In this document: in pieces, positions 1-64,000 of the stretch
How positions within the stretch are numbered: the stretch's first letter is position 1
Layout: each line of letters starts with the position of its first letter
Assembly (NCBI RefSeq): GCF_029872055.1
Contig: NZ_JARXNQ010000003.1
Coordinates: 62,001-126,000 of the forward strand
Length of the DNA stretch: 64,000 nucleotides
Reading direction: 5' to 3'
Origin: Sulfurimonas sp. C5
Lineage (GTDB): Bacteria > Campylobacterota > Campylobacteria > Campylobacterales > Sulfurimonadaceae
Program-made: the position numbers and the translations under genes
The notes under the pieces: model-generated
What the model saw: only the letters and a program-made list of their open reading frames with translations
Databases searched by the model: none
Told to the model about the DNA's origin: nothing

Positions 1-1711
1 CGTAACAAGGTACAGAAACAACGTTTACTTTCTCACCTTGCTCGTTTAGTTTTGCTTTTACATCAAGTGCTAACTGTACTTCACTACCAGATGCCATTAA
101 GGTGATTGTAGCATCTGCATCACTTGCAAGTAAGTAACCACCTTTTGAAGCTTCCCCTTTTACCGCAACTGGTAAAATTGAAAGGTTCTGACGTGAACAT
201 ACAAATGCCGAAGGAGATTTTGTCATCTCTAGAGCTTTTTTCCAAGCTTCAACATTTTCTGCACCGTCTGCAGGACGCCATACATAAAAGTTCGGTAATG
301 AACGGAATTGTGATAGGTGTTCGATCGGCTGGTGAGTCGGGCCGTCTTCACCAACACCGATACTATCGTGTGTCCAGATAAAGAACTGTTGAATTCCACT
401 AAGTGCTGCAATACGTGCAGCTGGTTTTAGGTAATCTGAAAATACAAAGAATGTAGCACTAAACGGCATTAAAGGACCATATAATGCAATAGCATTTGTA
501 ATTGAAGCCATTGCATGTTCACGGATACCGAAATAGATGTTTCTTCCTTTTGGAAATACTCCCATATCTTTTAGGTCTGTTTTGTTTGACGGGCTTAAGT
601 CTGCACTACCGCCTAAGAAACTTGGAATTGCTTTAGCAATTGCATTCATAATTTTACCGTTTGTACTTCTTGTAGCATCAGCTTTATCAAAAGTCGGATA
701 GTCAATACGAGAAAGATCAGGATTCTCTAAAGAAGCTAAAACTTCATTTTGCTCTAAAAGTGGCATAGTTTTTTGACGGTGAATCCATTCACGCTCAGCT
801 AAGTCACCTTTTTCGATTGCACATCTGAATCTTGCCATAACATCTTCTGAAACAAAGAATTTTTTCTCAGGATCAAAACCTGCTGCTTTTTTTGCTTCAG
901 CAATAATTTCATCACCTAACGGTGCACCATGTGAATGGTGACTTCCCTCTAACTCACCTGCACCTTTTGCGATAGTTGTATGTGCAATGATAATAGCTGG
1001 TTTAGGAGATGCTTTTGCAGCAGTAAGAGCGATATCGATGGCATCGTAGTTATGACCGTCACACTCTAAAACTTCCCAACCTTGAGATTCAAATCTTCCA
1101 CGGATATTTTCAGAAATACTCAGGTCTGTACATCCTTCGATCGTAATACAGTTAGAATCGTAAATAACAATCAGATTATCTAACTTATTGTGTCCTGCGA
1201 TTGAACACGCTTCGTAAGAGATACCTTCTTCTAAATCTCCATCTCCACATAAACAATATACATTATGGTCAATTAAATCTGCAGTATCGCTGTTTACTTG
1301 AGCAGCCATAAATTTACTCGCCATAGAGAAACCTACTGCATTTGCAACACCTTGACCAAGAGGACCAGTTGTAATCTCAACACCTTTTGTATGTCCATAC
1401 TCCGGATGGCCAGGTGTTTTTGAATCTAATTGACGGAAGTTTTTTAGATCTTCTATCTCTAAACCATATCCCCATAGGTAATAAAGTGAATAGATAAGCC
1501 CTGTAGCATGCCCACCTGAGAATACTAATCTGTCACGGTTTAACCATGAAGGGTTTTTAGGATTATGGTTTAAGTGTTCACTTAAAACTACAGCAATATC
1601 TGCAAGTCCCATAGGTGCACCTGGGTGACCTGAATTTGCAGCTTGAACCATATCTGCTGCTAAAAATCTAATAGAGTCCGCCATCTTTTTGCGCATAATA
1701 TTATCGCTCAT
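1..1711 (-). CDS. tkt: Transketolase, 3' end cut by window edge
   Basis: Transketolase moves two-carbon ketol units between sugar phosphates using thiamine diphosphate (non-oxidative pentose phosphate pathway, and reductive carbon cycles). The minus-strand frame is open from ATG at 1711 to base 1, about 570 codons. Recognisable stretches in order are GHPGAPMG near residue 35, a TKGVEITTGPLGQG loop, the ThDP-binding CLCGDGDLEEG with downstream Asn, FGIREHAM and a GVGEDGPTHQP loop. The usual length is about 640-660, so roughly the last 70-90 residues lie outside. The start codon overlaps the ispA stop by one base (TAATG), so it is the distal gene of the panD-ispA operon seen here. Confidence 0.95.
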   Translation of the reverse strand, partial: MSDNIMRKKMADSIRFLAADMVQAANSGHPGAPMGLADIAVVLSEHLNHNPKNPSWLNRDRLVFSGGHATGLIYSLYYLWGYGLEIEDLKNFRQLDSKTPGHPEYGHTKGVEITTGPLGQGVANAVGFSMASKFMAAQVNSDTADLIDHNVYCLCGDGDLEEGISYEACSIAGHNKLDNLIVIYDSNCITIEGCTDLSISENIRGRFESQGWEVLECDGHNYDAIDIALTAAKASPKPAIIIAHTTIAKGAGELEGSHHSHGAPLGDEIIAEAKKAAGFDPEKKFFVSEDVMARFRCAIEKGDLAEREWIHRQKTMPLLEQNEVLASLENPDLSRIDYPTFDKADATRSTNGKIMNAIAKAIPSFLGGSADLSPSNKTDLKDMGVFPKGRNIYFGIREHAMASITNAIALYGPLMPFSATFFVFSDYLKPAARIAALSGIQQFFIWTHDSIGVGEDGPTHQPIEHLSQFRSLPNFYVWRPADGAENVEAWKKALEMTKSPSAFVCSRQNLSILPVAVKGEASKGGYLLASDADATITLMASGSEVQLALDVKAKLNEQGEKVNVVSVPCY

Positions 1712-2562
1712 TATTTGTCCTTGTGTCTGTTTATGTATTTTGTAAGTATTGGTGACAATTCACTACGTAAACTCTCATCAAAACTTTCTATCTCTTCTAA
1801 TAATTCATCAGCTAAAATATTAGCTTCTTTCATTGTCTCATCTAAACCTAAAATAGTTACAAAACTATTTTTATCCTCATCGTTGTTCGTTAATTTTCCA
1901 GCCTCTTCACTACTTTGAGTTACATCTAAAATATCGTCTTGGATCTGAAATAAAATACCAAGTTTTATACCAAATTCGTAAAGTGTATCAGCTAATTCTT
2001 CATTACCGCAGATAAGTGCACCCATCTTCATCGAAGCTGCAATAAGCTTTGCAGTTTTATTTGTATGAAGTACTTTAATATCTTCCACTTTGAGCGGCTT
2101 GTTTTCAAAGTAACAGTCTATCGCCTGTCCAAGCACCATACCGTTAAGCCCACCGTTAGATGCAAGCTCACGAATTAGTTTCACTTTTATAGCATCGCTA
2201 AAAGGTGCATTGCTTAACACTTCAAAAGAGTAAGTATTAAGTGCATCTCCTACCAAAATAGCAGTCACTTCATCATACACAACATGCAGTGTAGGTTTCC
2301 CGCGACGAAGAGGTGAGTCATCCATTGCAGGTAAATCATCATGAATTAATGAGTATGTATGAAGCAATTCAATCGCATATGCAGCATATCTTGCACTCTC
2401 TAACATCAAAGGATTTAAAGCTTTTACCACACCGAGTAAAAGTGCCGGACGAAAACGTTTTCCACCAGCTTTTAACATCTCTTGCAAAGCTGCTTCATAC
2501 GTCGGGTGTATCGATGTTGACGTCGGTAGATGGTCTAATAAAAAAGCTTCAAATTTTTGCAT
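1711..2562 (-). CDS. ispA: Polyprenyl synthetase (farnesyl/geranylgeranyl diphosphate synthase)
   Basis: Makes C15/C20 isoprenoid diphosphates from IPP and DMAPP for quinone tails and undecaprenyl phosphate. The 283-aa length is normal for bacterial IspA. The first aspartate-rich motif is HDDLPAMDD followed by RRGKPTLH, and the second is FQIQDDILDVT. The long form DDxxxxD of the first motif is typical of bacterial FPP synthases. Product chain length cannot be fixed from sequence alone. It lies between the PDZ-protein gene and tkt and overlaps tkt by one base. Confidence 0.93.
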   Translation of the reverse strand: MQKFEAFLLDHLPTSTSIHPTYEAALQEMLKAGGKRFRPALLLGVVKALNPLMLESARYAAYAIELLHTYSLIHDDLPAMDDSPLRRGKPTLHVVYDEVTAILVGDALNTYSFEVLSNAPFSDAIKVKLIRELASNGGLNGMVLGQAIDCYFENKPLKVEDIKVLHTNKTAKLIAASMKMGALICGNEELADTLYEFGIKLGILFQIQDDILDVTQSSEEAGKLTNNDEDKNSFVTILGLDETMKEANILADELLEEIESFDESLRSELSPILTKYINRHKDK

Positions 2563-2581
2563 AAGAAATTATATAATTAAC

Positions 2582-3565
2582 CTACTTAATATTTACAAAA
2601 AATTGGAAATTTTTTCTCTCGAAAAGCAGTCTTGAAAAATCTTTGAAATTCTCTACATATTCTCTAAGTTCATCTTGATTTTTCACTTGCACGCCGTTTA
2701 CCTGAATGAGTCTGTCACCAAGTTGCATTCCATAGTCTTTAAAATACTGATTCAGCCCTACTATGTGAAGTTTTTTGTTAAAAAAGATACCTCGGAACTC
2801 TAAAAATGTATCGCTTACTTCTCCGCCACCTGTTCTTTTGTATGCTTCTACATTAAAGTCTAAAACTTTTTTATCTCTTTTAACTTTGATCGTATGTTTT
2901 GAGCCCACTGTACTAAAAAGTATGTTTCTCATAAGCTGTGCGGCAGAAGATACTTTCTTTCCGTCAAATCCTATTACACAATCCCCTCGTTTTAAAGGAT
3001 TGTTTTTCAAATAAGGATTGCTCGCTACAATTTTTATGCATCCTTTTTGATCTTTAACACGAATACCTATATCACCGTAATCGGCACTTTTTTTTGTTAT
3101 AAAATTATTGAGATAGTATTTGTCTATAAAACCACCAGGAGTAAGGATTCCCTCTAACGCACAACAAGAACTCGTAATCAGTGCAGGAGTTTTCATCTTT
3201 GCACTATAAATCCCGAGTGTATTAAGTCCTACCTGTTCTTTAAGAACTTTACCCTCTTTAAAAGTTTTATCGGTAACGGCTGCAGTGCCTAATTGCAAGC
3301 GCATATTAATATCAAAAGGGTATTTAAAATGTTTTTTGTCTTCAATGATATAAAGGTTTAAAAATGGATCGTGTTTGTAAATTTTTGCATTTGGTATTTG
3401 TTGTGAATAAACAAGTCGTTTATTGTTTTTAATTGGAATTGAAATAGAGTTTTTTTGAATTGAAGTGGAATCTTTTACTTTTGCTACACATGAAAAGTAG
3501 CCATTTTTACAAGCGTGAAGATTTAAAAAGAGAAAGCTGAGTAGGAATAACAGGCGTAAATACAC
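2582..3565 (-). CDS. Exported PDZ-domain protein of unknown role
   Basis: The 327-aa protein has a hydrophobic N-terminus ending in NLHAC, so it is exported or possibly a lipoprotein. It has two PDZ-like segments: about residues 165-240 (NPLKRGDCVIGFDGKKV) and about 265-315 (MQLGDRLIQVNGVQV). A SSCCALEG motif precedes the first PDZ. No protease catalytic triad is visible, so it is a PDZ scaffold or chaperone-like protein rather than DegP. The start is GTG at 3565, directly abutting the ybaB stop (3566-3568). Similar two-PDZ proteins are common in Campylobacterota, but I know no function. Confidence 0.75.
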   Translation of the reverse strand: MYLRLLFLLSFLFLNLHACKNGYFSCVAKVKDSTSIQKNSISIPIKNNKRLVYSQQIPNAKIYKHDPFLNLYIIEDKKHFKYPFDINMRLQLGTAAVTDKTFKEGKVLKEQVGLNTLGIYSAKMKTPALITSSCCALEGILTPGGFIDKYYLNNFITKKSADYGDIGIRVKDQKGCIKIVASNPYLKNNPLKRGDCVIGFDGKKVSSAAQLMRNILFSTVGSKHTIKVKRDKKVLDFNVEAYKRTGGGEVSDTFLEFRGIFFNKKLHIVGLNQYFKDYGMQLGDRLIQVNGVQVKNQDELREYVENFKDFSRLLFERKNFQFFVNIK

Positions 3566-3877
3566 CTATTTGCTCCCACCAAAAGGGTTCATGCCGCCAA
3601 GCATACCCATTGCACTTTGTTGTTGATTTTGTTGCACCATCTTATTGGCATCGTTAATAGCACCAATAAGTAAGATTTGTAAAGAATCTTTATCTTCTAA
3701 GAGTTCGTCATCGATATTGAGGTCTATCACTTCCCCATTTCCGTTGAGTGTAAGTTCTACCATACCACCACCGGTTTTTACAGAAAAAGTTTTTTTAGCA
3801 AGTTCATCTTTGAGGTTCTGTGCTTGTTGCTCAAAACCTTTTAGCATCTCACTTAAATCACCCATACCGTTAAACAT
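3566..3877 (-). CDS. YbaB/EbfC family nucleoid-associated protein
   Basis: A small DNA-binding protein of 103 aa, the family's usual length, that forms dimers and coats DNA. Visible family features are an N-terminal MLKGFEQQAQNLKDELA helix, the central VELTLNGNGEVIDLNID sheet and a Met/Gln/Gly-rich tail ending GGMNPFGGSK. The ATG overlaps the panD stop by one base (TAATG). In many bacteria it follows dnaX-recR, whereas here it sits in a metabolic operon, as is common in Campylobacterota. Confidence 0.92.
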   Translation of the reverse strand: MFNGMGDLSEMLKGFEQQAQNLKDELAKKTFSVKTGGGMVELTLNGNGEVIDLNIDDELLEDKDSLQILLIGAINDANKMVQQNQQQSAMGMLGGMNPFGGSK

Positions 3878-4242
3878 TATATACTCTCTACAACTTCATC
3901 AATGTTATTTTCATCATTAAGTAATACTACTGTCGGTTTGTAGTTTTCTAACTCTTTATCATCAAATGTAGCGTACGCAACAATGATAACTTTATCCCCT
4001 TTATGCACTTTTCTTGCAGCTGCACCGTTAAGACAAATATCACGTTTCCCACGCTCACCCAAGATGATATATGTAGAAAATCTTTCACCGTTGTTGATGT
4101 TAAGGATCTCAACTTTTTGTCCAACTCTCATCTTAGAAGCTTCTAAAAGCTCTTCATCGATAGTAATCGAACCTACATAGTTAAGATTTGCATCTGTAAC
4201 AGTAGCACGATGAATTTTGCTGTAAAGCATTTCAATCTGCAT
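3877..4242 (-). CDS. panD: Aspartate 1-decarboxylase
   Basis: Pyruvoyl-dependent enzyme converting L-aspartate to beta-alanine for pantothenate/CoA synthesis. The proenzyme self-cleaves at a Gly-Ser bond; the motif NYVGSITID is present with Gly24-Ser25 at exactly the E. coli positions. Other family residues are [10 protein letters not shown], the [17 protein letters not shown] segment and [20 protein letters not shown]. The 121-aa length is normal. It lies 3 nt after the [2Fe-2S] protein gene and overlaps ybaB by one base. Confidence 0.96.
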
Positions 4243-4245
4243 ATA

Positions 4246-4620
4246 TTACATTCCCATCTGTTGTTTCATATCTGCAGGCGAAATAGGTGCATCCCACATC
4301 TCTTGAGGAATTACATATTCTTCTACAACATTTCCGCCTAGGATATGTTCTTCTATGATTCTATCAATTTTTTCTTTAGTTAATCCAGCATACATAGTAT
4401 GACCCGGTTCAACTAACATAACAGGTCCCATTTGACATCTGTTCATACAAGATGTTCTGATTGGCTGTACTGTTCCCATAATACCTTGTTTCATTAGGCT
4501 TTGTGCAAGGTGTTGGAAAAGGTCTTGAGTCTGTGGTGTAACACACGATGGCTTTGGCATACCTGGAGGAGCTGATTGCTCACATTTAAATATATAAAAA
4601 GCTGGTTGAGGGATACCCAT
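4246..4620 (-). CDS. Thioredoxin-like [2Fe-2S] ferredoxin
   Basis: Small 124-aa electron-transfer-type protein of the thioredoxin-fold [2Fe-2S] family. The four cluster cysteines are C13, C26, C58 and C62 (CX12C ... CMNRC), the family spacing. I chose ATG 4620 because AAGGA sits 8 nt upstream. A frame-extending TTG at 4647 falls on the predicted -10 box (4647-4652) and so cannot be the start. It is the first gene of the operon leading to panD, ybaB, PDZ, ispA and tkt. Its redox partner is unknown. Confidence 0.85.
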   Translation of the reverse strand: MGIPQPAFYIFKCEQSAPPGMPKPSCVTPQTQDLFQHLAQSLMKQGIMGTVQPIRTSCMNRCQMGPVMLVEPGHTMYAGLTKEKIDRIIEEHILGGNVVEEYVIPQEMWDAPISPADMKQQMGM

Positions 4621-4646
4621 AAAGTCATTCCTTATTTTTTTTCGCA

Positions 4647-4652
4647 ATTATA
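4647..4652 (-). promoter_or_regulatory. Probable sigma70 -10 box of the panD-ispA-tkt operon
   Basis: On the minus strand this reads TATAAT, preceded by TTTTGG, about 27 nt upstream of the ATG at 4620. Campylobacterota promoters rely mainly on the -10 element, so the lack of a clear -35 is not against it. Confidence 0.6.
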
Positions 4653-4725
4653 CCAAAATTCTTCGCCCCTTTTCTAAGAGAGGTAAATAAATTTTGTTTT
4701 TTAAGCTTCTATGTAAGTTTTTGGA

Positions 4726-4731
4726 TATAAT
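4726..4731 (+). promoter_or_regulatory. Probable -10 box for the outer-membrane barrel gene
   Basis: A TATAAT preceded by TTTGGA, 36 nt before the ATG at 4767. It is divergent from the promoter at 4647-4652. Confidence 0.55.
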
Positions 4732-4766
4732 TTCGCATTATTCCAACACAGAAAGTTACACAAATT

Positions 4767-5318
4767 ATGAAAAAGCTCTTTGCATCAATTTTACTTTTAT
4801 CTTCAACTATTTTTGCCGAATCATCATTTTATATAGGAACTGGTTATACCTACGTTAATGAATCAATTACTCTCAATAATGTATCTAAAAATGTCAATAA
4901 CAATGGAGCAAAATTAAAAATAGGATACGGAGAACAAACGGCTTACGCTGTTGAATTCTCTTTAAACTATATTGACAACACTTCTGCCATTTTAAATTCG
5001 ACAGATAAAGAAAAATACGGTTTTGACATTGAACTTATGAAAGCATGGGATTTTGATATTTATGTAATTCCATTTGCAAGAGTCGGTTTTGGAGCAGGAA
5101 AAATGAGCTCTACAGCAAGAACAAATGCAAAATCGATCAGTTACGGTTCTTTTAACGGAACTCTCGGTACACTGCTTCCACTTGGCGAGAGTTTTGAACT
5201 TGAACTAGCTTACGAGTATAAATATCTTTCTTATCAAAAAACTGATTTAAATACGTCAACTACTTCTCCATCATCACACCAAAATGGTGTGTATGTTGGT
5301 ATAAACTACAGATTTTAA
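4767..5318 (+). CDS. Small outer-membrane beta-barrel protein
   Basis: The 183-aa protein has a clear Sec signal peptide (MKKLFASILLLSSTIFAES, cleavage after IFA). The rest consists of alternating amphipathic strands typical of an eight-stranded OmpA/OmpW-like barrel, and it ends YVGINYRF with the terminal aromatic needed for BAM-mediated insertion. No ligand or transport role can be read from it. It is a single-gene unit divergent from the panD operon and convergent with murE; the two stop codons share a hairpin. Confidence 0.8.
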   Translation: MKKLFASILLLSSTIFAESSFYIGTGYTYVNESITLNNVSKNVNNNGAKLKIGYGEQTAYAVEFSLNYIDNTSAILNSTDKEKYGFDIELMKAWDFDIYVIPFARVGFGAGKMSSTARTNAKSISYGSFNGTLGTLLPLGESFELELAYEYKYLSYQKTDLNTSTTSPSSHQNGVYVGINYRF

Positions 5319-5348
5319 GAGATTACTTTAAATTAAGTAATTCTCTTA
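5316..5348. terminator. Hairpin between convergent barrel gene and murE
   Basis: An imperfect inverted repeat, TAAGAGA-TTACTT / AAGTAA-TTCTCTTA with one bulged T, spans both stop codons and the 4-nt gap. It is AT-rich and could act as a bidirectional terminator. There is no long U-tract, so it is a weak call. Confidence 0.45.
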
Positions 5349-6618
5349 CAACTTCACGATCATCAAACGGAAGTTTTTGATCGTAAATAATTTGATAAGT
5401 TTCATCCCCTTTTCCAAGGATGACTACCACTTCATCTTCCTCTTGCATATCAAGTGCAAGCTCAATAGCTTTTTTACGGTTTAACTCTACTGTTACATTA
5501 CTTTTGTCTTCTATACCAGAGAGGATATCATCTACAATAGCTTCCGGTTCTTCAAATCTTGGATTGTCACTTGTAATAATAACTTTTTTACCCAGGTTTG
5601 TTGCGACCCTGCCCATAAGAGGACGTTTGCTTTTATCTCTGTCGCCACCTGCACCAAAAACTACAATTAACTCTTTTTCTTTTAACGCATTAAGTACCTG
5701 TGCCATACCGTCAGGAGTATGAGCGAAATCTACAATAACGTTCGGAAGTTCACTTACCTGCTCCATCCTTCCGCTAACACCTGCAAAGTTATCAACCACT
5801 TCTGCAATCTCTTCAAGTTTTTTTCCTGTAAGCAAATGCGCTGCTGAGATTGCCGCCATTAGATTATAGAGATTAAAAAAGCCATGAAGTGATGCAGTAA
5901 AAGGTACTATCTCTTGAAAATGTTGAATAATACCGCTACTTCCATCATTTAAAGAATATGCCATAAGCTTGTATGTTGCCGGGTTTTCAATCCCGTATGT
6001 ATACGTATTTTTAAAATTGAACTTCGCTTTTTCCTCATCTTTGTTGATAAGTTTTTTACCCTCATCCTGAAAGAAACTATTTTTTACAGCTATATATTCC
6101 TCTAGTGTTTTATGATAATCAAGATGATCCTGAGTAATATTTGTAAGGATTTTAAGTTCAAAAGGAAGCCCTTCTATACGCTTTTGCACAATAGCGTGAG
6201 AGCTTACTTCCATAATAAAAAAATCACATCCCATCTCACGTGCTGTATAGATATGTCTGTAAGTATTTAAAACAGATGGTGTAGTAAGTGTCTTGCCCTC
6301 AATCACTTCATCATTGATAAAAAGCCCGCGGGTTCCCTGCATTGCCACTTTATATCCAAGGTCAAGCAAAAATGAATAAAGAGCACTTGCAGTTGTAGTT
6401 TTACCGTTTGTTCCAGTAATTCCAACAATTTTAATATCATTTACACCAAAAAGTTCTGCTATCTCTTCTACTTTGATAATCGAGTGTGCACCGTTATCTT
6501 TTGCATTTTGAAGGTATTTTTCATTTTGAGTTGTAAGAACAAAAGCTGTTTCATTGTCACACTCTTGCGAGTTTTCCGTTACATATTTAAATTCACGATC
6601 TGGTAAGGCAATTTTCAA
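5323..6618 (-). CDS. murE: UDP-MurNAc-L-Ala-D-Glu: meso-diaminopimelate ligase
   Basis: ATP-dependent Mur ligase adding the third residue of the peptidoglycan stem peptide in the cytoplasm. Evidence includes the P-loop ITGTNGKTTTAS at about residues 67-78, EVSSHAIVQKR, the HTPDGMAQVL/GAGGDRDKSKR segment and the substrate-selecting DNPRFEEPE motif. DNPR marks meso-DAP rather than lysine specificity. At 431 aa it is shorter than E. coli MurE (about 495), mostly in the N-terminal domain, which is usual in Campylobacterota. Its start overlaps the TPR gene stop by four bases (ATGA). Confidence 0.95.
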   Translation of the reverse strand: MKIALPDREFKYVTENSQECDNETAFVLTTQNEKYLQNAKDNGAHSIIKVEEIAELFGVNDIKIVGITGTNGKTTTASALYSFLLDLGYKVAMQGTRGLFINDEVIEGKTLTTPSVLNTYRHIYTAREMGCDFFIMEVSSHAIVQKRIEGLPFELKILTNITQDHLDYHKTLEEYIAVKNSFFQDEGKKLINKDEEKAKFNFKNTYTYGIENPATYKLMAYSLNDGSSGIIQHFQEIVPFTASLHGFFNLYNLMAAISAAHLLTGKKLEEIAEVVDNFAGVSGRMEQVSELPNVIVDFAHTPDGMAQVLNALKEKELIVVFGAGGDRDKSKRPLMGRVATNLGKKVIITSDNPRFEEPEAIVDDILSGIEDKSNVTVELNRKKAIELALDMQEEDEVVVILGKGDETYQIIYDQKLPFDDREVVRELLNLK

Positions 6619-7208
6619 GCTTTTTTTCCCTTAGCTTTTGCTAGTTTTTTTAGTAATTTTTGTAGTAGTTCATCACTTGGGTATACGCTTAAAGCACTTT
6701 CAAGATAATTCAAAGCCATCTCGGCAAAATCATTCTCAATCAGTTTCTCTAAAAAATCTATAAAATCATCTCTTTCTGAAATGATCACACGAGTTGAAAA
6801 CATAATGTTTTCAAAAATCTCTTTAAAGTCACCGCCATTTTCTAAAAGTTTTTGAAAATCGCTGTATAAAATCCCATCTTCAAACTCTAGTCTTTCACGA
6901 AGCGGTTGTGTAAATGCTTTGCCTAATTCTTCAAGAGTACCATCCATATTTTTTAGGATCTCACTCATAATTGCATCAGCTTCTTCAGTATCTTCTTCTT
7001 TTAGTATCTCATAATAATCAAATAAAGCCTCAGCTCCAGTCTCTCCACTCAAAGCCATTTCCGACAAAATGACGCCATTATAAGCCTCTTTAGAGTTTGG
7101 AAAGTTCTGTAAAACTTCAGCGAATTTTTCTAGAGCTCTTTTATAGTCCTCTTGCGAAAAACTCTCTTTAGCTTGATCCAATATTTTATGTTTACTAATA
7201 TTTGTCAT
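6615..7208 (-). CDS. TPR-type helical protein, function unknown
   Basis: A 197-aa, acidic, all-helical cytoplasmic protein without signal peptide. Residues about 10-45 (AKESFSQEDYKRALEKFAEVL) look like a tetratricopeptide unit, and a second helical repeat occurs near the C-terminus (EMALNYLESALSVYPSDE). It is sandwiched between the nifU-like gene (15 nt gap) and murE (4-nt overlap), so it is cotranscribed and translationally coupled with murE. I do not recognise a specific role. Confidence 0.7.
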   Translation of the reverse strand: MTNISKHKILDQAKESFSQEDYKRALEKFAEVLQNFPNSKEAYNGVILSEMALSGETGAEALFDYYEILKEEDTEEADAIMSEILKNMDGTLEELGKAFTQPLRERLEFEDGILYSDFQKLLENGGDFKEIFENIMFSTRVIISERDDFIDFLEKLIENDFAEMALNYLESALSVYPSDELLQKLLKKLAKAKGKKA

Positions 7209-7223
7209 TTTTTAATTAAATCC

Positions 7224-7499
7224 TTATAGATTATCTATATCGTTTTCCATCCCAAACGGTACATTTATAACGTTAAGTTCCGGATGGATATCCATTCTTA
7301 ATTGACGTTCAACTCCATATTTAAGAGTAGTCCCACTTGAAGAGCAGCCTACACATGCCCCTTTTAATTGAACATATACATTCCCATTTTTTACTGTAAT
7401 AAAATCGATGTCTCCACCGTCTAATGCTAATGATGGTCTAACTTTTTCGATTACTGCTTTTACAGGATCTATTAGTTCTTCATCTGAAAATGGAATCAT
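7224..7499 (-). CDS. NifU-like (NFU) iron-sulfur carrier
   Basis: A 91-aa NifU C-terminal-domain protein that carries a [4Fe-4S] cluster and passes it to target enzymes. The signature is LALDGGDIDF followed by GACVGCSSSGTTLK, with cluster cysteines C49 and C52. It is a stand-alone Nfu, not the full NifU scaffold. First gene of a unit with the TPR protein and murE. Confidence 0.92.
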   Translation of the reverse strand: MIPFSDEELIDPVKAVIEKVRPSLALDGGDIDFITVKNGNVYVQLKGACVGCSSSGTTLKYGVERQLRMDIHPELNVINVPFGMENDIDNL

Positions 7500-7573
7500 T
7501 TCTATCCTTCTATATTTTTATTATCATAAAATATGATAAAATCACTTAACAAGTGCTAAAAATATACGTTTAG

Positions 7574-8788
7574 CTACTCTTTTAAAGTTAGTGTTTCCGC
7601 TACGTAGCTAGGTTTTCTCATCCCAACCAATATAAAATCGACACTCTCAAGATTTTGTAAAAAATCAAATGCACACTCTTGTAATTTTTTCTCACAATTC
7701 CCAACTAAATTCTTTAGTTGTACTCTTGTAGATATTGAACATTCAAAAGCCACCATTGCTCTGTAAGAGACTAAAAATTTATCTATGTATGTCAAGAGAG
7801 TTTCAATTACTCCTTCACTTACATTTTCAATCATCTTGGTTATATTTGGAAGGACTTGAGAGTTTACAAACAATTCGTAATCTCCGATCCATCCAAATTT
7901 ATGTTTATTTGCATCCATCTGCTCTACCAGATTAAAAAGAGGCTGCAGTAATTCTGTGTCACATACTTCTAAGAGTTCGTTTAGGTTTTGATAATAATCT
8001 ATCGGCTCATCATAATCAGCCAGACGAAACATTAAACCGTTATGAAAAGCATTCAGTGGACGGTTTACAAGTACTCTCAGACCATTCTTTTTTGCCCATT
8101 TAGCGCACTCTACTCCCTCTTTTTCCAACAAGTTAATTGGTAATTGCAGGGTTGTGAAACTATGCTTGTCATTACCTGCTTCTATTGCTGCATTTTGTGC
8201 AAGTGTGATCAAATCTTCATAAGGTAAAAAATCATCTGCTGTACTCTCTTTTGAAAAAGAGTTTGAACTGATTCCATACGATCCGATTGTATTATTTGCA
8301 ACTTCTTGTTCTAAAGCTACAAACACTTTGTAGATACGCTTATAAAGTTCTTCTAATCTTTCCTCTTTTGCAATATCTTTATTAATTGCATCATAAATAT
8401 AGTATTCAGGATTATGCAATAGATAACAATCTATCTTATTTAACTCTAATCTTTCTAGTGATCTGTTTAACTGATCACGCATAAACGAAGGTGCTATTGA
8501 ATGATAACATTCAGGAGAGTATTCCACAACATCTTCAAAAGGCTTCTCTTGATGAAGTTGCATATTTGTGCCTTGAATGTAGCCAAACTTGCTTACAATC
8601 TCAACATCCCGATATTCCTCTTCAATAGAGCCTAAAGCTTTTGCAATTGCACGCTCAGCCCCACCATCTGTATAGTTAGATGATGTATCGATTAGTTTAA
8701 TACCTGAATATAACGCTTCTTTTAAAGCTTGAATATGTAAAGGATTTTGATCACTTACTCTGTAAGTTCCAAATGCGAAACTACTCAT
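7574..8788 (-). CDS. Aldo/keto reductase family protein
   Basis: The 404-aa protein has an N-terminal (beta/alpha)8 AKR domain. The catalytic tetrad is recognisable: Asp34 in LIDTSSNY, Tyr39, Lys67 in IVSKFGY and His in YLLHNPE. The C-terminal part beyond about residue 280 is longer and more helical than in standard 320-aa AKRs and ends with the nucleotide-site-like FILVGMRKPSYV. Substrate unknown. An AAGGA ribosome site precedes the ATG. It is a separate unit downstream of the alpha operon terminator. Confidence 0.82.
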   Translation of the reverse strand: MSSFAFGTYRVSDQNPLHIQALKEALYSGIKLIDTSSNYTDGGAERAIAKALGSIEEEYRDVEIVSKFGYIQGTNMQLHQEKPFEDVVEYSPECYHSIAPSFMRDQLNRSLERLELNKIDCYLLHNPEYYIYDAINKDIAKEERLEELYKRIYKVFVALEQEVANNTIGSYGISSNSFSKESTADDFLPYEDLITLAQNAAIEAGNDKHSFTTLQLPINLLEKEGVECAKWAKKNGLRVLVNRPLNAFHNGLMFRLADYDEPIDYYQNLNELLEVCDTELLQPLFNLVEQMDANKHKFGWIGDYELFVNSQVLPNITKMIENVSEGVIETLLTYIDKFLVSYRAMVAFECSISTRVQLKNLVGNCEKKLQECAFDFLQNLESVDFILVGMRKPSYVAETLTLKE

Positions 8789-8836
8789 AGTTAGTCCTTG
8801 ATAAAGTATTTTAGGATTTGGAAGGTTTGAAGGGGA

Positions 8837-8861
8837 TAAACGCAGCTAAATACTGCGTTTA
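8837..8861 (-). terminator. Hairpin terminator of the alpha operon
   Basis: Read on the minus strand just after the rplQ stop, TAAACGCAG / CTGCGTTTA form a perfect 9-bp stem around a TATTTAG loop. Only a short U-run follows. Its position right after rplQ fits the operon end. Confidence 0.65.
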
Positions 8862-8868
8862 GAAAAGC

Positions 8869-9219
8869 TTATACTAGTTCGATAAAAGCCATTGGTGTAG
8901 CATCACCACGACGAATACGAGTTCTAACGATTCTTGTATAACCACCAGCACGCTCTACATATTTAGGCGCAACTTCGTTTACAAGTTTCTTTGTAGCTTC
9001 TTTGTTTTGTAATGAAGCAAATACAGCTCTGTGAGCATTGCTATCACCTTTACCAGCTACAGTGATAAGTTTTTCAACGTAAGAACGAAGCTCTTTTGCT
9101 TTAACAGCAGTAGTTTCAATCTTACCATGTTCAATTAACGAAATACTTAGGTTTTGTAAAAGTGCTTTACGGTGAGCACTTGTACGTCCAAGTTTACGAT
9201 ATCCATGACGATGTCTCAT
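8869..9219 (-). CDS. rplQ: 50S ribosomal protein L17
   Basis: The 116-aa L17 begins [20 protein letters not shown], which is nearly invariant, and ends with the [16 protein letters not shown] tail. It binds 23S rRNA near the exit tunnel. It is the last gene of the alpha operon, 27 nt after rpoA, followed by a hairpin. Confidence 0.98.
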
Positions 9220-9246
9220 ATCTTCTTCCTCTTTTCTTTAAGCAGA

Positions 9247-10245
9247 CTATTTAGCAGCTGCTTCAATTTTCTTTTTTAATGCAGTAACTACATCATCAGC
9301 TAAATCAGCACCAACTGTAAAACCAAACTCTTGAACTTTCTCTACGATTTCATCGTAAGATTTTTTACCAAGATTTTTTACATTTTTAAGATCATTTGTA
9401 CTCATAAGTACAATTTCACCTATTAGTTTAATATTTGAGCGATCAAGGCAGTTAAAACTACGAGCACTTAAACCTAAACTATCAATGTTTGTAGTTAGTT
9501 TTTTAAGGTCCGGTGACTCTTCAACTCTCTCAATTGTTGTTGGAGCTTTGATACTGATCTCTGAGTTAAACACAGCAAGTTGTGCATACATAACTTCTAA
9601 AGAGTTTCTGAACGCATCAACAGGAGAGATTTGACCATCAGTTTTGATGTTCATTACAACTCTCTCAAAATTTGGATTGTCTTCAACAAGAACATTCTCA
9701 ATTTTATACGTTGCACTTCTTACAGGAGTAAAGTAAGCATCTAAAGCGATGTAACCTTCTCCTAAGTCTTCATACGTATCTTCACTCGCAACATATCCAA
9801 TACCTTGCGCAATTTTGATACTGAAGTTAAGAGTAGAGTCTTCATTTAAAGTAGCTAAATGAGCCTCTGGAGTTACAACTTCAACTTCACTGTTGTTTAA
9901 ATCTGCACCAGTAATAGTACATGGACCAGCAAAGCTATAATTAATTTCAGCTTCTGTTGCTTCATTGTTAAGTTTGAAGCGGATCTCTTTAAGATTTAAA
10001 ATAAAATCTGAGATATCCTCAAGCATACCACGAACTGAATCGAATTCGTGTTTTGCACCTTCAATTTTAATAGCAACAGGAGCATAACCAACTGAGCTGC
10101 TTAATAGAAAACGGCGAAGTGGATGAGCTAAAGATATAGCGTATCCTGTTTCAAAAGGATATGCTATGATATTTGCTTCATTCTCACTAATTTGTTCTAC
10201 CTCAAACTCTTGAGGAGCAAGTGGAGTAGTTTTAATCTTTTTCAT
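9247..10245 (-). CDS. rpoA: DNA-directed RNA polymerase subunit alpha
   Basis: The 332-aa alpha subunit nucleates RNA polymerase assembly. The N-terminal dimerisation domain has [17 protein letters not shown] and the linker leads to a C-terminal HhH domain (about residues 255-320) with [21 protein letters not shown] and [14 protein letters not shown], which contacts UP elements and activators. Length and position between rpsD and rplQ are standard for the alpha operon. Confidence 0.98.
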
Positions 10246-10270
10246 TCTTTTACGCCTTTTTTATTAATTA

Positions 10271-10897
10271 TTATTTCGAGTAAAGCTCAACGATTAAACG
10301 CTCTTCTACAGGAATAACAACTTCTTCACGCTCTGGTAAACGAGTAAAAATACCGAAAACTTTAGCAGCATCGATGTCAACCCATGGAGCAAGACCTGTT
10401 TGGTTTGTTAATTCGATAGCTCTTTGAATTTGAGCATTTTGTTTGCTTGATTCACGAACTTCAATTTTTTGACCTGGTTTAACACGGAATGATGGAATAT
10501 CAACTTTTTTACCGTCAACTAAAATGTGACCGTGAGTAACAAGCTGACGTGCAAATCTACGAGTAGTTGCAAATCCCATTCTGTATACTAAGTTATCAAG
10601 TCTTTGTTCGATTAGAGTTACAAGGTTTGTACCTGTATTCCCTTCTCTTCTTTTAGCTTCATCAAATAGTGCACGGAATTGTTTTTCAGAAACACCATAC
10701 ATGAATTTTGCTTTTTGTTTCTCGTTAAGTTGTAAACCATACTCAGAAATCTTTTTACGACGTTGACCATGTTGACCAGGACCGTAAGGACGTTTATCTA
10801 AAGCAGATTTACCTGCTAAACGACGCTCACCTTTAAGGTTTAGGCTAACTCCAAATCTTCTTTCGATTTTTTCTACTGGACCTCTATATCTTGCCAT
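10271..10897 (-). CDS. rpsD: 30S ribosomal protein S4
   Basis: The 208-aa primary 16S rRNA-binding protein starts [16 protein letters not shown]. The S4 RNA-binding domain ([20 protein letters not shown], then [15 protein letters not shown]) lies near residues 95-150. In other bacteria S4 is the autogenous repressor of the alpha operon, which makes the leader hairpins at 11830-11885 interesting. It lies 12 nt after rpsK. Confidence 0.98.
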
Positions 10898-10909
10898 CTG
10901 TTAACCTCC

Positions 10910-11302
10910 TTAAACTCTACGACGCTTAGGCGCACGACAACCATTGTGTGGTAATGGAGTTACATCTTTCATGAATGTAACACGGATACCTTCAATAGCA
11001 CCTACAGATTTAACTGCAGTTTCACGACCAGAACCTGGACCTTGAACTCTAATACCTAGTTCTTTAATACCGTGTACTTGAGCTTTTTCAACAGCAGCTT
11101 CAACAGCAGCTTGAGCAGCGAATGGAGTAGATTTTTTAGAACCTTTAAAACCAAGGCTACCAGCAGAACTCCACGAAATCATATTTCCCATCTCATCAGT
11201 AATAGTTACTAATGTATTATTGAAAGATGCAGAAATGTGGATGATACCACGTGAAATATTCTTTTTTACAACTTTTTTTCTAACAGCTTTTCTTTTTGCC
11301 AT
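10910..11302 (-). CDS. rpsK: 30S ribosomal protein S11
   Basis: The 130-aa S11 of the platform binds 16S rRNA near the mRNA exit. Family blocks present are [48 protein letters not shown] and a basic tail ending [11 protein letters not shown]. It sits in the normal alpha-operon place, 11 nt after rpsM. Confidence 0.98.
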
Positions 11303-11313
11303 GTTTTAAATCC

Positions 11314-11676
11314 TTACGCTGAACCAACAGTTTTCTTTTTACCCTTACGAGTACGAGCATTTGTCTTAGTTTTTTGACCACGACACGGAAGACCACGACG
11401 GTGACGAAGACCTCTGTAAGATCCTAAGTCCATAAGTGCTTTAATATCCATAGCAACTTTTTTACGTAAATCACCCTCAACCATATGGTTTTCACGGATT
11501 TCATTAGTAATTGCAGCTACATCAGCCTCATTAAGTTCGAAAACTCTTTTGTTATAATCAATACCTGTCGCATCTAAAATAGCACGAGAAGTATGTAAAC
11601 CGATACCGTAGATGTATGTTAGACCATACTCTACACGTTTTTTCTTAGGTAAATCAACACCAGAAATACGAGCCAT
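11314..11676 (-). CDS. rpsM: 30S ribosomal protein S13
   Basis: The 120-aa S13 of the 30S head starts [20 protein letters not shown] and carries the HhH-like [18 protein letters not shown] and the tail [20 protein letters not shown]. It is the second gene of the operon, starting 2 nt after the rpmJ stop, so translation is probably coupled. Confidence 0.98.
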
Positions 11677-11678
11677 GG

Positions 11679-11792
11679 TTATCCTTGTCTCTGTTTATGT
11701 TTTGGGTTCTTGCAGATTACTCTTACAATCCCTTTTCTCTTGATAACTTTACAGTCATCACACATTTTCTTTACTGAAGCGCGTACTTTCAT
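11679..11792 (-). CDS. rpmJ: 50S ribosomal protein L36
   Basis: A 37-codon gene read by eye on the minus strand: [18 protein letters not shown] then [19 protein letters not shown]. It is the zinc-binding (C+) form with the CxxC...C....H ligands intact. A GGAG ribosome site lies 8 nt before the ATG. First gene of the alpha operon in this genome; infA, often its neighbour, lies 10 kb away at 21896. Confidence 0.97.
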
Positions 11793-11829
11793 AGAAAGTC
11801 TCCTCAAATTTACTTCTTTATCTGTTTTT

Positions 11830-11885
11830 AGGCGAAGCCTTATGCTTGCCAATACTTTTATCTAGGCAAATATGGCTAGATAAAA
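11830..11885 (-). promoter_or_regulatory. Two-hairpin leader of the alpha operon
   Basis: The rpmJ leader has two inverted repeats. The first in transcript order is TTTTATCTAG / CTAGATAAAA, a perfect 10-bp stem with a 10-nt loop (11856-11885). The second is AGGC-TTC-GCCT (11830-11840). No U-tract follows the first stem in the transcript, so it is unlikely to be a terminator. It may be an r-protein (S4-type) autoregulatory leader; this is inference. Confidence 0.5.
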
Positions 11886-11923
11886 ACATTCTAGCTTTAT
11901 GTAAAACAGTAAAGTGGACGGGA

Positions 11924-11929
11924 ATTATA
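11924..11929 (-). promoter_or_regulatory. Probable -10 box of the alpha operon
   Basis: Reads TATAAT on the minus strand, preceded by TTCTG, giving a leader of about 130 nt before rpmJ. No good -35 is visible. Confidence 0.55.
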
Positions 11930-11963
11930 CAGAAGTTAAGGTTAAAGTTTTATTAAGATTTAT

Positions 11964-12935
11964 TTAAACCCTTAAGTCGATTTCACTCATCACTCCAGCT
12001 GAACCGTTTTCACGCAGAAATACTGAGCTTTTTGCCATATTTCCTTCATCAAATTCAAAAGCAGTAGAAACATTTTCTAAATAGAGTGCACCTATCCCTA
12101 AATTTTTTAAAGAGTAAAATGTCTCCTCTCCATTTTTATCTTTTGTCCATATACGAAGTTTATCAAAAACGGCATCATTTTCATCAATCCAGCTATTATT
12201 GTCTTGATCATATTCTTTTAGATCGTCAAATCCGTCACCGCTGTTTGGACCAAAAAGTTCACTTCCGTCATTGACTATGCCGTCACTGTTTTTATCAAGC
12301 GTTAAAAAACCGCTTCCGCTTCCGACAAATGAAAACTCCTCCTCTTTTCCGTCAAGGTCTAAATCTAAATTTGTCTTTGACTTTGAAAACTCTACAGCTC
12401 CGTCTTGAAACTGAATAACTATAGGGTCAATTAAAGCATCACCAGCTTTAAAGCTTACAGACTCATGCTTTATTGTACTTTGCTGCATCGAAAAAGAGAG
12501 CCCGAAATCTATTTTTCTTCCATCTTCTAAAGTAACGTTCCCAACAGAAGCAAATTGTAATTTTTGTGAGTTTATTTCTGTCTTTTCATAACTATAATTA
12601 ATCCCCCATCCTACTCGTTCTCTTGGGTTTTCATTGCTTTGCAGATTTTCTTGTTTATTGTTTTGTGGATTAAAAAGCTGTATACGGATCTTTTTACCCG
12701 TTAAAATTTCTAATGCTTTAATAATTTTTTGCAACTTAGGATCGAGTGACTCAAAGTCATCATCCTCTTTTTTCACTTCTAAAAGTTTATATTTTTTTGA
12801 GAGCTGTAAAGTATCTTCTCTTCTTTCTTGAGGATTACGGGAACCTATCCATTGTTCCAAATGTTCACTCTCATGTGTAACAGATTTTTTTTCATAATTT
12901 GCAGCTAGAGCTATAGCACTTAATTCAATTTTCAT
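11964..12935 (-). CDS. EF-hand-like calcium-binding protein, probably sigma28-controlled
   Basis: The 323-aa acidic protein has no signal peptide. The C-terminal half holds calcium-loop-like repeats: DLDLDGKEEEF, DKNSDGIVNDGSELFG, DQDNNSWIDENDAVFD and a WTKDKNGEETF segment. The SELFGPNSGDGFDDL block occurs in many uncharacterised proteobacterial EF-hand proteins. ATG 12935 is chosen because AAAAGGAG lies upstream; an in-frame TTG further up is not supported. The promoter region carries the same 15-nt TTGCCGATATAGTTC as fliD, so it may belong to the late flagellar regulon. Function unknown. Confidence 0.72.
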   Translation of the reverse strand: MKIELSAIALAANYEKKSVTHESEHLEQWIGSRNPQERREDTLQLSKKYKLLEVKKEDDDFESLDPKLQKIIKALEILTGKKIRIQLFNPQNNKQENLQSNENPRERVGWGINYSYEKTEINSQKLQFASVGNVTLEDGRKIDFGLSFSMQQSTIKHESVSFKAGDALIDPIVIQFQDGAVEFSKSKTNLDLDLDGKEEEFSFVGSGSGFLTLDKNSDGIVNDGSELFGPNSGDGFDDLKEYDQDNNSWIDENDAVFDKLRIWTKDKNGEETFYSLKNLGIGALYLENVSTAFEFDEGNMAKSSVFLRENGSAGVMSEIDLRV

Positions 12936-12967
12936 GACAACTCCTTTTGTCAATTTGTGTTTGAACT

Positions 12968-12975
12968 ATATCGGC
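12968..12975 (-). promoter_or_regulatory. Sigma28-like -10 element upstream of the EF-hand gene
   Basis: The minus strand reads GCCGATAT, matching seven of eight bases of the FliA -10 GCCGATAA, 32 nt before the ATG. The -35 position (12987-12994, TTGAAAAA) is a poor match. The surrounding 15 nt are identical to the fliD promoter. Confidence 0.55.
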
Positions 12976-13003
12976 AAATTTCACCTTTTTTCAAATTTAA
13001 GTA

Positions 13004-13348
13004 CTACTCCCAGAGAACACTGACTCCATATTCATAATCTAAAATAACAGTCTTTGAATAGTTGATTTTTTTACCGTATTTTTTACTTACTAGCTCCACT
13101 TCAAGTTCTTTATTTTCCAGTAATTCTCTGATCTCTTTATATCCGAGCCACTTCCCGTAACGTGAAAGCGTATTCTGCCAGATTCTATAACCGCAGGTTG
13201 CATCGTCACGTAATTCAAACAACTCTCCATCTTCACTTTTCCAATGGGCATTACTACACGCATAGAGTTTTACTTTTTTTCCGCGTACTTCTTTGTCTCG
13301 AACTTCTATTTCACCATCTTCACAGTAGGGACATTTTCCTAGTTGCAT
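13004..13348 (-). CDS. Small zinc-ribbon-like protein, unknown
   Basis: A 114-aa protein with an N-terminal zinc-finger-like pattern: CPYCEDGEIEV then LYACSNAHW and a later Cys in DATCGYRIW, resembling topoisomerase-type zinc ribbons. The C-terminal part (YKEIRELLENKELEVELVSKK) is helix-strand. No signal peptide. It is a lone gene in a mixed block; I do not recognise a named family. Confidence 0.6.
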   Translation of the reverse strand: MQLGKCPYCEDGEIEVRDKEVRGKKVKLYACSNAHWKSEDGELFELRDDATCGYRIWQNTLSRYGKWLGYKEIRELLENKELEVELVSKKYGKKINYSKTVILDYEYGVSVLWE

Positions 13349-13444
13349 ACAAAACTCCCGTTCATTAAATATGCAAAATTATATTCCTATTTACCCTCAA
13401 ACGTTAAACTTATTGCAAGATGACATATTTTCTAGGATAATTTC

Positions 13445-13873
13445 ATGAGACTCTGGTCTATACACCCTAAATATTTGGACGCAAAAGGTTTGGTAGCATT
13501 ATGGCGTGAAGGTTTATTGGCACAAAACGTTTTACACAATAAGACCAAAGGGTATAAAAATCACCCCCAATTGATACGATTTAAAAATACTCAAGATCCT
13601 CAGAGTGCTATCGAGTGTTATCTTCACAGTGTAGTCGATGAAGCAGATAAGCGAGGGTATAAGTTCAATAGGGATAAAATTCTAAGTAACAAGCAGTGTC
13701 ACACTATACATGTTAACAGTAAGCAGCTTTCATATGAATTCACTCATCTTTTAAATAAACTAAAAACAAGAGATCCTGAGCGTTATCAAAAACTCGAAGC
13801 GCTAAAAGAGATAGAGACTCACCCCTTATTTGAAAAAATTGAAGGCCCTGTAGAGGATTGGGAAATAATTTAG
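13445..13873 (+). CDS. Pyrimidine dimer DNA glycosylase (T4 endonuclease V family)
   Basis: The 142-aa protein matches the Pyr_excise family, whose members cut the glycosyl bond at UV-induced cyclobutane dimers and nick the DNA. Family features are the N-terminal MRLWSIHPKYLDAKGLVALW and REGLLAQNVL, then KGYKNHPQLIRF. The mature N-terminal residue after Met removal would be the nucleophile in the T4 paradigm (Thr2 there); here it is Arg2, as in the bacterial branch, so chemistry may differ. A 16-nt stop-to-box gap separates it from the Crp/Fnr gene. Confidence 0.8.
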   Translation: MRLWSIHPKYLDAKGLVALWREGLLAQNVLHNKTKGYKNHPQLIRFKNTQDPQSAIECYLHSVVDEADKRGYKFNRDKILSNKQCHTIHVNSKQLSYEFTHLLNKLKTRDPERYQKLEALKEIETHPLFEKIEGPVEDWEII

Positions 13874-13906
13874 GCAAAGTTATTATCTCTTTTTTCGATC
13901 TTTTGC

Positions 13907-13912
13907 TAGAAT
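13907..13912 (+). promoter_or_regulatory. Probable -10 box just upstream of the Crp/Fnr gene
   Basis: TAGAAT lies only 6 nt before the ATG at 13919. Initiation from this box would give an almost leaderless mRNA, and no Shine-Dalgarno sequence is visible there. Confidence 0.4.
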
Positions 13913-13918
13913 AACAAA

Positions 13919-14602
13919 ATGCAAAAAGAATCAAATGAAATAGAACTACTCGGGAATTTAAATAAAAGCTTTGAAGATGAGTTTTACAAATATGCAAAAT
14001 CTTTGGAGTTCAAAAAAGGAAGCAGTGCTTTTCATTCCGATGATCTTTTAAAAAACTTCTATATTGTTGTCAGCGGTAAAATTAAAACCTATCAAATAAA
14101 CTTTGAAAACGACAAAGAACAAACTATCTTTATATACAGACGCGGAGATATGTTTGATGTTATCACTTTGCTGGACAATCAGGTACACGATGTACTTTAC
14201 GAAGTACTTGAGGATTGTACCGTTTTAGAATTACCTCTGGAGCGTGTACAATACTGGCTTGAGAACGATCCAACTTTCAGTAAAAAGTTTTTTCCCTATC
14301 TTGCAGCACAAATGCGCCATACGGAGGAGCTAAGTACAGACCTTGCCCTGTACAATACGCAAGACAGGCTCATCAATCTTTTGGTTGATAATCTCAACCA
14401 AGAAAAACATTTCAAGTACCAGCTTTTACAAAACCTTTCAAATTCAGAGATCGCAAAACTGCTTGGAACGGTTCGCCATGTAATTGAACGTGCACTCAAA
14501 CAACTCAAAGCTGATAATATTATTGAAACAAGCAGAAAAAATATCACAATCAAAAGTTTCCAAAAACTACTAGATAAAACTTCACAACTTCTTCTAAAAT
14601 AG
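13919..14602 (+). CDS. Crp/Fnr family transcriptional regulator
   Basis: The 227-aa protein has an N-terminal cyclic-nucleotide-binding-type beta barrel (about residues 25-140, with FYIVVSGKIKTYQ and YRRGDMFDVITLLDN) and a C-terminal winged HTH (SNSEIAKLLGTVRHVIERALKQL). It lacks the N-terminal Cys cluster of true Fnr, so it does not look like a [4Fe-4S] oxygen sensor. Effector unknown. The upstream box at 13907-13912 suggests a very short leader. Confidence 0.88.
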   Translation: MQKESNEIELLGNLNKSFEDEFYKYAKSLEFKKGSSAFHSDDLLKNFYIVVSGKIKTYQINFENDKEQTIFIYRRGDMFDVITLLDNQVHDVLYEVLEDCTVLELPLERVQYWLENDPTFSKKFFPYLAAQMRHTEELSTDLALYNTQDRLINLLVDNLNQEKHFKYQLLQNLSNSEIAKLLGTVRHVIERALKQLKADNIIETSRKNITIKSFQKLLDKTSQLLLK

Positions 14603-14691
14603 TAATTTCACATTTACTCAATATTAAAAAAGCAGTTATACAATTGAGATTAACGGAATATATTTTCCGATTTTTCAATAAAGGAGAACCG

Positions 14692-15195
14692 ATGAAACGA
14701 TTGATTCATATTTTAGCTTTTTTATCAGTTTTAACAAGTGTTGCGTTTGCCGATCCGATTTTTGTAAATGATCCGTATGAAGATGAATTTGCCAAGATGC
14801 AGAAATATTTCAATTCGATGCTTGACAAACACATGAGTGCTCCGGCTATTACTAACTATAATTATCCTAGAACAAATATTCAAGATAAAGAAAAACAGAT
14901 CATCATTGAATTCGATCTTGCCGGTGTTGAGAAAAAAGATATCAAGCTCTCGATTGATGATCATAATGTTCTAAACCTCGAAGGGAAAAAAGAACAGAAA
15001 ATCGAAGAGAAAGATAAAGATGGAAACTATGTAAGAAAAGAGATCTTTTACGGCAGTTTTCAAAAAGCAATACAGCTTCCAGAGAATGCTCAAAGTGAAA
15101 AACTTGAAACAAACTATAAAGATGGAATTTTGACAATAACGATTCCAAAAAAACCTGTTAAAAAACCAGAAGTAAAAGTTATTCCTATAAACTAA
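14692..15195 (+). CDS. Hsp20/alpha-crystallin small heat shock protein with signal peptide
   Basis: The 167-aa protein has a Sec signal peptide (MKRLIHILAFLSVLTSVAFA, then DPIF), followed by an alpha-crystallin domain (about residues 60-155) with IIIEFDLAGVEKKDIKLSI, KEIFYGSFQKAIQLP, the conserved NYKDGILTITIPK and a terminal VIPI-type I-x-I motif. Small Hsps are normally cytoplasmic, so this one is predicted periplasmic. ATG 14692 is chosen for its AAAGGAG site; an in-frame TTG at 14644 lies too far upstream and would bury the signal peptide. Confidence 0.85.
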   Translation: MKRLIHILAFLSVLTSVAFADPIFVNDPYEDEFAKMQKYFNSMLDKHMSAPAITNYNYPRTNIQDKEKQIIIEFDLAGVEKKDIKLSIDDHNVLNLEGKKEQKIEEKDKDGNYVRKEIFYGSFQKAIQLPENAQSEKLETNYKDGILTITIPKKPVKKPEVKVIPIN

Positions 15196-15223
15196 CTAAG
15201 TTTTTTAGGATAAAATTCGCTTT

Positions 15224-16483
15224 ATGAATAGCTACGAAGAAAAATTTAATAAAGCAATACAAAACACCTTTTTTCATAAGCTCAGTGATGAGGATCGAAA
15301 CTTTATTCAAAACAAATCTTACGAATTAAAGTTTTCCCATCAAGAGCTTAAACAAATTGTTGATATCACTCGTGATCTTGAACTTTGGAATGAAGGAAGT
15401 ATTCAAGATATTTTTCCCGATCATGAACAAAAAAAGGTTGTCTTTACACAACTGAAAAAAGCATACGAAGATCTTCGTAACAAACCAAATTCGTATGAAA
15501 ACTTTACACTTAAAAATATTCCCCAAGAACAAAAGTTCACTTTCACTTCAAAACCAAAAGAGGGTTTTGGACTCGGTCTTTGTCCTGTTGCCAGTGAAAA
15601 AACACGTTGCTGTAATCTTTTAACACTTGATGCGGTTGAATCGTGCGGCTTTGACTGTTCTTACTGTTCGATCCAGAGTTTTTACAATCAAAACAATGTG
15701 ACATTTGACTCTAATTTCCATGAGAAGCTCAAAAACCTCAACCTCGATCCGAATAAAACTTATCACATAGGTACGGGACAGAGTTCAGACTCTTTGATGT
15801 GGGGAAACCGTGAGGGGCTCTTAGACTCCCTTTTTGAATTTGCCCGCACTAATCCAAACGTGATTTTGGAGTTTAAAACAAAGTCGGACAATATCTCTTA
15901 CTTTTTAGAAAACGATGTACCGAAAAATATTCTTTGTACTTGGAGTTTAAATACCCAAACAATCATTGACAACGAAGAGCATCTGACGGCATCGTTAGAA
16001 AAAAGGATCAATGCTGCCAGAAAAGTTGCCGATAAAGGTGTAAAAGTCGGTTTTCATTTCCATCCGATTGTAGAATATGTCGACTATCTTGATGAATATA
16101 AAGAGGTTTATACAAAACTGCTAGATACTTTTACTTCTAAAGAGGTAGCACTTGTCAGTTTTGGGACATTAACATTTATCAAACCTGTAATCAAACAGTT
16201 GCGATCTCGTGACTTTAGAACCAAGATCACACAAATACCCCACGAAGATGCAAGTGGAAAAACTTCTTACCCGTATGCTACAAAAATTGAAATGTTTAAA
16301 CATGCGTATGAGAGTTTCAAACCTTGGCAAAGCGGAGAGGATAAAGTATTTTTCTATCTTTGTATGGAACCGCATGAGCTCTGGAAAGACACATTCGGCT
16401 ACCAATATTCTACAAATAACGACTTTGAACATGCAATGCTGGAAGCGTATTGTAAAAAAGTGGGGCAGGAGTATTTACTCTAA
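15224..16483 (+). CDS. Spore photoproduct lyase-like radical SAM enzyme
   Basis: The 419-aa protein has the radical-SAM cluster motif CGFDCSYCSIQ (CX3CX2C) at about residues 144-151. Blocks shared with SplB follow: LEFKTKSDNI, TWSLNTQTII, ARKVADKGVKVGFHFHPI. SplB reverses a thymine dimer (spore photoproduct) with SAM chemistry. This organism should not sporulate, so the substrate may be another DNA lesion. It lies close to the pyrimidine dimer glycosylase and Hsp20 genes. Its 3' end overlaps the convergent lipoprotein gene by 9 nt. Confidence 0.8.
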   Translation: MNSYEEKFNKAIQNTFFHKLSDEDRNFIQNKSYELKFSHQELKQIVDITRDLELWNEGSIQDIFPDHEQKKVVFTQLKKAYEDLRNKPNSYENFTLKNIPQEQKFTFTSKPKEGFGLGLCPVASEKTRCCNLLTLDAVESCGFDCSYCSIQSFYNQNNVTFDSNFHEKLKNLNLDPNKTYHIGTGQSSDSLMWGNREGLLDSLFEFARTNPNVILEFKTKSDNISYFLENDVPKNILCTWSLNTQTIIDNEEHLTASLEKRINAARKVADKGVKVGFHFHPIVEYVDYLDEYKEVYTKLLDTFTSKEVALVSFGTLTFIKPVIKQLRSRDFRTKITQIPHEDASGKTSYPYATKIEMFKHAYESFKPWQSGEDKVFFYLCMEPHELWKDTFGYQYSTNNDFEHAMLEAYCKKVGQEYLL

Positions 16484-16909
16484 AATATATACCTGTTCAA
16501 CTTTTCCGTGAGCTTTAATCACTTGTACCCTATCGCCTACGTTGTATCCTTTTCCTTTGACTACAGTTACAATATCTTGACCATTATCTAGATCTATGAA
16601 TAGTTCAGACGCATTAGCTTTTCCAACCTCACTACCTACATATGCACCACCAAGACCACCAGCAAGTGTTGTGAGGGTAGTACCTCTGCCACCTCCGAGA
16701 GTTGTTCCAAGCACAGTACCAACGATTGCGCCAATAAATGTTCCCGTTCCATCATCACTGATAACTACAGGACGAACACTTGTAACAGTACCTAATTCGT
16801 AAGTTTTAATCTGATTATAACTTTTCCCATCATACTCAGGTCCCTGATTCGTTGCACATCCACTGAAGATCATACAAGTAAGCAACGATCCATATAAAAT
16901 ACTTTTCAT
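16475..16909 (-). CDS. Glycine-zipper outer-membrane lipoprotein (SlyB/Pcp-like)
   Basis: The 144-aa protein has a lipoprotein signal with lipobox MIFSGC. A Gly-rich hydrophobic segment (GTGTFIGAIVGTVLGTTLGG, then GLGGAYVGSEVGK) forms the glycine-zipper 2TM domain, and a small beta domain (DIVTVVKGKGYNVGDRVQVI) follows. SlyB-type proteins stabilise the outer membrane in gamma-proteobacteria; the role here is inferred only. Confidence 0.85.
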   Translation of the reverse strand: MKSILYGSLLTCMIFSGCATNQGPEYDGKSYNQIKTYELGTVTSVRPVVISDDGTGTFIGAIVGTVLGTTLGGGRGTTLTTLAGGLGGAYVGSEVGKANASELFIDLDNGQDIVTVVKGKGYNVGDRVQVIKAHGKVEQVYILE

Positions 16910-16931
16910 GTTATACTCCTTGACTTAGATA

Positions 16932-17273
16932 TTATACTCTTTTTAAATACCCCAGCTGTTTTTTATCTACTACAATATCGAGTACTTTACAAAGGGCTTC
17001 TTTCTTTGAGGGAGCATAACTTTTGATGGTATTAGTAGGGTTGTGGTTTTGAATCCCTCCATATTCTCTTTGGATTAGATAATCACCAAAAAGTGTCTGA
17101 TAAATATTGATTTTATAATAATAAACTTTCTCATTTGAACTTTTAAAAAGTACCATTTTCTCACTTTTAACTATTTTACATTGACTCAGCAATAAATATT
17201 CCCAGAATACATCAATATATCTTGATATATTAAAACAATCTCGATATACTTTCTCAAAAAATTCAAGGCTCAT
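16932..17273 (-). CDS. WGR-domain-like small protein
   Basis: The C-terminal 75 residues (MVLFKSSNEKVYYYKINIYQ ... LIQREYGGIQ) resemble a WGR domain, named for its Trp-Gly-Arg motif; here the motif is degenerate. The domain occurs alone or in PARP and DNA-repair proteins. The start is uncertain: ATG 17273 gives 113 aa and lies 1 nt from the divergent arsB ATG, while ATG 17156 gives only the WGR domain. Ribosome sites are weak for both. Function unknown. Confidence 0.55.
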   Translation of the reverse strand: MSLEFFEKVYRDCFNISRYIDVFWEYLLLSQCKIVKSEKMVLFKSSNEKVYYYKINIYQTLFGDYLIQREYGGIQNHNPTNTIKSYAPSKKEALCKVLDIVVDKKQLGYLKRV

Positions 17274-17274
17274 T

Positions 17275-18537
17275 ATGCTTCTTGCTACATCTATCTTTTT
17301 AATTACACTTATTTTTGTAATCTGGCAGCCTAAAGGTTTACAAATAGGTACTACAGCAATCATCGGCGCTGTTGTCTCTTTACTGCTTGGGACTGTAAAT
17401 CTTCAAGACGTTCTTGTTGTGACAGATATTGTATGGGATGCAACATTGGCATTTATCGGTATTATTATTTTATCAATGGTACTTGATGAAATAGGTTTCT
17501 TTGAATGGTGTGCTATCAAAATGGCAAAACTCTCACGTGGGAACGGTCATTTGATGTTTGTATATGCTCTACTTCTTGGAAGTTTTGTTTCCGCTCTCTT
17601 TGCTAATGATGGTGCGGCACTTATTCTTACACCTATTTTACTTGCAAAAATGAGAATCCTACAACTCAATACCAAAACAATTTTGGCATTTTTACTTGCA
17701 GGCGGTTTCATTAGTGATTCTGCATCTCTTCCTTTTGTATTTTCAAACCTTACTAACATCGTAACGGCAAACTATTTCAATATAGGGTTTATGCAGTATC
17801 TCTCAAATATGTTTATCCCTTATCTTGTAAGTACTGTTATTTCGATAGTAGTTCTGTGGACAGTTTTACGCAACGATATTCCTAAACACGTGGACGTAAA
17901 CCTGTTAAAAAATCCTGATGATGTACTCAAAAATAAAACGCTTTTTAAATTTTCTTGGTTTTTCCTGGCTTTACTCTTAGCAGGTTATTTCATTGGAGAT
18001 CTTTTTGATTTACCTGTTTCAGTGTTTGCTCTTGGGGGAGGTCTTATCTTTCTGGCAATTGCAAGTTATGCAAAAAGTGCAAAAGCATGGCTCACTATCA
18101 AAACAGCACCTTGGCAGGTTGTTTGGTTTAGTATCGGTTTGTACATCGTAGTATATGGACTAAAGAATGCCGGACTTACAGATTATCTAGCGATTGTACT
18201 TAAAGACTTGGCTCAGCGCGGAGATGCTGTTGCAATTATTGGAACAGGTTTTATCTCTGCAGGTTTAAGTGCGATCATGAATAATATGCCGACTGTAATG
18301 GTTATGGACATTGCCCTTCAAGATATCCCGAATCAGGCTCTTGCATATGCAAATATCATTGGATGTAACCTTGGACCTAAAATGACTCCGTTTGGCTCAC
18401 TTGCTACCTTATTATGGCTGCACGTACTTTCTCAAAAAGGGGTGAAAATAGGATTTTGGCAGTACAGTAAATTTGGACTAATTATTACTCCGCCTGTACT
18501 GCTTTTAGTGTTAGCTTCTATGCTTCTTCAACCATAG
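17275..18537 (+). CDS. arsB: Arsenite efflux permease ArsB
   Basis: A 420-aa polytopic inner-membrane protein with about 11 TM segments that exports arsenite/antimonite. Family segments include [34 protein letters not shown] (the conserved NDG loop), [21 protein letters not shown] and [14 protein letters not shown] lies 7 nt before the ATG. No arsR or arsC is adjacent, so control and arsenate reduction must be encoded elsewhere. It converges with the MCP gene with a 20-bp overlap. Confidence 0.9.
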
Positions 18538-19948
18538 CTTCAGTAAGTTTAAAAAGTTTTTCACTGGCTTCTTCCATTTCCTGGAAGGCGCCTAAAATTT
18601 TCTCTTTCTTCTCTACACATCCATCTAAACTGCCATCTTTTAAACAAGACAGAGATTCTTGAATTCTATTATGGATAATTTCATGGGGCTCTAGTGCAAG
18701 TTTATAACTGTGTGTATGACCGTAGAGCTTTTTCCCTTCCGTGTCATACCATTTGCCAAAACGGCAATTATGCTGATCGTTGAATTCTGATACTACTTTT
18801 CCTGCAGAAAAAGAAGCATATGCATTTGTTTTAAACAATACATGGTCTATCATGATCAGGTTCATAAATATACGCCCGTCAATCTGCTTAATTAACTTTT
18901 CAGATTCGGTATTTGAATCACGTAGTTCAACCATACTTTGACTGAATTTCATAATCATTTCATGGAACTCTTCCATTACAACTCGCATACTCTCAGAACT
19001 TTCACTCATCTCTCGGCTCTCTTGCTGTAGTACCTGAACTGTTGTTTTTATCTCGGCAGTTGCTTTTTGAGTACGTTCAGCCAGTTTTCTTACTTCATCG
19101 GCTACAACGGCAAAACCACGACCATGCTCACCTGCACGAGCAGCTTCAATTGCAGCATTAAGTGCCAATAAATTTGTCTGATCGGAAATATCACTGATGA
19201 GATCTACTACTTCCGTGATCTCTTTTGCACGGCTTTCTAATAACTCACTTGATGTTACATTTACATCAATGAGCTGATTTAAGCCGTCTAATTTACTTCC
19301 TACATTTTCTGCATCTTCGACACGCTCTATACTCATTTGTGTAGAGTTCATTATACTTTGAGAGATCACTTCAAGATATTTTGCATTAGAACTAAAACTT
19401 TCTTGCAGGGATTCAAGCTGTACATTGTTTTTATTAATAAGGCTGAGTTCTGAATTAAGTTCGGCTCTTTGTTGCATCTTATACGTATGTTCCATCACTT
19501 TCGCACTTTCATTTACGTGATTTCCTCCAAATTCCAGTGCCGAACTAAGTCCTTGTGTATTGAACTGTCGAAAAAATTCATTCTCACTTGCATAATTTAC
19601 AGATGTTTTCATCTCTCTCATAAACGTTTCGAACTGATCGAGTATGTTATTGAGTTGTTTTGCAATCTTTCCTACTCTACCTTTGGCTGTAATATTTGTA
19701 ATACGCTGCTCAAAATTTCCGTTTGCAGTTGAATCCAATACTTCAAATATTTTATCCATTTCCCGTTGTAAAAATTTAATATTCAAGTGTATGAAAACAA
19801 TGATCAAACTAGCAAGTAAAAACATTATAATATTGATAATAGACAAGTGTTCAAGTATAAATATGTCATACAACATACCTAAGGCATAAGCACCCATCCC
19901 TAAATAAATAAGTAGATTAATCCTAGAGAGATAAGATAAATCTGTCAT
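18518..19948 (-). CDS. Methyl-accepting chemotaxis protein with CZB domain (CetA-like)
   Basis: The 476-aa receptor has two closely spaced N-terminal TM helices (about residues 10-65) and no periplasmic sensor domain. A HAMP-like linker and a signalling domain with the invariant tip [24 protein letters not shown] follow. A C-terminal chemoreceptor zinc-binding domain carries [17 protein letters not shown] and HEIIH, with the 3His/1Cys ligands intact. ATG 19948 has GGAGG 5 nt upstream. It overlaps the upstream PAS gene, matching the Campylobacter cetB-cetA energy-taxis arrangement. Confidence 0.85.
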
Positions 19949-20405
19949 ACCTGCCTCCATTTTCTGCAATGATAGAATCTAATATTTTTTGCGATGCGTT
20001 TATGCCCCCACTTTTTTCAGCTTGATACAATTGCTCATAAAGCGGGATAATCACATCGAGTGCTTTTTTAGTAGGTTTCCTTCTTACAGAATAAAACCCT
20101 ACAATGTTTTTATTTGCATCATAAGAGGGTGTAACGTTTGCTAAAACCCAATAATGATCACCGTTTTTGGCACGGTTCATTACATATGCGTTTATCTCTT
20201 TTCCTTGCTGTACCGTTTCCCAAAGTAATTTAAAAATCACCTTTGGCATTTTTGGGTGACGTATAATATTATGTGGACTTCTTAATAACTCTTGTTCTGT
20301 ATATCCGGCCAATTTTAAAAATAACTCATTACCGTATAGGATATTCCCTTTTGTATCCGTTTTTGACACTATTAATTCATTGTCCTGAAACATTAACTCT
20401 GCCAT
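19923..20405 (-). CDS. PAS-domain energy-taxis sensor (CetB/Aer-like)
   Basis: A 160-aa soluble protein with one PAS domain (about residues 10-115) very like E. coli Aer: [47 protein letters not shown]. Aer binds FAD through Arg57, His58, Asp60 and Trp70; here the triplet reads RHPK, so Asp60 is replaced by Lys. ATG 20405 follows AAAGGGA. It is encoded directly before, and overlaps, the MCP gene, so it probably signals through that receptor. Confidence 0.85.
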
Positions 20406-20554
20406 GATGTTCCCTTTTATATTAATTATCTTAATATATTTGTTGAATATTATCATAAGCCTTACTTTTTCAAGACTTACATATGATTAATTTTTAACCT
20501 GTTAAATATATATGTAAATTCTGTTCCTTTTGAGTGAAAATGAAATAAAAAAGA

Positions 20555-20560
20555 TATAAT
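20555..20560 (+). promoter_or_regulatory. Probable -10 box of the S1-domain gene
   Basis: TATAAT preceded by AAAGA, 25 nt before the ATG at 20585; a GACGGAAG ribosome site lies between. Confidence 0.55.
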
Positions 20561-20584
20561 TCTAAAAAAAGACGGAAGAACCAA

Positions 20585-21430
20585 ATGAAATTAAATTCAC
20601 ACTTAGAACTCGGAAAACTCAATACACTACGTGCAGACAGACTGACTCCTCATGGCATCTTTTTAATGGCAGAGGATGGTAAAGACGTACTTCTGCCACA
20701 AGCTTACGTTACTGACGATATGCAAGAAGACTCTTTAATAGAAGTGTTTCTTTACACAGATTCAGAAGACAGACTTATTGCAACGACACTTAAACCAAAA
20801 GCTATGTTAGATCAATTTGCACTCTTGGAAGTTGTAGATACTGCAAAATTCGGAGCTTTTTTAGACTGGGGTCTGCCTAAAGATCTTTTATGTCCTACAA
20901 AATTGCAAAAGAACCCTTTTAAAGTCGGTGAAAAACATTTTATCAAAGTTGTTTACGATGAGAGAACGCACCGCCTTGTTGCTTCAGAAAAAACTACTGA
21001 TTTTTTCAAAAAAAATCCTAAAGGGCTTTATCCGAAACAAGAAGTCAGTATCATCCCAATTTTAAAAACACCTCTTGGATACAAATGTATAGTAGCAGAC
21101 AATTATGAAGGTCTAATCTACGATAATGAAATCTTTGAAAAAGTGATCATTGGAGAAGAAAGAACAGGATATATAAAAACTGTAAGACAAGACGGTAATA
21201 TTGATATCTCACTTCGTCCGATTGGAAATAAGAACAATTCTTCCGCTGCAGATAAAGTTTTTGCACTATTAGAAGAAAATGGCGGTATAATGCCTTATAA
21301 CTATAAAAGCGATGCAGAACTTATTAAAGATGTATTCGGTTTGAGTAAAAAAGAGTTTAAACGCACATTGACCAAGTTACAAGAAGATGGAAAAATTGAA
21401 ATAAAAGATACGGGGATCTATAAAAGATAA
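20585..21430 (+). CDS. CvfB-like S1-domain RNA-binding protein
   Basis: The 281-aa protein has the CvfB/YitL layout: tandem S1-like beta barrels (GKLNTLRADRLTPHGIFL; VVDTAKFGAFLDWGLPKDLL; then ERTGYIKTVRQDGNIDISLR) and a C-terminal winged helix (LIKDVFGLSKKEFKRTLTKL). Members bind RNA and affect virulence or translation in Firmicutes; the role here is unknown. A single-gene unit with its own promoter and a hairpin overlapping its stop. Confidence 0.85.
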   Translation: MKLNSHLELGKLNTLRADRLTPHGIFLMAEDGKDVLLPQAYVTDDMQEDSLIEVFLYTDSEDRLIATTLKPKAMLDQFALLEVVDTAKFGAFLDWGLPKDLLCPTKLQKNPFKVGEKHFIKVVYDERTHRLVASEKTTDFFKKNPKGLYPKQEVSIIPILKTPLGYKCIVADNYEGLIYDNEIFEKVIIGEERTGYIKTVRQDGNIDISLRPIGNKNNSSAADKVFALLEENGGIMPYNYKSDAELIKDVFGLSKKEFKRTLTKLQEDGKIEIKDTGIYKR

Positions 21431-21450
21431 ACTCCCAAAGGAGTTTATTT
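21429..21450 (+). terminator. Hairpin terminator after the S1-domain gene
   Basis: AAACTCC-CAAA-GGAGTTT is a perfect 7-bp stem followed by ATTT, and it overlaps the stop codon of the S1 gene. Confidence 0.6.
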
Positions 21451-21572
21451 AAAGAGTATACCGTCTGAATGAATCAATTTCAGAAGGATATACAAGGAGA
21501 ATCGTAAGAAAAATTATATATCTTAATTGTTACAATTGTGTTAACAGATATCAAAAGTTTAGGAAATGATAT

Positions 21573-21866
21573 ATGAAAAAATGTAATTCACTCCAAGAAG
21601 TAAGAGACGAAATTGATATTATTGATGCAAAACTAGTTGATCTTATTTCAGAAAGAAGTCATCTAATACGTCAGGCCGTTGCATTTAAAAATACAATAGA
21701 TGAAGTAAAAGCAGAAGATCGTATTGATGATATTATGCAGCGTGTACGTAATAAAGCAATTAGTCTTGGAATCAATCCGAATATGATAAGTGATCTATTT
21801 ACTATTATGATTGATGAAATGGTAGAAACTGAAATAGCAGAATTCAGAAATTCAGGAAAGTTTTAA
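21573..21866 (+). CDS. Chorismate mutase (AroQ class)
   Basis: A 97-aa all-helical protein: VRDEIDIIDAKLVDLISERS, then QAVAFKNTIDEVKAEDRI, matching the monofunctional AroQ / PchB fold in which chorismate becomes prephenate (or isochorismate is cleaved). Basic residues for the chorismate carboxylates (Arg near 7, Lys in AFKN, Arg in EDRI) are present. No signal peptide, so cytoplasmic. No prephenate dehydratase fusion and no siderophore genes nearby, so mutase and lyase cannot be told apart. Confidence 0.82.
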   Translation: MKKCNSLQEVRDEIDIIDAKLVDLISERSHLIRQAVAFKNTIDEVKAEDRIDDIMQRVRNKAISLGINPNMISDLFTIMIDEMVETEIAEFRNSGKF

Positions 21867-21869
21867 AGT

Positions 21870-21898
21870 AAGAAGTAGCTTTAAAAGCTACATTCTTA
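21870..21898. terminator. Bidirectional terminator between chorismate mutase and infA
   Basis: AAGAA-GTAGCTT-TAA-AAGCTAC-A-TTCTTA forms a strong stem of 7 plus 5 bp with one bulge. It sits between the convergent stop codons and overlaps that of infA. It would end both the S10-spc transcript and the chorismate mutase mRNA. Confidence 0.7.
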
Positions 21899-22114
21899 TT
21901 TGTATCTATAAGTGATACGACCTTTATCAAGTGAATAAGGTGTAAGCTCTAGTTTAACTTTGTCACCTGGAAGTATCTTGATATAGTGCATACGCATTTT
22001 ACCTGCGATGTGACATAAAATAATATGCCCATTTTCTAGTTCAACACGAAAAGTTGCGTTAGGCAATGCTTCAATAATCTTGCCATCAACCTCAATAACA
22101 TCTGCTTTAGCCAT
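21896..22114 (-). CDS. infA: Translation initiation factor IF-1
   Basis: The 72-aa OB-fold (S1-like) protein occupies the 30S A site during initiation. It starts [20 protein letters not shown] and has the conserved [18 protein letters not shown] and [21 protein letters not shown]. It is the last gene of the S10-spc transcript here, after map, and is followed by a bidirectional terminator. In many bacteria rpmJ and rpsM follow directly; here they lie in a separate operon. Confidence 0.97.
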
Positions 22115-22140
22115 TTTTAGTCCTTTAAAAGTTTTAACTC

Positions 22141-22899
22141 TTACGCAAGAGATAATATTTCAGCTTTACCGTCAACAACAGCGACAGTATGCTCATAGTG
22201 TGAACCGCGTAAACCGTCGGCACTAACAACATCCCAACCATTATCCAAGATAATAGGTTTTCCATCTTTTTGGCAAATCATAGGTTCTAAGCAAAAAACC
22301 ATTCCACTTTTGATCTTCGGTCCCGCTTTAGGGTTAGGACCATCAAGATAATTTGGAATTTCAGGCTCTTCATGAGGTCTTTTCCCTATTCCATGTCCGC
22401 AAAAATTTCTTAAAGGTACAAAACCTCTCTCTTTGATGAATTGCTCCATCATGTAAGAAAGTTCTTTAAACCTCATACCCTCTTTGATATTTTCGATAGC
22501 ATAATAGAGTGTATCTTTTGCACAAGCGATTAGCTCTTCGTCAAGTTTTGATATTTCACCGACACCTACACTGATAGCAGCATCACCGAACCAACCTTCA
22601 AGTTCTGTTCCGATATCATATCCGATAACGTCGCCCTCTTGAAGTTTATAATCATTAGGAATTCCATGAATGATTACTTCGTTTAAAGATGTACATACAG
22701 CATTTGGGAATCCGTATAAGCCTTTAAAAGATGGTTTAGCACCTTGACTACGGATATAATCCTCAGCCATAGCATCTAATTCTTTTAAACTCATACCTAC
22801 TTTAGTATTTTGACGAAGAAGTTCAAGAGCACCGCCAACAATCTTGTTGGCAGCTCTTAATTTGTCAATCTCTTGTGGTTTTCTAAGTGCGATAGCCAT
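22141..22899 (-). CDS. map: Methionine aminopeptidase, type I
   Basis: The 252-aa enzyme removes N-terminal Met from nascent proteins. All five metal ligands are visible: two Asp in [16 protein letters not shown], His in [13 protein letters not shown], Glu in FCLEPMI and Glu in HYEHTVAV. It lacks the type II insert. It follows secY in the spc operon with a 6-nt gap; adk, found between secY and map in many Firmicutes, is absent here. Confidence 0.97.
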
Positions 22900-22905
22900 A
22901 TTGTT

Positions 22906-24168
22906 TTACAGACCAACTGCACTTAAAGTTTCATACTTGCTCATATAGATCTGAGCCTCTATTTTTCTCATTGTGTCAAGTGCAACTTGAACAACGATTA
23001 AAACAGCTGTACCACCAAAGAAGAATGGAACACCCATCCCTTTTATGATCATAAATGGGAGTGTCGCCACTAAACCAAGATATAAAGCACCTGTAACAGT
23101 TAATCTACTTGCAGTTTCATTTAAGAACTCTTTTGTAGCTTCACCTGTACGGATACCAGGGATAAATCCACCTTGGCGTTTTAAATTATCAGAGATATCT
23201 TTTGCATTAAATGTAATCGAAGCATAAAAGAATGCGAAGAAGATAACAAATACAAAAGTTAAAAAGTTAAAAAAGTAACCGTTAGGATTTAAAAAGTCTG
23301 CAATTGCTTGAACCGTAGGATTTGTACTGCTTGAAAGTACAGTCATAGGGAACATTAAGATCGCAGAAGCGAAAATTACAGGGATTACACCAGAAAGGTT
23401 AACTTTAATAGGAATATAGTTCATAACACGTTTGTTTTGGTTTTGCATTACAGTTTTTTTCGCATACGTAATAGGCACACGACGCTCACCAAGTTCAACA
23501 TAAATGATCACAGCTACAGTTATAAAGATAAGAGCTAAAATAGCAATCACTGTTAAGAAGCTCATTGCTCCAGTATTTACCATAGTTACAGTTTGACCTA
23601 TAGCACTAGGAATAGCTGAAACGATTCCTGCAAAGATAATTAAAGAGATACCGTTACCAATACCACTTTGTGTTATTTGCTCACCAATCCACATAAGTAA
23701 CATAGTTCCAGCTAACATAGAGATAGCAGAAAGAACAACGAATGTAGTATGATCAGCTAAGATAGCACTATTACCGTTTGGACCTGTTAAGCTTTGTAAT
23801 CCAACACTTACACCAACAGCTTGAATAATCGTAATAACGATAGTTGCATAACGGATTATTTGCATATATTTAACCATACCATCACGCTCTTTTTTCATTT
23901 GCCCTAAACCAGGGAATGTAGCAGCAAGAAGCTCCATGATAATTGAAGCAGTGATATAAGGCATAATACCAAGTGAAATTATAGATAATCTCTCTACAGC
24001 ATTACCACTAAACATATTGAATAAACCTAATGCATCTGATTGATGAGAGTCGAAGAAAGAAGCAATAACAGCAGTATCTACACCTGGAACTGGCACGTAT
24101 GCCAGCAGGCGGTAGATAAATAAAAACCCAATCGTAATAAGTATCTTATTAGCTAGATTTTTGTTCAC
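22906..24168 (-). CDS. secY: Protein translocase subunit SecY
   Basis: The 420-aa, ten-TM channel protein of the Sec translocon in the inner membrane. It starts NKNLANKILITIGFLFIYRL and has the plug region GLFNMFSGNAVERLSI, the cytoplasmic loop ELGERRVPITYAKK and the FIPGIRTGEAT loop. Placed after rplO with a 2-nt gap, as in the standard spc operon. Confidence 0.98.
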   Translation of the reverse strand: MNKNLANKILITIGFLFIYRLLAYVPVPGVDTAVIASFFDSHQSDALGLFNMFSGNAVERLSIISLGIMPYITASIIMELLAATFPGLGQMKKERDGMVKYMQIIRYATIVITIIQAVGVSVGLQSLTGPNGNSAILADHTTFVVLSAISMLAGTMLLMWIGEQITQSGIGNGISLIIFAGIVSAIPSAIGQTVTMVNTGAMSFLTVIAILALIFITVAVIIYVELGERRVPITYAKKTVMQNQNKRVMNYIPIKVNLSGVIPVIFASAILMFPMTVLSSSTNPTVQAIADFLNPNGYFFNFLTFVFVIFFAFFYASITFNAKDISDNLKRQGGFIPGIRTGEATKEFLNETASRLTVTGALYLGLVATLPFMIIKGMGVPFFFGGTAVLIVVQVALDTMRKIEAQIYMSKYETLSAVGL

Positions 24169-24170
24169 GA

Positions 24171-24569
24171 TTAGTTACCTGTTGTTGTAACGTTTTCGTC
24201 TTTAATTTTCGATGCTAAATCTTTTGCAGATGCACCTACTAATTTAACTTTTGCAACAGAGTTAGAGATTTTGTGAACAGAACGGATAGTTTCCATTGTG
24301 ATCTCTTCTAACTCAGCAACAGCTTTAATTTTTTCTACGTTGATTACGTATGGTTTTACAAGTTTAGAAGTAAAACCGATTTTTGGTAAACGACGAGCAA
24401 GTGGTTGTTGTCCACCTTCGAAGTTTCTTTTTCTTTTATAACCAGTACGAGATTTTTGACCTTTTTGACCACGAGTCGAAGTCTTACCCATACCTGAACC
24501 TTGACCACGTCCAACTCTTTTACGAGTAGATGTTGATCCTTCTGCAGGAGTTAAGTTTTCAATACCCAT
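24171..24569 (-). CDS. rplO: 50S ribosomal protein L15
   Basis: The 132-aa L15 begins [20 protein letters not shown] with the Gly/Arg-rich [20 protein letters not shown] stretch that threads into 23S rRNA. It starts only 4 nt after the rpsE stop, leaving no room for rpmD (L30), which stands between these genes in E. coli. Confidence 0.97.
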
Positions 24570-24573
24570 CTTC

Positions 24574-25017
24574 TTATCCTTTTAACTTGCTAAGTGCTTC
24601 GATTGTAGCACGTACTAGTGTATTTGGATTGTTAGAACCGATAGATTTTGTAAGGATATCTTGAATCCCTGCAAGCTCTAGAACTGGACGAGTTGCCCCA
24701 CCAGCGATAACACCAGTACCTTCAGATGCTGGTTTAAGTAAAACGCGAGAAGCGTTATATTTGTGTTCAATATCGTGAGCGATAGTAGTACCTTTAATAC
24801 TTACAGTAGTTAGGTTTTTGAAAGCGTTATCAACAGCTTTTTTAATAGCGTCTGGAACCTCTTTAGCTTTTCCAACACCGAAACCTACAGTACCATTTTT
24901 ATCACCAACTACGATTAAAGCAGTAAAACGGAAACGTCTACCACCTTTAACAACCTTAGTAACACGGCCAATATTTACAATTGATTCTTCAAAATCATCT
25001 CTATTGATCTCTACCAT
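24574..25017 (-). CDS. rpsE: 30S ribosomal protein S5
   Basis: The 147-aa S5, important for decoding accuracy, has an N-terminal dsRBD-like domain ([40 protein letters not shown]) and a C-terminal domain with [20 protein letters not shown] and [13 protein letters not shown]. Position between rplR and rplO is standard. Confidence 0.98.
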
Positions 25018-25025
25018 CTTAGCCC

Positions 25026-25382
25026 CTAAAACTTAATTTCGTTAGCACGAAGTGCTTCACCAAATGCAGCGATAACGCCGTGATATTGGTAACCATTACG
25101 ATCAAATACGATGCTATTTACGTTAGCTTCTTTAAGCTTACCAGCGAAAGCTTCAGCTAATGCAGCTGCACCCTCTTTGTTAGCTTTTGCAGAGATCGCT
25201 TTTGAATTTAATGCACATAGAGTAGTTCCAGTTGCATCATCAATTGCTTGTACACTTAGGTAACGATTTGATCTGAATACAGAAACACGAGGAAGTTCAG
25301 CACAACCAGATATTTTTGCACGGATACGACGTTTACGTTTTAAACGATTTGCCAATTTGCTTTTTAATACTTTAGCGTTCAT
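25026..25382 (-). CDS. rplR: 50S ribosomal protein L18
   Basis: The 118-aa 5S rRNA-binding L18 has a basic N-terminus ([18 protein letters not shown]), the [18 protein letters not shown] strand and the C-terminal [20 protein letters not shown]. Position between rplF and rpsE is standard. Confidence 0.98.
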
Positions 25383-25395
25383 CTATCTTCCTCCC

Positions 25396-25932
25396 TTATT
25401 TCTTAGCAGTTTTACCGGCTTTACGCACGATATGCTCTTCCATGTATTTAACACCTTTACCTTTATATGGTTCTGGTGGACGGAAACTTCTAATCTCAGC
25501 AGCAACTTGACCAAGAAGTTGTTTATCATGAGATTTTAAAGAAATAACATTTTTCTCAACAGCAGCTTCGATACCTTCTGGTAAATCGTAGTTGATATCG
25601 TGAGAGAAACCTAGTTGTAAGTTAAGAACTTTACCTTGAACAGCAGCTCTATAACCAACACCATTGATTTCAAGTTTTTTCTCATAACCAGTAGTTAAAC
25701 CAGTAACGATGTTTTGTGCTAATGCTCTGTATGTACCCCAGAAAGCTCTGTCTTGACGAGCATCAGATAAATTTTTGAAAGTTAATGCATTTCCTTCGAT
25801 TTCGAAAGAAACATTTCCTTTAGTATCTAAATCAACAGATTTATTACCTTTAGCGAAAGTGATAACATCTCCATTTGCAGATACTTTAATATCAGCTGCA
25901 AATTCTACAGGATTTTTTCCAATTCTTGACAT
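25396..25932 (-). CDS. rplF: 50S ribosomal protein L6
   Basis: The 178-aa L6 of the 50S stalk-base region begins [17 protein letters not shown] and contains two related domains, with [20 protein letters not shown] and the terminal [23 protein letters not shown] 25932 is chosen because GGAGG lies upstream and the protein start is conserved. An upstream in-frame extension to 26013 would run through rpsH and is rejected. Confidence 0.97.
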
Positions 25933-25942
25933 GCTATTCCTC

Positions 25943-26341
25943 CTACCAAACTGTACACATAACTTCACCACCAACACCAAGCTCATAAGCTTTGTCGTTT
26001 GGTAGTACGCCACGTGATGTACTTACTATAATTGTTCCGTAACCATTTTTGAAACGCTTGATCTCTTCTCTACCTTTGTAGATACGACGACCAGGTTTTG
26101 ATACACGTTTAAGTTCATTGATTACAGTTTTTTCGTTATCATCATATTTTAATGCAACTTTGATAGTCTTTTTTACACCATCTTCAACTACATTAGCAGA
26201 TTCTAAATAACCTTTTTCTACTAAGATATTTGCTACAGCTTCAACACTTTTAGAGTGTACTAAAGTAGTAGTAGCTAATCTTCTCATACCAGCATTACGG
26301 ATACGTGTTAACGCATCTGATACTAAATCATTAATTGCCAT
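25943..26341 (-). CDS. rpsH: 30S ribosomal protein S8
   Basis: The 132-aa S8 binds the central domain of 16S rRNA; it starts [20 protein letters not shown] and ends with [19 protein letters not shown] and GGEVMCTVW. In E. coli S8 represses its operon by binding a hairpin in the mRNA. Here a 7-bp hairpin lies just upstream at 26365-26384. Confidence 0.98.
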
Positions 26342-26364
26342 TTTTTTTCCTTGACTTTGTGTGA

Positions 26365-26384
26365 TTAGCAGTAAAAACTGCTAA
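26365..26384 (-). promoter_or_regulatory. Hairpin in the rpsN-rpsH intergenic gap
   Basis: TTAGCAG / CTGCTAA form a perfect 7-bp stem with a 6-nt A/T loop in the 68-nt gap, the largest gap inside the S10-spc operon. It is not followed by a U-tract, so it may be a processing or regulatory element rather than a terminator. Confidence 0.4.
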
Positions 26385-26409
26385 AAACTAATAATTAGAA
26401 GTTTCCGGC

Positions 26410-26595
26410 TTACCAGCTAGACTTTCTAACACCTGGGATCATTCCCTCGTTTGCCATTTTTCTGAAACAGATACGGCAGATACCGAAATCACGGATTACA
26501 GAGTGTGGACGACCACAAATCTGACATCTTGTATATGCACGTACTGCATATTTTGGAGTACGTTTCGCTTTTGCGATCATAGACTTCTTAGCCAT
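26410..26595 (-). CDS. rpsN: 30S ribosomal protein S14, zinc-binding type
   Basis: The 61-aa short S14 has the four zinc ligands in CQICGRPH and CRICFRKM, marking the C+ type. The tail is [10 protein letters not shown]. It overlaps the rplE stop by one base and precedes rpsH with an unusually long 68-nt gap holding a hairpin. Confidence 0.97.
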
Positions 26596-27143
26596 TAGTT
26601 GTTCCCTCCTTTAGTGAAAGGCATACCCATTTTCTCTAATAGAGTGAATGCACCTTTATCTTCTTTAGCAGTTGTAACTACAGTAATGTTCATACCATGA
26701 ATTTGCATGATTGAATCATAATTGATTTCTGGGAAGATAAGTTGTTCTTGAAGACCGAAGTTATAGTTACCACGACCATCAAAACCATTTCTTGGAACAC
26801 CACGGAAGTCTTTCACACGAGGAAGTGCGATAGACACAAGGCGGTCAAAGAAGTTATACATATTTTCACCACGAAGAGTTACACGAACACCAACTGGCAT
26901 ACCTTCACGAACTTTGAAACCTGCAACAGATTTCTTAGCGATTACAGTAGAAGCTTTTTGACCAGCAATAGTTGTAATTGTATCTTCAATGTTTTGCATA
27001 AGCTTATTATCTTTCATTGCAAAACCTGCACCTACAGAGATAATAATTTTTTCTAATGCTGGAGTATCCATAACATTTTTGATATCTAATTCAGATTGTA
27101 ACTCAGGTTTTAAAGCTAAGTATTTATCTTTCATACGTGCCAT
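26595..27143 (-). CDS. rplE: 50S ribosomal protein L5
   Basis: The 182-aa L5 binds 5S rRNA and contacts P-site tRNA. Conserved stretches are [53 protein letters not shown] and [12 protein letters not shown]. It follows rplX with a 2-nt gap. Confidence 0.98.
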
Positions 27144-27145
27144 TG

Positions 27146-27376
27146 TTACGCCTCCACTTTACGAACGTTTGAAACATCAATAGGCATCTCTTTATTAACG
27201 TGTCCGCCTTTAGTGTTTTCTTCAGTTGGTTTAACAGCTTTTTTAGCTATTTTACAACCCTCAACGATTACTTTGTTTTTCTTTGGTAATACAGCTAAAA
27301 CTGTAGCTTTTTTACCTTTGTCGTCACCAGCGATAATCTCTACAGTATCGCCTTTTTTGAAATTAAATTTTGCCAT
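27146..27376 (-). CDS. rplX: 50S ribosomal protein L24
   Basis: The 76-aa L24, an assembly initiator, carries a KOW motif ([20 protein letters not shown]) and is shorter than E. coli L24 (about 104 aa), as in other Campylobacterota. It overlaps the rplN stop by one base. Confidence 0.97.
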
Positions 27377-27744
27377 TAAACAACCTCCGGAGCAAGAGAT
27401 ACGATTTTCATAAATCCAGCATAACGAACTTCACGACCGATTGGTCCGAAGATACGAGTACCGATAGGCTCTCTCTTGTCATCTAAGATAACAGCTGCGT
27501 TGTCATCGAAACGAATTAATGAACCGTTTTCTCTTTGAACTTCTTTATGAGTTCTAACGATAACAGCTTTTACAACTTTACCTTTTTTAACTTTAGCAGT
27601 TGGAATCGCTTTTTTAACAGAAGCAACGATTACGTCACCTACTGTTGCATAACGACGTTTTGAACCGCCAAGAACTTTAATACACATAATCTCTTTAGCA
27701 CCTGTGTTATCAGCTACGTTTAAACGTGAGAAAGATTGAATCAT
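27376..27744 (-). CDS. rplN: 50S ribosomal protein L14
   Basis: The 122-aa L14 begins [19 protein letters not shown], has [15 protein letters not shown] and ends [20 protein letters not shown]. It lies at the 50S interface near L19. It is placed after rpsQ with a 2-nt gap. Confidence 0.98.
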
Positions 27745-27746
27745 TA

Positions 27747-27992
27747 CTACGCTCCTTTAACTACTGATTTAAGTCTAAAAGATTTTGTTTTAGACATTGG
27801 ACGACATTCGATAGCGATTACCTCGTCTCCAACTTTTGCCTCATTACGCTCATCATGTACTAGGTACTTTTTGAAACGTTTTACAACTTTGTGGTAACGA
27901 GGATGCATTACACGGCGCTCAACTACGATAGTTACAGTTTTGTCACCAGCAATTTTTACAACATTACCTTGAATTTCACGTTTATGTGTCAT
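27747..27992 (-). CDS. rpsQ: 30S ribosomal protein S17
   Basis: The 81-aa S17 OB-fold protein binds 16S rRNA. Visible are [40 protein letters not shown] and [19 protein letters not shown]. Standard position between rpmC and rplN. Confidence 0.98.
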
Positions 27993-28002
27993 CGCTCGTC
28001 CC

Positions 28003-28191
28003 CTACTTTGCTACTGCAGTTAATGCAGTGTTGATTCTTGCAATATCTTTTTTAGCAGTTTTTAATTCGCTGCTGTTTTGTAATTGCATCATTTTTTGTT
28101 TAATTTTTAGAGTAAACAGCTCAGTTTTCTTCTCTTTAAGCATTGCTTGAAGTTCAGCTGCACTTTTACCTGCTAAATCAGAATATTTCAT
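28003..28191 (-). CDS. rpmC: 50S ribosomal protein L29
   Basis: The 62-aa two-helix L29 sits at the exit tunnel, near the trigger-factor/SRP docking site. It has [20 protein letters not shown] and the helix [15 protein letters not shown]. Its start overlaps the rplP 3' end by 14 nt. Confidence 0.97.
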
Positions 28192-28603
28192 TGCTCATCT
28201 CCGCAGTAATAATTTTTGTTTTGAATGGCAATTTGTGCATTGCTAAAGTTAATGCTTCACGAGCTAGTTCGTGAGGTACACCACCCATTTCAAAGATAAT
28301 ACGACCTGGCTTGATGTTCATAACCCACTTATCAACACCACCTTTACCTTTACCCATACGAGTTTCAAGAGGCTTAGCAGTTAATGGTTTAGCAGGGAAA
28401 ACACGAATCCAAATCTTACCATTTCTTTTGATGTGACGAGTAGCTGAGATACGAGCCGATTCAATTTGACGAGAATTGATACGACCAGCTTCTACCGCTT
28501 TAAAACCGATGTCACCAAAAGCTAATTTGTAACCTGAACGAGCATAACCACGGTTACGACCTTTCATTACTTTACGATATTTTGTTCTTTTTGGCATTAA
28601 CAT
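28178..28603 (-). CDS. rplP: 50S ribosomal protein L16
   Basis: The 141-aa L16 near the peptidyl transferase centre starts [19 protein letters not shown] and has RIFPAKPLT-like [20 protein letters not shown] and [19 protein letters not shown]. It overlaps rpmC by 14 nt, implying coupled translation. Confidence 0.98.
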
Positions 28604-28606
28604 GAT

Positions 28607-29317
28607 TTATTCCGCCTTTTCTTTTCTTGGAGCACGTTTACGTGAACGAGTCTCTTTTTTCTCTTCTTTAGCTTCAGCTGGGATACCTTTAGTTAGTACC
28701 TCACCTTTGAAGATCCATACTTTGATACCGATGATACCGTAAGTAGTGTGAGCTTCAGCGAAACCATAATCGATTCTTGCACGAAGTGTATGAAGAGGAA
28801 CACGTCCTTCTAAGTACCACTCAGTTCTTGCCATCTCAGCACCACCAAGACGTCCAGAAACAGAAACTTTGATACCTTTTGCACCACTTCTTTGTGCACC
28901 TTGCATAACTTTCTTCATAGCACGTCTGAAAGCAACACGACGCTCTAATTGAGTAGCTACGTTTTCTGCAACTAATTGAGCAGAAACTTGAGCTTTTTTC
29001 TCTTCTTTGATGTTTACAGAAACAGCTTTACCGATAAGTTTTTGAAGAGAATCTTTAAGTTTCTCAATATCAGCACCTTTTTTCCCGATGATGATACCAG
29101 GACGAGCAGCAATGATAGTTACACGTAATCTTTTAACTGTTCTTTCAATGATGATGTTAGAAACACCAGCATAGTAAAGTTCTTTCTTTAAAAATGTTCT
29201 AATCTTGTGATCTTCACCTAAACTAGCAGGAGCAGTTTTGAAGTTAGGAAACCAACGACTCTCCCAGTTACGGTTGATACCAAGACGTAAACCAATAGGA
29301 TTAACTTTTTGACCCAT
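28607..29317 (-). CDS. rpsC: 30S ribosomal protein S3
   Basis: The 236-aa S3 lines the mRNA entry channel. The KH domain has [18 protein letters not shown] with the GxxG loop; the C-terminal domain carries [19 protein letters not shown] and [17 protein letters not shown]. The tail is Lys/Glu/Arg-rich ([17 protein letters not shown]), longer than in E. coli. It starts 1 nt after the rplV stop. Confidence 0.98.
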
Positions 29318-29318
29318 A

Positions 29319-29636
29319 CTATTTACCCTCTACTTCTACTAAGATATGTGCTGTTGGTTTTCTAATACCTGAAGCCATACCACGAGCACGTGGACGGAAA
29401 CGTTTTAGTACCGGACCATTGTCAACACGACAAGATGTGATCACACAATCTTCAGCTTCGTTACCACTGTTAGCTACTGCAGATGCAATAACTTTAGAGA
29501 TAATTTTTGCCGCTTTGTTTGGAGTAAACTCTAAAGCAGCCATAGCTTCTTCAGCGTTCATACCTTGTACTTCTCTTGCGATTAAACGAGATTTAATAGG
29601 TGATACACGGATGAATTTTAATAATGCTCTAGCCAT
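29319..29636 (-). CDS. rplV: 50S ribosomal protein L22
   Basis: The 105-aa L22 lines the exit tunnel with its beta hairpin. It has [20 protein letters not shown] and the loop [20 protein letters not shown], the known macrolide-contact region. Standard position between rpsS and rpsC. Confidence 0.98.
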
Positions 29637-29640
29637 CTAT

Positions 29641-29916
29641 TTACCCTTTCTTCTGTACAGTGCCTTTATGGCCCTTGAATGTACGAGTTGGTGCGAATTC
29701 ACCAAGTTTATAACCAATGTGATTCTCTGTTACGAATACAGGAACGAATTGGCGACCATTATGAACATTTAATGTTAAACCGATCATCTCAGGAAGAACA
29801 ACTGATCTTCTTGACCAAGTTTTAATAGGTTTTTTGTCTCCACTAGCTTTAGCAGTTTCAACTTTTTTCATTAAATGGTCATCTACGAATGGACCTTTTT
29901 TAACTGAACGAGCCAT
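29641..29916 (-). CDS. rpsS: 30S ribosomal protein S19
   Basis: The 91-aa S19 of the 30S head reads [20 protein letters not shown], then [18 protein letters not shown] and the tail [13 protein letters not shown]. Its start overlaps the rplB stop by one base. Confidence 0.98.
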
Positions 29917-30761
29917 TAACCTACCCTTTTTGCATTTGGTTTACGACGAGTGATGATTAATTTATCACTTGCTTTTTTACGACGAGTTTTCGCACCCTTC
30001 GTTGGTTTACCCCAAGGAGTAACTGGATGACGACCTGAATTCGTTTTACCTTCACCACCACCATGCGGGTGATCAATTGGGTTCATTGCAGAACCACGAG
30101 TTTGAGGACGGATACCCATGTGACGAGTACGACCAGCTTTTGCGATAACGATGTTAGAATACTCTTCGTTTCCAACTACACCAACAGTTGCCATACACTC
30201 ACCAAGAACAAGTCTCATTTCAGATGAAGGCATACGTAAAGAAACATATTTACCATCACGACCCATGATTTGAGCAGAAGTACCAGCTGAACGAACCATT
30301 TGTCCACCTTTTCCTACTTTTAACTCAATGTTGTGTACTAATGTACCAACTGGGATGTTTTTAAGTTTCATCGCGTTTCCTGGTTTAACGTCTAAACCAG
30401 CTTCTGCTGCTGCAACTTTATCACCTACATTTAAATTTTTTGGTTGTAGGATATATCTTTTTTCACCATCTGCATAAGTAACAAGAGCGATTCTACAGTT
30501 TCTGTATGGATCGTACTCGATAGCGCTTACAGTACCTTCGATACCGAATTTATTTCTTTTGAAATCGATAATACGGTAAAGTTTTTTAGCACCAGCTTGC
30601 TTATGACGAGATGTGATACGTCCGTTGTTGTTACGACCAGAGTGAGTCGGTAACTTAACTAATAATGAACGAACACTAGCTTTTGCTGTAATATCTGAAC
30701 TATCTACGTTCGTATAAAAACGACGAGATGGTGTTATCGGTCTATAAGTTTTAATTGCCAT
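29916..30761 (-). CDS. rplB: 50S ribosomal protein L2
   Basis: The 281-aa L2 of the peptidyl transferase region starts [19 protein letters not shown] and carries the [19 protein letters not shown] block. The tail is [20 protein letters not shown] with the essential His. ATG 30761 is chosen as the conserved start, 1 nt after the rplW stop (30763); a longer frame into rplW is not supported. Confidence 0.98.
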
Positions 30762-30762
30762 A

Positions 30763-31044
30763 TTACACCGCCAAACTTTCGATTTGTGCACCTTCAGGTA
30801 AAGTTACATAGAACTTTTTGAAGTCATTTTGTTTACCTTGTACACCACGGAATCTTTTAACTTTTCCGCTTTGATTTAAAGAGTTGATTTTTGAAGGAAT
30901 AATTCCGAAATACTCTCTAAACACCTCTTTAAGACCAGATTTAGTCATACGTGGTGAAGTTTGAACAACGATAACACCATCTTCTTGTAGACCAAGAGTC
31001 TTTTCTGTATAAAGAATTGATTTAATATCTGTAATATCTGCCAT
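30763..31044 (-). CDS. rplW: 50S ribosomal protein L23
   Basis: The 93-aa L23 forms a docking site for SRP and trigger factor at the tunnel exit. It has [20 protein letters not shown] and [20 protein letters not shown]. The start overlaps the rplD stop by one base. Confidence 0.96.
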
Positions 31045-31661
31045 TATTTAGCCCCACTTACAAGATTTTCCCATACAGCTTTTTCTATCACGATTGAACG
31101 ATAGTTTGCAGCTAAGTATGCGTTTAATTCATTAGATTCGATTACGAATGTAGCATTTAAGTTTTGGAATGCTAAGTAAGTTTTCTCATCTAAAATAGAT
31201 TTTACAAATAAAGTATCTCTTTGGTTAAGAGCTTTGAACATTGCTGCTGCATCTTTAGTTTTACCAGATGCTACTTCAATGCTGTCTACTACGAAAAGAG
31301 TACCGTTTTGTGCATGCTCGTTAAGAGCAAAGTTTAAAGCAAGTTTCTTTTGCTTTTTGTTCACTTTTTGGTTGTAATTACGGTTGTTTTGAGGACCGAA
31401 TGCAATACCACCACCAGTATAGTGAGGAGCTCTGATCGAACCTTGACGAGCACGACCGCCACCTTTTTGAGCAAATGGTTTTTTACCACCACCGCTTACT
31501 TCGCTTCTTGTTTTAACCGATGCACTGTTTGCACGCATAGCAGCTTGTGCAGACTTTACATAAAGGTATAAGTTATGAGGATTGATACCAGCGAATGATT
31601 CTGGTAAAGCAATCTCAGAAGCTTTTTCCATTTTTTCATTTAAAACGATTGCTGCGCTCAT
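31044..31661 (-). CDS. rplD: 50S ribosomal protein L4
   Basis: The 205-aa L4 has a tunnel-lining loop with [40 protein letters not shown] and [20 protein letters not shown]. In E. coli L4 also represses the S10 operon; nothing here proves that. One-base overlaps with rplC and rplW. Confidence 0.98.
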
Positions 31662-32236
31662 TATTTAACCACCTTTACACGTCCTAAAGTACCGTTAGCA
31701 CCTGAAACTGAACCTAAAACCGCGATGATTTTGTTTTCAGCATCGTAAGAAACGATTTCATTTTTTACACTGTTTTGTGTATTTCCGTATTGTCCAGGCA
31801 TTTTCTTACCTTTCATAACACGACCTGGCCACTCAGCATTACCGATAGAACCTGTTCTACGACCAAATCTGTGACCGTGAGCAGCAGGACCACCACCGAA
31901 GTTCCAACGCTTCATTCCACCTTGGAAACCGCGACCTTTAGTTGTAAAAGTTGATTTTACAGTTGTTGCTTCAGCTAATGGAGCTAGGTCTAAATCACCA
32001 GCTTCAGTGTTCGCAACGTCTAAAGTAACAAAACGGTTAAACTCAGATGAAAGGTTGAACTTTTTTTGTTGACCTTCAATTGCCTTATTCATTTTTTTGC
32101 CGTTTGGATAAGCTACTAGTGCTTTACCTTCGTTTACTTCACATACTTTTGCATCTAGAACTCTTAAAAGAGTAACAGGTTTTGCAGGAACAGTGATAGT
32201 ACGGCTCATACCGATTTTTTCAACAATATATTCCAC
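31661..32236 (-). CDS. rplC: 50S ribosomal protein L3
   Basis: The 191-aa L3, an early assembly protein, has [31 protein letters not shown] split across residues 110-140 and [19 protein letters not shown]. It is the second gene of the S10 operon, 10 nt after rpsJ. Confidence 0.98.
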
Positions 32237-32246
32237 TTGTTACTCC

Positions 32247-32558
32247 TTATTTATCCATAGAGCGAACTTCTACGTCCACTTCCGGTGCTAAGTCTAGTTT
32301 CATTAATGAATCAACAGTCTCTGGCGTTGCAGATACGATATCGATCATTCTAGCATGCATACGAATTTCAAATTGCTCACGAGATTTTTTGTTAACGTGA
32401 ACAGATTTTAAAACTGTATATTTACGAATTTTTGTTGGTAAAGGTATTGGACCACGGATAACCGCACCAGTACGCTTAACAGCCTCAACGATTGAAGCTA
32501 CAGATCTATCAAGTACACGATGATCGTAAGCTTTCAATTTCAAACGAATTTTTTCCAT
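32247..32558 (-). CDS. rpsJ: 30S ribosomal protein S10
   Basis: The 103-aa S10 (also the NusE transcription factor) starts [20 protein letters not shown] and has [20 protein letters not shown] and the tail [14 protein letters not shown]. It is the first gene of the 23-gene S10-spc transcript, preceded by a short leader hairpin and a strong promoter. Confidence 0.98.
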
Positions 32559-32580
32559 ATTATTTCCTTATAAAGAACTC

Positions 32581-32598
32581 GTCAGCCCTGTGTCTGAC
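32581..32598 (-). promoter_or_regulatory. Leader hairpin upstream of rpsJ
   Basis: GTCAG / CTGAC form a 5-bp stem around an 8-nt loop in the short leader between promoter and rpsJ. It is too small to compare with the E. coli S10 leader, so a regulatory role is only a possibility. Confidence 0.35.
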
Positions 32599-32614
32599 CA
32601 TTTAAGGGAGCGAA

Positions 32615-32643
32615 ATTATACTCAAATACATTATATTATTCAA
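32615..32643 (-). promoter_or_regulatory. S10 operon promoter
   Basis: On the minus strand TTGAAT (-35), an exact 17-nt spacer and TATAAT (-10) form a near-consensus sigma70 promoter. It lies about 57 nt before the rpsJ ATG and is one of the best promoters in the window, as expected for ribosomal genes. Confidence 0.8.
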
Positions 32644-32735
32644 GGATTTTGGGTGCAAAAATTAAAAAATATACAAATTTATTTCCTTTTAATAAGGAAA
32701 TGGTAAAATTTTATCATCAAAATTTTGGATAATTT

Positions 32736-33800
32736 ATGGAAATTTTACTCGAAGAGTTTTATAAAACCGACTTACATATTGATAAATATCATGATAGAAA
32801 AGTGTTTATTGATGAGAAATCGTACCAGATTAACGGTATAACAAAAAGTGGAAAAACACAACTTGTTAAATCTTATCTGCTTGCACACAAAAAAAATAGC
32901 TACCTATATATAGACTGTAACGATATTAGAATTGAGTTTGATGAGCTGAATAAAATTCTCAATAAATTTTGCCAAGAGAATAGAATTGATATCTTGGTTC
33001 TTGACAATTATAAAGAGAGTATCAAGTTTCCAAATGTATCTCAACTATTGATCACATCTGAGCATAAATATAACATTCCCGAAATAGATCAGATTGATCT
33101 TTATCCACTTGATTATGAAGAGTTTTTAGCATATGAACATAAATACGATTCTTCTGCACTGAACCATTTCTTTCAGCTCGGCGGTCTTCCTGTTATGCAT
33201 AAACTATATATAGATGAAAGAAATACTTATTTACAACAGGTTTTTCAAATCGCTTTGGATGATGTAGAGTTTGATATTTTAACAATGTGTGCAAAATTCA
33301 ACTCTCAGAAACTCTCAGCATTTATGATCTATGAAAGACTCAAAACAAAAAGAAAAATCTCCAAAGACAAGCTTTATAAATCTTTTGAAGCTCTTCTTGA
33401 AAAAAAATATATTCATCTGGTAGAGAAGTATAACCACACAAAAGCGACGAAAAAGATCTATCTATGTGATACCTCTTTAAAATCGGCTTTATCTATAGAA
33501 AAAAACTTCGGCCGTTTATTCGAAAATATGGTTTACTTGGAACTACTGAAAAAATCGAGAGATGCCTATTATGAAGACGAAATAGATTTCTATCTACCGA
33601 ATAAAGATGAAATCATCCTTTGCAAACCTTTCACAGATGAGAGAAGACTCTTTAAAAAACTAGAGAGTATAGAAGCATTTTTATTTACACATTCTATTCA
33701 AAAAATAACTGTTATTACTATGAATAAGGAGGGTTCAGTCTCCCATCCCTTGGCATCTGTAAATATTATACCGTTTGACATATGGGCATTGGGGGACTAA
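32736..33800 (+). CDS. AAA-type ATPase with DUF4143-like C-terminus
   Basis: The 354-aa protein has Walker A NGITKSGKTQLVK (about residues 33-45) and Walker B DILVLDNY, followed by a LITSEHK sensor-like stretch. The C-terminal part has a winged-helix-like region and then FGRLFENMVYLELLKK and YEDEIDFYLP, matching the PD-(D/E)xK-like tail of AAA_14/DUF4143 ATPases. Those proteins usually read GPRRVGKTT in the P-loop, so this one has diverged. Function in the family is unclear. It is a single gene divergent from the S10 operon. Confidence 0.7.
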   Translation: MEILLEEFYKTDLHIDKYHDRKVFIDEKSYQINGITKSGKTQLVKSYLLAHKKNSYLYIDCNDIRIEFDELNKILNKFCQENRIDILVLDNYKESIKFPNVSQLLITSEHKYNIPEIDQIDLYPLDYEEFLAYEHKYDSSALNHFFQLGGLPVMHKLYIDERNTYLQQVFQIALDDVEFDILTMCAKFNSQKLSAFMIYERLKTKRKISKDKLYKSFEALLEKKYIHLVEKYNHTKATKKIYLCDTSLKSALSIEKNFGRLFENMVYLELLKKSRDAYYEDEIDFYLPNKDEIILCKPFTDERRLFKKLESIEAFLFTHSIQKITVITMNKEGSVSHPLASVNIIPFDIWALGD

Positions 33801-33816
33801 GAGAAATTATTTCTCT
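33800..33816. terminator. Short inverted repeat between convergent genes
   Basis: AGAGAAA-TTA-TTTCTCT is a perfect 7-bp repeat overlapping both 3' ends. Weak, AT-rich; possible bidirectional terminator. Confidence 0.4.
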
Positions 33817-34631
33817 AATAGATGTTTTAAACTTTGTTTTATAGTTGGATATTGAAAAGCGAAACCGTTTTCCAACAACGCTTTTGGATAGATCTCTTTT
33901 GAACCTGTTAGTACACCTGCTGCATCTGCATAGATCATTTTTAATATAAATTCAGGCAGAGGAAATAATGTAGGTCTGTTTAGTACTGCTCCCAATGTTT
34001 TTGTAAACTCATAGTTTGAAACAGGGTGTGGAGCAACAACGTTAAACACACCGGTAAGCTCTTTTTGTACTAAATGTTGATAAACGCGTACAAGGTCCTG
34101 TATATCGACCCAGCTCATCATCATCTTCCCATTGCCTATTACGCCTCCAACACCAAATTGGAAAGGTCGTAGCATCTGTTTTAACGCACCCCCTTCGTTT
34201 CCCAGTACAACTCCAAAACGTGTTATTGCTGTCGGCTTGCTGCATTGTAAAGCAACATCTTCCCATTTTCGTGTGAGTTCTCCTAAAAAATCATCTGCAT
34301 ATGTATCAAACCTTTCATCATATACTCCGTTGTCTGGATATGCACCGATTGCAGATGTAGATATAAAATGTTTAACATCACTTCGATTTATAGCTTCGAC
34401 GAGTGTTTTTGTCGTTTCAACACGAGAATCTATTAGAACTTTTTTATAATCCGGTGTCCAACGTTTTATAATAGGAGCACCTGCTAAATTAATAACAACT
34501 GATACATCTTCTAATTTGTCTAAGATCTCTGTAACAGTTTCATCTCTATGGATATGTATATTGTCGGGAAAAGCTTTTTGCAGATGTGTTCCTACGAAAC
34601 CGCTTGCTCCGGTGATTGCTACTTTCATCAT
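33807..34631 (-). CDS. TIGR01777-type NAD-dependent epimerase/dehydratase family protein
   Basis: The protein of about 274 aa is an extended SDR (YfcH-like) with an N-terminal Rossmann motif ITGASGFVGTHL. ISTSAIGAY and RFGVVLGNEGGALKQMLRPF follow, then WVDIQDLVRVYQHL and a C-terminal DUF1731-like segment. AGGAGGGG precedes ATG 34631 (and ATG 34628). The substrate is not known for this family; in some bacteria it is linked to cell division inhibition annotations without proof. Confidence 0.85.
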   Translation of the reverse strand: MMKVAITGASGFVGTHLQKAFPDNIHIHRDETVTEILDKLEDVSVVINLAGAPIIKRWTPDYKKVLIDSRVETTKTLVEAINRSDVKHFISTSAIGAYPDNGVYDERFDTYADDFLGELTRKWEDVALQCSKPTAITRFGVVLGNEGGALKQMLRPFQFGVGGVIGNGKMMMSWVDIQDLVRVYQHLVQKELTGVFNVVAPHPVSNYEFTKTLGAVLNRPTLFPLPEFILKMIYADAAGVLTGSKEIYPKALLENGFAFQYPTIKQSLKHLLEK

Positions 34632-34676
34632 ACCCCTCCTCTTATAAACCTTTAGATCATTATGATACAAAAAAGA

Positions 34677-34682
34677 TATAAT
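34677..34682 (+). promoter_or_regulatory. Probable -10 box of rnhB
   Basis: TATAAT preceded by AAAGA, 29 nt before the ATG, with AAAGGA between as the ribosome site. Confidence 0.55.
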
Positions 34683-34711
34683 ACATCTTTGTAAAAAGGA
34701 TTAATTGTATT

Positions 34712-35275
34712 ATGTTATGTGGAATAGATGAAGCAGGTCGCGGGTGTATTGCCGGCGACTTGGTTGTAGCCGGTTGCATTTTTTTAGAGAACACTCCAAA
34801 TATCTCCGGATTAAACGATTCAAAAAAAATTACAGAGAAGAAAAGATATCAGCTTTACGACAGCGTTACAGCATCTACCCAATACCATATTGTTACAAAA
34901 TCCCCCCAAGAGATAGATGAAAAAGGGATCTCTGTATGTATGCGCGAAGCCCTGGAAGAGATCAAATCACAGCTGAATGCAAAAGAGTATCTTTTTGACG
35001 GTAATACTACTTTTGGTGTTAAAGATTTAAAAACTATGGTCAAAGCAGATGGAAAAGTTCCAGAAGTTAGTGCGGCATCTATCCTTGCAAAAGTAACACA
35101 TGATCGTAATATAGTAGCCGAAGCTCAAAACTATCCTGAATACGGTTTTGAAAAACATAAAGGGTACGGCACGGCACCTCATATAGCGTCTATACAGAAA
35201 CATGGCTACTCACCTATTCATAGACAAAGTTATAAAATTAAAGCTTTACAACCCTCTCTCTTTGATTCTTTATAA
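34712..35275 (+). CDS. rnhB: Ribonuclease HII
   Basis: The 187-aa enzyme cuts RNA in RNA-DNA hybrids, including single ribonucleotides in DNA. Catalytic residues are visible: D6 and E7 in CGIDEAGRGCIAG, Asp in EYLFDGN and Asp in MVKADGK with VSAASILAKVTHDR. The HKGYGTAPHI motif near the C-terminus is typical of HII. Length is normal. Confidence 0.95.
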   Translation: MLCGIDEAGRGCIAGDLVVAGCIFLENTPNISGLNDSKKITEKKRYQLYDSVTASTQYHIVTKSPQEIDEKGISVCMREALEEIKSQLNAKEYLFDGNTTFGVKDLKTMVKADGKVPEVSAASILAKVTHDRNIVAEAQNYPEYGFEKHKGYGTAPHIASIQKHGYSPIHRQSYKIKALQPSLFDSL

Positions 35276-35403
35276 AATTATCACATAAATTGTTTTTTTT
35301 AATAAAATTTTAATTTTTAGCCAAATAATAAGCTTTCTTTAATATTCAGACATTTAAAATATAGGTTTGTCAAAAAAACATTTAATAACCTAAGGAGTTA
35401 TTT

Positions 35404-35787
35404 ATGGATGAGTATATTTTACGAGAAGGTGACTTTTTAGTATCTCAAACAGATGAACGTGGAACCATTTTATTTGCCAATGACGACTTTTGTAAAATTG
35501 CCGGTTATACTTTAGAAGAACTAATTGGAAAGCCTCATAATATTGTTCGGCATGAGGATATGCCAAAGTCTGCTTTCGAAGATCTATGGAATACCGTAAC
35601 GCAAGATCTAGTCTGGCATGGATACGTTAAAAACAAAACAAAAAACGGTGGTTTTTACTGGGTGTATGCCACAGTTTATCCTTTATATGACGAAGAGCGA
35701 CAAATAAAAACATATCTGTCTTGTAGAAGAAAACCCTCTGAAGCTGAAATCACTGAAGCCCAAGCGCTTTATACAACGATGTATTAA
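35404..35787 (+). CDS. PAS-domain energy-taxis sensor (CetB/Aer-like)
   Basis: The 127-aa protein is essentially one PAS domain very like Aer: GYTLEELIGKPHNIVRHEDM, FEDLWNTV, KNKTKNGGFYWVYATVYP. The residues matching Aer Arg57, His58, Asp60 and Trp70 are kept (RHED, W), consistent with FAD binding. AAGGAG precedes the ATG. It lies 10 nt before a chemoreceptor gene, in the cetB-cetA order. Confidence 0.85.
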   Translation: MDEYILREGDFLVSQTDERGTILFANDDFCKIAGYTLEELIGKPHNIVRHEDMPKSAFEDLWNTVTQDLVWHGYVKNKTKNGGFYWVYATVYPLYDEERQIKTYLSCRRKPSEAEITEAQALYTTMY

Positions 35788-35797
35788 GAGGTAATAT

Positions 35798-36916
35798 ATG
35801 AACAATCCTTACAAAAAAAATATTCTCCTTGTTTCATTATTTATCCTCCTTATAGCTTCATTTTATATTGTAGATTCCACACTTGTATATACCATTATGA
35901 CAATAATCATAGGTATCATTATTCTTGCAGTGGAAAATAAACATTCTCGTCTAATGACTGATGATACACATCAAAAACACTTGGAACTCACAGAAATGTT
36001 GGAATTTAAAAGAAATCAAGTACACAGTCATTCAGATCCTCAACATAAAATGCATGAAAGTTTCAATCAGCTTGTGGAATGTTGTCAGAACATGGCTTCA
36101 ACTGATACAAAAGTAGCCGGTGAAATGGTTCTTATAGCAGATAAAGTAGCTAAAGGACATTACTCTTGCAGAATTGTGGCCGATAGTAAAACACCATATG
36201 TTCACGTCCTAAGAAATAGTTTAAATAAAATGCTTGATGTTGCTGAAGAGAATATCGATCAGGCTATTGACACCCTCAAAAAGTTTTCAAATGGAGATTT
36301 TCAAGCTCGCAGTACGGTAGAAGTTGAAGCGAAGATGGCAGATCTTTTAAATAATATCAATTATTTAGGTGAAGCTCTTGAAGCCATGAAAGATGACAAT
36401 GACTGTTCTCATAAACAGATCACTGATGATTCGGAAAAATTAAATAACACTATAGAAGAGATCACAAACACAACCATTGTCGACTTTAAAGCTATGATCA
36501 CAGATATTGTTGAGAGAATACATCATATCTCTATGCAAGAAAATGAGATGGTAGACAACCTGCAAACTTTGGTAGATAATGCAAATGAAACAAAAGCCAT
36601 ACTTGATACTATTGGAGATATTGCAGAACAAACGAATCTCTTGGCTCTCAATGCAGCTATAGAAGCAGCTCGAGCAGGTGATCACGGACGCGGTTTTGCC
36701 GTTGTAGCCGACGAAGTAAGAAAACTAGCAGAACGTACACAAAAAAGTCTTGCCGAGACTTCTGCAACGACAAACGTACTAATACAATCTATAATGGAAA
36801 ATTCAGAGTATCTCAATAAAAATGCACAAATTGTAAATGAAATTTCTGAAGATGTAGGAAACGTAAGTGCTAAAATGGATGAGATTATCGATGTTCTTAA
36901 TAATCTGACTAAATAA
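35798..36916 (+). CDS. Methyl-accepting chemotaxis protein (CetA-like)
   Basis: The 372-aa receptor has two adjacent N-terminal TM helices (about residues 9-47), virtually no periplasmic loop, and a HAMP/linker. The short signalling domain contains [26 protein letters not shown]. Unlike the MCP at 18518 it has no CZB domain. Lack of a sensor domain and the preceding PAS gene suggest it takes its signal from that PAS protein. The 3' end overlaps mqnA-like by 8 nt. Confidence 0.87.
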
Positions 36917-37562
36917 TTTTGGCTGCTTCTTTATAGAACTTGTTTAGTCCTCTTTGAGCTTTTTGATCAAGCTCATAAGAGATGAGTTGAAGATATTCAA
37001 GAACGTCATTCTTTTCAATACCCACACGTTTTGCAGCTTTTTCCAATAGATACTGGGGAATTCTCACAGGTCTCTTCCCGAAAAGTTTTTCAATCTTTTT
37101 ATAAACCTTTATATCTTTATGAAGTGCCAAAACCGCAAATACAAAAGGTAATTTATAACGCTCATTCCAAACTTTTGCCAAATCAATATAATTGTCATTT
37201 GCCAATGCATAACGCAGTGCTTTGTCCCCAATCAAGACTTCACCGCTTAAGCCTAAAACATTAACCAATACGTTTGAAGTAGCAGATTCTTTATCTTTTT
37301 TAGCCTCTGTATCGGGAATAACCAAAACACTTTTGACATCTTTTCTTGCAATGATCCCTAATTTTACATTTTTATATCTTTTAGCTTCTATGCTTGATAT
37401 AAAAGCAGCATCAACACGTCTGTATTTAAATTCTACATTGATCTTTGCAGGGACACTTTTTTTATACTCCATGCTCATTTTGATCTGAGAAGAAGGTGCA
37501 AAACGTTTCATAAAGATGTGAAACGGCAAAAGATTTAAGTATTCGATCTTTCCAAAAAGCAA
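36909..37562 (-). CDS. MqnA-family menaquinone biosynthesis protein
   Basis: A 217-aa periplasmic-binding-like fold protein of the MqnA/MqnD group, starting with [19 protein letters not shown], followed by [12 protein letters not shown] and [13 protein letters not shown]. MqnA dehydrates chorismate in the futalosine route to menaquinone, the quinone path of Campylobacterota. It is shorter than classical MqnA (about 250-280 aa), but this form is typical in the phylum. The start is TTG 37562 with GGAG 5 nt upstream. Confidence 0.75.
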
Positions 37563-37588
37563 TTTAGCTCCAAAACTAATTTATGAAA

Positions 37589-37594
37589 TTATAC
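37589..37594 (-). promoter_or_regulatory. Probable -10 box of the mqnA-like gene
   Basis: Reads TATAAT on the minus strand, 26 nt before the TTG start at 37562. Divergent from the moaD promoter at 37616. Confidence 0.5.
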
Positions 37595-37615
37595 ATCACT
37601 TAACTTATCTTAGAT

Positions 37616-37621
37616 ATAATT
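37616..37621 (+). promoter_or_regulatory. Probable -10 box of the moaD-moaE-moeA operon
   Basis: TATAAT preceded by TTAGA. Initiation near 37628 would leave about 100 nt of leader before the moaD ATG at 37730, or would include an in-frame upstream ATG at 37634. Confidence 0.55.
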
Positions 37622-37729
37622 TCAGGAAAAAATATGGTTATGAAAACTTTGCATGAGGTCAAATCATCCCTTCAATCTGTGCCTCATCCAAAGCTTTCAA
37701 AATCATCTGTAAAGAAGGGTCAGACAGAT

Positions 37730-37951
37730 ATGGTTAAAGTAGAATTTTTAGGACCGATACAAAAAGATGCTATGGAGTTAGAGATCACAAATCTTTCAGA
37801 ATTAGCAAATATTTTACAACAAGACGAAGAACTTAAAGAGTGGTTAACTAACTCTGCAGTAGCTGTGAATGATGCATTGGTATCTTCATTAGATTATCCA
37901 TTAAAAGACGGTGACAAAGTATCTCTTTTACCACCTGTATGTGGAGGTTGA
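37730..37951 (+). CDS. moaD: Molybdopterin synthase small subunit
   Basis: The 73-aa beta-grasp sulfur carrier ends in the essential Gly-Gly (LLPPVCGG) that becomes a thiocarboxylate for MoaE. It starts MVKVEFLGPIQKD. I prefer ATG 37730 because MoaD proteins begin here, with GAAGGG upstream. An in-frame ATG at 37634 would add 32 residues not typical of MoaD. Molybdopterin serves enzymes such as nitrate reductase or formate dehydrogenase. Confidence 0.88.
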   Translation: MVKVEFLGPIQKDAMELEITNLSELANILQQDEELKEWLTNSAVAVNDALVSSLDYPLKDGDKVSLLPPVCGG

Positions 37952-37952
37952 T

Positions 37953-38390
37953 TTGTTAGAATTACATAACGGCGCTTTAGATGTTGCTGAGATCTTGAAA
38001 AGATGGTATGAAGAGGAAGCTACAAGTAATTATGGAGCATATATCCCTTTTGTTGGAACTGTAAGAGACGAGAGTGGAATCGACGGTCTTAGTTTTGATG
38101 TATATGAACCTATTTTAGAATCTTGGTACAAAGCTTGGGAAGACAAAGCGGCACGCAAAGGTGCAATCATAAAAATGGCACACTCACGCGGAGATGTAAT
38201 GCTGCACGAATCTTCTTATATAGCTGCCGTATTTTCACCTAAACGTCGTGTAGCTCTGGAATTTATCGATGAGTTTGTAGAAGATTTTAAAGCATCGGCT
38301 CCTATCTGGAAATATGATCTTCTTGATGGTAAAAGAGTCTATGCAAAAGACAGATCAACTGCAATCAGCGGTAGCGGATTATTAGCATAA
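37953..38390 (+). CDS. moaE: Molybdopterin synthase large subunit
   Basis: The 145-aa MoaE transfers sulfur from MoaD to precursor Z. Family blocks are GAYIPFVGTVRDESG, FDVYEPILESW, AHSRGDVMLHESSYIAAVFS and APIWKYDLLDGKR with the active-site Lys. TTG 37953 is chosen as start: GGAGG lies 5 nt upstream and the moaD stop is 1 nt before it. A GTG at 37911 would overlap moaD widely. Confidence 0.9.
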   Translation: MLELHNGALDVAEILKRWYEEEATSNYGAYIPFVGTVRDESGIDGLSFDVYEPILESWYKAWEDKAARKGAIIKMAHSRGDVMLHESSYIAAVFSPKRRVALEFIDEFVEDFKASAPIWKYDLLDGKRVYAKDRSTAISGSGLLA

Positions 38391-38401
38391 AAGGAAAAAG
38401 C

Positions 38402-39604
38402 TTGAACTTATTATCTTATGAAACAAGTCAAAACATGCTTGAACTACTTCAAGTCAACTCTTCTAAATTTGAAAGAGTTCCTTTAAGTGATGCCCTAGAT
38501 CGTATCCTTGCTGAAGATATTGTTGCGAAATACAACGATCCACAATTTCCTACAGCTTCAATGGACGGGTACGCAGTAAAACATGCTGATCTTGCAAAAG
38601 GTGAATTAGTAGTTTTAGGTGACAATCCTGCCGGAAATGATGAGCAGAGAGTAGTTGAAGAGGGTGAATGTATTAAAACATTTACAGGTTCTAAAATGCC
38701 TGAGGGTGCCGACACTCTTATCCAGATCGAAAACGTAACCTTCAAAGATGGAAAAATTACAATCAATGAGACTGTGAAAGAAGGTTCTTCTGTTCGCCCT
38801 GTCGGAGAAAGCTACCAAGCAGGTGATGTCCTTATTAAAAAAGGTACAAAAGTCGGTTTTGCGGAGGTTGGTGTGCTTGCAGGACTCAACCAGGTAATGG
38901 TAAAAGTAGCACTTCGCCCTAAAGTAGCCGTAGTCGCAACGGGAAGTGAAATTATAGATCTCGGTGAGCACTCTGACAATCCTGCACAAATTAGAAGTTC
39001 AAATAACTATACTCTTGAAGCACTTTTCAAACAAGCAGGAGCTGAAGTTATTCAGATCGGAACTGCACCTGATGACAAAGAGAAACTGATGCAGACGTTT
39101 GAATCTGCTATCAACTCTGCAGATATTGTTGTAAGTACAGGCGGGGTAAGTGTGGGTGACTACGACTTTGTAAAAGATATAGTCCCTCGCCTTGGTGCTT
39201 CTGTCGTATTTAAAGGTGTAGCTATCAAGCCTGGGCGCCATGTGATGGTAGCACAACGTGATGAAAAATTTGTCTTGGCACTTCCAGGTTTTCCATATTC
39301 GTCGACAGTAACGGCTATTTTATATGCTCTTCCGCTTATTGCAAAAATGTTAGGGGCACAGAAACCTTACAAAACAGTTGCAGCCAAACTACAGGAAGAT
39401 TTTAAAAAGCGCAGCCCGTTTACTGAATTTACTACTTGTAATGTCCTTATTGAGGATGGTGAATATTTTGTAAACTTCAAAGACAAAAAAATGGGCAGTT
39501 CTGCAATCCTTACTAACATGCTGCATAACAGTGGTCTCATGATTAGCGGAGAAGACGATAAAGAATTAACTGCAGGCACTTTCGTCAACGTTATTTTACT
39601 TTAA
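38402..39604 (+). CDS. moeA: Molybdopterin molybdenumtransferase
   Basis: The 400-aa enzyme inserts molybdate into adenylylated molybdopterin. It has FPTASMDGYAVK, AGNDEQRV-type linker, PKVAVVATGSEI, the VSTGGVSVGDYDFVKD motif and LALPGFPYSSTV. The start is TTG 38402, 11 nt after the moaE stop, with AAAAGG upstream. Last gene of the moa operon, followed by a strong terminator. Confidence 0.95.
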   Translation: MNLLSYETSQNMLELLQVNSSKFERVPLSDALDRILAEDIVAKYNDPQFPTASMDGYAVKHADLAKGELVVLGDNPAGNDEQRVVEEGECIKTFTGSKMPEGADTLIQIENVTFKDGKITINETVKEGSSVRPVGESYQAGDVLIKKGTKVGFAEVGVLAGLNQVMVKVALRPKVAVVATGSEIIDLGEHSDNPAQIRSSNNYTLEALFKQAGAEVIQIGTAPDDKEKLMQTFESAINSADIVVSTGGVSVGDYDFVKDIVPRLGASVVFKGVAIKPGRHVMVAQRDEKFVLALPGFPYSSTVTAILYALPLIAKMLGAQKPYKTVAAKLQEDFKKRSPFTEFTTCNVLIEDGEYFVNFKDKKMGSSAILTNMLHNSGLMISGEDDKELTAGTFVNVILL

Positions 39605-39618
39605 AAACCTCTATTTCT

Positions 39619-39646
39619 CTTCCTCCTGAGACTGGAGGGAGTTTTT
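39619..39646 (+). terminator. Rho-independent terminator of the moa operon
   Basis: CTTCCTCC-TGAGACT-GGAGGGAG is an 8-bp stem with one G-U pair followed by TTTTT. It is the clearest intrinsic terminator in the window. Confidence 0.88.
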
Positions 39647-39868
39647 CTCACAAATTCATCACAAAATACTTTTAACACACATCAATCCATATGTACAGAA
39701 AATACGCATATTTCTGTGCATTTATATTTAATATTTATGGTATAATTTTTGTGATTATGTGTTTGTTCACCTGCAGTATATTTTAATCAAAAATATTTTT
39801 ACATTAATGAGAATACTATTTGCTTAGCACAGGAAGAACTTTATCTGAAAAATGAAAGGGTAAGAAAT
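39647..39868 (+). promoter_or_regulatory. Pel operon control region
   Basis: The gap contains TATAAT at 39741-39746 (preceded by TTATGG) as probable -10, about 120 nt before pelC. CAGAAA/TTTCTG at 39696-39716 is an imperfect palindrome 25 nt upstream of the -10. The remaining leader is AT-rich with no clear fold. No regulator gene is adjacent. Confidence 0.5.
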
Positions 39869-40381
39869 ATGTTAAAAAATCTCTTAGTAGCAGCATTTGC
39901 GATGTTATTTATAGGCTGTACGGGTAATGTGATCGTAACGACACCGGAACAACTACCGAATGTACAAGGGGAGCAAAATGCAACGGAGCAAAAAGATGGT
40001 ATGACTATATCGTTGTTCAGACTTGAAAACTATACAGACACTCCAAGAGCGGGCATGAGAGCGGGAAATATCTTAGAGGGTATTTTAAAAGCTAAAGGCT
40101 ACACAATCATTTCACATGTAAATGATGCATCTTATTCTTTTGCTAAAGCAGCAAAAACAGCTCAAGACGATCGTGCTACGTACTTCCTATACGGCGGTGT
40201 TAGCGAATGGAGATATAAAACTGGTATAGACGGAGAACCTGCCGTAAGTATACAACTCAGTTTATACAACACAAAAACTCAAGAACTTGTTTGGAGTGCT
40301 ACAGGCTCAGACAGTGACTGGGGGAATGGTTCAATAGGAACTACAGCCCAAGATCTTTTAATGGAGATGGTTGAAAAATAA
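39869..40381 (+). CDS. pelC: PelC, periplasmic outer-membrane lipoprotein of Pel export
   Basis: The 170-aa lipoprotein (lipobox LFIGC, Cys17) matches PelC, which forms a ring beneath the PelB pore in P. aeruginosa and guides the cationic polymer. The FRLENYTDTPRAGMRAGNIL stretch is diagnostic, followed by TYFLYGGVSEWRYK and LVWSATGS. Length is the usual one (about 172). It is the first gene of this locus, whereas in P. aeruginosa pelA and pelB precede pelC. Confidence 0.88.
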   Translation: MLKNLLVAAFAMLFIGCTGNVIVTTPEQLPNVQGEQNATEQKDGMTISLFRLENYTDTPRAGMRAGNILEGILKAKGYTIISHVNDASYSFAKAAKTAQDDRATYFLYGGVSEWRYKTGIDGEPAVSIQLSLYNTKTQELVWSATGSDSDWGNGSIGTTAQDLLMEMVEK

Positions 40382-41742
40382 TGCCAACCCCGAAAAAAAG
40401 AGTTCAAGCTAAATCAATTCTGACTTTTATAAGAGAGTATATACAAAAATATGCTTATGTAGAAACATTGATTATTGTAACTCTTTATGTTGCCATGGGC
40501 TTTTTAATCAATCCTGATGATGTTTGTTTATTAGGTTATAAAGTTCCCTATCTTGTAATTTTACTTGCCGTTATTACACTGTTTCACGGTTTTGAAAACG
40601 GAATTTTTGCGGTGAGTGTCATCTCTTTGGTCATTTGGGCTTTTTATCCATCTTTTCAGTATGTCGATTTCCTCATAGCACTCTTGATGACACTTATCTT
40701 TAGCCAGTTTCATTATTATTGGACATCCAGAATTAGAGAAGCGGAAGTTGACTCAAACTACAAATCAGACAAACTGTCAGAACTTTCTCGTGCTTTTTAT
40801 ACACTGAAGATTTCCCATGACCAACTTGAAAAAAATTATGTTATCAAGCCTATGAGTATTCGCAACTCTATCAATCACATCATAGCTGCAAACGAAAAAA
40901 TATTACTTGATGAACATGTTAAAGACAAAGAGCGTGCATATAATAAAAACTTTTTGGAACTGATTGAAAAATCTTTTAGCATGCAAAGCGGTTTACTTCT
41001 TTATCTCAAAAAGAATAAACCAAATCAAATTTTTAATGAAGAAAATGTTGACCTTATTTCGATTAATATCCAGGAATCTCTCAGTATAGAAAAAATATTT
41101 AAAAACTATCTAGTCGATAAAGCTATAGCAAGGAAGTCTCCCGTTTATGTCAGTGATGAATATGGTGAACCAACTCTTTTCACTGAAGAAGCAGACAATA
41201 AATATGTAGCTGCAATACCTGCTGTAATTAACGGGAAAGTTGTTTCTGTACTTGTTATTGAGAGAATGCCTTTTATGTTTTTTAACAGAGAAAATCTCAC
41301 ATCTATTACAATTTTACATGAGTATTTCTCGATCGAAAATAAAAAATCTACAATGTCCATTTCACTTGAAGGTTTTGATCTTGTTGAAGATAAAGATTTT
41401 AAATTTGAGATAGCTAGACTTAAAGATCTCAATAAAAACTTTCATGTAAACTCGGTTGTTTTAGTTTTACGTATAGATAATGAATTGCAAACTGCCAGAG
41501 TCTATCAAAAAATTGAACGTATGCTGCGTTCTCTTGATATGATAACATTAGTACATAATGAAGATTATTACTATATCACTTTACTTTTACCGCTACACGA
41601 CAAAGCAGCTGCAGCAGGATTTTTAAAAAGAGTTCAAAATAATTTGACACAAGAAAAAGATCAAGATTTTGAACATATGAGTTTTGATATGAATGACTTG
41701 CCTCTTCTGTCAAAATATTATAGAGAAGATTATGGAAAATAA
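40381..41742 (+). CDS. pelD: PelD, c-di-GMP receptor of Pel synthase
   Basis: The 453-aa inner-membrane protein has about four TM helices (residues 25-115), a coiled-coil/GAF region and a degenerate GGDEF domain. The GGDEF position reads HNEDY (392-396), and an intact I-site R383-S-L-D386 lies exactly five residues before it. Arg417 sits where the second c-di-GMP contact (Arg402 in P. aeruginosa) is expected. It should therefore bind c-di-GMP without cyclase activity and switch on polymer synthesis. One-base overlap with pelC. Confidence 0.88.
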   Translation: MPTPKKRVQAKSILTFIREYIQKYAYVETLIIVTLYVAMGFLINPDDVCLLGYKVPYLVILLAVITLFHGFENGIFAVSVISLVIWAFYPSFQYVDFLIALLMTLIFSQFHYYWTSRIREAEVDSNYKSDKLSELSRAFYTLKISHDQLEKNYVIKPMSIRNSINHIIAANEKILLDEHVKDKERAYNKNFLELIEKSFSMQSGLLLYLKKNKPNQIFNEENVDLISINIQESLSIEKIFKNYLVDKAIARKSPVYVSDEYGEPTLFTEEADNKYVAAIPAVINGKVVSVLVIERMPFMFFNRENLTSITILHEYFSIENKKSTMSISLEGFDLVEDKDFKFEIARLKDLNKNFHVNSVVLVLRIDNELQTARVYQKIERMLRSLDMITLVHNEDYYYITLLLPLHDKAAAAGFLKRVQNNLTQEKDQDFEHMSFDMNDLPLLSKYYREDYGK

Positions 41743-42844
41743 AGTTTTCACTCAGTTTGATCTAAACTTTTTAATAGTGCTTGTCATCCATACACTTATA
41801 AGTCTTGTAATAGCTTTTTTTCTTGCACGATATGCAAAGCAAAGATTTATCACAAACTCTTATAAAGTCAATAAAGAAGACCTTTACAGACTACAAGATG
41901 TTATGAATGAAAGTAAACTTTATAAATATCTTTTTAGAGTTTCCCTACACAAAAACAACTTTAGATCGAGTCTGCTTTATTTTTTCCTTTTTAACTTTTC
42001 TATGCCTATACTCGGTTATTTTGTCTCTATTCTTTTAGCAAGACTGATGGTAAATGTTGAGTATGAGGAAAAAGCTGCCACTACCAATATTTTAAACCTT
42101 GATGAATTCGGTATATCTTTTTTGGAAGTAGAAAGGGTCTTTGGTGAAGGCTCACTTAATGACTTAATACATAGTAAATATGCTCCAAAATCAAAAAAAT
42201 TAAGAGCACTTAACGTACTCTCTGCAAATATCTCCCCTGCCAATTTGAGGATTATCAAACAAACGCTTTCAAGTACGGATGATGAGATTAGAATGTTTGG
42301 ATACGCGATCATAGACAAAGCGGAAAAACATCTTGCAAAAAATATTAATCTTGAAATAGAAAAGCTCAAAGTTGCCGATGCCACTGCAAACTTAAAAGAT
42401 GCAGCTGAAGCATGTAAGGAATTGGCATTTTTATACTGGGAGCTTCTCTATACAGAACTCTCACATGAAAGTCTCAACGAAGAGTTCTTGGACGAAGTTG
42501 AAAAATTTGCACTCTTAAGCCGACGCCATTATCTACTGATTTTAAATGAAATTCCGCTTGAAAGCCATGATGAACATGTAGTGATCACAACAAACCTTTC
42601 AAAACTACATCTTCTTCTCGGCAGAGTTTATATGAAAAGAGATTTATATGAGCATGCACTGACAGAGTTCATTACCGCTCAAGAATTAAGGGATGATGAT
42701 ACCAGTTTTGTATTACCGTATATCGCAGAAGTTTATTTTCTTACTGGTAAATACAAGATTGTTGCATCAATTCTTTCAAGGCTCAAAACTCTTGGAATTA
42801 ATTCAACAATCTATCCGATCTTAGAACAATGGAAGAGAGCTTAA
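41732..42844 (+). CDS. pelE: PelE, membrane/TPR subunit of Pel synthase
   Basis: The 370-aa protein has two N-terminal TM helices (FLIVLVIHTLISLVIAFFLA and LLYFFLFNFSMPILGYFVSI) and a helical, TPR-like C-terminal half (RVYMKRDLYEHALTEFITAQ). This is the PelE layout: PelE joins PelD, PelF and PelG in the inner-membrane complex. ATG 41732 is preceded by AGAGAAG and overlaps pelD by 11 nt. Assignment rests on topology and gene order more than on sequence. Confidence 0.78.
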   Translation: MENKVFTQFDLNFLIVLVIHTLISLVIAFFLARYAKQRFITNSYKVNKEDLYRLQDVMNESKLYKYLFRVSLHKNNFRSSLLYFFLFNFSMPILGYFVSILLARLMVNVEYEEKAATTNILNLDEFGISFLEVERVFGEGSLNDLIHSKYAPKSKKLRALNVLSANISPANLRIIKQTLSSTDDEIRMFGYAIIDKAEKHLAKNINLEIEKLKVADATANLKDAAEACKELAFLYWELLYTELSHESLNEEFLDEVEKFALLSRRHYLLILNEIPLESHDEHVVITTNLSKLHLLLGRVYMKRDLYEHALTEFITAQELRDDDTSFVLPYIAEVYFLTGKYKIVASILSRLKTLGINSTIYPILEQWKRA

Positions 42845-42847
42845 AGG

Positions 42848-44566
42848 ATGTCAAATAAGATTATTTTTCCAAAAAGTGACAGTGTTGATATTATGCTTTT
42901 TTCCGAAGGGACATACCCTTATATAAAAGGTGGTGTTTCAAGTTGGATTCTTCAACTTATGAAAGGCTTGCCTGAGTTTACTTTCGGTGTTTGCTTTATC
43001 GGTGCACAAGACACTATAGACGGGAAAAAAATGAAAATCAGTTATGAATTTCCGCCTAATCTAAAACATTTGGAAGTACACTATCTTTTTGATAACAAGG
43101 ACATGCCTACTCCCAAAAAAATAGAGGGAGATGAAAAAGGTTTTGAAGCTATTCATGAACTACATGCAGGCTTTAAAAAAGACAAATTTCAAATCCCGAA
43201 AATGCTACAAGATATCTCTTTTTATACTCAAGACGTCACTTTTGAAGATTTCTTATTTTCAAAAAGAGCATGGCAATTCATTGATGAAACCTATTCAAAA
43301 AACTGTCCGGATGTTCCTTTTATCGATTATTTTTGGACTCTAAGAAATATCCATAAACCGATTTGGCTTTTAGCGAATATCGTCGATAAGCTTCCTAAAA
43401 CAAAAATATATCATTCCCCTTCAACAGGGTATGCAGGTTTTTTAGGTGCCCTTGCCTCTTATCATGCCAATAAACCATTTTTTCTTACGGAGCACGGTAT
43501 TTATACAAGAGAAAGAAAAATAGATATGTTCTCGGCAGATTGGATTGAGTTTAAAAAACCAAGCTTACTGCAACAACCAGAAGAATACAATTACATCAAA
43601 CGTATGTGGGTAAATTTCTTTGATAAGATAGGACTATTTTGTTACAATCGTTCCAATTACACTTTTTCACTTTTTTCCGGTGCTCAAAGAATCCAGATCA
43701 GTTACGGAGCAGATGAAAATAAATCTTTCGTTATCCCTAACGGTGTAGATGTTGAAGGTCTCGGTGCTACCATAAAAGAGAGACTCGAAGTACCAAAGCC
43801 TATTATTACGCTAATCGGAAGGGTTGTTCCGATTAAAGATATTAAAACATTTATCCGTGCAATCAAAATTGCTTCAATTACTATTCCTGATATAGAAGGT
43901 TGGATAGTAGGTCCTGTAGAAGAAGATATGGAATATCTTGATGAGTGTCAGCAAATGGCTATTTCTCTAGGCTTAAAGCAAAAAAAACAGATGTTTAACA
44001 ACAATAAAAGCGATCTCTCTTTAGACGAACTCGTTGAACACAGAGATAAAATCAAATTTTTCGGACATAGTAACATCAAAGAGATTTTACCAAAGTCTGC
44101 CCTGCAAACACTTTCCTCTATCAGTGAAGGGATGCCTTTAGTTATTCTGGAAGGTTTTGCCGCAGGCGTTCCTTGTGTAGCAACAGATGTTGGAAGCTGC
44201 CGCGATCTGATCGAAGGCGGAATCGATGATGCAGACAAAGCTATAGGCTTAGCAGGTGCTATTACAGGGATTGCAAATCCTGAAGCTCTTGCGGATGAGT
44301 ATATAAAGTTTCTCACTTTTGAAAACGGTTTATGGAAAAAAGCTCAAGAAGCAGGTCTAAACCGTGTAAAAGAATATTATAGTCAAAATGCCTTTTTACA
44401 TCAGTATAAAGAACTGTATGATGAAGCAAAAGAGCTCACTTGGGAAGAGTTAAGTAAAAGAGTATGTCCTTATTACATGCCAAAACAGGTTCCTTATCCC
44501 AAAGTTATTTTACGAAGATTTCCAATTGTTAAATTTTTGACAAATCTACAAGAAAGGAGTGCATAA
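42848..44566 (+). CDS. pelF: PelF, cytoplasmic GT4 glycosyltransferase
   Basis: The 572-aa enzyme polymerises Pel from a UDP-sugar. The N-terminal DUF3492 has LFSEGTYPYIKGGVSSWI. The GT-B C-terminal half carries TLIGRVVPIKDIKTFI, the nucleotide-sugar motif SEGMPLVILEGFAAGVPCVA (EX7E) and TDVGSCRDLIEGG. Length is close to other PelF (about 507) with a modest C-terminal extension. It lies between pelE and pelG as in all pel loci. Confidence 0.92.
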   Translation: MSNKIIFPKSDSVDIMLFSEGTYPYIKGGVSSWILQLMKGLPEFTFGVCFIGAQDTIDGKKMKISYEFPPNLKHLEVHYLFDNKDMPTPKKIEGDEKGFEAIHELHAGFKKDKFQIPKMLQDISFYTQDVTFEDFLFSKRAWQFIDETYSKNCPDVPFIDYFWTLRNIHKPIWLLANIVDKLPKTKIYHSPSTGYAGFLGALASYHANKPFFLTEHGIYTRERKIDMFSADWIEFKKPSLLQQPEEYNYIKRMWVNFFDKIGLFCYNRSNYTFSLFSGAQRIQISYGADENKSFVIPNGVDVEGLGATIKERLEVPKPIITLIGRVVPIKDIKTFIRAIKIASITIPDIEGWIVGPVEEDMEYLDECQQMAISLGLKQKKQMFNNNKSDLSLDELVEHRDKIKFFGHSNIKEILPKSALQTLSSISEGMPLVILEGFAAGVPCVATDVGSCRDLIEGGIDDADKAIGLAGAITGIANPEALADEYIKFLTFENGLWKKAQEAGLNRVKEYYSQNAFLHQYKELYDEAKELTWEELSKRVCPYYMPKQVPYPKVILRRFPIVKFLTNLQERSA

Positions 44567-45939
44567 TGGCCGGTATAGGATTTGAATTAAGAAAAATTCT
44601 ACGTGAAGACAGACTTCTTTCTCTTGGAAAAGTATACGGCTATTCTGCAATACTCAGTTCGGGACCATGGGTTATTTCGATCATCGCTATTATATTAATC
44701 GGTTTTATCAACCTTTCAAACTTCGGTGAAGTAAAAGATGCTTTTAGATTTCAAGTCGTTATCACCTATGCAATTGCTTTGGCATCGAGTTTAATTATTA
44801 CAGGAATCTTGCAACTGCCTTTTACCCGTTATGTTGCCGATCTGATCTTTAAACACAAAGAAAATGAGATACTACCATCTTACTTCGGTGCCATATTCTT
44901 GGCATGGGGGCTGGGTTTAATATTTATTGTACCTCTGTATATATGGGCATTTAAAGGTATGGCACCCTCTTTTATTGTAGGGACAATACTTACCTTTTTA
45001 ATTTTATGCGGTGTTTGGATTTCTAGTATTTTGGCTGCGAGTTTAAAGTTTTACTCGCAGGTTGTGTGGGCATATTTACTCTCATATACTTTTATTGTAG
45101 TTGTATCTTATTCTTACGGAAATTCTATTGAAACACTTGTATATATATTTTTTATCGGAAATGCTATTTTATTTTCTGTTTTAATGGCACTTATCATCAA
45201 AAGTTACCCTTCTACAATCTTTATGAAGATAAATTTCTTTTTGGATAAAAATTTCTATTGGACACTCGCGATAGCAGGCCTTAGCTATAACCTCGGTGCA
45301 TGGATCGATAAGTTTATATTTTGGTACCATCCTGCAACGGGGCATGCTATTATCGGAAAGCTTAATGCGTCTGTAGTATATGATATGCCTATCTTTCTGG
45401 CATATTTGTCTATTTTACCAGGAATGGCAATCTTTTTCTTCAGACTTGAAGCCGACTTTGCCGAAAAATACGATCTTTATTACGATTCCGTAAGAAGCGG
45501 AGGAACTCTGGGGCTTATCAAAAAATATAGAAACGACATGACATCGATTGTAAGACATGCCATCCATGAGATTTTAATGGTACAGGGAATTGTGGACATT
45601 ATCCTGTTTTTAACGGCAGACAAACTCTTTGCAGCTTTAAATATTTCGACACTCTATCTTGGACTCTTTTATATTTTAACAATCGGAGCAATGTTACAAT
45701 TGGCATTTATGTCCATCTTGGCAATTTTATATTATTTAGATAGGAAAAGAGCCGCTATGTGGTTGGCTATTGCATTTTTTATCCTCAATGGACTTTTGAC
45801 CCTTCTATCGATAAATATGGGAACGGCGTTTTTTGGTTACGGATATACACTATCCCTTTTAATAGTTTTTGCTCTTGGACTTTTAGTTATCAGAGAAGAG
45901 ATGAACAGGTTGAACTATGAAACATTTATGCTGCAGTAA
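44566..45939 (+). CDS. pelG: PelG, Wzx-like inner-membrane transporter
   Basis: The 457-aa protein of about 12 TM segments starts MAGIGFELRKILREDRLLSL, the conserved PelG N-terminus, followed by YSAILSSGPWVISI and, later, YNLGAWIDKFIFWYHP. It is thought to move the polymer made by PelF across the inner membrane. The ATG overlaps the pelF stop by one base, with AAAGGAG upstream. Confidence 0.92.
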   Translation: MAGIGFELRKILREDRLLSLGKVYGYSAILSSGPWVISIIAIILIGFINLSNFGEVKDAFRFQVVITYAIALASSLIITGILQLPFTRYVADLIFKHKENEILPSYFGAIFLAWGLGLIFIVPLYIWAFKGMAPSFIVGTILTFLILCGVWISSILAASLKFYSQVVWAYLLSYTFIVVVSYSYGNSIETLVYIFFIGNAILFSVLMALIIKSYPSTIFMKINFFLDKNFYWTLAIAGLSYNLGAWIDKFIFWYHPATGHAIIGKLNASVVYDMPIFLAYLSILPGMAIFFFRLEADFAEKYDLYYDSVRSGGTLGLIKKYRNDMTSIVRHAIHEILMVQGIVDIILFLTADKLFAALNISTLYLGLFYILTIGAMLQLAFMSILAILYYLDRKRAAMWLAIAFFILNGLLTLLSINMGTAFFGYGYTLSLLIVFALGLLVIREEMNRLNYETFMLQ

Positions 45940-48478
45940 ACTTTTAACTCTTTTACTACTATTTGTAGTTACACTTAACGCTTCGCTCAACGACAAGAGT
46001 GCTATTGTTTATCTTGGAGAAAAGATATCATACCCTATGGTAGGGATACACAACTATATCATTGTTGATCCGAAAAAAACAAATGTATATACACACGGTT
46101 TTGATGTGTATAACAAAAAAATTTATGCCCGAATTGTACTAAACGAGATTTCAAATACCGATATATTGCTGGAAAATCTTTTAGATTTAAAACATCAAGG
46201 ATTTCAAAACTTTTTTTTCGATCTACAAAAACCTGTAGATACACAGAATTTTACAAATTTTTTAGAACGATTGAAAAAAGATTGCGCCTTCAGAGATACA
46301 AAAATCATTCTTCATTCTGATGAACAAAAGGTACTTGCAATAGCATATCCGTATGTTGATACACTGTTACTCTATAATGCTTTAGAAGATCCAAACCTAC
46401 AAACAAAAATTAAACTTTATAAAAACGGTTCCAAAGATATTATTGATGTGGAAACTGCTAAATCTGTGAAGCTAGGTCAAGTCATAAAACTTGGATTTAT
46501 CCCATACTTAACCTCTTTAAGTATGCAGAGATACGGCACTTCCTCAAAAAATGCCTTTAAACGGGAAATTTTAATACTGATAGATGAGAGTGCTACCGAT
46601 AGAATGGAATCTTCGGCTCACCAATATGGAGCGATTCCTCTGGAGTATCAAGGATATATCCAATCTATACGCAATATTCATGATGGTCTGCCTTCTCCTG
46701 ATCAAATGGAGCAATACGCCGGTGTTGTGATTTGGCTTACGGTTGATTATGATTCCCCTTCGACCCTAATTTCGTGGGTGAAAGAAGTTGTTCAGAAAAA
46801 AATACCGGTAGTTTTCGCTCATTCATTCGGATTTAATGTTTCAGGAATGTACCTCAGCCAGCTTGGAATTGAGACATATGACGGTGATGAGAAAGCATCC
46901 CAAAAAATCATAGCAAAAGATTCTATGATGGACTATGAAATAAAAACACCGCTAAGTCATAGTAACTTTTATTTTCAAGCTCCTAAAAACTCTCGTGAAC
47001 TTGTTACATTCCAAGACAGTAACGGACTTACATCAACAACTGCCGCTATTACACCTTGGGGTGGTTATGCAATCGATACCGCTTTCATGACTGAAGTGGA
47101 TGGTGAAAATATCTGGGTCATCAACCCATTTAAATTTTTCAAAGAAGCACTTCGCCTGCAAGATATTCCGGTTCCTGATCCGACTACAGAAAATGGAAAC
47201 AGACTCTTTTTCACACACGTAGACGGTGACGGTATTATGAATGGTGTAGAGTATGATTCTGAACTAGTCTCCGGTGATATTATCTACAGTGAAATTCTAA
47301 AAAAATACAACTTCCCCCATTCAATTTCTGTTATCGGTGCCGAAATCATGCCTAACGGCGTTTACCCGCAAGAATCAAAAAGACTTTTAGAATTATCATC
47401 AAAAATATATGCATTAGAGAATGTCGAACCGGCTACGCATACGTTTACTCACCCGTTTTTCTGGGGTGAGATCAAAAATGGCAACCTTATAGAGGAGTAT
47501 AGACTAAAACCGCCTGCTTATAAGTTTTCACTGGATTATGAACTCTCAGGTATGCTGGAGTATATTCAAGACAATCTTCTTGAGAAAAATGCTACCAAAA
47601 AAGCACAAACTGTTTTTTGGAGCGGAGATTGTACGCCAAGAACAAATGCCCTAAAATATGTGTATCAACACCATATTTTAAATATTAATGGCGGGGATAC
47701 TACTATCAATAACTCTGCACCTTGGCTTGCATTGGTTGCACCCTTTGGCTTAGAGCGTGATGAATACTACCAGATCTATACGGGTGCCCAGAATGAAAAT
47801 GTCTTTACAAACGATTGGATAGGGCCGTTTTGGGGTTTTAAAAAAGTTATTCAAACTTTTAAACTCACAGATTCACCAAAACGTTTAAAACCTATTGATG
47901 TTTATTATCATCTTTATTCAGGCTCTAAAAAAGCTTCATTAAATGCCTTACGTTATGTGTTTGACTGGGTATTAGAACAAAATACGATGCCAATATTTAC
48001 TTCTGAATATATTCCGAAAGTTATGGATTACTATACGGTCTCTATTGCTAAAGACAACGAAGGCCATTGGCTCTATGATGGGATGAAAGATCTAAAAACA
48101 CTGAGAATTGAGAAAAAAGACGCAGGTATTGATTTACAACATTCCAAAACTTCTCTTGGCATTGAACATTTTGAAGATCATACATACATTGCACTTGATC
48201 AAAGCACAAAACATCTGTTAAAAGCTCTGCCGTCACAAACACTTAATGATGTTTATTTAATACGGGCAAACGGAAAAATTAAAAACCATATGGATACTGC
48301 GATTCACAAGGTTTATGAATTTTCATCCCACGTACCTTTGAAAATAGAATTTCATGTACCGAAGAACTGTACACTGAGTTCTATTCCTCAAAGCAATGTA
48401 AATATATCAGATCACAATATAATTAAGTTAGAATATCAATCTAGTAAAAAGGCGACTATAGATGTACGATGTCAATAA
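45917..48478 (+). CDS. PelA1, PelA paralogue with degenerate hydrolase and intact deacetylase motifs
   Basis: The 853-aa exported protein (signal peptide to about residue 22) resembles PelA. The N-terminal hydrolase-like region (about 25-195) is some 60 residues shorter than in the second copy; Tyr153 (LLLYNAL) aligns with its putative catalytic Glu190, and Lys105 with Asp133. A flavodoxin-like region (205-400) follows, then the deacetylase with FTHVDGDG (Asp436) and HTFTHPFFWG (His508, His512). It probably deacetylates Pel but no longer hydrolyses it. Overlaps pelG by 23 nt. Confidence 0.82.
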   Translation: MKHLCCSKLLTLLLLFVVTLNASLNDKSAIVYLGEKISYPMVGIHNYIIVDPKKTNVYTHGFDVYNKKIYARIVLNEISNTDILLENLLDLKHQGFQNFFFDLQKPVDTQNFTNFLERLKKDCAFRDTKIILHSDEQKVLAIAYPYVDTLLLYNALEDPNLQTKIKLYKNGSKDIIDVETAKSVKLGQVIKLGFIPYLTSLSMQRYGTSSKNAFKREILILIDESATDRMESSAHQYGAIPLEYQGYIQSIRNIHDGLPSPDQMEQYAGVVIWLTVDYDSPSTLISWVKEVVQKKIPVVFAHSFGFNVSGMYLSQLGIETYDGDEKASQKIIAKDSMMDYEIKTPLSHSNFYFQAPKNSRELVTFQDSNGLTSTTAAITPWGGYAIDTAFMTEVDGENIWVINPFKFFKEALRLQDIPVPDPTTENGNRLFFTHVDGDGIMNGVEYDSELVSGDIIYSEILKKYNFPHSISVIGAEIMPNGVYPQESKRLLELSSKIYALENVEPATHTFTHPFFWGEIKNGNLIEEYRLKPPAYKFSLDYELSGMLEYIQDNLLEKNATKKAQTVFWSGDCTPRTNALKYVYQHHILNINGGDTTINNSAPWLALVAPFGLERDEYYQIYTGAQNENVFTNDWIGPFWGFKKVIQTFKLTDSPKRLKPIDVYYHLYSGSKKASLNALRYVFDWVLEQNTMPIFTSEYIPKVMDYYTVSIAKDNEGHWLYDGMKDLKTLRIEKKDAGIDLQHSKTSLGIEHFEDHTYIALDQSTKHLLKALPSQTLNDVYLIRANGKIKNHMDTAIHKVYEFSSHVPLKIEFHVPKNCTLSSIPQSNVNISDHNIIKLEYQSSKKATIDVRCQ

Positions 48479-49517
48479 TGACGAACAGGTTTATGTTGTT
48501 ACTTATAAAGAGCTTCTCTTTACCCTCGTAGTCTTTATTATTATCCTTTTCGCACTCTTTCCCAAGGGAATCTTAAAAGATCAGATCTCTGCAGATAAAT
48601 CAAATTACGATCTCAGTATGGTATATCTAAAAGACCTTTTAAAACATAGTCCTGATGATGAATCGCTACAGATACTATTGCTAGAGAAAAGTGTCCATGC
48701 AGGGGATATTAATACCGCAATGCAGCTCTCAAAAAAACTTCTATCTAGTGAAAATGAATATGTACGTCATAAAGCCTTATTATTTGCCTATGAAAGTAAA
48801 AAAGCAAAATATTATTCTCTTGACGATGTTGCAAAGCAAAGACCTCTGTACCCTGAACTTCAAAGACTTTTCAATACTATTTACAAAGATAAACTCTATG
48901 ATACAGACATAGAAAAATGGTATAAAGAAGCGGTCTTTGCACAAAACCAGAAAGCGGCGTATTTTTTCCTGCAAAAACTTTTACAACAAGACCCTAGAAA
49001 CGTAAAATATTTGACAGACGGTTACTATCTTTCACTTGATCTTTATAAGAGATCGGATTCTGTTAAATATATCACTGCCCTGGAACAATATGATTCTAAC
49101 AACTCTTTAAAATGGGCAATGGATAAATATACTATTTTTATGCGTTATAAAGACTATAAAAATGCCGAGCTTCTGTTAGAACACTATGCAAAACAATCTC
49201 TTGACATGCAACTCAAGCTTGCAAATTTTTATTTGATGATTCAAAAATATGAAGATGCTTCAAATACTTATTTGGAACTTTTTTATATTACTAAAGATGA
49301 AAAGGTTAAAAAAGAGTACCTTGTTAAATCAATTAGGGCATTACAGTCAGGAAATCTGTTAAAAAAAGCTGCATTTCTCGTACACCATTATGAATCGCAA
49401 TATATTCACGATCGTGATATGAGAAAGTTTTTCTTGAAAATATACTTAGCGGCAGGTGAACTTGAATACGCATCAGAATTGTCCAAAAAAATCTTAAAAA
49501 ACGAGAATAAATTATGA
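48462..49517 (+). CDS. Inner-membrane-anchored TPR protein, probable N-terminal half of split PelB
   Basis: The 351-aa protein has one TM near residues 15-36 (YKELLFTLVVFIIILFALFP) and then only helical, TPR-like repeats (KNAELLLEHYAKQSLD, YEDASNTYLELFYITKDEK). In P. aeruginosa PelB these features form the N-terminal part of one 1193-aa chain. Here it is a separate gene overlapping pelA1 by 17 nt and the pelB-like gene by 4 nt (ATGA). The split-PelB idea is inference. Confidence 0.65.
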   Translation: MYDVNNDEQVYVVTYKELLFTLVVFIIILFALFPKGILKDQISADKSNYDLSMVYLKDLLKHSPDDESLQILLLEKSVHAGDINTAMQLSKKLLSSENEYVRHKALLFAYESKKAKYYSLDDVAKQRPLYPELQRLFNTIYKDKLYDTDIEKWYKEAVFAQNQKAAYFFLQKLLQQDPRNVKYLTDGYYLSLDLYKRSDSVKYITALEQYDSNNSLKWAMDKYTIFMRYKDYKNAELLLEHYAKQSLDMQLKLANFYLMIQKYEDASNTYLELFYITKDEKVKKEYLVKSIRALQSGNLLKKAAFLVHHYESQYIHDRDMRKFFLKIYLAAGELEYASELSKKILKNENKL

Positions 49518-52500
49518 AGAAAATAATTCTATTATTCCTTTTTACTTTGGCATCTTTACTTGCTGAGACAAACCAAGCATGCTGTACTACCGTTCAATTG
49601 ACTAGCTATGTAAATACAAATAAAGATCTGAAATTTATACAAAACAATTATCCTAGTGAATGTACAACAATGGATATTAACGGTTATGTAACCGTACGAT
49701 GCGGCTGTTTTGACTCAATTTCAAGTGCTCAGGAGAAACTTAAAGAGTTAAAAGTTGAATATCCTCAAGCACAACTTGTTAAAAGTTATAAATATCGTTT
49801 TGATGAGACCTGTCCAACAAATCAGGAAGTTATAGCTCCAACACAACAACAAGTACCGATGGGTAAATCGGAAGAGGAAGAATTACGCTTGATGTTACAA
49901 GTTTTTTTATATAAAACAGATCTAGAAAGCGCTTTTCAAGTTGCCCAAATAGGATATGAGCAATACCCTAATTCCTACTATTGGAATGAAAAAATGGCAA
50001 CAATTTGCCAATGGACAGATCGACCTGCCCGTGCGATGAAACATCTTCAAAAAATGTATAAACTAAAATATAATCCAATAATCGAACAAAAACTGATTGA
50101 TTACGGAAAAGCCACATACCAATATGAAAACATTGAACCATATGTACTCCGCAGGGTAAAAAAAGATCCTACTGAAGAAAATATTGATCTTCTAATCACA
50201 ATTTACAAAAAGACAGGATTTCCTGAAAAAGTTATTGCAATTTTAGATGAAGAGTATAAAAAAACAAAAAATCCTCTGCTTCTTACAAAAGCTCTTGAAC
50301 TCGCACTCGAGATGGGAGATCTCGATCTTGCAAAAGAGTATGTAGAAATTATCGAATTACATAAACCATATTCAAAAGAAAATGCTGCTCTTGTTTCCAG
50401 ATATTATTACATCTTAAGAGACATCCATACAGCCTATCTATCCCTAAGCGATGTTCATAACAGCACTCTTTTAGAAGACACAAACAGTACTCAGGAAGTA
50501 CAATATTTTGAGCTTAAAAGTGACCTCGGCTGGTATTTACAAAAAAATCTTCCTGCCGCACAAGCTTCAAAAATTTTGATTGATGCAGATATAGGAAGAC
50601 TAGCAGATTATGAAAGGGTAGCAATTGTATACCCAGATATAAACAATACTTACGCAGCACAGGCTGTTAAAGAGGGATACATCAAATATAAACTCCCTTA
50701 TATGTTTTTTAGTTACGCTAATGATGCGATCAACAAGAATAAATTTGAAGATTTAAACAAACTCTTACAAAAAATAGATGAAGAGAACTCTCCTCTTACT
50801 CAAGAAGCTATGTACTGGCTTATCAAAGCAAAAGTTTATAACTACTATAAACAGCACGATCTGGAAAAAGCTGCGTTACAGCAAGCTCTTGCGCTCTCAC
50901 CATACAATACGGAAGTAAAAACTGCTCTTTTATGGCATTTTATGGAAATGAATGACGTAAACAACATAAAGTTAGTTCTCCTAGAACTTGAAGAAAAAAG
51001 TGATATCACACCTTCTCTTTACTTCTCTTTGGCATCAGCATACTTTTACATTCATAACATTGACAGAGCTTCTTATTATATGAGTTTGCTCGATTATGAG
51101 CAGGATATAGTCACGCAAACTATAGACTATAGATTTTTACAAGCCTATATCTATCAAGTGCAAAACAGAGATGAAAATTTTCAATCAAAAATACGTGAAA
51201 TTTTTACGATCTTAAAACAACAAAGAAAGAAAAATTTAACGCTTAAAACAAATAATGATCATCTCACTAACTATTTCAGTGCAGCTATGTATGTGATGCA
51301 TTCTGATCCATTTGAACAAGAGCTTGAAGATGCAAAACCATACCTCAAAAAGAAAAACTACGACGAGTTAAAATACTCTTGGAGTATGCAAAAAGAAGCT
51401 TTTGAAAAAAGCCACGAGATCTATGAACAAACAGTCGCTCCTGAACGTTGGATGCAGTTTTCAAATGCAATGGTACTGCAACACCATACCAATACAGAAA
51501 ATATGATTGACTGGTATCTCTCAGAGCTTTCTCAGGGTGATGCTTCTGCACAAGCCCAAGAAGACGGACAAGTTTCACTGGCACAAACAATCAATTATAA
51601 CTTCTTCGATCAAAACAGTTACAGCCAAAATCTCTATATTCAACAAATTGACCTTAGTAAACTTCGCAGTGACACGCTTGACCTAAAACTATCCCGTTAC
51701 ATCAGAGATCCTCTTGTACAACATTACTTTACTGCTAAAAACAGCTCTTATATAGGGGATGATTGGTATGTTTTAAGTGGCTTTGGTTATTATCAAAACC
51801 GTTCATCCGACAGTAATGTTTTAGTAAATGTACCTAAAAATACATACGATATCTCACTTGGTGTAAAAAAATTAACTGAACGTGCATCTATTGAACTTGG
51901 TCTGCTTTATAACCACGATATGAAAAATTATTTCTCATTTTTCATGGATACCAGCTATCAGTTCTCAACCGATTTTAGAGCTGGTTTGGAGATTGGTAAA
52001 AATGTAGAAGCGGATGAGAGTACACAGTTGTATCTTGGTGGGAAAAAAGATCACGTAACTCCTAAACTGATCTACAATATTCTAAATTCAACTTCAATTG
52101 AAGCAAAATATGAATTCAGCCGTTTTTACTCTCAGGACAATGTAGACCTCGGTAAAGGGAAATATTTCAACATTAGTGTGAACAGACAACTTCGTAATGG
52201 ATATCCGGATATGCGAATCGGTGTATTTTACGATAGAGGAATTTATAATGAAACATCAGCTACCCACGGTATTATTGACACATTACAGATTGAACCGTAT
52301 CAAGTACTTCCAAATAACTTTTACAATATAGGAATGAACTTTTCTTATGGAGAGATGAATAGAAACCTCTACACTAGAGTATGGCACCCTTATTTTGAAA
52401 TTTATCCTTATTATAACTCCGATATCAACGATTTTACTTTTGGTCTCAATGCCGGTATCGGTGGAAAAGCATTTCATCAAGATCATATGAATATAGGTGT

Positions 52501-52594
52501 TTCTTACAGCGATTCAGTTAATGGTATCGGAGGTAAAATTCTTGAATTTTATATCAACTATCAATTTATGTATACTCTAAGTAAGGAAATTTAG
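49514..52594 (+). CDS. pelB: PelB-like outer-membrane protein with SPOR-like, TPR and barrel domains
   Basis: The 1026-aa protein has a signal peptide (MKKIILLFLFTLASLLAE). Residues about 25-95 resemble a SPOR domain: CTTVQLTSYVNTNKDL, YVTVRCGCFDSISSAQEKLK. A long TPR array (about 120-560) follows and then a beta barrel of about 330 residues ending NYQFMYTLSKEI. TPR plus terminal barrel is the PelB export-pore plan, but the SPOR-like N-terminus is not in P. aeruginosa PelB, and the N-terminal membrane anchor is missing, perhaps supplied by the preceding gene. Confidence 0.8.
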   Translation: MKKIILLFLFTLASLLAETNQACCTTVQLTSYVNTNKDLKFIQNNYPSECTTMDINGYVTVRCGCFDSISSAQEKLKELKVEYPQAQLVKSYKYRFDETCPTNQEVIAPTQQQVPMGKSEEEELRLMLQVFLYKTDLESAFQVAQIGYEQYPNSYYWNEKMATICQWTDRPARAMKHLQKMYKLKYNPIIEQKLIDYGKATYQYENIEPYVLRRVKKDPTEENIDLLITIYKKTGFPEKVIAILDEEYKKTKNPLLLTKALELALEMGDLDLAKEYVEIIELHKPYSKENAALVSRYYYILRDIHTAYLSLSDVHNSTLLEDTNSTQEVQYFELKSDLGWYLQKNLPAAQASKILIDADIGRLADYERVAIVYPDINNTYAAQAVKEGYIKYKLPYMFFSYANDAINKNKFEDLNKLLQKIDEENSPLTQEAMYWLIKAKVYNYYKQHDLEKAALQQALALSPYNTEVKTALLWHFMEMNDVNNIKLVLLELEEKSDITPSLYFSLASAYFYIHNIDRASYYMSLLDYEQDIVTQTIDYRFLQAYIYQVQNRDENFQSKIREIFTILKQQRKKNLTLKTNNDHLTNYFSAAMYVMHSDPFEQELEDAKPYLKKKNYDELKYSWSMQKEAFEKSHEIYEQTVAPERWMQFSNAMVLQHHTNTENMIDWYLSELSQGDASAQAQEDGQVSLAQTINYNFFDQNSYSQNLYIQQIDLSKLRSDTLDLKLSRYIRDPLVQHYFTAKNSSYIGDDWYVLSGFGYYQNRSSDSNVLVNVPKNTYDISLGVKKLTERASIELGLLYNHDMKNYFSFFMDTSYQFSTDFRAGLEIGKNVEADESTQLYLGGKKDHVTPKLIYNILNSTSIEAKYEFSRFYSQDNVDLGKGKYFNISVNRQLRNGYPDMRIGVFYDRGIYNETSATHGIIDTLQIEPYQVLPNNFYNIGMNFSYGEMNRNLYTRVWHPYFEIYPYYNSDINDFTFGLNAGIGGKAFHQDHMNIGVSYSDSVNGIGGKILEFYINYQFMYTLSKEI

Positions 52595-52595
52595 T

Positions 52596-55319
52596 TTGAA
52601 AAAAGTTATATTTCTTTTAATATTTTTTATTACCTCTTTATCAGCATCTTTAGAAGATAAAAGTGCCATTGTTTATTATGGGGAAGATCTTTCTTATCCT
52701 CTAGTCGGTATTCATGACTATATTATTGTACAACCTGAGCACATAAATACCTATACTCATGGCTTTTCACTTTACAAAAAAAATATCTATGCATACATAA
52801 GTATTGGAGAGGTTGATCGTAACACTACAACTGCAAAAGCTATAAATACTTCATGGATCGTTGCAGAAAACAGTGCTTGGAAAAGTGATGTTCTTGATAT
52901 TAGAAACCAAAAATATCAGGAATTCATCTTTGCAAAACAGATTGAACCATTGCTAAAACGAGGATTTAAAAACTTCTTTTTTGACACTCTGGACTCTTAC
53001 CATCTCTATGCCAAAACTATGCAAGAGAAAAAACAATGTGAACAATCGTTAATTTCTTTTATCCGTGAATTTCATACACGCTATCCAGATGCAAAACTGG
53101 TCGTAAACCGTGGATTTGAGATTATAGATGATATTCATGATTCAATAAATGCTGTTTTATTTGAATCTTATTACAAAGGGCTTCAAGGGGAAAAACTGGA
53201 GTATACGGATGTCAATGACAGTTCGAGGGAGTGGCTTGACACGTATTTAAATAAAATCAAATCATATAACCTCGACATCATTGCCGTTGATTATCTTCCT
53301 ACACTAGATGGTGCTGATGCACTTGTTGCAAAACTAAAGGACAAAAGGTTTATCCCGTATGTTTCCAATAAAGCACTCGACACCTACGGAAAAAGTTCTA
53401 AAAATGCTATACAAAGAGAAATTTTAACGCTTGTTGATGAGAGCAAACTAGACAAATCGCTACAGAGTGCCCATAGAAATGGAGCTACTGTTTTTGAATA
53501 CCTTGGCTATATACAAAAGTTCTCCGACATTAATAAAAACTTACCCGATCCCTCTTCTCTACACAGATACTCAGGTGTAGTCATTTGGACCGAGAACTAT
53601 GTAAAAGATCCGGAAAAATTTTTAAAATGGCTCCTTGAATTGAAAAAACAACATATCAAATTTGTTTTTGTCGGTAACTTTGGTTTTGAACTCCAAGGCA
53701 ATGAACTTGATCTACTAGGTATTAATGTTGAAAAGAATAATACACAAAAAAGTTCTATTATCAAAAAAGACACAATGTTCGATTTTGAGATAGACCCCCC
53801 TATGTCTTTTAATTCCGTACTTATTCATGTAAAAGATGCACGAAAGCTTTTAACTTACCAATATCAAAATGATAAAATTTCAACACCAGCAGCGATAACA
53901 TCATGGGGTGGATATATTGTTGATGAAGCATATTTAACTGATTTCGATCAAGAAGAAATTTGGACAATAAACCCGTTTCAATTTTTTGAACAATCACTCA
54001 AATTAAAAAAACTGCCTGTTGCCGATCCTACTACTGAGAATGGGAAACGTTTACTTTTTACACACATTGATGGTGATGGGATTATGAATAGAGTCGAAGG
54101 TGATTTTGGTGAGTTTTCAGGGGATGTAATTTTAAATCAAATTCTCAAAAAATATCAAATCCCCCACTCTGTTTCTATCATCGGTGCCGAAGTCGATCCA
54201 AACGGCTTATTTCCAGAGCTCTCTCCACAGCTTCTCAAGATTACAAAAAAAATCTTTGCACTTAAAAATGTAGAACCTGCATCTCATACATTTACACACC
54301 CATTTTTTTGGGGGAAAATAGTTGATGACAATTTAGCACCTGAATATAGGCTCAAAGTTCCAAACTATCAATTTTCTCTCAATAGAGAACTCAAAGTTAC
54401 GCTTGATAATATCAATGAAAAATATCTGCCGAAAAACAAACTGCCAAAAGCAAATACTATTTTTTGGAGTGGGGATTGTGCTCCGAGAGAGAATGCTTTA
54501 GAGTTTATCTATAAACACCATATTTTAGCAATTAATGGAGGAGATACAACTATCTCAAAAATACACCCTTGGATGAGCCGTATTGCCCCTTATGGTATTA
54601 AACGTGGCGATTATTATCAAGTTTATACAGGAGCACAAAACGAAAATGTGTTTACAAATGACTGGCTTGGCCCATTTTGGGGCTTTAAACGTGTAACACA
54701 AACGTTTGAACTAACAAACTCGCCAAGACGTTTTAAACCAATAGATATCTATTACCATCTTTACTCAGGTTCAAAGCGTGCATCATTAGAAGCTTTAAAG
54801 TATGTCTTTAACTGGGCACTGAAACAAGATGTGATGCCTATCTATACTTCAGAGTATATTCCTAAAGTTATGGATATGTATGAAGTTTCTATGGCAAATG
54901 AAGGGAATAACTGGCTTATTAACGGTATGAAGGATCTTAAAACCATCCGTTTTGAAGACTTTACTCAGGCCATAGATATGAAAAATTCGCAAGGTACTAT
55001 AGGAATAACTCAGTTTGAGAATCACACCTATGTCAGTTTGGATCAAACACAAAAACATCTGCTTAGACTCACATCGAAAGATACAAATAAAATCTATATG
55101 GTTTCAAGTAACGGTAAACTTCTAAACTACAAAGAAACAAATACGACAAAAAGCTATCAGCTTCGTTCTTATGTTGATTTAGATCTCACTATGCACGTCG
55201 ATAAAGAATGTCGCATAAAATCGTCTCCAAAAGCAATGAAGCTTTTACAAGACGGCAATACTATAACTCTTCAATATAAACATGTGAAAGAGGCGACTAT
55301 TACACTAGAGTGCAAGTAA
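52596..55319 (+). CDS. pelA: PelA2, full-length PelA hydrolase/deacetylase
   Basis: The 907-aa exported enzyme (signal peptide to about residue 17) has a GH-type TIM barrel (20-255) with FFFDTLDSY (Asp133) and AVLFESYYKG (Glu190), matching the PelA catalytic Glu region. A flavodoxin-like linker and a deacetylase with LFTHIDGDG (Asp492) and HTFTHPFFWG (His564, His568) follow. PelA deacetylates and trims Pel in the periplasm. It starts at TTG 52596 with TAAGGA upstream. It is a paralogue of the gene at 45917, separated by the pelB genes. Confidence 0.9.
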   Translation: MKKVIFLLIFFITSLSASLEDKSAIVYYGEDLSYPLVGIHDYIIVQPEHINTYTHGFSLYKKNIYAYISIGEVDRNTTTAKAINTSWIVAENSAWKSDVLDIRNQKYQEFIFAKQIEPLLKRGFKNFFFDTLDSYHLYAKTMQEKKQCEQSLISFIREFHTRYPDAKLVVNRGFEIIDDIHDSINAVLFESYYKGLQGEKLEYTDVNDSSREWLDTYLNKIKSYNLDIIAVDYLPTLDGADALVAKLKDKRFIPYVSNKALDTYGKSSKNAIQREILTLVDESKLDKSLQSAHRNGATVFEYLGYIQKFSDINKNLPDPSSLHRYSGVVIWTENYVKDPEKFLKWLLELKKQHIKFVFVGNFGFELQGNELDLLGINVEKNNTQKSSIIKKDTMFDFEIDPPMSFNSVLIHVKDARKLLTYQYQNDKISTPAAITSWGGYIVDEAYLTDFDQEEIWTINPFQFFEQSLKLKKLPVADPTTENGKRLLFTHIDGDGIMNRVEGDFGEFSGDVILNQILKKYQIPHSVSIIGAEVDPNGLFPELSPQLLKITKKIFALKNVEPASHTFTHPFFWGKIVDDNLAPEYRLKVPNYQFSLNRELKVTLDNINEKYLPKNKLPKANTIFWSGDCAPRENALEFIYKHHILAINGGDTTISKIHPWMSRIAPYGIKRGDYYQVYTGAQNENVFTNDWLGPFWGFKRVTQTFELTNSPRRFKPIDIYYHLYSGSKRASLEALKYVFNWALKQDVMPIYTSEYIPKVMDMYEVSMANEGNNWLINGMKDLKTIRFEDFTQAIDMKNSQGTIGITQFENHTYVSLDQTQKHLLRLTSKDTNKIYMVSSNGKLLNYKETNTTKSYQLRSYVDLDLTMHVDKECRIKSSPKAMKLLQDGNTITLQYKHVKEATITLECK

Positions 55320-55333
55320 CTCTAGTCATTTTT
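55304..55333 (+). terminator. Terminator at the end of the pel operon
   Basis: ACTAGAGT-GCAAGTA-ACTCTAGT is a perfect 8-bp stem followed by CATTTTTA, overlapping the pelA2 stop and the convergent galE stop. Confidence 0.75.
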
Positions 55334-56335
55334 ATATCCGTTTGGATTGTTGACCTGCCATCTCCAACTATCTTCACACATCTCATTCACATCTCTTGTC
55401 GCTTCCCAGTTTAAAACCGCTTTGGCATAACTCGGATCGGCAAAACATTTTGCTATATCACCGCTGCGTCTTGGAGTAATTTTATACGGTATCTCTTTAC
55501 CTGATGCTTTTTCAAATGCTTGCACCATATCTAAAACAGAATACCCTTTACCTGTTCCGAGATTAACTGTTAAAACTTTCTCTACACTATTAATTTTTTC
55601 TATCGCTTTCACGTGTCCCATTGAGAGATCAATAACGTGGATATAATCTCTGACACCCGTACCGTCATGCGTATCGTAGTCATTTCCAAATACACTTAAA
55701 TGCTCACGTTTGCCTACAGCTGTTTGCGCAATAAACGGCATAAGATTATTTGGAATTCCATTTGGATCTTCACCTATTAATCCAGATTTATGTGCCCCTA
55801 CGGGATTGAAATAACGTAATAATACTATTTTCCATTCATTATCCGAGATATACAAATCACGTAATATCTCTTCAATAAAGAGTTTGCTTTTCCCATAAGG
55901 GTTTGTAGCTGAAAGAGGAAAGTCCTCTTTAATCGGTGTTGTATGGGGATCGCCGTAAACAGTTGCAGAAGAACTAAAAACAATCTTTTTACAGTTATTT
56001 TTTTTCATCACTTCACACAGATGCAAAGTACCGACTATGTTGTTATCATAATATTCTAAAGGCATCTCAACCGACTCACCTACCGCTTTAAGCCCTGCGA
56101 AATGGATCACTGATTCAATATCATAATTGTCGAAAACCTGCTGCAGTGCCGCAGAATCACGAATATCCCCTTCTACAAGTTTTATCTCTTTTCCTATAAT
56201 CTTTGCAACTCTGTTTAAACTCTCTGAAGATGAATTAGAAAAATTATCAAATACCACAAAGTCATGTCCTGCATTATGTAACTCTATACATGTATGAGAA
56301 CCGATATAGCCTGCTCCGCCGGTAACTAAGATCAT
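55322..56335 (-). CDS. galE: UDP-glucose/UDP-GlcNAc 4-epimerase (GalE/Gne)
   Basis: The 337-aa extended SDR has ILVTGGAGYIGSHT, the active-site Ser-Tyr-Lys (SSSATVYG; NPYGKSK) and FNPVGAHKSGLIGEDP. Residue Cys297 (GDIAKCFADPS) aligns with Tyr299 of E. coli GalE by equal distance from the conserved C-terminus. In known work a Cys there lets the enzyme also interconvert UDP-GlcNAc and UDP-GalNAc. It lies convergent with the GalNAc-requiring pel locus. ATG 56335 is the conserved start; upstream in-frame codons are not needed. Confidence 0.92.
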   Translation of the reverse strand: MILVTGGAGYIGSHTCIELHNAGHDFVVFDNFSNSSSESLNRVAKIIGKEIKLVEGDIRDSAALQQVFDNYDIESVIHFAGLKAVGESVEMPLEYYDNNIVGTLHLCEVMKKNNCKKIVFSSSATVYGDPHTTPIKEDFPLSATNPYGKSKLFIEEILRDLYISDNEWKIVLLRYFNPVGAHKSGLIGEDPNGIPNNLMPFIAQTAVGKREHLSVFGNDYDTHDGTGVRDYIHVIDLSMGHVKAIEKINSVEKVLTVNLGTGKGYSVLDMVQAFEKASGKEIPYKITPRRSGDIAKCFADPSYAKAVLNWEATRDVNEMCEDSWRWQVNNPNGYKND

Positions 56336-56388
56336 TAACAACACCCCTGCTTAATATGGGATTTATTATACAATTTATATACTTACGT

Positions 56389-57159
56389 ATGCTGAATTTA
56401 ATAAAAACAACCATTAAAGAACCCCTTCTGCACTTCTTACTTTTAGGTGCCCTAGCTTATCTTTATTTCGATTATTATCAAGAATCGCCAGCTACTCAAA
56501 AAGAGACTGTGATCACTATTGAAAACTATGAACTCAAAGCACTTCAAAAAGCAACAAAATTACAAGACCCAGAACTAGTATTAGAGCTTTTAAAGTATCA
56601 GAAAATTTTACTTGCAGAGGCATATTCCTTAGAACTTTACAAAGAAGATAAACAGATTAGCAAACTGCTTCTAGAAAAAGCAGCTTATCTTATTAATACG
56701 GATAAAAAATTCGAAGAACCTACAGAAGAGCAGCTCAAAGAATTTTACAATTCGCATCTAAATGATTACAGTCACCTGCAATCTTTCGATCTCTATACCA
56801 TCTCACTTGGCTCAAAAACAGATCGAAAGATAATACAAAAACTCTCTAAAGTCTCTGATCTCATCTCAATTGCTAAGAGTTATAAAAACTATACACCCAA
56901 ACTTTTAGAAGAAAAATTTGGAAAATATACGGCTTTTAAACTTTCTCATTTGGCACAGGGATTTTGGAGTGAACCGATTCAAAACGGTTCTGATGAAAAT
57001 ATCTATTTCATTAGCAACAAAAAAGCTGAAAAGCCTTATCCTTTTGAAGAGGTAGAAGATATTGTTTATGAAAACTATAAAAAAGAGTTTTTCACTAAAA
57101 ATGCCCAGCAAGAATATGCAAAACTATATAACAAATATATTATCAAAGAACAGAAATAG
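56389..57159 (+). CDS. PpiC-type peptidyl-prolyl isomerase, membrane-anchored
   Basis: The 256-aa protein has an N-terminal TM (LLHFLLLGALAYLYFDYY) and a helical chaperone-like part. A weak parvulin domain follows (about residues 120-215) with QSFDLYTISLGS, LEEKFGKYTAFKLSHLAQGF and SEPIQNGSDENIYFISNKK. Fold assigned from pattern; catalytic activity uncertain. ATG 56389 is favoured as it leaves 54 nt from the divergent galE start; an in-frame ATG at 56356 is also possible, and neither has a clear ribosome site. It abuts the HupE/UreJ-like gene. Confidence 0.68.
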   Translation: MLNLIKTTIKEPLLHFLLLGALAYLYFDYYQESPATQKETVITIENYELKALQKATKLQDPELVLELLKYQKILLAEAYSLELYKEDKQISKLLLEKAAYLINTDKKFEEPTEEQLKEFYNSHLNDYSHLQSFDLYTISLGSKTDRKIIQKLSKVSDLISIAKSYKNYTPKLLEEKFGKYTAFKLSHLAQGFWSEPIQNGSDENIYFISNKKAEKPYPFEEVEDIVYENYKKEFFTKNAQQEYAKLYNKYIIKEQK

Positions 57160-58122
57160 ATGTATCTTTTTCGCTCTCTTCTTTTATTCACACTTTTAAC
57201 AACCTTTCTCAAAGCGCATCAAACAGGTCTTTCATTTTTTAACCTGTATGAAAACAATGATAAAACAATTGATGTGGTATACAAAAAACCGCTTTCAGAC
57301 ACCAGAGGAGAAGATATCAGTATCAACTATCCTTCACATTGTGCACAACTCTCTCCAACTGTGAAAATTATAGAAAACGGTTTTATCATAAGAACTTACA
57401 AACTTAACTGCGGCAGTAATGGATTGCAAAATTCCAGAATTTGGGTTGAAGGACTCGTATCAAGTGACAGAGGTGTACTTGTTCGCTATGAAAATAGTGA
57501 GAACATATATAAATCTCTTTTACGTTCAACAACACCCTTTATGAAAATCGATCAACAAAGTTCTAAATGGAAACTCTTTTTAGAGTATGTACAACTGGGA
57601 ATTTTGCATATTTTAGAAGGTTTTGATCACCTGAGTTTTGTTATGGGACTCTTAATCCTCTCAACTACTTTCAAAAAACTGCTCTATACGATTTCAGCCT
57701 TTACCCTTTCTCATTCAATTACATTAATCTCTGGTGTTCTTGGAATCGCTACCATCAACACCTCTTATGTAGAAGCTATGATTGCTTTAAGTATATTATT
57801 TTTAGCAAAAGAGATTATGCTGGAGCGTCAAACATTTACAAAAAAACATCTGGGAGTTGTTGCATTTATATTTGGGCTTGTTCACGGATTTGGATTCTCT
57901 TCAAGTTTATCAAGTATAGGACTTCCGCATGATGAAATTCCTCTTTCACTTTTTTCATTTAATCTGGGGATAGAGTTGGGGCAGATTATCTTTATTGTAG
58001 CGGCTTCTATAGTATTAAAAGCAGTATATAAATTTCTTGCGGAGAAAAAATTTGATACTGCCGTTGCTTATACAATCGGCAGTGTCTCTTCTTTTTGGCT
58101 TTTAGAGAGAATACTTTTTTAG
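57160..58122 (+). CDS. HupE/UreJ-like membrane protein
   Basis: The 320-aa protein has a signal peptide (to KAHQTG), an extracytoplasmic N-terminal part of about 130 residues, and a C-terminal block of about six TM helices. That block carries the HupE/UreJ_2 features GILHILEGFDHLSFVMGLLI, TLSHSITLI and GLVHGFGFSSSL. His residues in these motifs suggest metal (Ni/Co) handling in relatives. No hydrogenase or urease genes are nearby, so the substrate is open. Coupled with the PpiC-like gene (adjacent codons). Confidence 0.8.
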   Translation: MYLFRSLLLFTLLTTFLKAHQTGLSFFNLYENNDKTIDVVYKKPLSDTRGEDISINYPSHCAQLSPTVKIIENGFIIRTYKLNCGSNGLQNSRIWVEGLVSSDRGVLVRYENSENIYKSLLRSTTPFMKIDQQSSKWKLFLEYVQLGILHILEGFDHLSFVMGLLILSTTFKKLLYTISAFTLSHSITLISGVLGIATINTSYVEAMIALSILFLAKEIMLERQTFTKKHLGVVAFIFGLVHGFGFSSSLSSIGLPHDEIPLSLFSFNLGIELGQIIFIVAASIVLKAVYKFLAEKKFDTAVAYTIGSVSSFWLLERILF

Positions 58123-59351
58123 GTTCTTCCTATCTTATGTCCCTTAAGTGCATAAAACAGTATAATCAGATAACAAAAAATTCCAAGTAAATAACTTTGC
58201 TGCATATCTCCTGTGTACAAAGCAATCCTACCAAAAGCAAGCGGCAGAAGTGCACCGCCTGCTATCGACATAATAAGTAAAGCACTGGCCTTTGGAGTAT
58301 GACGCCCAAGTCCGTCTAAAACTAAGGGCCAGATTGTTGGCCAAACCAAAGCGTTTGAAAGTCCAAGCAATGCTACAAACAAAACAGTATCGGGAATACT
58401 CTCCATGAGCACATGGCTTTCTTTAGGAGTAAATACTACTGCTAAAACAAGCCCTATTCCCAAAACTGATGAAGCTGCCAAAGCATTTTTCTGTGAAAGC
58501 AGTTTTGGAATCGCTACGACACCGAATAGATAGGCCACAACCATACATGCCATTGTATAAGATGTCAGTGTCGTTGCATCTGCCACACCTAAACTTTGCG
58601 CATATAATCCTATGGTATCGCCTGCTATCACTTCGATCCCTACATAAAAAAATAATGCAATTGCACCAAGTATTACATGGGGGAATCTAAATACGCTTAC
58701 ATGATCGTAAGTATCATCCTCTTCATATTCAACCTCTTTTAAAGGGGAGAAAAAGACAAATACTATAAGTGCAACCAAAATAGATGCCATTACAATATAG
58801 GGTGTAACAAGCTTTTGCGACAAGGTGTCTAAGTTAGAGGCTTGTAAATTCTCTACAAGCGGCATATCTGAAAGAATCAATGCTGTGAACACTATTGGTG
58901 CCAATACCCCTGCTGATTTATTAATAAGTCCCATAATACTGATACGTCTTGCAGCACTTTCAATTGGGCCGAGTAAAACAATGTAAGGATTTGAAGCACT
59001 CTGTAAAATAGTAAGTCCCGTCCCTAGTACAAAAAGAGCAAGCAAAAAAATTCCAAACTCTCTCATAAAAGCTGCGGGAATAAAAAGAAGACTTCCTATA
59101 GCCATGACTAAAAGCCCCAGTATCATCCCTCTTTTATATCCTGTCAATTCTAGCAAATATGACATGGGGTATGCCATGACGGTATAAGAGATATAAAAAG
59201 CAAAAGTTACAAACAGAGCTTCGAATTCATTGAGATCGCATAAGACTTTTAAAAATGGAATCAGAGAACCGTTTAGCCAAGTTACAAATCCAAAAATAAA
59301 AAACAGCGTTGCAATGATTATCATCGGTATAATATTTGATTCCCTATCCAT
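58119..59351 (-). CDS. FucP-type sugar MFS transporter
   Basis: The 410-aa protein of 12 TM helices resembles the FucP/GluP group of sugar:H+ symporters: FFIFGFVTWLNGSLIPFLK, SQSASNPYIVLLGP-like ILQSASNPYIVLLGP and RRISIMGLINKSAGVLAPIV. The substrate is a hexose by family; exact sugar unknown. Start ATG 59351 lies inside the HAD gene's end (8-nt overlap) with AAGGA 7 nt upstream, so the two are coupled. Confidence 0.87.
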   Translation of the reverse strand: MDRESNIIPMIIIATLFFIFGFVTWLNGSLIPFLKVLCDLNEFEALFVTFAFYISYTVMAYPMSYLLELTGYKRGMILGLLVMAIGSLLFIPAAFMREFGIFLLALFVLGTGLTILQSASNPYIVLLGPIESAARRISIMGLINKSAGVLAPIVFTALILSDMPLVENLQASNLDTLSQKLVTPYIVMASILVALIVFVFFSPLKEVEYEEDDTYDHVSVFRFPHVILGAIALFFYVGIEVIAGDTIGLYAQSLGVADATTLTSYTMACMVVAYLFGVVAIPKLLSQKNALAASSVLGIGLVLAVVFTPKESHVLMESIPDTVLFVALLGLSNALVWPTIWPLVLDGLGRHTPKASALLIMSIAGGALLPLAFGRIALYTGDMQQSYLLGIFCYLIILFYALKGHKIGRT

Positions 59352-60171
59352 CTCTTAGTCCTTCTAGATATTTTGCCACGGCATCTTCATCATTGGTATG
59401 AGGCAGTACTACATTTGCCATTTTTTTAACATCGTTATGAGCATTAGCAACTGCAATAGAGACTTTTGCCAAATCAAACATTCCGATATCGTTTAAATTG
59501 TCTCCAAAAACACTTAACCTGGAGAGATCAAAACCTGCCGCTTCGCTCACACTTTCAATCCCGTGTGCTTTGTCTGCATCTTTATGTAATATGGTTAAAA
59601 AATAGCATCCCATGTATGCTTCAGGTGCCAAGATATATTTTAATTCATCTCCGAAAACTTTTTCAATTCTGTTTTTGAGCTCTATCAAAATCTCTTCATC
59701 GTCCATATACACAATTTTAAAATTATCTTCCATCGCACGTAAGTTTTTATAACCTTGTGTGTGGTCGTCGTTAGCATAACGTTTTAATATTTCTGTTTGA
59801 TAACTATTCAGTGTAAACGAGTAAGTAAACGATTCATTTAACTCTTGATCGAGTAAAGAAAGTACAAACGGATATATACCTAATTTAGCACCTTCATCAA
59901 TAATCACATCCGCCATCTCTTTTGAAACAAACTTTGTATCTACTATTTTTTTATCCACAGTCGCTATCAAAGCACCGTCAAGAAGGATCATCGGTGCATT
60001 AATACTAACTCCTTGTAAAAACTGCATCGTTTTTTTATATGTTCTTGCCGTTGCAATGGATATAATGGAATCTTGTTCATAAGAGTTCCATATTTTTTTA
60101 GTATAATCACTTACAGATAAATCTGTTCGCAGGAATGTATGGTCTAAGTCTGTGATATAAATATTTTTCAT
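59344..60171 (-). CDS. HAD-IIB (Cof-type) phosphatase
   Basis: The 275-aa enzyme has HAD motif I DLDHTFLRTD, motif II SIATART, a cap domain, and motif III/IV VFGDNLNDIGMF. Cof-type members dephosphorylate sugar phosphates and similar small substrates. Cotranscribed with the sugar transporter at 58119, which hints at a sugar phosphate; this is inference. Confidence 0.87.
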   Translation of the reverse strand: MKNIYITDLDHTFLRTDLSVSDYTKKIWNSYEQDSIISIATARTYKKTMQFLQGVSINAPMILLDGALIATVDKKIVDTKFVSKEMADVIIDEGAKLGIYPFVLSLLDQELNESFTYSFTLNSYQTEILKRYANDDHTQGYKNLRAMEDNFKIVYMDDEEILIELKNRIEKVFGDELKYILAPEAYMGCYFLTILHKDADKAHGIESVSEAAGFDLSRLSVFGDNLNDIGMFDLAKVSIAVANAHNDVKKMANVVLPHTNDEDAVAKYLEGLRDG

Positions 60172-60193
60172 AAGAGTAGTATAGGGAAAAGTA

Positions 60194-60895
60194 ATGAAAA
60201 ACGCAATAGTTACGGGAGCAAGTAGTGGTATCGGTTATGCAATAACAAAAAAATTGTTAGCGTTAGGTTATAAGGTGATCGGTGTTAGCAGAGATATTGA
60301 TGAAGCGCTCTTTGGTCAATATAATTTTAAAGCTATTAAATGCGATCTCAGTGATGAAAAACAGACAAATTCATTGGTTGAAAAGTTGAAAGTAGAAGAT
60401 GTCGATATTCTTATAAACTGTGCAGGCTTTGGAAAATTTGCACCGCATGAAGAACTAGATACCAAAACAATTACGCAAATGACTTTTTTAAATCTTACTG
60501 CACCTATGCTCCTGACAAATGCAACGCTCCGTTCACTCAAAAAAAACAGCGGCTATCTTATAAACATCAATTCAATTGAAGCCCTGCGTTCTAGTAAGTT
60601 TGCAGGCGTTTATAGTGCAACCAAAGCAGGTCTCAAAGCTTTCAGCGATGCTCTTTTTGAGGAAACCAGAAAATCTGAACTCAGTATTACAAACATCAAT
60701 CCCGATATGACTGAGAGTGCTTTTTATGATGATCTGCATTTTGATGTATCTGATGATGAAAATGCAAAACTGCTTGCCAGCGATATTGCCGATGCAATAG
60801 AACATATACTTACAATGAGAAAAGGTGCAGTGGTAACTGATTATACTATTAGAAGTTTACATTTTGGAATAAAGAAAAAGCCTCTTAAGACTTAA
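60194..60895 (+). CDS. Short-chain dehydrogenase/reductase
   Basis: A 233-aa classical SDR: Rossmann motif TGASSGIGYAI, NNAG-type ILINCAGFG, and catalytic Ser-Tyr-Lys in NINSIEAL and YSATKAGLKAFSDAL. The C-terminus is basic. Substrate unknown. Its 3' end overlaps the convergent flagellar gene by 11 nt. Confidence 0.88.
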   Translation: MKNAIVTGASSGIGYAITKKLLALGYKVIGVSRDIDEALFGQYNFKAIKCDLSDEKQTNSLVEKLKVEDVDILINCAGFGKFAPHEELDTKTITQMTFLNLTAPMLLTNATLRSLKKNSGYLININSIEALRSSKFAGVYSATKAGLKAFSDALFEETRKSELSITNINPDMTESAFYDDLHFDVSDDENAKLLASDIADAIEHILTMRKGAVVTDYTIRSLHFGIKKKPLKT

Positions 60896-61139
60896 CATCT
60901 AATCTATGCGGCTGTGTAGTCTCTGTAGATTTTAAAAATTCTAAATTTTTTTTGATTTGCTTCATTGAAGCAGCTGTTTCATTTTGTAGTTCTTGAATAA
61001 TCTCTTTTGCCTGAGCCAGCAAAACAATTGCCGAGTCAAGCTCTTCTTTATCAGTTAAATTCGGTATGTCTGCAAGCAAAGAACCTAAAAGGTCCATATC
61101 TTTTTGACTTACCGCTATTTTTAACTGATTAAGCCACAT
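60885..61139 (-). CDS. Small helical protein after fliS, FliT-like
   Basis: An 84-aa, all-helical protein (MWLNQLKIAVSQKDMDLLGS, LLAQAKEIIQELQNETAASM) with its start overlapping the fliS stop by 11 nt. Size, helix content and position match FliT-type flagellar export chaperones, but sequence identity to FliT cannot be judged by eye. Confidence 0.6.
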   Translation of the reverse strand: MWLNQLKIAVSQKDMDLLGSLLADIPNLTDKEELDSAIVLLAQAKEIIQELQNETAASMKQIKKNLEFLKSTETTQPHRLDVKS

Positions 61140-61500
61140 TCGTAGTTTCTCTCCACGCTTCTAACAACCCGCGAAACACATTTGTAGATTCATCAAGTTT
61201 TGCTTCATTGTTTTTAAGACCTGCATCTGTCAAAAGTTGAATTTGGTAGTTATAAAGACCCTCAAGATACTTTGCGACATCACCGTGTGAGAAGTCAAGT
61301 ATAGAGATTAATTCTGTCACAATTGCTATAGAACGGTTTGTCCAATATACTCTTTTTTCAATATTACCGTCTTTCATAGCATTCTTTGCTTGTGTATTAA
61401 ATTTTAGAATACCTTCATACAACATAGCGATTAACTTTGCAGGTGATTCTACTTGAACATTATTTTGAGCGTAAATATTATGAGCTGCATTTCCATACAT
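61129..61500 (-). CDS. fliS: Flagellin export chaperone FliS
   Basis: The 124-aa four-helix chaperone binds the C-terminus of flagellin and prevents premature polymerisation. It has NIYAQNNVQVESPAKLIAML and EGILKFNTQAKNAM. ATG 61500 has AAGGA 6 nt upstream; the ATG eight codons before it is less likely. A perfect-spacing sigma28 promoter lies at 61539-61565, in the 72-nt gap after fliD. Confidence 0.93.
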   Translation of the reverse strand: MYGNAAHNIYAQNNVQVESPAKLIAMLYEGILKFNTQAKNAMKDGNIEKRVYWTNRSIAIVTELISILDFSHGDVAKYLEGLYNYQIQLLTDAGLKNNEAKLDESTNVFRGLLEAWRETTNVA

Positions 61501-61538
61501 TTTAGATCCTTCTTTTTTTTTCATATCCTATGCTTTAT

Positions 61539-61565
61539 ATATCGGTCAATCCAACCAATACTTTA
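61539..61565 (-). promoter_or_regulatory. Sigma28 promoter of fliS
   Basis: Minus-strand TAAAGTAT, an 11-nt spacer, then ACCGATAT: matches the FliA consensus TAAAGTTT-N11-GCCGATAA in both elements and spacing. It lies 39 nt before the fliS ATG. Confidence 0.78.
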
Positions 61566-61572
61566 ACTTTTT

Positions 61573-62949
61573 TTAGCTTTGTGTTGCAGCGTATTGTGCA
61601 TTTACCATTTGTATAAATGCATTTGACGCATTATTTATCTGTGTCATCATTAAATCGTATGCTGCATAACGTTTTGCTAACATTTCATACTTCGAATCAA
61701 GTCTGGCAACTACAGATTCTCTTCTATCATTAAGTGTAGATATTTGGTCTGTGATACTCTGATCGAATTGTGACAAGAAAGCATTTGTCTGTGTATATTG
61801 ACCAAGCTGTGTCGTCAATTCATCAAATGCACCTGTAAGTGTCGTCGTTGTTCCGTTACCGTTATCATAAACACCGCCTGAAAAAAATGCTTCAAAATTA
61901 CTAATGTTTGCATCCATCTGAGCATTGATAACAGTTTTATCAACAGTAAGTTTTCCATCTTTATCAACATCAAAACCATAGTCATATAAGCTACCGACAC
62001 CACCGCCTACCGTTCCTAACATATCTTGTAAATCTGAACGTAGGTTTCTAATTAAACTCTCTCCTGAGAATATCCCTCTTGTTTCAGAGTCAGTAGAACT
62101 TTTTGTCAAACTTGTAAGCTCGTCAATTGCAGTATTGTATTTTTCAACAAAACTATCAATTCTTGAAAGAATTTCATCACGATTTTGTTGTACAGATACA
62201 GTTGATAAACCTGTTGACTGCAGTGTAATATCATATCCAGTAACAATATCCGTAATATTGTTACTAGTTCTTGTCATTGCTAAACCATTAAATTCAAAGT
62301 TTGCATCAACTGCTGTTTGTACAACGCTTGAACCTGTTGTAAGTTGTGTACCCGATAATAACCCACTTGTATCAGTTAGTGTAATATCTTGTGTAGTACC
62401 AGTGTCTACAGAACTCATAAATAGTCTGAAGTCACCTGTTGCCACCTGAACAATTGTCGCATCAATCTTTGTCCCTGCAACTGTATTAATCTGATTTTTC
62501 AAATCATCCAAAGTAGTCGTCGCATCGTAGTTGATTGTAAAATCTTGCCCGTCAATATTAAGGTTTAAACTACCTGCACCTGTCGCAACCGTATCTGTCG
62601 TTGCCGCAAAACTACCCGATTGTTCGATCTGTTTTGTAGCAAGGTTGATTACATTCAATGAAAAATCTTGAATGTCACTATTTGCTGCAGCCGTTACTGC
62701 AACCGATGTTCCCGTTACTGTGGCAGATCTTTCATCATAAAGAGTATTTGTCGCAAGTTCATTCATAGCATCATACACGTTCTTCATATTAGCCATTAAA
62801 ACATCTAACGCACTTTGTTTGTCTTTTTCTAATGCGAGGCTTAAATCTATCGGTGTAACCCACTGTGATTCATCAGCTTTTCTTAACTGATCAAGTACAT
62901 CTTGTGTTAATACACCAGCTCCTGCACCAAGTGAAGATATAGTTGCCAT
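61573..62949 (-). CDS. fliD: Flagellar filament cap protein FliD
   Basis: The 458-aa cap protein starts MATISSLGAGAGVLTQDVLD with the SxLG...G N-terminus of FliD, has FliD_N and FliD_C domains (FEFNGLAMTRTSNNITDIV, the coiled C-terminal YEMLAKRYAAYDLMMTQINN) and no signal peptide, as expected for type III export. ATG 62949 has AAAGGAG upstream and is the conserved start; the frame upstream contains the promoter. It may be glycan-decorated in relatives. Confidence 0.94.
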   Translation of the reverse strand: MATISSLGAGAGVLTQDVLDQLRKADESQWVTPIDLSLALEKDKQSALDVLMANMKNVYDAMNELATNTLYDERSATVTGTSVAVTAAANSDIQDFSLNVINLATKQIEQSGSFAATTDTVATGAGSLNLNIDGQDFTINYDATTTLDDLKNQINTVAGTKIDATIVQVATGDFRLFMSSVDTGTTQDITLTDTSGLLSGTQLTTGSSVVQTAVDANFEFNGLAMTRTSNNITDIVTGYDITLQSTGLSTVSVQQNRDEILSRIDSFVEKYNTAIDELTSLTKSSTDSETRGIFSGESLIRNLRSDLQDMLGTVGGGVGSLYDYGFDVDKDGKLTVDKTVINAQMDANISNFEAFFSGGVYDNGNGTTTTLTGAFDELTTQLGQYTQTNAFLSQFDQSITDQISTLNDRRESVVARLDSKYEMLAKRYAAYDLMMTQINNASNAFIQMVNAQYAATQS

Positions 62950-62977
62950 AATAAACTCCTTTTTATATATAAGAACT

Positions 62978-63004
62978 ATATCGGCAAGTTGTAAATAATC
63001 TGTA
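62978..63004 (-). promoter_or_regulatory. Sigma28 promoter of fliD
   Basis: Minus-strand TACAGATT, 11-nt spacer, GCCGATAT. The -10 region TTGCCGATATAGTTC is identical over 15 nt to the one upstream of the EF-hand gene at 12935. Confidence 0.75.
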
Positions 63005-63060
63005 ACTTTTTTTGTGGAATTAATATTGCTATTTACACAGAACATAGCTGGAGTTATTGA

Positions 63061-63354
63061 ATGGATAAAATTTTAACGTTAAATGGAATTATAGAGACTG
63101 ATGGAAGCCGTATCACTGCTATAGAAGAGAAACCTATCCATAAATTTTTTGTCAATGCAGGTATTTATGTACTCTCTCCCCAAGTTTTTGAATACATTCC
63201 AAAGGATCAGTTTTATGATATGCCTACACTTTTCGAAGAGCTTATTAAAGATGATCTAAAAACCATTTCTTTTCCAATTCATGAATATTGGCTAGATATC
63301 GGTCGTATGAGTGATTTCGAACAGGCACAAACTGAATATGGCGAGATATTTTAA
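63061..63354 (+). pseudogene. Truncated sugar nucleotidyltransferase (PtmE/LegF-neighbour type)
   Basis: The 97 residues match only the C-terminal third of NTP-transferase proteins of nonulosonic-acid loci: IETDGSRITAIEEKP, FFVNAGIYVLSPQVFEYIP, DQFYDMPTLFEELI, HEYWLDIGRMSDFEQA. The catalytic N-terminal nucleotide-binding GxGxRL part is missing; an in-frame TGA stands just before the ATG. A good GGAG ribosome site precedes the ATG, so a short product may still be made. Its stop overlaps the next ATG by one base. Confidence 0.72.
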
Positions 63355-64000
63355 TGCTTGAAGGCAAAACTTTTTTAGCAATTATCCCGGCTAGAGGGGG
63401 TAGCAAAAGGCTTCCGAGAAAAAATATTTTAGACTTATCAGGTAAACCACTTATTGCTTGGAGCATTGAAGCAGCTCTTGAGAGTAAATATATTGACAAA
63501 GTTATAGTAAGCAGTGATGATGATGAAATCCTAGACGTTTCACACAGTTATGGTGTAGAATGTATTAAAAGACCAGATAATTTAGCAAGTGATACTGCTA
63601 CAACATTTGATGCACTGAAGCACACTATTGAAAGTGTATCCAAATACGACTATATAGTATTGCTGCAACCAACTTCTCCCCTAAGAACTGCTAAACATAT
63701 AGATGAAGCAATAGAATTGCTCAACGCAAAAAATGCAGATGCTGTTATTAGCGTATGTGAAATGGAGCATAGTCCTCTTTGGTCTAATACTCTCCCGGAA
63801 GATAAAACTATGGAGCAATTTTTACAGAGTGATCTTTTAAATAAAAGAAGTCAGGATTTACCGACATACTATAGACTTAATGGAGCAATATATATAGCTA
63901 CAACTGACAAACTTCTTGAAGCCAAAAGTTTCTTTTTACAAAACAACATTTTTGCATACGTCATGGATCAAGAATCTTCTGTAGATATAGATACGCTACT
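63354..64000 (+). CDS. CMP-nonulosonic acid synthetase (acylneuraminate cytidylyltransferase), 3' end cut
   Basis: The visible 215 codons show the cytidylyltransferase fold: IPARGGSKRLPRKNI (P-loop-like nucleotide site), VIVSSDDDEIL, RPDNLASDTATTFDAL and VLLQPTSPLRT. The family activates sialic, legionaminic or pseudaminic acids with CTP. The PtmB/LegF versus NeuA choice cannot be made here. It overlaps the truncated transferase by one base (TAATG) and continues past the window. Confidence 0.88.
   Translation, partial: MLEGKTFLAIIPARGGSKRLPRKNILDLSGKPLIAWSIEAALESKYIDKVIVSSDDDEILDVSHSYGVECIKRPDNLASDTATTFDALKHTIESVSKYDYIVLLQPTSPLRTAKHIDEAIELLNAKNADAVISVCEMEHSPLWSNTLPEDKTMEQFLQSDLLNKRSQDLPTYYRLNGAIYIATTDKLLEAKSFFLQNNIFAYVMDQESSVDIDTL

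Follow-up and report, generated by a model that had tools for sequence, protein, structure and literature searches.

A divided PelB bearing a SPOR-like module in Sulfurimonas sp. C5, and the same module on other outer-membrane exporters of Campylobacterota

In published models, PelB is a single chain spanning both membranes, and the description of the Pseudomonas protein (9h80, PMC12141448) contains no SPOR module. PelA docks on P. aeruginosa PelB at residues 332-436 (PMC12141448), the docking TPRs being TPRs 9-14 (PMC12022489). Fission of pelB has already been published for aquatic thermophiles (PMC7112194, Fig 5iii), in a paper whose text mentions neither Campylobacterota, nor a SPOR module, nor the break point. 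A SPOR-bearing pore is also known, the Legionella secretin LspD, which has a SPOR-like domain ahead of its N0 domain, and another secretin is anchored to the cell wall by OutB (PMC9239104). Among the papers searched, none dealt with a SPOR-bearing PelB or with pel in Sulfurimonas. At issue is the way in which synthase-dependent polysaccharide exporters, with their tall periplasmic arms, meet the cell wall. Here we describe a PelB that is divided into two chains at a functional boundary, where a module of wall-binding type is often found.

The analysed stretch (the window) consists of 64,000 nucleotides of contig NZ_JARXNQ010000003.1 of Sulfurimonas sp. C5 and contains a complete pel operon on the + strand (39869-55319). 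The genes form a single tight run, in which adjacent genes either overlap or are separated by no more than 3 bp, in the order pelC-like lipoprotein, pelD, pelE, pelF, pelG, pelA1, pelB1, pelB2 and pelA2. The first gene (39869-40381) is a putative pelC, named by its position, which is the same in related pel loci, and by a weak PF13036/TIGR02722 match; it overlaps pelD (40381-41742; PF16963 PelD_GGDEF, E 7e-14) by 1 bp. These are followed by pelE (41693-42844), recognized by operon position and by orthologues in related pel loci, the glycosyltransferase gene pelF (42848-44566; NF038011 PelF, E 1.6e-173) and pelG (44566-45939; PF16933, E 1.6e-126). The two pelB genes are flanked by PelA paralogues. 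Upstream lies pelA1 (45917-48478; 853 aa), in which the glycoside hydrolase domain is eroded and the deacetylase part kept; a domain search of its protein gave no GH114 match, and alignment to pelA2 showed that stretches of the hydrolase domain are missing. Downstream lies pelA2 (52596-55319), a full PelA with GH114-type hydrolase and deacetylase (PF03537, E 2.1e-15). A pair of eroded and complete pelA genes was also seen in loci L028, L030, L035, L040, L149 and others, and in loci with a single pelA the gene is of the complete type.

A sequence-only reading of this DNA had proposed that PelB is divided here into an anchored TPR protein and a barrel protein. Both genes are present, PelB1 at 48462-49517 and PelB2 at 49514-52594 (both + strand), overlapping by 4 bp. 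PelB1 (351 aa) starts with an uncleaved hydrophobic helix at about residues 18-34, its TM anchor, continues with TPRs (PF14559, TPR_19, E 4.7e-8) and corresponds to about residues 1-285 of P. aeruginosa PelB. PelB2 (1026 aa) begins with a signal peptide, followed by the SPOR-like module (residues 20-96; 49571-49801, + strand) with conserved cysteines C24, C50, C63 and C65. A linker (residues 97-118; 49802-49867, + strand), with pLDDT <50 in the full-length model and likely to be a flexible tether, leads to the TPR region (residues 119-700; 49868-51613, + strand; PF13429, E 1.7e-27), which is helical in the model and includes the equivalent of the PelA-docking TPRs. The C-terminal part is an outer-membrane barrel (residues 719-1019; 51668-52570, + strand; PF24604, E 6.9e-36). 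The full-length model (10 sequences, pLDDT 77, pTM 0.39) contains a separate module at 23-92, helical repeats at 120-700, of which 636-716 are unreliable, and 16 strands at 719-1019; because the pTM is 0.39, the relative placement of the domains is unreliable.

The best fold match of the barrel was PelB itself (9h80; Z 28.5, rmsd 2.9 over 309), in agreement with the sequence-only reading, followed by PgaA (Z 22.0) and BcsC (Z 21.6). The 16-stranded barrel, the TPR scaffold, the operon partners and a TM anchor ahead of the first TPRs are all shared with P. aeruginosa; the difference is that the Pseudomonas protein is one chain and here there are two. The anchor is on PelB1 and the barrel is on PelB2, which has a cleavable-type signal peptide, so that no one chain holds both; the equivalent of PelB is PelB1 and PelB2 together, neither protein alone. 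A separate complete pelB, which had been considered as a sign against the division, was rejected for this assembly, in which no second PF24604 barrel was found in a 99.97%-complete genome.

The genes of 51 other pel loci, from one draw across the phylum and one across the family, were typed and the window was added. PelB1 and PelB2 were separate genes in 48 of the 50 assessable Campylobacterota loci (window counted); a split PelB is what this phylum ordinarily has and no peculiarity of this genome, and the fission itself is shared with the aquatic thermophiles, as far as shown in Fig 5iii of PMC7112194. A frameshift or artefact behind the split was rejected in view of this recurrent two-gene layout and the 4-bp overlap. 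The other two loci (L029 and L043) encode fused PelB chains without the SPOR-like module, colinear with PelB1 (1 to about 310) and then with PelB2 (from about 319), with the break at about 315. In L032 and L038, counted among the split loci, PelB is spread over three genes (TM-TPR, TPR and TPR-barrel).

Residues 128-523 of PelB2 align to residues 294-684 of P. aeruginosa PelB (9h80) and the PelB1 profile aligns to residues 177-245 (E 2.5e-4), with the break at about residue 285. From these alignments and the published PelA site it follows that PelB is cut just upstream of the PelA-docking TPRs. The protein is thus divided between the TPRs on the inner-membrane side and those that dock PelA.

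The module had been read as SPOR-like from its sequence. In a single-sequence scan it scored only 13.5 bits against Pfam SPOR (PF05036), below the cut-off of 21, and for this reason the label required profile and structure evidence, which bore it out. Comparison of 23 modules with 19 canonical Campylobacterota SPOR domains by hhalign gave a probability of 90% (P 1.5e-6) over an alignment from VQLxS to VQVGSF, against 0.1% for a control of the module with a TPR alignment. The module profile also matched proteins with canonical SPOR domains, namely RlpA (L072) and an NlpC/P60 protein (L073). One family member, at the N-terminus of the AlgE-type protein of L086, reached 96 bits with the module profile and lies above the Pfam SPOR cut-off (23.7 versus 21 bits). 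The AlphaFold model of the module, made from 12 window and related sequences, has the order beta-alpha-beta-beta-alpha-beta (pLDDT 82). With VIA-align against 999 chains, the SPOR domains of CwlC, DamX, RlpA and DedD accounted for five of the top six fold matches (Z 6.2-6.9, 2.6-3.5 Å over 67-81 residues). Rank 1 was 6ozd, an exported Burkholderia protein; apart from this, matches other than SPOR domains had Z ≤4.3. A Z of 6.2-6.9 alone is weak, and what counts is the clustering of SPOR domains at the top. Foldseek likewise returned a SPOR domain as its best match (CwlC, 1x60, E 0.025), with none at E <0.001, and searching the PDB sequences with profiles of the module gave no useful match. The module folds and aligns as a SPOR domain, and with little remaining doubt we regard residues 20-96 as a diverged SPOR domain, homologous to the canonical ones.

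The denuded-glycan site of RlpA is formed by Q270, F274, R302, R309 and R311 (PMC6895207). Equivalents of Q270 and R311 are kept in 22 and 23 of the 23 modules, respectively, and are shared with the SPOR domains of RlpA, DamX, DedD and CwlC (PF05036), together with the fold and the profile similarity. In contrast to canonical SPOR domains, the module has no R309 equivalent, this position being T, A or S in all 23, and it has four conserved cysteines and a C-terminal TYKYRF motif. The F274 position is variable and an R302 equivalent could not be assigned. With the R309 equivalent replaced and the F274 position variable, the module may bind denuded glycan differently or no longer bind it.

All 23 modules have a cysteine at position 7 and another at position 48, and positions 33 and 46 co-vary, being C/C in 21 modules and A/Y in two, the AlgE-type members. 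Positions 33 and 46 lie opposite each other in the predicted beta2-beta3 hairpin, and as they face each other and are lost together, the two cysteines probably form a disulfide. Pairing of C7 with C48 is not claimed, these being expected far apart on parallel neighbouring strands of the SPOR fold. Such cysteines would suit a disulfide-rich, ligand-free handle for the folding or assembly of outer-membrane proteins; nevertheless Q11, S14 and R45 are also conserved, with no obvious role in a disulfide, and the barrels of closely related PelB2 proteins do without the module, and we hold this explanation to be very improbable.

The distribution of the module was followed on a tree of 49 PelB2 proteins, from which the module columns were left out. 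The module was present in 33 of them, and the fewest changes needed were 10, an approximate number since this is a quick tree with several long branches. Within the window's family, 32 of the 42 PelB2 carry it. Presence is all-or-none, with scores of either at least 60 bits or at most 2.4 bits. The nearest PelB2 relatives of the window, those of L028 and L030, with identities to it of up to 72%, have no module, their signal peptide and TPRs simply lying nearer each other, and these present and absent states provide natural pairs for studying the effect of the putative wall anchoring on an exporter. The module is optional and is separable from the split, many split PelB2 being without it. By eye, no link was seen among the pel loci between the module and tandem pelA genes, either state occurring with or without the module. 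One PelB2 (L166 7248-10646) has two SPOR-like modules in tandem.

In PelB2 the module stands precisely where the chain is broken, beside the PelA-docking TPRs. This placement, the loss of the R309 equivalent and the ability of SPOR folds to bind a sugar polymer would all agree with a module that binds a partner other than peptidoglycan, such as Pel, PelA or the C-terminus of PelB1, and so forms the joint between the PelB halves. The many split PelB2 without the module imply that no such joint is required, and the module also occurs on an AlgE-like exporter, an MMPL-linked barrel and a TolC-like protein, without any PelA or Pel link. We therefore consider a partner-binding joint unlikely.

In the phylum sample of Campylobacterota, the module profile gave 15 strong matches, with the module N-terminal on its host proteins, which were PelB2, an MMPL-linked barrel-like protein, an OprO/P-type porin, AlgE-like barrels and a TPR protein. 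The MMPL-linked host has about 525 aa and lies between a LolA-like/DUF1329 protein and an MMPL transporter, in the genome of the window (L080) and in L081-L083; its barrel-like character is deduced from sequence, the barrel itself having no Pfam match. The OprO/P-type porin (PF07396, E 4e-42) is encoded directly upstream of pelC in L084, and this host was also found in L050. AlgE-like alginate export barrels with the module were recognized by PF13372 in L068 and L087 and by similarity in L086. In L085 the module is on a TPR protein in a pilus-secretin locus. In L054 it is on a protein beside a PilZ-HlyD protein; this host has no Pfam match and was judged to be TolC-like from its sequence and the HlyD neighbour. 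The module is thus a portable cassette on several kinds of outer-membrane exporter, whose common feature is a pore that has to act across the wall together with machinery of the inner membrane. Its occurrence on unrelated exporters makes it look like a putative shared device for fastening such pores to the wall.

The usual hosts of canonical SPOR domains are division or wall-cutting proteins, SPOR domains are known to direct proteins to the septum (PMC6895207), and this genome encodes RlpA plus one more canonical SPOR protein. By analogy with FtsN, DamX and RlpA at the septum, the module might direct Pel export to the division site or to a pole. We find this rather improbable, as the glycan-site residues are altered, all the kinds of exporter that carry the module would end up at one place, and LspD suggests that a SPOR domain on a pore may serve anchoring. 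Like PelB2, LspD is an outer-membrane export pore whose N-terminus carries a SPOR-type module (PMC9239104); LspD is a protein secretin, whereas PelB2 is a polysaccharide barrel, and the module of PelB2 belongs to a separate family that bears cysteines and occurs on exporters of several classes.

The best reading of the module is a portable SPOR-type tether of outer-membrane exporters to peptidoglycan, and binding to the wall seems reasonably likely. Such a tie would fit both the recurrence on other exporters and the LspD precedent. In the mechanism we propose, PelB1 would receive acetylated polymer from PelDEFG and pass it to PelB2 across a non-covalent TPR-TPR joint; PelA would deacetylate the polymer at PelB2, and the barrel would export it. 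The SPOR module would grip peptide-poor glycan and so fix the place and height of PelB2 in the periplasm; on this proposal PelB2 would be held in this way because the two membranes are no longer linked covalently by one chain. Anchoring would not be strictly needed after the split, since many split PelB2, including the nearest relatives of the window, have no module, and for the same reason of close relatives without it the module would be helpful rather than essential. Taken as a whole, this combination of handover and anchoring is an explanation that we favour slightly. A broader idea, which we put forward only tentatively and consider somewhat doubtful, is that in Campylobacterota one SPOR-type cassette may act as a general adapter tying unrelated exporters (Pel, alginate-like, OprO/P-like porin, MMPL-linked barrel and TolC-like) to peptide-poor peptidoglycan, with the export sites of several envelope polymers set by wall remodelling.

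Several features were observed around the module-bearing genes. In L080 (7480-14263, G000:C2), genes for the LolA-like protein, the SPOR-module protein and the MMPL transporter and a further gene follow one another and make up a candidate system for the export of lipids or lipoproteins. Neighbours of the AlgE-type genes (L086-L088) encode a GDP-mannose/UDP-glucose dehydrogenase, a family 2 glycosyltransferase and a PilZ-HlyD protein. In the same three loci the AlgE-type barrel is preceded by a protein of 860-890 aa with a weakly SPOR-like N-terminus, and in L086 this protein has a beta-helix match. In L085, a TolC-like protein and a TPR protein (237-1892 and 6511-7647) both start with SPOR-like stretches. 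A PycTM (Pycsar effector-type) protein is encoded directly upstream of the module-bearing gene, heading the pel operon, in L084 (8843-10354; PF18967, E 1e-16), L050 (2100-3647) and L054 (5493-6953).
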